A stretch of 21,592 bases of DNA, from positions 1 to 21,592 of the IMG/VR virus record IMGVR_UViG_3300008110_001399; one strand, given 5' to 3'. Each line of letters starts with the position of its first letter. The stretch's first letter is position 1. Below, piece by piece: positions 1 through 21,592 of this stretch. Source of the DNA: a virus. The position numbers and the translations under genes are program-made. Under the pieces are notes generated by a model that saw only the letters and a list, made by a program, of their open reading frames with translations, had not been told where the DNA came from and ran no database searches.

Positions 1-1
1 T

Positions 2-742
2 TATAGAAGTTTAGCAGAGGCTCTTACTTATAGAGTTGCTGACATTGTTCAGTATGCTGACTTCAAAGAAGATTTTGTGAATAAGATTGGCAAGTACAAT
101 GTATCTATCTTAGATGAGATAAAAGAATTGTACGTCTATGACTTTGGTATCTTCATTGAGGTATCTCCTGACGAAGAACAGAAGGCACAGCTTGAAGCCA
201 ATATACAAATGGCATTGTCTAAAGGAGACATAAACTTGGAGGATGCTATTGATATTCGTGAGATTAAAAACTTAAAGCTAGCCAATCAGCTCTTGAAGAT
301 GAAGAGAGTGAAGACTATGATGAGAGAGGAAAAGATGGCTATGCAGAAACAATCTATTACAGCACAGCAGCAATTGCAGTCTCAACAAATAGCAGCACAA
401 ACAGCTATGGCTAAGATTCAACAAGAGGCTCAAGCCAAGATGCAAATAAAACAAGCAGAGGTTGCTTTTGAGATTGAGAAGATGAAGGCTGAAGCTCAAT
501 TGAAACAGCAGTTGATGCAGGTAGAGTTCCAGTACAATATGCAACTAGCAGAAGTTAATGGGGCTACGACTGTAACAAAAGAAGAGATGAAAGAAAAAGC
601 AAAAGATAAGCGTGTATCTATTCAGAACACTCAGCAATCTAAGTTGATAAACCAAAGAAAGAATAATCTTCCTCCGATTAATTTTGAGTCTAACGAGGAT
701 AGTTTAGATGGTTTTGACCTAGCTGAATTTGAACCGAGATAA
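2..742 (+). CDS. Portal protein, C-terminal part (5' end outside window)
   Basis: The frame is open from base 2, so this is the 3' end of a longer gene; the GTG at 77 is only the first possible start inside the window. 246 residues are visible. The first ~90 residues read as the end of the portal core (SPDEEQK, then DAIDIREIKNLKLANQLLKM). The rest is a long Gln/Ala/Lys-rich, probably coiled-coil tail (roughly residues 100-200) ending in an acidic patch, SLDGFDLAEFEPR. Portals of crAss-like phages have such Gln-rich helical C-termini. The portal is the dodecameric DNA gate at the capsid vertex and the platform for the neck. A scaffold-like gene and the major capsid gene follow directly, as expected. 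The portal call rests on remembered resemblance and gene order. The main alternative is another helical head protein. Confidence 0.72.
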   Translation, partial: YRSLAEALTYRVADIVQYADFKEDFVNKIGKYNVSILDEIKELYVYDFGIFIEVSPDEEQKAQLEANIQMALSKGDINLEDAIDIREIKNLKLANQLLKMKRVKTMMREEKMAMQKQSITAQQQLQSQQIAAQTAMAKIQQEAQAKMQIKQAEVAFEIEKMKAEAQLKQQLMQVEFQYNMQLAEVNGATTVTKEEMKEKAKDKRVSIQNTQQSKLINQRKNNLPPINFESNEDSLDGFDLAEFEPR

Positions 743-759
743 CATTTATTTTTTTTGTA

Positions 760-767
760 TAAATTTG
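760..767 (+). promoter_or_regulatory. TAAATTTG, candidate -7 box
   Basis: Matches the Bacteroidota -7 consensus TAnnTTTG and lies 21 bases before the ATG of the scaffold-like gene, in a T/A-rich gap after the portal stop. No TTTG -33 element is found at the usual 17-20 base spacing, so this is a half-promoter by sequence alone. Confidence 0.35.
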
Positions 768-788
768 TAACAACAATAATCTAATCAA

Positions 789-1895
789 ATGGAAATTAAA
801 GTAAGAGAAGTTACGGGCGAAGTAAAGAGCGTCCAAGAGATGGAAAACCTTTTACTCAAGAAGCACGAAGAAGAACTGAATGGTAGTGGTGGACAATTGG
901 AATTGAACTTAGAACCAAATCCAAATCCTTCCCCTGCTCCAGAACCAGAGCCAGCTCCTACGCCTCAAGAGATAAAAGAAGAAGATGTTCTTTCATATAT
1001 TGGAAAGCGTTTCAATAAAGAGATTAAATCTTTTGATGACTTAATGTCTGAGCGAAACCAAGAGGATTTACCTGAAGACGTTTCTGCTTTCTTGAAGTAC
1101 AAGAAAGAAACAGGAAGAGGCATTCAGGATTTCTTAAAGGTTAACGAAGACATTGATTCTCTTCACGAGGATGATGTAATTAAAAGATATCTCAAGTCAA
1201 CCAACGCTCATCTTGATGATGAGGATGTTGATATGATGATGGATGAGTTCAGGTACGATGATGACCTAGACTCTGATTCAGATATCAAAAAAGCAAGGTT
1301 GGCTAAGAAAAAGATTATTGCAGAAGCTAAAGGGTTTCTTAATCAGGAAAGAGAAAAATACAAAGTACCTCTTGAGTCAAGAATGGGAACTGTTTCTCAA
1401 GAAGAGAAAGAAGAACTTGAAGCTTACAAGCAGTATATAGCTAACTCTAAAAGCATTGAGGAAGAGAATCAACGGAAGAAAGAGTGGTTTGAAAAGCAAA
1501 CAAATGATTTGTTCAATCAAGAGTTCAAAGGTTTTGAGTTCAATGTGGATGATAGGTCATTGAAGTTTTCTCCCGGTGATGCAGCTGAATTAAAGAAACT
1601 ACATTCAAATCCATCTAACTTTATTGCAAAGTATTTGGATGATAATGGTATGTTGAAGGATTCGGTTGGATACCACAAAGCTTTAGCAGTAGCAATGAAC
1701 CCTGAGAAGTTTGCCAAGTTCTTTTATGAGCAAGGCAAAGCAGATGCAACTGATGATGTTACACGTAAGATTAAGAATATTCAAATGTCTGAACGTGTAG
1801 CTCCTCAGACAACTGCCAAAGAAGGGGTTCAAATTAGGGAGTTAAACCCCGACTCTGGGAGGAGTTTAAAAATCCGAAGTGCAAAAAGATTATAA
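789..1895 (+). CDS. Scaffold-like head assembly protein
   Basis: 368 residues, very acidic and mostly helical in composition. Residues ~44-60 form a Pro/Glu/Ala linker (PNPNPSPAPEPEPAPTP). An acidic helical stretch follows (~130-165, rich in D and E), then K/E-rich helices that look like coiled coil. The C-terminus is basic (SLKIRSAKRL). Scaffolding proteins typically combine charged helices with a short basic C-terminus that contacts the coat, and their genes sit between portal and coat genes, exactly as here. The ATG at 789 has an A-rich context (taatcaaATG) and no Shine-Dalgarno. No protease motif is visible, so it does not look like a fused prohead protease. The function is inferred from position and composition. 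Confidence 0.6.
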   Translation: MEIKVREVTGEVKSVQEMENLLLKKHEEELNGSGGQLELNLEPNPNPSPAPEPEPAPTPQEIKEEDVLSYIGKRFNKEIKSFDDLMSERNQEDLPEDVSAFLKYKKETGRGIQDFLKVNEDIDSLHEDDVIKRYLKSTNAHLDDEDVDMMMDEFRYDDDLDSDSDIKKARLAKKKIIAEAKGFLNQEREKYKVPLESRMGTVSQEEKEELEAYKQYIANSKSIEEENQRKKEWFEKQTNDLFNQEFKGFEFNVDDRSLKFSPGDAAELKKLHSNPSNFIAKYLDDNGMLKDSVGYHKALAVAMNPEKFAKFFYEQGKADATDDVTRKIKNIQMSERVAPQTTAKEGVQIRELNPDSGRSLKIRSAKRL

Positions 1896-1918
1896 CAACA
1901 ATTTAAAAACTAAACAAA

Positions 1919-3358
1919 ATGGCAGGTTCAATATTAGCGACCCCTACCTTCGCCCTTCAGCCGAGTGCTGAACGTGTGGCGTTGTCTACTAACTATGTTA
2001 CCAACTTCAACTTCTTGAACCAGTATCTTCCTGATACTTACGAGAAAGAATTTGAGCGTTACGGTAATCGTACTATCGCATCTTTCCTACGTATGGTAGG
2101 AGCAGAGATGCCTTCTAACTCAGACCAAATCAAATGGGCTGAACAAGGTCGTTTGCACCTGAAGTTTACTAACGTGACTTCTGCTGCTGCTGCCGGTTCT
2201 AACACTGCTGTTTTGACTATCTCTGATACTGGCGTTACCAGCGTACCAGTTCGTGTTGGTCAAACCGTCTTCATTCAGCGTAACTCAACTGGTGAAAGTA
2301 ACAAGGCTATTGTAACTGCGGTATCTGCTACCCCTTTCACTGCTCCTTACACTTTCACTGTGGCTTACTATGAGTCAGGTGGACAGACATTCGCTGCATC
2401 TCAGCCTTGTACTGTATTCATCTATGGTTCTGAATTTAAAAAAGGAACTAACGGGATGGTTGGTTCTTTGGAAGCAGAAGATGATATCTTCTCCAACAAC
2501 CCCATCATCTTGAAAGACACTTATGAAGTGAACGGTTCAGATATGGCATTCATTGGATGGATTGAAGTAACCACTGAGAACGGTGCTACCGGTTACTTGT
2601 GGTACTTGAAGTCTGAGCACGAGACTCGTTTGCGTTTTGAAGATTACTTAGAGACCGCAATGATTGAAGCAGTTCCTGCTATCGCTGGTTCTGGTGCAGC
2701 TACCGCTGGTTTCATCGGTTCTAACGGTATCTTCTACACTGTTCAACAGCGTGGTAATATCTGGGGTGGTGGTACTCCATCTACCTTGGTTGACTTTGAT
2801 GCAATCGTTGCTCGCTTAGACAAGCAAGGTGCTATCGAAGAGAACGTAATCTTCGTTAATCGTGACTTCAGTTTCGATATTGATGATATGTTAGCCAGCT
2901 TGAATGGTTACGTGTCAGGGGGTTCTTCTAACTCAGCTTCTTTCGGTTTGTTTGATAACGATACTGAAATGGCTTTGAATCTTGGCTTCACCGGTTTCCG
3001 TAGAGGTTATGATTTCTATAAGTCTGATTGGAAGTACTTGAATGACCCAACTATGCGTGGTGGTTTGGCAACAAACACAACAGCTGGTTTGACTGGTACT
3101 ATTTCTGGTCTTCTTGTTCCTGCTGGTTCTACTAACGTGTATGACCAAATCATGGGTAAGAATGCCAAGCGTCCTTTCTTACACGTGCGTTACCGTGCGT
3201 CTGAGACTGAGGACCGCAGATACAAGACTTGGATTACCGGTTCTGCTGGAGGTGCACAAACAAGTGACCTTGACGCAATGACCGTTAACTTCTTGTCTGA
3301 GCGTTGCGTTTGTACCTTGGGTGCTAATAACTTTGTATTGTTCCGTTACGGTGCATAA
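1919..3358 (+). CDS. Major capsid protein (HK97-fold type)
   Basis: 479 residues. It builds the icosahedral shell. The N-terminal arm leads to the segment NYVTNFNFLNQYLPDTYEKE, then a core, then a beta-rich stretch around residues 83-170 that could be an inserted surface domain. The stretch GYLWYLKSEHETRLRFEDYL (~residues 221-240) and a C-terminal half with many Gly and aromatic residues are typical of the crAss-like coat family as I remember it. Length fits that family (about 490 residues). Codon use stands out: Arg is nearly always CGT and Gly mostly GGT, whereas neighbours often use AGA/AGG. This fits very high expression. The ATG follows an A-rich leader (ctaaacaaaATG). A hairpin terminator follows the stop codon. 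Confidence 0.85.
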   Translation: MAGSILATPTFALQPSAERVALSTNYVTNFNFLNQYLPDTYEKEFERYGNRTIASFLRMVGAEMPSNSDQIKWAEQGRLHLKFTNVTSAAAAGSNTAVLTISDTGVTSVPVRVGQTVFIQRNSTGESNKAIVTAVSATPFTAPYTFTVAYYESGGQTFAASQPCTVFIYGSEFKKGTNGMVGSLEAEDDIFSNNPIILKDTYEVNGSDMAFIGWIEVTTENGATGYLWYLKSEHETRLRFEDYLETAMIEAVPAIAGSGAATAGFIGSNGIFYTVQQRGNIWGGGTPSTLVDFDAIVARLDKQGAIEENVIFVNRDFSFDIDDMLASLNGYVSGGSSNSASFGLFDNDTEMALNLGFTGFRRGYDFYKSDWKYLNDPTMRGGLATNTTAGLTGTISGLLVPAGSTNVYDQIMGKNAKRPFLHVRYRASETEDRRYKTWITGSAGGAQTSDLDAMTVNFLSERCVCTLGANNFVLFRYGA

Positions 3359-3374
3359 TTAAAGTTAATCAAAC

Positions 3375-3414
3375 GGAGGGGAGTGTACTCAAGTACACTC
3401 TTCTCCTTTGTTTT
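3375..3414 (+). terminator. Terminator-like hairpin after the capsid gene
   Basis: The left arm 3375-3388 pairs with the right arm 3393-3406 over 14 positions (two G:U pairs) around a TCAA loop, followed by TTTGTTTT. The upper stem is the 16-base palindrome that recurs twice more in the window. It probably ends or attenuates transcription after the highly expressed capsid gene. Since the next gene begins 20 bases later with no visible promoter, partial read-through or RNA processing is more likely than a complete stop. Confidence 0.7.
3383..3398 (-). repeat. 16-base palindrome, copy 1 (inverted)
   Basis: GTGTACTCAAGTACAC is the exact reverse complement of the two copies at 11797 and 18766. 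It forms the top of the post-capsid terminator stem. The arms GTGTACT/AGTACAC are a perfect inverted repeat about a two-base centre. Confidence 0.9.
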
Positions 3415-3433
3415 AAGAATTAAATCATATCAA

Positions 3434-4183
3434 ATGAAAAACAAAAAGTCAATACAATTAGTAGATAAGACCTACAAGTTAAAGAATGGGATGAGCCCAT
3501 TGTCTTACACAATCCCTTCAAGAAATACTAGAAGATATCCTTTGATGCATTTTGATGAAGAGACCGGATTAAACCGTGCATTGCGTTATGCACGAAATCA
3601 AAAGTCACCATTTGAAGATGAGCAGGATGGTAATTTCATACTAGAGCCTGTGGTATTTGAAGATGGTATGTTGATTGTACCAAAAGAAAACCAAGTGTTG
3701 CAACAATTCCTTTATTACCATCCCTTGAATGGTAGATTGTTTGAAGAGGTTGACAACGAGAAAGATGCTGAGTTAGAGATGGAAGAAATCAACTACGAGG
3801 TTGATGCCCTTATCGAAGCACGCTCAATGCCATTTGAACAAATGGAGATGGTATTTAGAGTGTTGTTCGGTAGAGACCCATCCAAGTATAGCTCGGCAGA
3901 GATTAAGCGTGATGTATTGCTTTACGCTAAGAATCAACCAAAGAGTTTCTTGGATTCAATCAACGACCCTATGTTGAAGCTTGAAGCAAACGTACACAGA
4001 TTCTTTGCTGCTAACTTGCTGATATTTAAGAACGGAACAAAAGAAGTGTGGTTCAACACCACATCTAACAAGAAGAAGATGATGAATGTTCCTTTCGATT
4101 CAGACCCATATACTAGCGTTGCTGTCTATTTGCAGAGCGATGAAGGCATTGACGCTTTGAAGCTACTAGAAACCAGTATATAA
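3434..4183 (+). CDS. Conserved phage structural protein, function unassigned
   Basis: 249 residues from ATG 3434. An upstream in-frame GTG at 3383 would put the start inside the terminator hairpin and is rejected; 3434 has the usual A-rich context (tatcaaATG). The protein reads as a basic N-terminus (KNKKSIQLVDKTYKLKNGM), then SPLSYTIPSRNTRRYPL and LRYARNQKSPFEDEQDGN, an acidic helix (~115-130), and a C-terminal part with KLEANVHRFF and DPYTSVAVYLQSDEGIDALK. I recall similar proteins beside the coat gene in uncultured aquatic phages but know no assigned role. It sits between two terminators, so its level may be set apart from the capsid and tail genes. It could be a head completion, head decoration or neck protein. 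No enzymatic motif is seen. Confidence 0.6.
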   Translation: MKNKKSIQLVDKTYKLKNGMSPLSYTIPSRNTRRYPLMHFDEETGLNRALRYARNQKSPFEDEQDGNFILEPVVFEDGMLIVPKENQVLQQFLYYHPLNGRLFEEVDNEKDAELEMEEINYEVDALIEARSMPFEQMEMVFRVLFGRDPSKYSSAEIKRDVLLYAKNQPKSFLDSINDPMLKLEANVHRFFAANLLIFKNGTKEVWFNTTSNKKKMMNVPFDSDPYTSVAVYLQSDEGIDALKLLETSI

Positions 4184-4215
4184 GTTTTCCATATTTATGT
4201 TTAAGGTTAAAAGAG

Positions 4216-4242
4216 GAGGGTGCAATCACCCTCTTTTTTTTT
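4216..4242 (+). terminator. Intrinsic terminator
   Basis: Seven-base-pair perfect stem GAGGGTG/CACCCTC with a CAAT loop, followed by nine T residues. This is the cleanest intrinsic terminator in the window. It separates the head genes from the neck/tail genes, and a -7-like box lies just after it. Confidence 0.88.
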
Positions 4243-4245
4243 ATT

Positions 4246-4253
4246 TATCTTTG
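4246..4253 (+). promoter_or_regulatory. TATCTTTG, candidate -7 box
   Basis: Perfect TAnnTTTG match directly downstream of the terminator and 14 bases before the ATG at 4268. The position after a terminator and before a new gene run makes this the most convincing promoter candidate here. No -33 TTTG is seen at normal spacing. Confidence 0.45.
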
Positions 4254-4267
4254 TATAAAAAGGCACG

Positions 4268-5221
4268 ATGATTAATGAAGTAAGAAACACCGTATTGTCA
4301 ATCTTGAATAAGAATAACTACGGGTATATATCTCCTTCTGATTTTAATTTATTTGCAGCTCAAGCTCAAATGGAAATGTTTGAAGAAGCTTTTTCTGCAT
4401 ATAATAAACTTTCTGTTGGACAGAATATGAAACAGATGTATGAAGGATATGGAGATATCCTTCAAACTTATGAGGAGCTATTGGAAATATTTAACGTGAC
4501 TAAGCCATTAAGCAATTACTTGGGTAATGTTTATTATTCACCATCACTGATTACTACTGGGGACAGCTCATATTTAATTTCAAGAGTTATATGTTATCCA
4601 ACGCAATATGCATTTGGGAGCAACACTACTGTTGTATCAGGGCAGTTGGTTGATGCCGCTGCTTCTTTCAATACACTTGGTATTGTAGCTGGAGATGTTG
4701 TTGTAAATTCAACTACTAATCAAATAGCACAAGTAATACAGGTTGTTAGCTCTACTGTTATAAATATCAATAATGATATATTTACAATTCCCGGAGAGGG
4801 GTTTGCTATATATAAAGCAAGCAGTGCTGTTGAAGCTGAAAAAATCACTCAAGATAAATTAGTACTTTTAAACACATCATTGCTAACTGCATCATCTGTA
4901 TTGTTCCCAACATACTCTTTGCAAGGTGACAAGATAACTGTGATGCCACCATCATATAGATTGATTGGTCAAGTTGTAATGAATTATTTCAGATATCCTC
5001 TTGCTCCGAAATGGACATACATAAATCTATTAGGAGGTGAGCCTGTATTTGACCAGACTCAACCAGACTATCAAGATTTTGAATTGCCAATTGATTATGA
5101 ATACAAATTGGTTACAAAAATTCTTGAGTATGCAGGTATGTCTATCAGAGAAACAGAAGTTGCTCAATTTGGTATGGCACAACAAGCACACGAAGAACCT
5201 ACACTTAGTGTACAACAATAA
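4268..5221 (+). CDS. Probable neck/ring structural protein
   Basis: 317 residues. The N-terminus (MINEVRNTVLSILNKNNYGY, then ISPSDFNLFAAQAQMEMFEE) is a helical signature I recall from a structural protein widespread in Bacteroidota podoviruses, crAss-like phages included. The middle (~100-190) is a beta-rich domain (VVSGQLVDAA, GIVAGDVVVNSTTNQIAQVI), a small barrel-like insertion. The C-terminal part contains FRYPLAPKWTYI and DYEYKLVTKILEYAGMSIRE. Its position before the connector and muzzle genes suggests a ring protein stacked under the portal. The exact ring cannot be assigned. The stop lies 5 bases before the next start, so the two genes are probably co-translated. Confidence 0.6.
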   Translation: MINEVRNTVLSILNKNNYGYISPSDFNLFAAQAQMEMFEEAFSAYNKLSVGQNMKQMYEGYGDILQTYEELLEIFNVTKPLSNYLGNVYYSPSLITTGDSSYLISRVICYPTQYAFGSNTTVVSGQLVDAAASFNTLGIVAGDVVVNSTTNQIAQVIQVVSSTVININNDIFTIPGEGFAIYKASSAVEAEKITQDKLVLLNTSLLTASSVLFPTYSLQGDKITVMPPSYRLIGQVVMNYFRYPLAPKWTYINLLGGEPVFDQTQPDYQDFELPIDYEYKLVTKILEYAGMSIRETEVAQFGMAQQAHEEPTLSVQQ

Positions 5222-5226
5222 AAATT

Positions 5227-6150
5227 ATGGCATATATATCCCAATATCAATACTATACCAACAACGGTACAACCCCAGAAGATGCTAACTGGGGTTCGTA
5301 CCAATATGTTAGTTTGGCTGATATAGTTAAAAACTTTCAGCTAATGTACACAGGAGATTTATCATTGATTAGTAATGAAGCACGATACAAAATACTTTTC
5401 CACGCAAAACGTGCGATACAAGAATTAAACTATGATGCATTCAAAGAAATCAAGGTCCTAGAACTTACAGTGGCTGACAATTTAATATTTGTGTTGCCAT
5501 CAGATTATGTGAACTGGGTTCGCATATCATTGTATAAGGACGGGTATCTAAGACCAATGACTGAAAACATCCAAACCCTTTCATCTAATGCATACTTGCA
5601 GGATAATGATGGGTTTATATTGTTTGATATGAATGGGAATATCCTTGAACCTCAGAACTCAACTATAGATTACGATAGATTAAAAGGTTCAAAGAAAAAC
5701 ATTTACTTGAATCCCGGTCATATGTTTGACGGACAGGAAGGGTGGTACATAGATGGGATGTGGTATTTTGATTATTGGTTTGGGGAAAGGTTCGGATTGA
5801 ATACTGAAACTGCTAACATCAACCCAACATTCAACGTAGACAAGAAGAGAGGTGTTATAAACTTCAATAGTGATATGCGTGGTCAGTTATGCATACTTGA
5901 GTACGTATCTGATGGAATGGAAAACGGTGACGAGTCTGCTATATCAGTTAACAAATTGTTTGAGCAATATGTGTATGCGTGTATCAAGTATGAGATGTTA
6001 GCATCCAAGCTGAATGTGCAAGAGTACATTGTTGCTCGTGCAAGAAAAGAAAAGCAAGCATTGTTAAGGAACGCTAAAATTAGAATAAGTAATATACATC
6101 CCGGTAGATTGTTGATGAGTCTGCGTGGTAATGATAAATGGTTAAAGTAA
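5227..6150 (+). CDS. Probable head-tail connector/ring protein (gp4/gp11-like role)
   Basis: 307 residues. The N-terminal part has a helical region with HAKRAIQELNYDAFKEIKVL, then LTVADNLIFVLPSDYVNWVR and ISLYKDGYLRPM, a pattern shared by podovirus neck proteins that join portal to tail tube. The middle is rich in Tyr/Trp/Gly (GWYIDGMWYFDYWFG). The C-terminal region has ILEYVSDGMENGDESAISVN, then helices LFEQYVYACIKYEMLASKLN and a basic end. The stop at 6150 is 1 base before the next ATG. The connector function is inferred from resemblance and location; I could not check a fold match. Confidence 0.62.
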   Translation: MAYISQYQYYTNNGTTPEDANWGSYQYVSLADIVKNFQLMYTGDLSLISNEARYKILFHAKRAIQELNYDAFKEIKVLELTVADNLIFVLPSDYVNWVRISLYKDGYLRPMTENIQTLSSNAYLQDNDGFILFDMNGNILEPQNSTIDYDRLKGSKKNIYLNPGHMFDGQEGWYIDGMWYFDYWFGERFGLNTETANINPTFNVDKKRGVINFNSDMRGQLCILEYVSDGMENGDESAISVNKLFEQYVYACIKYEMLASKLNVQEYIVARARKEKQALLRNAKIRISNIHPGRLLMSLRGNDKWLK

Positions 6151-6151
6151 T

Positions 6152-9100
6152 ATGCCAAAATTCACAAGAACATTTGTAGCTGGTAGAATGAATAAGGTAA
6201 CTGACGAGCGTCTTTTACCCGAAGGAGAATACATTGACGCAATGAACGTGCGTATGGGGTCTACCGAATTATCCGAGATTGGAGTAATTGAAAACACTAA
6301 AGGGAATGAGCAGCTTACTAGCCTTACCTATATTGACGGCACATCCTTGAGTAACCTTGCTAAATGTATAGGGGCATATGAGGATGGAGAAGCTAATACT
6401 TTATATTGGTTTGTTCACGACCCAGACTTTCCAGTGGGAGCTACTGGGAAACTAGACTTGATAGTTTCATTTAATGTAATAACTGGTATATTGACTTATC
6501 ACGTTGTCAGCATTGACGATGGAGGTGGCGTAAATACTACATTGAATTTCAATGAAAGTTATCTAATCACAGGGATTAGCCTAATTAAAACCGGTACTCT
6601 AAATGAGAACTTATTGTTCTTTACAGATGATTTGAATCCACCTAGGTTCATTAACCCAACAAGATTGTACTCTATACCAACATTAAATATTGATAGTCCA
6701 ATATTGGCAGAGCAATTGTTGGTTATAAAAAAACCACCTATTCAATCTCCAAGCATTACTCCCATAAGATTAAATGGTCAAGAGAATTTTATGGAGACTA
6801 GATTCTTATGCTTTGCATATAGATATAGATATGCTGATAACGAGTACTCTGCAATATCTCAGTTTAGTGCTCCTGCATTTATCCCTAATCCATTTGACTT
6901 TAGTATCAATAGCTTCCTAAACGAAGGTATGGTCAATGAGGCGAATGGAGTTAATATCACATTTAACACTGGTGGACCTTTAGTAAGAGGTATTGATTTA
7001 TTGTTTAAGGAGGCTGATTCAAATGTTATCAAAGTAATTGAGAAGCTTGATAAACAAAAGCAAGGATATGTGGATAATGCAAACTACACGTTCTTATTCA
7101 GTAACAGTAAGATATTTACAGTTCTTCCTGATTCAGAGATATTAAGATTATACGACAACGTACCACTACAAGCTAAGGCTCAGACAATAATGGGTAATAG
7201 GTTGATGTATGCTAATTACATTGAAGGATATGATTTAGTAGATAGCAATGGTAGTGATGTACAATTTTTATACGAAACTAGCCTTACTAGTGAATCTGTT
7301 GGAGACACACAAATACCTGACTCAACTATAAGCAGTGTATATACTATTGATGGGTCACAAACAATAGGTGACTCAGCTTTCCAAATTGATTTGACGGGGC
7401 TGTCACTGGTATCTGGAGCAGCTATTAGTATTGATATCACATATACACATAGTACTTTTACTAGTTCTACCCCTGCACAACAAACCACAAACGTATCAAT
7501 ATCATTTACATTCTTTTTGCCAAGAGATTATACATCTGTATATGACTTGGCTACAAGCACTGAATTTCAAGATGCAATAGGAACTGTTACAAACATCCAG
7601 CTAATGCCTACCGCTTGTAATGGTATAACATTTACTGATACATTCAACTGTTCTGTCCCAAGTTCTTTAGATGCATTCTTAAAGTACGGGAGTGGGATAT
7701 CTGCTATTAATCAACCAATAACAATTTTAACAAGTACATCAAGTAGTGTTATTGGATTTCAATTGCCAGCAGTAGAATTTGTAGACAACTTGACAACGCC
7801 TACTGTATTTGCTTATGAGTATTACGAAGTGACATTCGTAGAGGCTACGTATCAAGAGATAGCAAGTCCTACAAGTCTTCATAGTAACCGTGGCTATGAG
7901 ATTGGTATTGTTTACATGGACGAATTTAATCGTTCATCAACTGCACTTGTTAGTAAATTCAATACTGTGTTTGTACCTTGTGGCAATGCAAAGGATAGGA
8001 ATACAGTTCAGGTAACAATACCACCTCAACAAAAACCGCCTTACTGGGCTACGAGATATAAGTTTGTAATTAAACCTGATGCTGCTTCATACGAAACAGT
8101 TTACAGTTCTATATTCTTCCAAGACCCAAATACTAACAATGCGTACTTTCTAATTGAAGGAGAAAACGCTAGAAAGGTAGACGCTGGGACAAGGCTGATA
8201 GTTAAAAGAGATAGCGATGGAGCTACCGAAAATTGCGTATATGCTACAGTATTGGAAAAGGAGGCGAAGGCAGAAAACTTTATTACAATTCCAAGCTCTA
8301 AATATCCCGGTGTAGATATTCCTGTTCCAGCTGGAGTTTATATGAAGATTAACCCAACTAGCTTCAATGCAATTACGGATGAGGATGCTATTGTAAGTGC
8401 AGGGACATTTACCGTAAACCAAGATGATGGAGGGGAATACCCATTGCTTAGGTATCCTATGAACGTGCAGAACCCTAGTACTGGTAACTGGGAAGACTAT
8501 ACAGTACCGGCTGGTAGTAGGATTAAGATTAAGTTTGAATTCAAACGTATTGGCAAAGGTGATGGTAACGGGGCTTGCGAAAAAAGAAACTATACTGTAG
8601 ATACAACTCTTATTGCGTCATCCAATTACGACAATATGATGGATTGGTGGAATGGAGATAATGTTGGTCTTGTTGTTGAAAATGGTTTTGGATTTGCAGG
8701 AGGAGGTCAATGTACACCAGTTGGTGAATATATTGATACAATGGCATCTACCTCAAGTGATATACCTACAGCTTTATGTACCAACTATTTTAGATGGTAC
8801 AGAAACCCAAGCACACAGGAGCTTGTATTGCTTATGACTGGGACTGAGGCTTGTACTTGGATTGGCAAGAAAGAAAACAAAAGGTCATCAATCACAGCGA
8901 CTGTTGATGTGTTTCGTGCAGAGACATTGATGGTATTTGAAACCGAACCATTGGATGCCAACCCAGATATATTCTTTGAGAACAACTTATCACTGCCCAT
9001 TACAAATGGATTCCACGAAGGGAACATACAAGACCAAACTACAACAGTACCTGCAATTATTGATACTGAGTTTTTCAACTGTTTTTCTTTTGGTAATGGT

Positions 9101-9619
9101 GTTGAGAGTTATAAAATAAGAGACTCAATTATAACAAAAACTTTTAACTTTGGTAATCGTGTTACATCTGTATCTAATACTGCATATAAACGTGTAGATA
9201 GATTTGCCGATATTACATATAGTGGGGTTTACTTTGATGAGTCCAACGTAAATAGATTAAACGAATTCAATTTAGGTACACTTAATTTTAAACAATGCGA
9301 AGATTCTTTTGGTCCAATTCAATTATTAGATGGTCGTGAAACAGATGTCCTTGTTCTTCAAGAAGATAAAATATCTTATGTGCTTGCCGGGAAGAACCTT
9401 CTATCTGATGCTGGTGTTGGAAGCTCTCTCACTTCTGTGCCTGAAGTTTTGGGCACACAGATAGCACGTGTTGAAAAATATGGTATCAGCAATAACCCTG
9501 AAAGTTATGTTAACTGGGGATACGATAGATACTTTACTGATGTAAAGAGAGGTGCTGTAATTCAATTGAAAGGAGTTCAACAGACACTCAAAAGCTTGGG
9601 GCTTATGACCCATATATGA
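6152..9619 (+). CDS. Tail stabilization/muzzle protein, N-terminal part
   Basis: 1155 residues. The N-terminus is diagnostic: FVAGRMNKVTDERLLPEGEY, then IDAMNVRMGSTELSEIGVIE and NTKGNEQL. This is the start of the large stabilization protein (muzzle of crAss-like phages; role comparable to T7 gp12 or P22 gp10), which closes the tail tube. The body is beta-rich, with an insertion around residues 390-560. The C-terminal 130 residues carry the beta-propeller ending KISYVLAGKNLLSDAG ... GYDRYFTDVKRGAVIQLKG. The family normally continues beyond this, but here the frame ends 15 residues later (QTLKSLGLMTHI). In the -1 frame from GGGG 9598-9601 the text reads SLGAYDPYMNEYVLST, the expected family continuation. 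The gene is therefore probably the first part of a longer protein. Confidence 0.75.
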   Translation: MPKFTRTFVAGRMNKVTDERLLPEGEYIDAMNVRMGSTELSEIGVIENTKGNEQLTSLTYIDGTSLSNLAKCIGAYEDGEANTLYWFVHDPDFPVGATGKLDLIVSFNVITGILTYHVVSIDDGGGVNTTLNFNESYLITGISLIKTGTLNENLLFFTDDLNPPRFINPTRLYSIPTLNIDSPILAEQLLVIKKPPIQSPSITPIRLNGQENFMETRFLCFAYRYRYADNEYSAISQFSAPAFIPNPFDFSINSFLNEGMVNEANGVNITFNTGGPLVRGIDLLFKEADSNVIKVIEKLDKQKQGYVDNANYTFLFSNSKIFTVLPDSEILRLYDNVPLQAKAQTIMGNRLMYANYIEGYDLVDSNGSDVQFLYETSLTSESVGDTQIPDSTISSVYTIDGSQTIGDSAFQIDLTGLSLVSGAAISIDITYTHSTFTSSTPAQQTTNVSISFTFFLPRDYTSVYDLATSTEFQDAIGTVTNIQLMPTACNGITFTDTFNCSVPSSLDAFLKYGSGISAINQPITILTSTSSSVIGFQLPAVEFVDNLTTPTVFAYEYYEVTFVEATYQEIASPTSLHSNRGYEIGIVYMDEFNRSSTALVSKFNTVFVPCGNAKDRNTVQVTIPPQQKPPYWATRYKFVIKPDAASYETVYSSIFFQDPNTNNAYFLIEGENARKVDAGTRLIVKRDSDGATENCVYATVLEKEAKAENFITIPSSKYPGVDIPVPAGVYMKINPTSFNAITDEDAIVSAGTFTVNQDDGGEYPLLRYPMNVQNPSTGNWEDYTVPAGSRIKIKFEFKRIGKGDGNGACEKRNYTVDTTLIASSNYDNMMDWWNGDNVGLVVENGFGFAGGGQCTPVGEYIDTMASTSSDIPTALCTNYFRWYRNPSTQELVLLMTGTEACTWIGKKENKRSSITATVDVFRAETLMVFETEPLDANPDIFFENNLSLPITNGFHEGNIQDQTTTVPAIIDTEFFNCFSFGNGVESYKIRDSIITKTFNFGNRVTSVSNTAYKRVDRFADITYSGVYFDESNVNRLNEFNLGTLNFKQCEDSFGPIQLLDGRETDVLVLQEDKISYVLAGKNLLSDAGVGSSLTSVPEVLGTQIARVEKYGISNNPESYVNWGYDRYFTDVKRGAVIQLKGVQQTLKSLGLMTHI

Positions 9620-11256
9620 ATGAGTATGTACTTAGCACTAACGAAGAGGAACTTCCTCAACCAGTCCAGTGTTTATCTTGTGGGGTATCTCAGACTTTTA
9701 ACCTGAATACTACATCAACTAGTTACTGCGTAAATCTTGGAGTATTCATTGGTGATGTAGATATTGAATACACTGTATTATCAATAGCCCCATCAGCTAC
9801 GTTTACAATTAATTCCACATACAACTCAGTAATATATACCACTGGTCCTGTGAGTACTAGCGGTACATTGACTTTTAACAAGTCACTTAATACTATTAAT
9901 CAGGCAGGTATTGTAATATCTTCTACAGGGAATGTTGTATTGTCTGTAAACGTAGGATGCCCTAATCAGATTATGTTGGGATTGATAGAAATTGTTTTGA
10001 CAAATAATGCAGATGCAGGTAAAACAATTCACACTCAATACAATTACATTAATGGGGCTTATACATCACCTATCCAAACAAATTTTATTACGTTTGCGTC
10101 TGGGACTAATAACCCACTATCTAGCTTCTACAATAGAACAGATGGGGCACAGGGTTTTGGCTCTATCCCATTGAGTGGAAGTGATGTATATATGTACACT
10201 AATAAGATACCACCTGATACTTTTGATTTCGATATATTGAATTCACAATTCAAGTATCTTACAACAAACACATTATATACCAACTCCCCCGGTGACTTGA
10301 GTACGTTGTTGTCTTTGGCATCTGCTGCTACCCCAATTACTCAGTTAGGTAATGTATTCCAAGCTTCATTTACAGCCCCAACTTTACAAGACTACTTGTA
10401 TCTTGTTTGGGACTTAACAGCTTCTCAGCAAGTTCAATTGTGTTATTCTAACGTGAGCGTTGCAGCGGTTTGTTGTGCGTGTACTAGTAGCGGTACATAT
10501 TATATCAATGCCCCATCACTGGCATCTGCTAATGCAGTTTTCAGCGATTCAGCTATGACAACTTGTGCCCCCGATGGGTTCTATAGTGATGGTGTTATTG
10601 TTAGAGAACAATCTGTTTGTACATTATTACCACAACAGACTTGTCCATCTTGTGCACAGCCTTGCCCAGTACCAACAGTAAGTGGTAGCGGTCAGCATTA
10701 CTATATACTAGATGTTGATTTGACTTCTTCTACCGGAGCTGTTATTGTTCACTTCAATCCAAACAATGGACCTTGCGGATTGATGGCTACTTACAATGGA
10801 ATAAACTATACATCCGTAAGTTCATCGGTGTTTGGATACTTGGCATCAGGAGCTACTAACCAGCCTGTTTATCTTGGTCAATCTTCTTTTGATTGTGGTA
10901 TTTTAACTGGAAGCCCATATACTAATGTTCCTATATTCTATTGGGATGGCGGTACAGGATTTACTCCAAGTGCATCATTTGCATCATTCTCTGTTGTTGC
11001 TGCTCAAAAGCAATTAACAACTGCAAGTCCTTCTGATTGTTATATGGTTATCCCCAAGACATCAGCAACTCCAAGTCAGTTGAGAATAATTATACCTTTA
11101 CCTTGTCCTTTGATTGGAGCGTTTGATATTGATGTATTATGCCCAGCTCCATTGACATCATTCTCAAGTTCCTCAATGCGTTCAAACTCTAACTTGGCTT
11201 GTGCTTCTTCGATTAACCAAACATATTATTTCCACCACGTAACGGGGGGTTCTTGA
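9616..11256 (+). CDS. Muzzle continuation with inserted Cys-rich receptor-binding-like region
   Basis: 546 residues if started at ATG 9616, which overlaps the upstream stop by four bases. Codons just before that ATG read GAYDPY, completing the tail motif AYDPYMNEYVLS, so the frame probably enters from the upstream gene. After ~20 residues it changes character. About 19 Cys are spread through Ser/Thr/Gly-rich beta segments. One repeat runs TYYINAP..VFSD..GFYSDG (10495-10599). Another domain runs SGSGQHYYILDVDLTSSTGA ... NGPCGLMATYNGINY ... CYMVIPKTSATPSQ. Such modules are common in tail fibres and adhesin-like proteins of Bacteroidota phages, so host binding is a fair inference. The end (TYYFHHVTGGS, stop at 11254-11256) follows a G6 run; the next frame continues the same repeat. 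Confidence 0.65.
   Translation: MNEYVLSTNEEELPQPVQCLSCGVSQTFNLNTTSTSYCVNLGVFIGDVDIEYTVLSIAPSATFTINSTYNSVIYTTGPVSTSGTLTFNKSLNTINQAGIVISSTGNVVLSVNVGCPNQIMLGLIEIVLTNNADAGKTIHTQYNYINGAYTSPIQTNFITFASGTNNPLSSFYNRTDGAQGFGSIPLSGSDVYMYTNKIPPDTFDFDILNSQFKYLTTNTLYTNSPGDLSTLLSLASAATPITQLGNVFQASFTAPTLQDYLYLVWDLTASQQVQLCYSNVSVAAVCCACTSSGTYYINAPSLASANAVFSDSAMTTCAPDGFYSDGVIVREQSVCTLLPQQTCPSCAQPCPVPTVSGSGQHYYILDVDLTSSTGAVIVHFNPNNGPCGLMATYNGINYTSVSSSVFGYLASGATNQPVYLGQSSFDCGILTGSPYTNVPIFYWDGGTGFTPSASFASFSVVAAQKQLTTASPSDCYMVIPKTSATPSQLRIIIPLPCPLIGAFDIDVLCPAPLTSFSSSSMRSNSNLACASSINQTYYFHHVTGGS
10495..10599 (+). repeat. Protein repeat unit A (TYY..VFSD..GFY)
   Basis: Encodes TYY, 11 residues, VFSD, 7 residues, then DGFYSDG. 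A second, diverged unit with the same landmarks spans the junction between two frames at 11221-11317. The repeat is therefore useful for deciding that the two frames were one protein. Confidence 0.55.
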
Positions 11257-11317
11257 TTTATATGATATGGTATTCTCTGATGCTAATGGTCAATTCCCAT
11301 TGGCTAATGGATTCTAT
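11221..11317 (+). repeat. Protein repeat unit B, broken across two frames
   Basis: TYYFHHVTG is encoded in the 9616 frame. VLDLYDMVFSDANGQFPLAN followed by GFY is encoded in the 11267 frame, extended upstream of its ATG. Removing one G from the run of six at 11244-11249 joins them into TYY, 13 residues, VFSD ... GFY, closely matching unit A. Confidence 0.55.
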
Positions 11318-11797
11318 CAAGCACCAACATCTCTTCCTGTGGGGAATCAATGGTTTAAAGTAGAGAATGGAATAATAACATTGTACGGACCTTGTGCTTA
11401 TGGAGCTAATTATATACTTGAGTATTGTCACGATGGTACACAAATTATTGCAGACTATCCCTCACTCCCTGCCCCCGGTCTTGCAATAGGAACATTTGTA
11501 ACTATCGCAGCACTGTCTCCTTGTGCATTCACTGTAATAGCATACACTAGTTCTACTGCAACGCAAACAATATCTAGTGCCCCTCCGGGGTTGAATTGTG
11601 GTGACGTGTGTGCGGAGTATGATGGGACAAATACCACTGGAGGTATAGTTACAGTTAACTATACAGACTGCCCCGGTATTGCACAATCAGTATCGTTGAA
11701 TCCCGGTGACGGATTCCAACAATGTTGCAGGATTGGTTCTATATCAACTGTTCCACCTAATGTGATTACATTTATACCACAAGCTTGTTGTCCATAG
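11267..11797 (+). CDS. Cys-rich muzzle insert, final part
   Basis: 176 residues from ATG 11267, 10 of them Cys. The frame is open upstream through GVLDLYD to the G6 run at 11244-11249, so this ATG may be an internal Met of a single protein. The content is beta-strand-like: GQFPLANGFYQAP, NQWFKVENGIITLYG, then CAEYDGTN ... VNYTDCPGIAQSVSLNPGDG and a CC..CC ending. The YTDC-G pattern with paired cysteines is one I recall from C-terminal domains of Bacteroidota phage fibre proteins. The likely role is part of the tail-tip receptor-binding region. It ends in TAG 11795-11797, whose last base is the first base of the second 16-base palindrome; the next gene starts 31 bases later. Confidence 0.6.
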   Translation: MVFSDANGQFPLANGFYQAPTSLPVGNQWFKVENGIITLYGPCAYGANYILEYCHDGTQIIADYPSLPAPGLAIGTFVTIAALSPCAFTVIAYTSSTATQTISSAPPGLNCGDVCAEYDGTNTTGGIVTVNYTDCPGIAQSVSLNPGDGFQQCCRIGSISTVPPNVITFIPQACCP

Positions 11798-11812
11798 TGT
11801 ACTTGAGTACAC
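11797..11812 (+). repeat. 16-base palindrome, copy 2
   Basis: GTGTACTTGAGTACAC, identical to the copy at 18766 and the exact inverse of the copy at 3383. It fills the short gap between the Cys-rich insert and the conserved muzzle C-terminal part, starting on the last base of the stop codon. It can form a six-pair hairpin with a TTGA loop but has no T-run after it, so it is not a standard terminator. Confidence 0.9.
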
Positions 11813-11828
11813 CATTATAAAAAAATAC

Positions 11829-12635
11829 ATGGCAAATTATACATTAACATATAGTCAAGGAGTAGATGGATGGGTGTCCTTCTACTCCTATTATCCTGAT
11901 TGGATGATAGGGATGAACAATTATTTCTACACGTTTAAAGGTGGTAATCTGTTCAGGCATAACACTAACAACCAAAGAAACACGTTCTATGGAGCGTTTG
12001 AAGATACGCAGATAACTAGCGTGTTCAATACAATGCCACTAGAGAATAAGTTGTTCAAGACTCTAAACATTGAGGGAGATGCTGCTTGGGACGCTCAAGT
12101 AGAAACAGATTTACAAACTGGTGGATTTGCCGATACTACTTATTTTGAGAAGAAGGAACAATCTTACTTCTCATTCATAAGAAACTCAGGCACTACCCCT
12201 GCTTCTCCATCAGAGTATCCATTGAGGTCATTGAATGGTATTGGGAAAACTACAAGTATTAACTCAGCCGCACCAGCTGCGGTTCAAGTAAACTATTCTA
12301 TATCTCCATTGGTATCTATTGGTAATATAATATCTATAGGTGATTATTTGTACTATTCATTGCCACCATCCTTTGATACCCCAATATTATTTGGAGAGGT
12401 TACTGATATTATAGTTAACTTAAAGGGTGGTATTAATAGATTGATTGTTGATTCTACTATACCAAGTGGTAGTATCCCACCAATACAAGACCCTTATAGT
12501 TTATATATTAAGAACTCAGTTGCTGAATCTCACGGAGTACTTGGGCACTATTGTAAGTTTACATTAAGGAACGACACTTCAAATAAGATTGAACTCTTTG
12601 CCCTTGAAACCGAAGTGATGAAGAGCTATCCATAA
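11829..12635 (+). CDS. Muzzle/tail protein, conserved C-terminal part
   Basis: 268 residues. The beginning (TLTYSQGVDGWVSFYSYYPD, then WMIGMNNYFYTFKGGNLFRH and NTNNQRNTFYG) and the end (CKFTLRNDTSNKIELFALET, then EVMKSYP) are landmarks that in related phages I recall at the C-terminus of the large stabilization/tail protein, after the YDPYxNEYVLS motif. Here they form a separate frame with its own ATG in an A-rich context (aaaaaaatacATG). The upstream frame is open but reads SVLEYTIIKKY across the palindrome, which does not look homologous, so a true start at 11829 is likely. The product probably assembles with the upstream pieces in the tail tip. Possible histories are gene fission after domain insertion, or a degraded fusion. 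Confidence 0.68.
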   Translation: MANYTLTYSQGVDGWVSFYSYYPDWMIGMNNYFYTFKGGNLFRHNTNNQRNTFYGAFEDTQITSVFNTMPLENKLFKTLNIEGDAAWDAQVETDLQTGGFADTTYFEKKEQSYFSFIRNSGTTPASPSEYPLRSLNGIGKTTSINSAAPAAVQVNYSISPLVSIGNIISIGDYLYYSLPPSFDTPILFGEVTDIIVNLKGGINRLIVDSTIPSGSIPPIQDPYSLYIKNSVAESHGVLGHYCKFTLRNDTSNKIELFALETEVMKSYP

Positions 12636-12642
12636 AAAATTA

Positions 12643-12650
12643 TATCTTTG
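12643..12650 (+). promoter_or_regulatory. TATCTTTG, candidate -7 box
   Basis: Perfect TAnnTTTG match, identical to the box at 4246, located 8 bases before the ATG at 12659. A transcript started from it would have almost no leader. Confidence 0.38.
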
Positions 12651-12658
12651 TGTATATT

Positions 12659-13072
12659 ATGGATTTGTCTATTCGTGTATTAACCCAAGAAGATTATTCC
12701 AACATACTTGTGGGGTGGTGGAATGATTGGAAATGGACAGCACCTGATAAAGATTTTCTACCATCTGATGGAGAGGGAGGGATGATTGTCTATGATGGCG
12801 ACATCCCTATTTGTGCTGGGTTTATATACCTTACAAATTCAAAAGTATTTTGGCTTGATTGGATTATTTCAAATAAGCAATACGTTCATAAACAAAATAG
12901 GAATGATGCATTGTTGTACCTAATAGATACGCTATCAAGCGTTGCTATAAACAACGGTGGTAAATATATCTATGCGTTGATAAAGAACCCAAGTTTAATA
13001 AGAAAGTACGAACAGCTTGGGTTTGTAAAAGGAGATTCGTACACAAGTGAAATGATTAAAACAATAAACTAA
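12659..13072 (+). CDS. GNAT-like N-acetyltransferase
   Basis: 137 residues from ATG 12659. A GTG at 12650 would add three residues but overlaps the -7-like box, so 12659 is preferred. The order fits a compact GNAT fold: an early strand LSIRVLTQEDYSNI, then WWNDWKWTAPDKDFLP, GGMIVYDGDIPICAGFIYLT, NSKVFWLDWIISNK, a helix NDALLYLIDTLSSVAINNGG and a final RKYEQLGFVKGD. The last element resembles the GNAT motif in which a Tyr near the cofactor precedes a 'LGF' strand. The classic R/QxxGxG/A loop for acetyl-CoA is weak: the expected region reads NKQYVHKQNRNDA, so activity is not assured. The gene lies between tail and internal virion genes; its substrate is unknown. Confidence 0.65.
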   Translation: MDLSIRVLTQEDYSNILVGWWNDWKWTAPDKDFLPSDGEGGMIVYDGDIPICAGFIYLTNSKVFWLDWIISNKQYVHKQNRNDALLYLIDTLSSVAINNGGKYIYALIKNPSLIRKYEQLGFVKGDSYTSEMIKTIN

Positions 13073-13073
13073 T

Positions 13074-13988
13074 ATGGCAGCATTTACAAGTATAGCAGCT
13101 GGTGTTGGAATAGCAGCGACAGCAGGTGGTGTCGGAATGAACTTTGCTGACGCAGCAAAGCAAAAAGATATGCGACTTAAAGCTGAAGAAGATTCAGCAA
13201 AGATGATGGATGAAGCTAGACGAAAAATGAGCGTTAACCCATTTGCCGCAATATCATTACCTACTGAAGCTTATAAATTAGAGAGTGAAGCTATGCTACA
13301 ACAAGGAGCACAATTGACTGAGGCTGGTAGAGAGAGCGAGCGTGGAGCAGCAGCAACAGCAGGTCGTGTTCAGATGGCACAACAGCAAGGGCAACAACAG
13401 ATTAGAGCTGAGATGGGCAAGGACCTAACCAACTTAGAGATGGCTAAGGCAAGAGAAGAAGGGAACATTAGAAATAAGATGGTTGAAATAGACTTGGCTG
13501 AAGCAGAAGGGGCACAACTAGCAGCTGCCGATGCTGCAAAGGCTCAAGCTAAATTAAAGCAAGCAGCAGCACAAGGCGTTGCTAGCATAGCAGGTCAAGC
13601 AGCAGCATTTGCACCGTTGTTTGAAAAGACCGAAGCGGCTAGACAGTTTGATAAATTCCAAAAGGATTACGATAAGATGTCAGTGAAGGGCAATTTACCG
13701 GAAGAGTTTATAGGGATGAGTGGGAAACCATTATCAGCTGCCGAAGCTTACGCTAAAGCAACCGGAATGACTCCAGACCAAATTAAAAATATAGGTGGTC
13801 AAACTGTTACTAGAATTGGGGAGGATGAAAGCCCTTATCAAGCATTTGAATTGAACCCATTCCAAGTGAAAGGACAGAAAGATTTGAATGCTAGTTCTAT
13901 AAGACAAATAAGAAAGAATTTAAGAACAGGAACAGGATTCGATGAAGTTCCTATCTATGACCTTGGATATGATTTCCTTAATCAATAA
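13074..13988 (+). CDS. Probable internal virion/ejection protein
   Basis: 304 residues, beginning 1 base after the preceding stop. The N-terminus (AAFTSIAAGVGIAATAGGVG) is a Gly/Ala hydrophobic segment that could insert in a membrane. A long Ala/Gln/Glu/Lys-rich helical region follows (~25-180: RGAAATAGRVQMAQQQGQQQ, KAQAKLKQAAAQGVASIAGQ), then a less regular C-terminal part with PYQAFELNPFQVKG. Small podovirus ejection proteins (roles like T7 gp14 or P22 gp7) have this design: a hydrophobic N-terminus plus helices, used to form a channel across the host envelope. Location next to the large internal proteins agrees. The call is inferred from architecture and gene order. Confidence 0.6.
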   Translation: MAAFTSIAAGVGIAATAGGVGMNFADAAKQKDMRLKAEEDSAKMMDEARRKMSVNPFAAISLPTEAYKLESEAMLQQGAQLTEAGRESERGAAATAGRVQMAQQQGQQQIRAEMGKDLTNLEMAKAREEGNIRNKMVEIDLAEAEGAQLAAADAAKAQAKLKQAAAQGVASIAGQAAAFAPLFEKTEAARQFDKFQKDYDKMSVKGNLPEEFIGMSGKPLSAAEAYAKATGMTPDQIKNIGGQTVTRIGEDESPYQAFELNPFQVKGQKDLNASSIRQIRKNLRTGTGFDEVPIYDLGYDFLNQ

Positions 13989-13999
13989 TAAAAGTTACT

Positions 14000-15829
14000 A
14001 TGCCTAGTTACTATAAATATGCCGAGCGACAAGCTGCTAGTGTAATAGACTGGAATAAGATAAGCAGCTCTCTAGTAGAAACATTACAAGAAGAGGATAA
14101 GAGAAGAGAAAAACTTAAATCTGAGATTGATAAAAATAGTTTTGAGTTTGGTCAGGATTTAAACAATGCTCCTCAAGGGGATTATACGAATGCCAACACG
14201 TGGATACTTAATGCTGCGGACCAAGGTCAACAAGCTAGGTTGATGCAAGATAACTTATTGAAGAGTGGTCAGTTAAAGCTGAAAGACTATATGGTAATGA
14301 GAAGAAACCTTGAAGGTGACTTCAAAAATATGTTCGCTGTATCCAAAGAATATCAAGAGGAATACAAGAGCAAGATGGAAAGATATAGGACTAACCAGTC
14401 TTCAACATCTGAGTTAGAGTTAATGGAGACTATCGAATCATTGGCTAACTTTACAAAGACATCTCCGTATATTAATCCGACTAGTGGCGTAATAAGCTTA
14501 TCCAAACAAGAACTAAAGGATGGTGTATATAAACCAACGGGTGACTATGTATCTATTCAGGCATTACGTAACAGGCTTAAAATAAATATAGATAAGTTTA
14601 ATGAAGATAATTTAAGTTCTGATGTAAAGACATTAGGCGAGACCACTATTAGTAATATACGTAGGATAGATGGTCTTAGAAGAATTATTGCTGTAGAGAA
14701 AACAAAAGACCCAACACTCCGTAAAGCATTGCAAGATGACCCAGAGATTGGTACTTACCTAGATTGGGAGGATGCTAAGGTTGGAGAATACTTGGCTAAC
14801 CCATATACATCATTATCTATATTGACTGACTATGTTGGCAAAAACGAAAAAGGAGAAAAGTTCAAGCTAACTTTTAATGAGGAGGAGTTTAATAACGACA
14901 AGACCGGGAGGTTGTACTTGATGAAAGATGATGGGAGTGGTGTACTAAAACCAACTTTCAAGAAAGAACAAGAGGAAATGATTTCTAAAGAAATCAAGAA
15001 CAAATATCGTAATATGATTGACAGAGAAGCTACTATTGATGTGGCAACAGAACCTGATATATATAGACCAAGTGTTGGAGAGATGGAGTATTACTCAGGG
15101 AAGAAAGAAGAAAAAGAGAAGATGAGAGAGAAGCTTAATATGTTGGGTCAATTGTATTATGGCGATAACAATCAGGTTAAGGCAGCATCTACATATTTCC
15201 GTGATTTAGTACCAAGTGTACAAGGAATAAAAAGAGGAGAGACTGGTATTGTAATTACTTTTGATGATGGCAAAAAGAGAACATTGCCATTCAAAGACGC
15301 TAATGGGAATGTAATGTCTCAGGCTGATTTTATAAAGAGTGCAGTAGCATTACACGGAACTTCTAATATCAATCAAGCTCTGAGAGAATCTGGATATGAT
15401 GCAAGTAAATCGTTCAACCCATTCTCAAAAGGTGAAGCTGCTGTTATTGCAGCCCCTACAAAGACTGTAAAGAACTTGGACAAATTCGACAAAATACTTC
15501 AGACAAAAAATAATTCATACGCAGAATTTATTACAAGTTCAATGGACGATGAGCCAGAAGAAATTGCTTCAGCAATGGCATCAAGATTTGGTCCATTAGG
15601 ATTTACATTTACAGGAAGAACTGAAGGCTTGTCAGACGATAAGGTAGATATTAAGTACAATAATATTATAATAGGAACTGTAGATGCCGATAACGCTTCA
15701 GGTGCTGCTAGTGAGATTGATGCAATTATGAGAAACAAATTGCAAGAATCTGATACGGCAGCAGAAGCAGCAGCAAAAGCTAAAGAAAATGAACAGGAAG
15801 ATAATCTAATTGGTTCACTTGATGATTAA
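14000..15829 (+). CDS. Large internal virion (cargo) protein
   Basis: 609 residues. The N-terminus PSYYKYAERQAASVIDWNKI and the segment GQDLNNAPQGDYTNANTWIL ... ARLMQDNLLKSGQLKLKDYM match, from memory, a conserved virion protein of uncultured Bacteroidota-type podoviruses. The protein is mainly charged and helical, with a smaller mixed region near residues 400-440 (GIKRGETGIVITFDDGKKRT) and an acidic Ala/Glu-rich tail. It has no signal peptide, membrane segment or known catalytic motif. Its place between a probable ejection protein and the giant polyvalent protein suggests it is packaged and delivered with them. ATG 14000 lies 11 bases after the previous stop. The role is inferred. Confidence 0.58.
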   Translation: MPSYYKYAERQAASVIDWNKISSSLVETLQEEDKRREKLKSEIDKNSFEFGQDLNNAPQGDYTNANTWILNAADQGQQARLMQDNLLKSGQLKLKDYMVMRRNLEGDFKNMFAVSKEYQEEYKSKMERYRTNQSSTSELELMETIESLANFTKTSPYINPTSGVISLSKQELKDGVYKPTGDYVSIQALRNRLKINIDKFNEDNLSSDVKTLGETTISNIRRIDGLRRIIAVEKTKDPTLRKALQDDPEIGTYLDWEDAKVGEYLANPYTSLSILTDYVGKNEKGEKFKLTFNEEEFNNDKTGRLYLMKDDGSGVLKPTFKKEQEEMISKEIKNKYRNMIDREATIDVATEPDIYRPSVGEMEYYSGKKEEKEKMREKLNMLGQLYYGDNNQVKAASTYFRDLVPSVQGIKRGETGIVITFDDGKKRTLPFKDANGNVMSQADFIKSAVALHGTSNINQALRESGYDASKSFNPFSKGEAAVIAAPTKTVKNLDKFDKILQTKNNSYAEFITSSMDDEPEEIASAMASRFGPLGFTFTGRTEGLSDDKVDIKYNNIIIGTVDADNASGAASEIDAIMRNKLQESDTAAEAAAKAKENEQEDNLIGSLDD

Positions 15830-15851
15830 TACATATTAAAAAAATAAACTC

Positions 15852-15859
15852 TATTTTTG
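15852..15859 (+). promoter_or_regulatory. TATTTTTG, candidate -7 box
   Basis: TAnnTTTG match ending only 4 bases before the ATG at 15864. If used, transcription would begin at or inside the start codon, giving a leaderless message. A chance match in AT-rich DNA is quite possible. Confidence 0.3.
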
Positions 15860-15863
15860 TTCT

Positions 15864-18800
15864 ATGGATGAATTGAGCAAGCTATATCAAGCTTTAGTTG
15901 CTAAAGGATATTATACTAAATCTTTTGAAGAGTTTCAAACTAAATTCCAAGACCCTGTATATCAAGATAGAGTATTCAATGCGGTAAACGAAAGCCAATT
16001 ATTTACTCAAGGTAGAGATAGATTTTTCCAGAAGTTTACTGGTGGTGCTGCCCCTATGCTCCCACAGCAAGAAGAGCAAATTACTCCTATGGCACAAGCT
16101 GTAGGAGAACCCGTAAAAAAAAAAGAAGAACAACTACCTCCGTGGCTTCAGGAAGTGGAGAAAGCAAGAAGGGAAGAAGAAGCTTCACGTTTGCCTTTCT
16201 ACCAAAAACCAAAAGAGGAGTTGTCCCCATTTTTGGAATCTGCTGCTTCGGCATCTTCATCGGGATATCAAGGAATCCCTGACTTCTCAAAGCCAGCTGA
16301 GTTACCACCATTACTAACGCCAGAACAAATAGCTGCGTTACCTGAGCCTATTGCCCAAGAGGAAGAGGATTATTTTACAGGTACATTCGGCAATGTACTT
16401 AGAACATTTGATGAATACTCTCCCATTGGTGTAGGAGATTTTGTCGATGACTTTGCACGTTCAGTTGCTCAAGGTTATAGGTCAGCAAAGCTAGGCGAAG
16501 AGTCTTTGGCATTGCTCAAAGAAGGTACAGTACCAACTACAGAACAAATACAAAAATTCTTAGAGGCAAATAAGAACGCCAAGGGATTAGGTAGCTCCAA
16601 AGAGATGCAGGACTACCAGAAGATTTATGAAGAAGAGGGCAAAGGATTTTGGGGTGTAGTAAAAGGTCTTATATTGAACCCAACAGTAGCAGCAGAACTT
16701 ATCACTAGTTCTCTAGTATCAATGGCTACAAATACAGATGCAGTTATAGCAGGACTTTCTGCTGTAGGTGCAGGAGCTTCATATGGAGCTGCTACTGGGT
16801 CTGCTGCTGCTGGCGTAGGTGCTGTTCCGGGAGCTGTTGCAGGGGCTGCTGCTTCTCTTCCATACGCATTTGGTTTGGCTAGCTCTATTGTTGATATGGG
16901 TGCTACCTATGCTGAATTATTGCAAGAGGAACTAGGTGGCAAAGAAGCAACCAAAGAAAATGTAAAAGCTATACTAGAAGACCCCACAAAGCAGAACGAA
17001 CTAAGGAACAAAGCTATCGTAAGAGGTATTGCTATCGGTACTATAGATGCATTCACAGGTAAATTGGCATCAGGGGTCGGTACTAAAGTATTGTCCAAGT
17101 CTGCTGCTACATCAGCTACTGGAGCTGCAACGAGAGGTGCTGTTGTAAAGTCAGTGGCTACCGGTGCAGGGATTGAAGCGGTAGGTGGTGCTACTGGTGA
17201 GGCTACAGGTAGGGGGCTTATTGGGCAAGAGATGGATGTATCTGAGATTGCATTGGAAGGCTTGTCTGAACTCCCCGGTGGTGTTAAGTCTACCATCCAA
17301 GCAAGATATGCCAAGCCTGTATATAAAATAAATGGGCAGAAAGTAACGGCAGAAGAAGTTGATAATGTCATAGAAACCATGACTCCTGACCAACTTGCAA
17401 AGAGCAAGATTGTTATTGAGAATGATTACACTGGTCGTGCAAAAAAGATGCAAGACAAGATTGTTGATGGCTCAATAGAAAAGCAAGTTGTAGAAGCAAA
17501 CCCAGAGTTAAATAAAACTAGTGTCCGTGCTATTGTTGAATTAGAAAAGGAATTAAAAACCTTAGAAGGTAACACTACCCAAACTGGTAAAGATAAAGCT
17601 GCGTCAATAAGACAGCAGATTAAAGACATACAAGAAAATCCGCTTCAAGAAGAAGCAATTAAAGAAACAATTAAAGCAGAAGAAGATGCCATTCAAGAGC
17701 AAACAACAAGTGAAGTTCCTATTCAGCCAGAAGCCAGAGTTGGCGAAGAAGTGGCGAAAGGAGAACCCCAAGCAGAACCTCAAGTCACTGCCGAAGAAAC
17801 TGTCAAAGAAGAAGTAGGGAAACCAAAGTCATTCTTTGATTGGATTGGAGGGTTAAGCAAGAAAGAAGAAGTCACCGAAGAAGTAGCTACTCCTATTGAA
17901 ACTGTAACCAAAGAAGAAGTTGATGCGGTTATTACTCCTGAAGAACAAGAGGCACTTGACCAAGAAGTAAAAGACTTAGAGTCAGTGCTTGGTCTTGAGC
18001 CAACAGAGGAAGCCCCTAAGCTTAGTGAAGAGAAAAAGCAAGAGGTAGTTGAGAACATCAATAAGCTAAGGGAACTAGAGAAAGAAAAGAACAAGGACAA
18101 CCTTGACGAGCAATATGCTATAGGCAGTGAGCAAACAGTAGCTGAACGCATTGATGAGAAGTACGATAAGCAATTGGATTTATTTGAATCTATCGCTGCA
18201 CCTACTCCTCCACCTGCACCTACTCCTGTTGCTACTAAGATAGAAGAGATAGTTAGCAAAGAAGATAATGAGTTGAATAAAATCAATGAATCAATTGGGC
18301 GTGTAAAGGAAGAGATAGATTCGGATAAGAATGAGAGAGAACTAGAAGCTCTTGATGAGAAAATTTCTAGAGCCAAGAAGAGAATAGCTACAGCTGATGA
18401 TACGGATGCTGCTATTGAGGAATTCAAACAAGCTGAAAAGGGGAAGGCAGACTTCCAAAAATCCATACAAAAGAAAAAGGACTTCAATAAAGTAGACGCT
18501 CTTATTCTTGATGAGATATATCAAAAGAACAGAGGTAGATACGAATATCAAGAATTGTTTGACAAAGACCCACGCCTTGCTGCAATACAAAGTGCCAAGG
18601 ATATGATTGAATATGGGAGGGGAGATTTTCTTGATGAAGAAGGATTGGCTAGATATGAGAACTACATTAAAATTCTTGAAGAGGACATAGCTAAATTCCC
18701 GGTTAAAGAAGCAGTCGCTCCTGCCCCTGCACCTGCTAAAGCAAAGAAAGCATCTACCAAAAAAGGTGTACTTGAGTACACTCCACCTGCTCCTGCCCCT

Positions 18801-21592
18801 GCACCTGAACCTGCACAAGCACCAGCTACTACTACCAAAGAAACTACAACGACTGATACAACAAAAACAAAACAAAATGAACAACTACAATCCAAACGCA
18901 CCGGAGACCGAGGAAGACGGACTGAGGGCAGGAAGCTTACGACTCTTGAAGGCACGCCAACAATTCAAGGACTTGAAGGACCGGACGAACAGCTTATTGC
19001 CGTTGCCGAAAAGTATGCAGCAAACAATGGAATCAAACTCAAAAGACAATCAGAGTATGTTAAAGTAGACCCAGAGAGGGCAAAGAGAATAGCCGATGCA
19101 TATGAGCAAATGGCAGACGACCCTAACAATCCAAAGGTCAAGAAAGCTTACAAGGAATTAATAAGACAGACCATAGCACAATACCAAGCATTAGTAGATG
19201 CTGGGTATAAGTTCTGGTTTATGGATTTAAACATCCCAAGTAATTTAGATTATGCTTCAAGCCCGTACAATGCTCTGCGTGATTTAAGGCAGAACAAAGA
19301 AATGGGAGTATTCCCTACTACTGATGGGTATGGCAATAGTGAGCTTACTGAATCAGATGTAGCTAAGAATCCATTGCTGGCAGAGACTGGTATCGAATGG
19401 AGTGTTGGTGGATTAGATGGTCCTAAAAAGGCTGTTCTTGCGAATGACTTATTCCGTGCAGTACATGATGCTTTCGGTCACGGATTAGAGGGTGCTGGCT
19501 TTAGGGAAAGAGGAGAAGAGAATGCTTGGCAAGCCCACATTAGATTGTTTACTGGTGCAGCAAAGGCAGCATTAACAAGTGAGACAAGAGGACAAAACTC
19601 TTGGTTAAACTTTGGTCCTTATGGAGAACAGAATAGAAAGGCTAAGGTTGAAGATACTATATTCGCCCCACAGAAAATAGGTATAATGCCTAAGTGGACT
19701 TGGACTGAAGGCATTGCTGGTGATATGGATTATGAAAGTGCACCTGCTGAACCTAAAAAAGCTGCACCTGCACCTAAGAAAGTTGCACCTGCACCTGCAC
19801 CTGCACCTGCACCTGAGCTTATTGTTGAAGCCAAGCCTAGTCAATCTAAGAAAGCTGTGGCTGCTCCTAAGAAAGCTGCTCCTGCACCTGCTCCTGAACC
19901 TGCTCCTGCTCCTGCCGCCCCAACTACTGGAGCTATTACATTGAACCAACTTAGAGAAGAATATACTCTTAAAAATATGGAGGTAAGGACAGCTAAGAAC
20001 CTTACCCAAAAACAAAAGGATGCTAAGGTCGCTGAGTTGCAAGCTGAATACAAAGAAAAGAAGAAAGCTATGGCTTCTCCTAAGTTCAGGACCAACGAGC
20101 CAATCAATTCAACTGAGGATGTATTGACTGGATATGTTGGTAATGATTTGCCGAAAGTATTTCAGTTGATATCAAGAATACAGCAGGCATTCCCTAACGT
20201 AGTAGTCAGCGTTGACGCTGAAACATTCAACAACGTAATGAACTCTGAGGGGGTAAGACCATTCGTTAGTGATGGCGTAGTGATATACGGTGTTACTGTT
20301 AACGGAGACATCTACATAAACCCAGAGGTACACAATTCTAATTCCGATTTATTCAACACATCAATACACGAGTTTGGTCACGTATGGCAAGACTTCTTGT
20401 CAACTACCGAAGAAGGTATGGCGTTATTGAATCGTGGGTATGAATTAATAAAAGAGGCTATAGGCGTAGATAGTTACATCACTAGCCTATACAACTCACA
20501 GCTAGAGAAATTCAATGGCGATGAACGCAAAGCTCTTAATGAGGTTACATCTATCTTGATAGGTAACAAGGGAGCAGAGGTTGTTAATCGTTCTATATCT
20601 AGCAAAATAAAAGATTGGTTATCAGATGTGTGGAATTACATATCATCCGCATTCAAAGTATCTGACGAACTAACAGACCACGATATTCAAGACATGACTC
20701 TTGAAGAATTCATTGGGACTGCTTTGGCTGATATGCTGAGTGGTAAGCAGATTAAGATGAGTGACTCTCAGTTGAAGACGCTGAAGGATTCTGATGCTGC
20801 ATTTAGTACCTCTCAAAACATATTTGATATTGTATCTGTTGGCAGACAGAATGGTTTCTCGGATGCATCCATCAAACAGTTGCTTCTAAAGCGTGGCTTT
20901 AAATCAAGCGACATAGATGCGGTGATGCAAGTTAACCTTAACCTATTTGACAAGCTGCCTCCTGCATTTGCTAATGTTGATGGTGGTGTTAAAGTAGGTT
21001 TAGACTTGTACAATCAGGTGCTAAACAAACTGATTGAGTTCCAGAAAGCATACGGATATAAATCAATGGCTGATATACGCCAAAAGGGTATTGAGTTATT
21101 GCAATCTAATCCTATATTCCAATCGCAGACAGAACAGGTACAGAAGGAGTTGATAGTAGGGTTTGACAAGAACTTAAATACTAAGGCAAACAAATCAGTT
21201 TCTGCTTTGATAGCTGGTATTAAGAATGATTTAAAGCAAAGAGTTATTGGTAGCAAGAACTTACGTGATGCACAGATAGCAATGCGTACATTTATTCGCA
21301 ATGCATTACCTAAATCAAAAAACTACAGCCAAGCACAAATCAATAAGCTTACCAAGATAATAACAGATACCACAGTAGACAGCTTTATGGCACAGTCTGA
21401 AAGGGTTATTGAAATTGTTGAGAAGCAGATTGAAAAGATGAGAGACAATACTCTCCGTGAAATATTATCCTTAGTAACTAAGAAAGCACAGCCAGCAAAG
21501 ACAACTACCGGTAAGCGTAGAAGCAAGGGCTTAGATGCTCAGGGTCAATCATTCTTTGAAGCAGCAAGAGACATCATCAAAGCAGCGATATT
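15864..21592 (+). CDS. Giant polyvalent virion protein (3' end outside window)
   Basis: An open frame of 1909 codons from ATG 15864 with no stop. Residues 1-57 (KLYQALVAKGYYTKSFEEFQ ...) form an N-terminal module I recall from giant internal proteins of Bacteroidota phages. Residues ~279-349 are a Gly/Ala hydrophobic stretch that may be membrane-active. Residues ~490-945 are Glu/Lys-rich helices. Two Pro-Ala linkers (~952-990, ~1293-1353) flank a compact domain (~1035-1280) containing EYVKVDPERAKRIADAYEQM, VHDAFGHG (H1201, H1206), GEENAWQAH and RGQNSWLNFGP. HEFGH at 1502-1506 is a zinc-metallopeptidase motif, with a possible third ligand E1560 in LNEVTSILIGNKG. Helical segments follow. Such proteins are thought to be packaged and injected. 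No RNA polymerase DxDxD motif is seen in the visible part. Confidence 0.8.
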   Translation, partial: MDELSKLYQALVAKGYYTKSFEEFQTKFQDPVYQDRVFNAVNESQLFTQGRDRFFQKFTGGAAPMLPQQEEQITPMAQAVGEPVKKKEEQLPPWLQEVEKARREEEASRLPFYQKPKEELSPFLESAASASSSGYQGIPDFSKPAELPPLLTPEQIAALPEPIAQEEEDYFTGTFGNVLRTFDEYSPIGVGDFVDDFARSVAQGYRSAKLGEESLALLKEGTVPTTEQIQKFLEANKNAKGLGSSKEMQDYQKIYEEEGKGFWGVVKGLILNPTVAAELITSSLVSMATNTDAVIAGLSAVGAGASYGAATGSAAAGVGAVPGAVAGAAASLPYAFGLASSIVDMGATYAELLQEELGGKEATKENVKAILEDPTKQNELRNKAIVRGIAIGTIDAFTGKLASGVGTKVLSKSAATSATGAATRGAVVKSVATGAGIEAVGGATGEATGRGLIGQEMDVSEIALEGLSELPGGVKSTIQARYAKPVYKINGQKVTAEEVDNVIETMTPDQLAKSKIVIENDYTGRAKKMQDKIVDGSIEKQVVEANPELNKTSVRAIVELEKELKTLEGNTTQTGKDKAASIRQQIKDIQENPLQEEAIKETIKAEEDAIQEQTTSEVPIQPEARVGEEVAKGEPQAEPQVTAEETVKEEVGKPKSFFDWIGGLSKKEEVTEEVATPIETVTKEEVDAVITPEEQEALDQEVKDLESVLGLEPTEEAPKLSEEKKQEVVENINKLRELEKEKNKDNLDEQYAIGSEQTVAERIDEKYDKQLDLFESIAAPTPPPAPTPVATKIEEIVSKEDNELNKINESIGRVKEEIDSDKNERELEALDEKISRAKKRIATADDTDAAIEEFKQAEKGKADFQKSIQKKKDFNKVDALILDEIYQKNRGRYEYQELFDKDPRLAAIQSAKDMIEYGRGDFLDEEGLARYENYIKILEEDIAKFPVKEAVAPAPAPAKAKKASTKKGVLEYTPPAPAPAPEPAQAPATTTKETTTTDTTKTKQNEQLQSKRTGDRGRRTEGRKLTTLEGTPTIQGLEGPDEQLIAVAEKYAANNGIKLKRQSEYVKVDPERAKRIADAYEQMADDPNNPKVKKAYKELIRQTIAQYQALVDAGYKFWFMDLNIPSNLDYASSPYNALRDLRQNKEMGVFPTTDGYGNSELTESDVAKNPLLAETGIEWSVGGLDGPKKAVLANDLFRAVHDAFGHGLEGAGFRERGEENAWQAHIRLFTGAAKAALTSETRGQNSWLNFGPYGEQNRKAKVEDTIFAPQKIGIMPKWTWTEGIAGDMDYESAPAEPKKAAPAPKKVAPAPAPAPAPELIVEAKPSQSKKAVAAPKKAAPAPAPEPAPAPAAPTTGAITLNQLREEYTLKNMEVRTAKNLTQKQKDAKVAELQAEYKEKKKAMASPKFRTNEPINSTEDVLTGYVGNDLPKVFQLISRIQQAFPNVVVSVDAETFNNVMNSEGVRPFVSDGVVIYGVTVNGDIYINPEVHNSNSDLFNTSIHEFGHVWQDFLSTTEEGMALLNRGYELIKEAIGVDSYITSLYNSQLEKFNGDERKALNEVTSILIGNKGAEVVNRSISSKIKDWLSDVWNYISSAFKVSDELTDHDIQDMTLEEFIGTALADMLSGKQIKMSDSQLKTLKDSDAAFSTSQNIFDIVSVGRQNGFSDASIKQLLLKRGFKSSDIDAVMQVNLNLFDKLPPAFANVDGGVKVGLDLYNQVLNKLIEFQKAYGYKSMADIRQKGIELLQSNPIFQSQTEQVQKELIVGFDKNLNTKANKSVSALIAGIKNDLKQRVIGSKNLRDAQIAMRTFIRNALPKSKNYSQAQINKLTKIITDTTVDSFMAQSERVIEIVEKQIEKMRDNTLREILSLVTKKAQPAKTTTGKRRSKGLDAQGQSFFEAARDIIKAAI
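18717..18835 (+). repeat. Pro-Ala linker repeat 1
   Basis: Codes for PAPAPAKAKKASTKKGVLEY and then TPPAPAPAPEPAQAP through short repeats of CCT-GC(A/T/C) units. It is a flexible linker between the helical region and the VHDAFGHG domain. The third 16-base palindrome lies inside it. Confidence 0.7.
18766..18781 (+). repeat. 16-base palindrome, copy 3 (inside coding sequence)
   Basis: GTGTACTTGAGTACAC, identical to copy 2, here encoding VLEYT in the Pro-Ala linker of the giant protein. Placement in a tolerant linker at a domain boundary rather than in a conserved domain is notable. Confidence 0.9.
19738..19920 (+). repeat. Pro-Ala linker repeat 2 (GCACCT tandem hexamers)
   Basis: Includes a run of tandem GCACCT hexamers (from about 19783 to 19814) and further GCTCCT/GCACCT units, encoding alternating Ala-Pro with AAPKK-like segments. 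It links the VHDAFGHG domain to the metallopeptidase region. Tandem hexamers can change copy number by slippage without breaking the frame. Confidence 0.75.

Follow-up and report, generated by a model that had tools for sequence, protein, structure and literature searches.

Lineage-specific palindromes in crassvirus-related phages of Bacteroidota as candidate operators of a phage-encoded regulator family

The repeated 16-mer and its surroundings

The window, by which we mean the whole stretch of DNA that was analysed (21,592 nucleotides of an IMG/VR virus record), contains a domain of the crassvirus muzzle protein (PF25729), a feature of Crassvirales-like phages. Its genes and other elements are listed in Table 1, and its capsid protein was used as the query for gathering relatives. 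The muzzle region of the window is split into ORFs 6152-9619, 9616-11256, 11267-11797 and 11829-12635; its counterpart is one 4.66-kb ORF in MW202828 and a 1903-aa ORF in G003. A second strong intrinsic terminator, with an apex unrelated to the 16-mer discussed below, lies at 4209-4240 (GAGGAGGGTGCAATCACCCTCTTTTTT), and an Rfam search of the window returned no matches.

Table 1. Features of the window and of related phage records
Record	Feature	Position	Strand	Remarks
Window	Major capsid/virion structural protein	1919..3358	+	phrog_13704; ends 24 nt before copy 1
Window	Terminator stem-loop, 14 bp	3375..3406	+	apex is copy 1; followed by TTTGTTTT; fold of 3360-3420, -25.2 kcal/mol
Window	Site copy 1	3383..3398	-	reads GTGTACTTGAGTACAC on the - strand, with a centre of TCAA on the strand of the genes; forms the apex of the intrinsic terminator behind the capsid gene
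Window	Site copy 2, intergenic	11797..11812	+	starts on the final stop-codon base of ORF 11267-11797; 16 nt before ATG 11829
Window	ORF with crAss muzzle C-terminal domain	11829..12635	+	PF25729 crAss_MUZ_C, E 6e-16; 16 nt past copy 2
Window	Giant late ORF, runs open to the end of the window	15864..21590	+	holds copy 3
Window	Site copy 3, within the giant late ORF	18766..18781	+	encodes VLEYT; Lys/Pro-rich linker KKGVLEYTPP; 233 aa before HDAFGH
L159	Type III hammerheads, early operons	13058-13112, 13367-13421, 14992-15046, 17122-17176		similar in G006, G015, G021
G005, G006, G015, G021 and others	Palindrome GTGTCTTYRAAGACAC
MW202828 (Podoviridae sp. ctfjg026)	Palindrome GTGTCGTTAACGACAC			14 copies
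G020	Palindrome GTACGGTTGACCGTAC
G018	Palindrome GTGGTTTYRAAACCAC
G001	Palindrome GTGTACTYRAGTACAC			11 exact copies
G022	Palindrome AGTCTC-N6-GAGACT
	Further palindrome types			GTCCGTTYAAACGGAC, TCCGTTATAACGGA, AGTCTGTTYGAACAGACT, AGTGCACTYGAGTGCACT, GTCTCTTYRAAGAGAC, TCCGCTTAAGCGGA, GGTTCAC-type

Three exact copies of GTGTACTYRAGTACAC are present in the window, and allowing up to three mismatches on both strands adds no further place, each copy being matched also on the opposite strand with two mismatches. Shuffling the window 100 times gave a mean of 0.21 matches, with not a single shuffle reaching six, and this is the only palindrome with two 7-nt arms and a 2-nt centre to recur there. The original prediction that the three copies exceed chance is borne out by these numbers, and its placement of copy 1 on top of the post-capsid terminator, of copy 2 ahead of the C-terminal part of the muzzle and of copy 3 in a linker ahead of the HDAFGH domain agrees with the map. 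The term "exact palindrome" used there has to be amended, as the form is GTGTACT-YR-AGTACAC, i.e. imperfect, with 7-bp inverted arms that flank a TG/CA centre which is not self-complementary. A search of the rest of the phage and of its relatives, proposed at the same time as a check, yielded further copies, both in a sibling contig described below and in G001 (Table 1).

The places of the late copies recur among the relatives. Copy 2 is retained with one change at position 512 of G003, G015 and G023 have a GTGTC-type site in their homolog of the giant ORF, likewise in the linker ahead of the domain that follows copy 3, and in G005, G006 and G012 a site lies within a long late ORF.

Another IMG/VR record, G002, has as its last 7403 bases exactly those with which the window begins, so both records derive from one phage. 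In G002 there are further copies of GTGTACTYRAGTACAC at 1830 and at 12382, the latter within the terminase gene, which brings the phage to at least five copies, spaced by 10.6, 7.1, 8.4 and 7.0 kb on the joined map. Many of the relatives gathered with the capsid protein have GTGTCTTYRAAGACAC as the apex of the post-capsid hairpin and, on the same contig, the same 16-mer ~7.07 kb upstream in the terminase gene. That two sites 7 kb apart change in concert points to a single trans-acting recogniser. The terminase reads CTQVH at this site in the window clade and CLQRH in the relatives with GTGTCTTYRAAGACAC, and nearly all phages without a palindrome have Arg as the fourth residue at this place (e.g. 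CYKRS, CFSRS). Val takes the place of this near-universal Arg in the window clade, so a conserved residue has been displaced there by the DNA site, and the palindrome overrides the conservation of the protein. A match with one mismatch in the terminase gene of G001 was excluded, since the common peptide VYSR yields GTGTACTCAAGA regardless.

Lineage-specific palindromes and the positions they occupy

Crassvirus-related phages of Bacteroidota carry 4-14 copies of their own lineage-specific palindrome per complete or near-complete genome, mostly of the same design (Table 1). Almost all centres are YR steps, and all four types of step occur; such centres would suit bending of the DNA. No recurrent palindrome was found in G008, G010, G013 and G014, in the Flavobacterium elemo phage or in the examined stretch of the Maribacter phage Panino. 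If a collection is very large, a 16-mer may turn up in it by chance, and many single-copy matches in IMG/VR look unrelated; those to GTGTACTYRAGTACAC in unrelated viral contigs were set aside as chance or as repeated coding families. Chance is, however, excluded as the origin of the present sites by their recurrence within genomes and by the co-variation of distant sites in each lineage, and the association of lineage-specific sequences with a phage gene (see below) argues against a single host factor, so we give practically no credence to an explanation by chance or by sites of a host regulator.

Most sites belong to the early operon, where they are intergenic and separate a stop codon from the start that follows: in the relatives 181 of 285 (64%) fall outside ORFs, compared to 13% expected. 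In gaps between co-directional genes the median distance of the site from the preceding stop is 14 nt, and the next ATG often follows after 15-30 nt. A few sites occupy conserved places in the late operon, some of them inside coding sequence, and promoter-like sequences are not enriched at the sites of the relatives. Long early-region ORFs (~537 aa) with an internal site were seen in G005 (8556-10172) and G023 (43149-44759), at the place taken by groEL in MW202828. Between co-directional genes the centre on the transcribed strand is CA or TG in a ratio of 115:16, compared to 6:5 between divergent genes; the orientation of the centre is thus coupled to transcription, and the idea that the CA/TG centre gives the site a direction holds for the relatives. 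In the window phage the centres are mixed in a small sample, with TCAA in the sense strand at copy 1 and at the terminase site, and TTGA at copies 2 and 3.

MatP/matS and ParB/parS are genome-organising systems with dispersed palindromes, including palindromes inside genes. A protein that organised or marked the phage genome in a similar way, or in the manner of nucleoid occlusion, without controlling transcription, would be in keeping with sites that are dispersed (~7-10.6 kb apart on the joined map of the window and G002), partly located in coding sequence and not associated with promoters. Nevertheless, we consider such a function quite unlikely, as the concentration of sites in early intergenic gaps and the dependence of their orientation on transcription set them apart from matS and parS, no ParA-type ATPase (PF13614) was found in 12 phage records, and the candidate protein described below has no structural match in the PDB. 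Recombination or module exchange, suggested as another role of the 16-mer, would agree with the proximity of all three window copies to gene or domain boundaries and with an orientation defined by the centre. It is very improbable in view of the relatives, where the sites hold conserved positions, many of them within coding sequence, on otherwise collinear genomes while their sequence shifts by lineage; besides, the 12 phage records contain no tyrosine-type integrase (PF00589), and no breakpoint was seen at a site on unsystematic inspection.

Symmetry of the sites, hairpins and hammerhead ribozymes

Variants of the early-operon sites with one mismatch are balanced over the two arms, with 17 T->C changes on the left and 17 A->G changes on the right. 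Only the right-arm change preserves a pair (G-U) in the transcript, whereas the C.A variants break the RNA stem; equal mismatches on both half-sites therefore indicate a DNA dyad rather than a G-U-tolerant RNA stem.

The same numbers bear on the alternative that the palindromes are primarily RNA elements, either 3'-terminal hairpins of mRNAs, as in terminators and hairpin-hammerhead units, or intercistronic elements of processing, stability or translation, to which the family protein could bind as RNA. Copy 1 is indeed the apex of a terminator, 22% of the relatives' sites have stems with three or more additional pairs, compared to 2% in the control, and 58 of the 291 sites precede a hammerhead core by 23-44 nt (mostly 25-30), all on the same side and with a biased centre (on the ribozyme strand CA 48, TA 8, CG 2, TG 0), although the ratio of 48:0 between CA and TG may partly reflect the copying of one unit. 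The sites with extended stems are either terminators or located just 5' of hammerhead ribozymes. On the other hand, 159 of the 291 sites have no additional stem pair at all, many sites lie within coding sequence, that of the terminase included, stem-breaking C.A mismatches are as common as G-U ones, many hammerheads are preceded by a different hairpin, and the terminators of relatives without the candidate gene have apices unrelated to the palindrome. We therefore regard a primary RNA function as unlikely. Of the original prediction of an RNA hairpin, a secondary use remains, at the ~22% of the relatives' sites that lie in extended stems, while the symmetry of recognition is of the DNA type.

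Three of the hammerheads next to sites were confirmed as Hammerhead_3 (type III, RF00008), below the Rfam cut-off. The matches to this covariance model score 34-45 bits (E 1e-4 to 8e-8), compared to a gathering score of 48.5, and the core CUGANGA..GAAAC is present. Those that follow other hairpins indicate that the ribozyme is independent of the palindrome sequence. Hammerheads of the early operons typically lie directly behind a hairpin, be it the palindrome or another stem, suggesting that mRNA 3' ends are made by ribozymes in these phages; the hairpin-plus-hammerhead units near the sites thus point to an unusual way of 3'-end formation.

A candidate regulator family and its possible mode of action

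Comparison of gene content singles out a protein of ~205 aa, whose gene lies centrally among the clustered sites of the early region and whose family has no convincing match in Pfam or PHROG. Each complete genome in which a palindrome recurs has a homolog of this gene, if a distant one, and the five complete genomes without such a palindrome all lack it. Counted by gene, a recurrent palindrome occurs in 11 of 11 gene-bearing records and in 0 of 5 complete gene-less ones (Fisher p = 2.3e-4, optimistic because the genomes are related), and in the capsid-selected sample alone in 7 of 7 with the gene and 0 of 4 without it (p = 0.003, optimistic because of kinship). In an independent set of loci, picked by an unrelated neighbouring gene (MarR-like), 15 have both gene and recurrent palindrome, 38 neither, nine the gene only and two the palindrome only (p = 8e-7, likewise optimistic); several of the nine end at the gene, and one of the two belongs to the window clade (G004), its contig ending before the expected place. 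Gene calls in the relatives were made mechanically. A search of IMG/VR by the family alone found more than 70 distinct gene loci, and exact or near GTGTCTTNNAAGACAC (GTGTCTT-type) sites exceed chance in all 71-73 distinct gene-bearing loci examined, often with one site ~200-280 bp upstream of the gene and one directly after it. Just upstream of the former site, a strongly pyrimidine-rich, repeat-like tract (CCTGCC/CGTCCC units) was noticed in L242, L214, L234, L240 and others.

The window phage itself presumably carries a regulator of this family just beyond the available sequence. G002 and G004, the contigs of its clade that extend into the early region, stop short of the expected place, and searches for the regulator of the clade by site variants, by the G001 protein and by the neighbouring gene found none, no contig extending far enough. 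A ~150-aa "repressor protein" (MW202828, also L199, 40229-40705; G002 2066-2521), which matches a transcription regulator in PHROG and is usually encoded ~3.5-4 kb from the new gene, was rejected as the determinant, its homologs being present in site-positive and site-negative relatives alike.

The AlphaFold model of the ~205-aa protein (pLDDT 86) contains a confident helical domain, in which helices 76-84 and 88-98 are at helix-turn-helix spacing; behind this domain come a linker and then a beta-hairpin with a helix. Modelled in isolation, the helical domain reaches a pLDDT of 94.5. Since no PDB structure was matched by these models at E<=0.001, the helix-turn-helix-like character of the middle part is one that we infer from the sequence pattern and the predicted helices. 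The fold search matched four unnamed viral proteins, and the family profile had no match among PDB chain sequences at E<=1. The putative recognition helix is kept across many GTGTCTT phages (GW/Y-QKS-Y/F-F-YK) and takes other forms in phages with other sites: NKSFFYD with GTCCGTT, KYSFFAD with TCCGTTA and SKAQGHKY with GTGTCGT. Such natural pairs of site and recognition helix constitute a ready data set for rules of DNA recognition.

We consider it probable, judging from sequence comparison, that the 16-mer is this lineage's version of a stoperator-like operator for a new family of phage regulators. The operator for a phage regulator in the original prediction is thereby supported and extended to a genome-wide, lineage-specific set of sites that accompanies one gene family. 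The protein, presumably a dimer, would bind the palindromes of its own lineage, spread over the genome, by reading usually 7-bp half-sites around the YR centre through the major groove, and would control its own operon. At each site, rather than at promoters, it would halt RNA polymerase that is already engaged in transcription, by roadblock or termination, and it probably switches phage genes off or down; this would fit a shut-off of early genes in the lytic cycle as well as a carrier state with silenced genes. Multi-copy lineage-specific sites, their co-occurrence with the gene, their positions and the DNA-type symmetry of mismatches come from comparison, and from these we infer binding and roadblock action.

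Lambda CI and P22 C2 are dimeric repressors with dyad-symmetric operators, a regulator gene amid the operators and specificity that varies between relatives. The candidate operators described here share the dyad symmetry, the location of the regulator gene among the sites and the variation of specificity, but they are scattered genome-wide over intergenic and coding sequence instead of being clustered at two promoters, and neither sequence nor fold searches relate the protein family to these repressors. Stoperators bound by immunity repressors are known from cluster A mycobacteriophages (L5, Bxb1, TipsytheTRex), where the orientation of the site matters (PMC6550527, PMC9283540). Similarities to the latter include many sites per genome, outside promoters, for one phage protein (its binding here being putative), a consensus that is particular to each lineage and diverges together with the regulator, orientation with transcription and the location of one site upstream of the gene for the regulator. 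However, cluster A sites are 13-bp, asymmetric and bound by a monomer, while those described here are dyad-symmetric palindromes of 14-18 bp, and our candidate has no detectable similarity to the L5-type repressor with its two DNA-binding domains; besides, the present system belongs to podovirus-like, crassvirus-related phages of Bacteroidota, in which neither integrase nor ParA was found. With its symmetric sites and unrelated protein, the system falls outside the cluster A stoperator family. In epsilon crAss-like phages, which belong to the same broad group, a regulatory switch has been proposed from repressor and anti-repressor genes found by homology (PMC11054128); that paper contains no operator or binding-site terms, whereas the present family lacks a convincing Pfam or PHROG match and has a mapped set of sites. 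In the accessible parts of the open-access literature on crAss-like phages, neither such sites nor this protein are described.

A genome-wide operator system offers a testable lead on how crassvirus-like phages persist without integration. It is conceivable, although we would not bet on it, that integrase-less crassvirus-related phages encode their own genome-wide silencing, with elongation locked at the palindromes, at least 12 specificities among the genomes seen, a non-integrated carrier state and heteroimmune superinfection immunity, the last of these and the roadblock being conjectural. If true, such silencing would help to explain the coexistence of phage and host without classical lysogeny. 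Gene family, sites and natural specificity variants together would amount to a concrete regulatory circuit for a large group of uncultivated Bacteroidota phages. No relatives of the regulator were found in 84,980 bacterial species genomes or in plasmids. On the bacterial side, relatives of the capsid protein occur only in contigs of MAGs (L366-L374), labelled Aliivibrio, Maricaulis and Bacteroidetes bacteria; several of these contigs are of whole-phage size (54-65 kb) and thus probably represent co-binned free phages.
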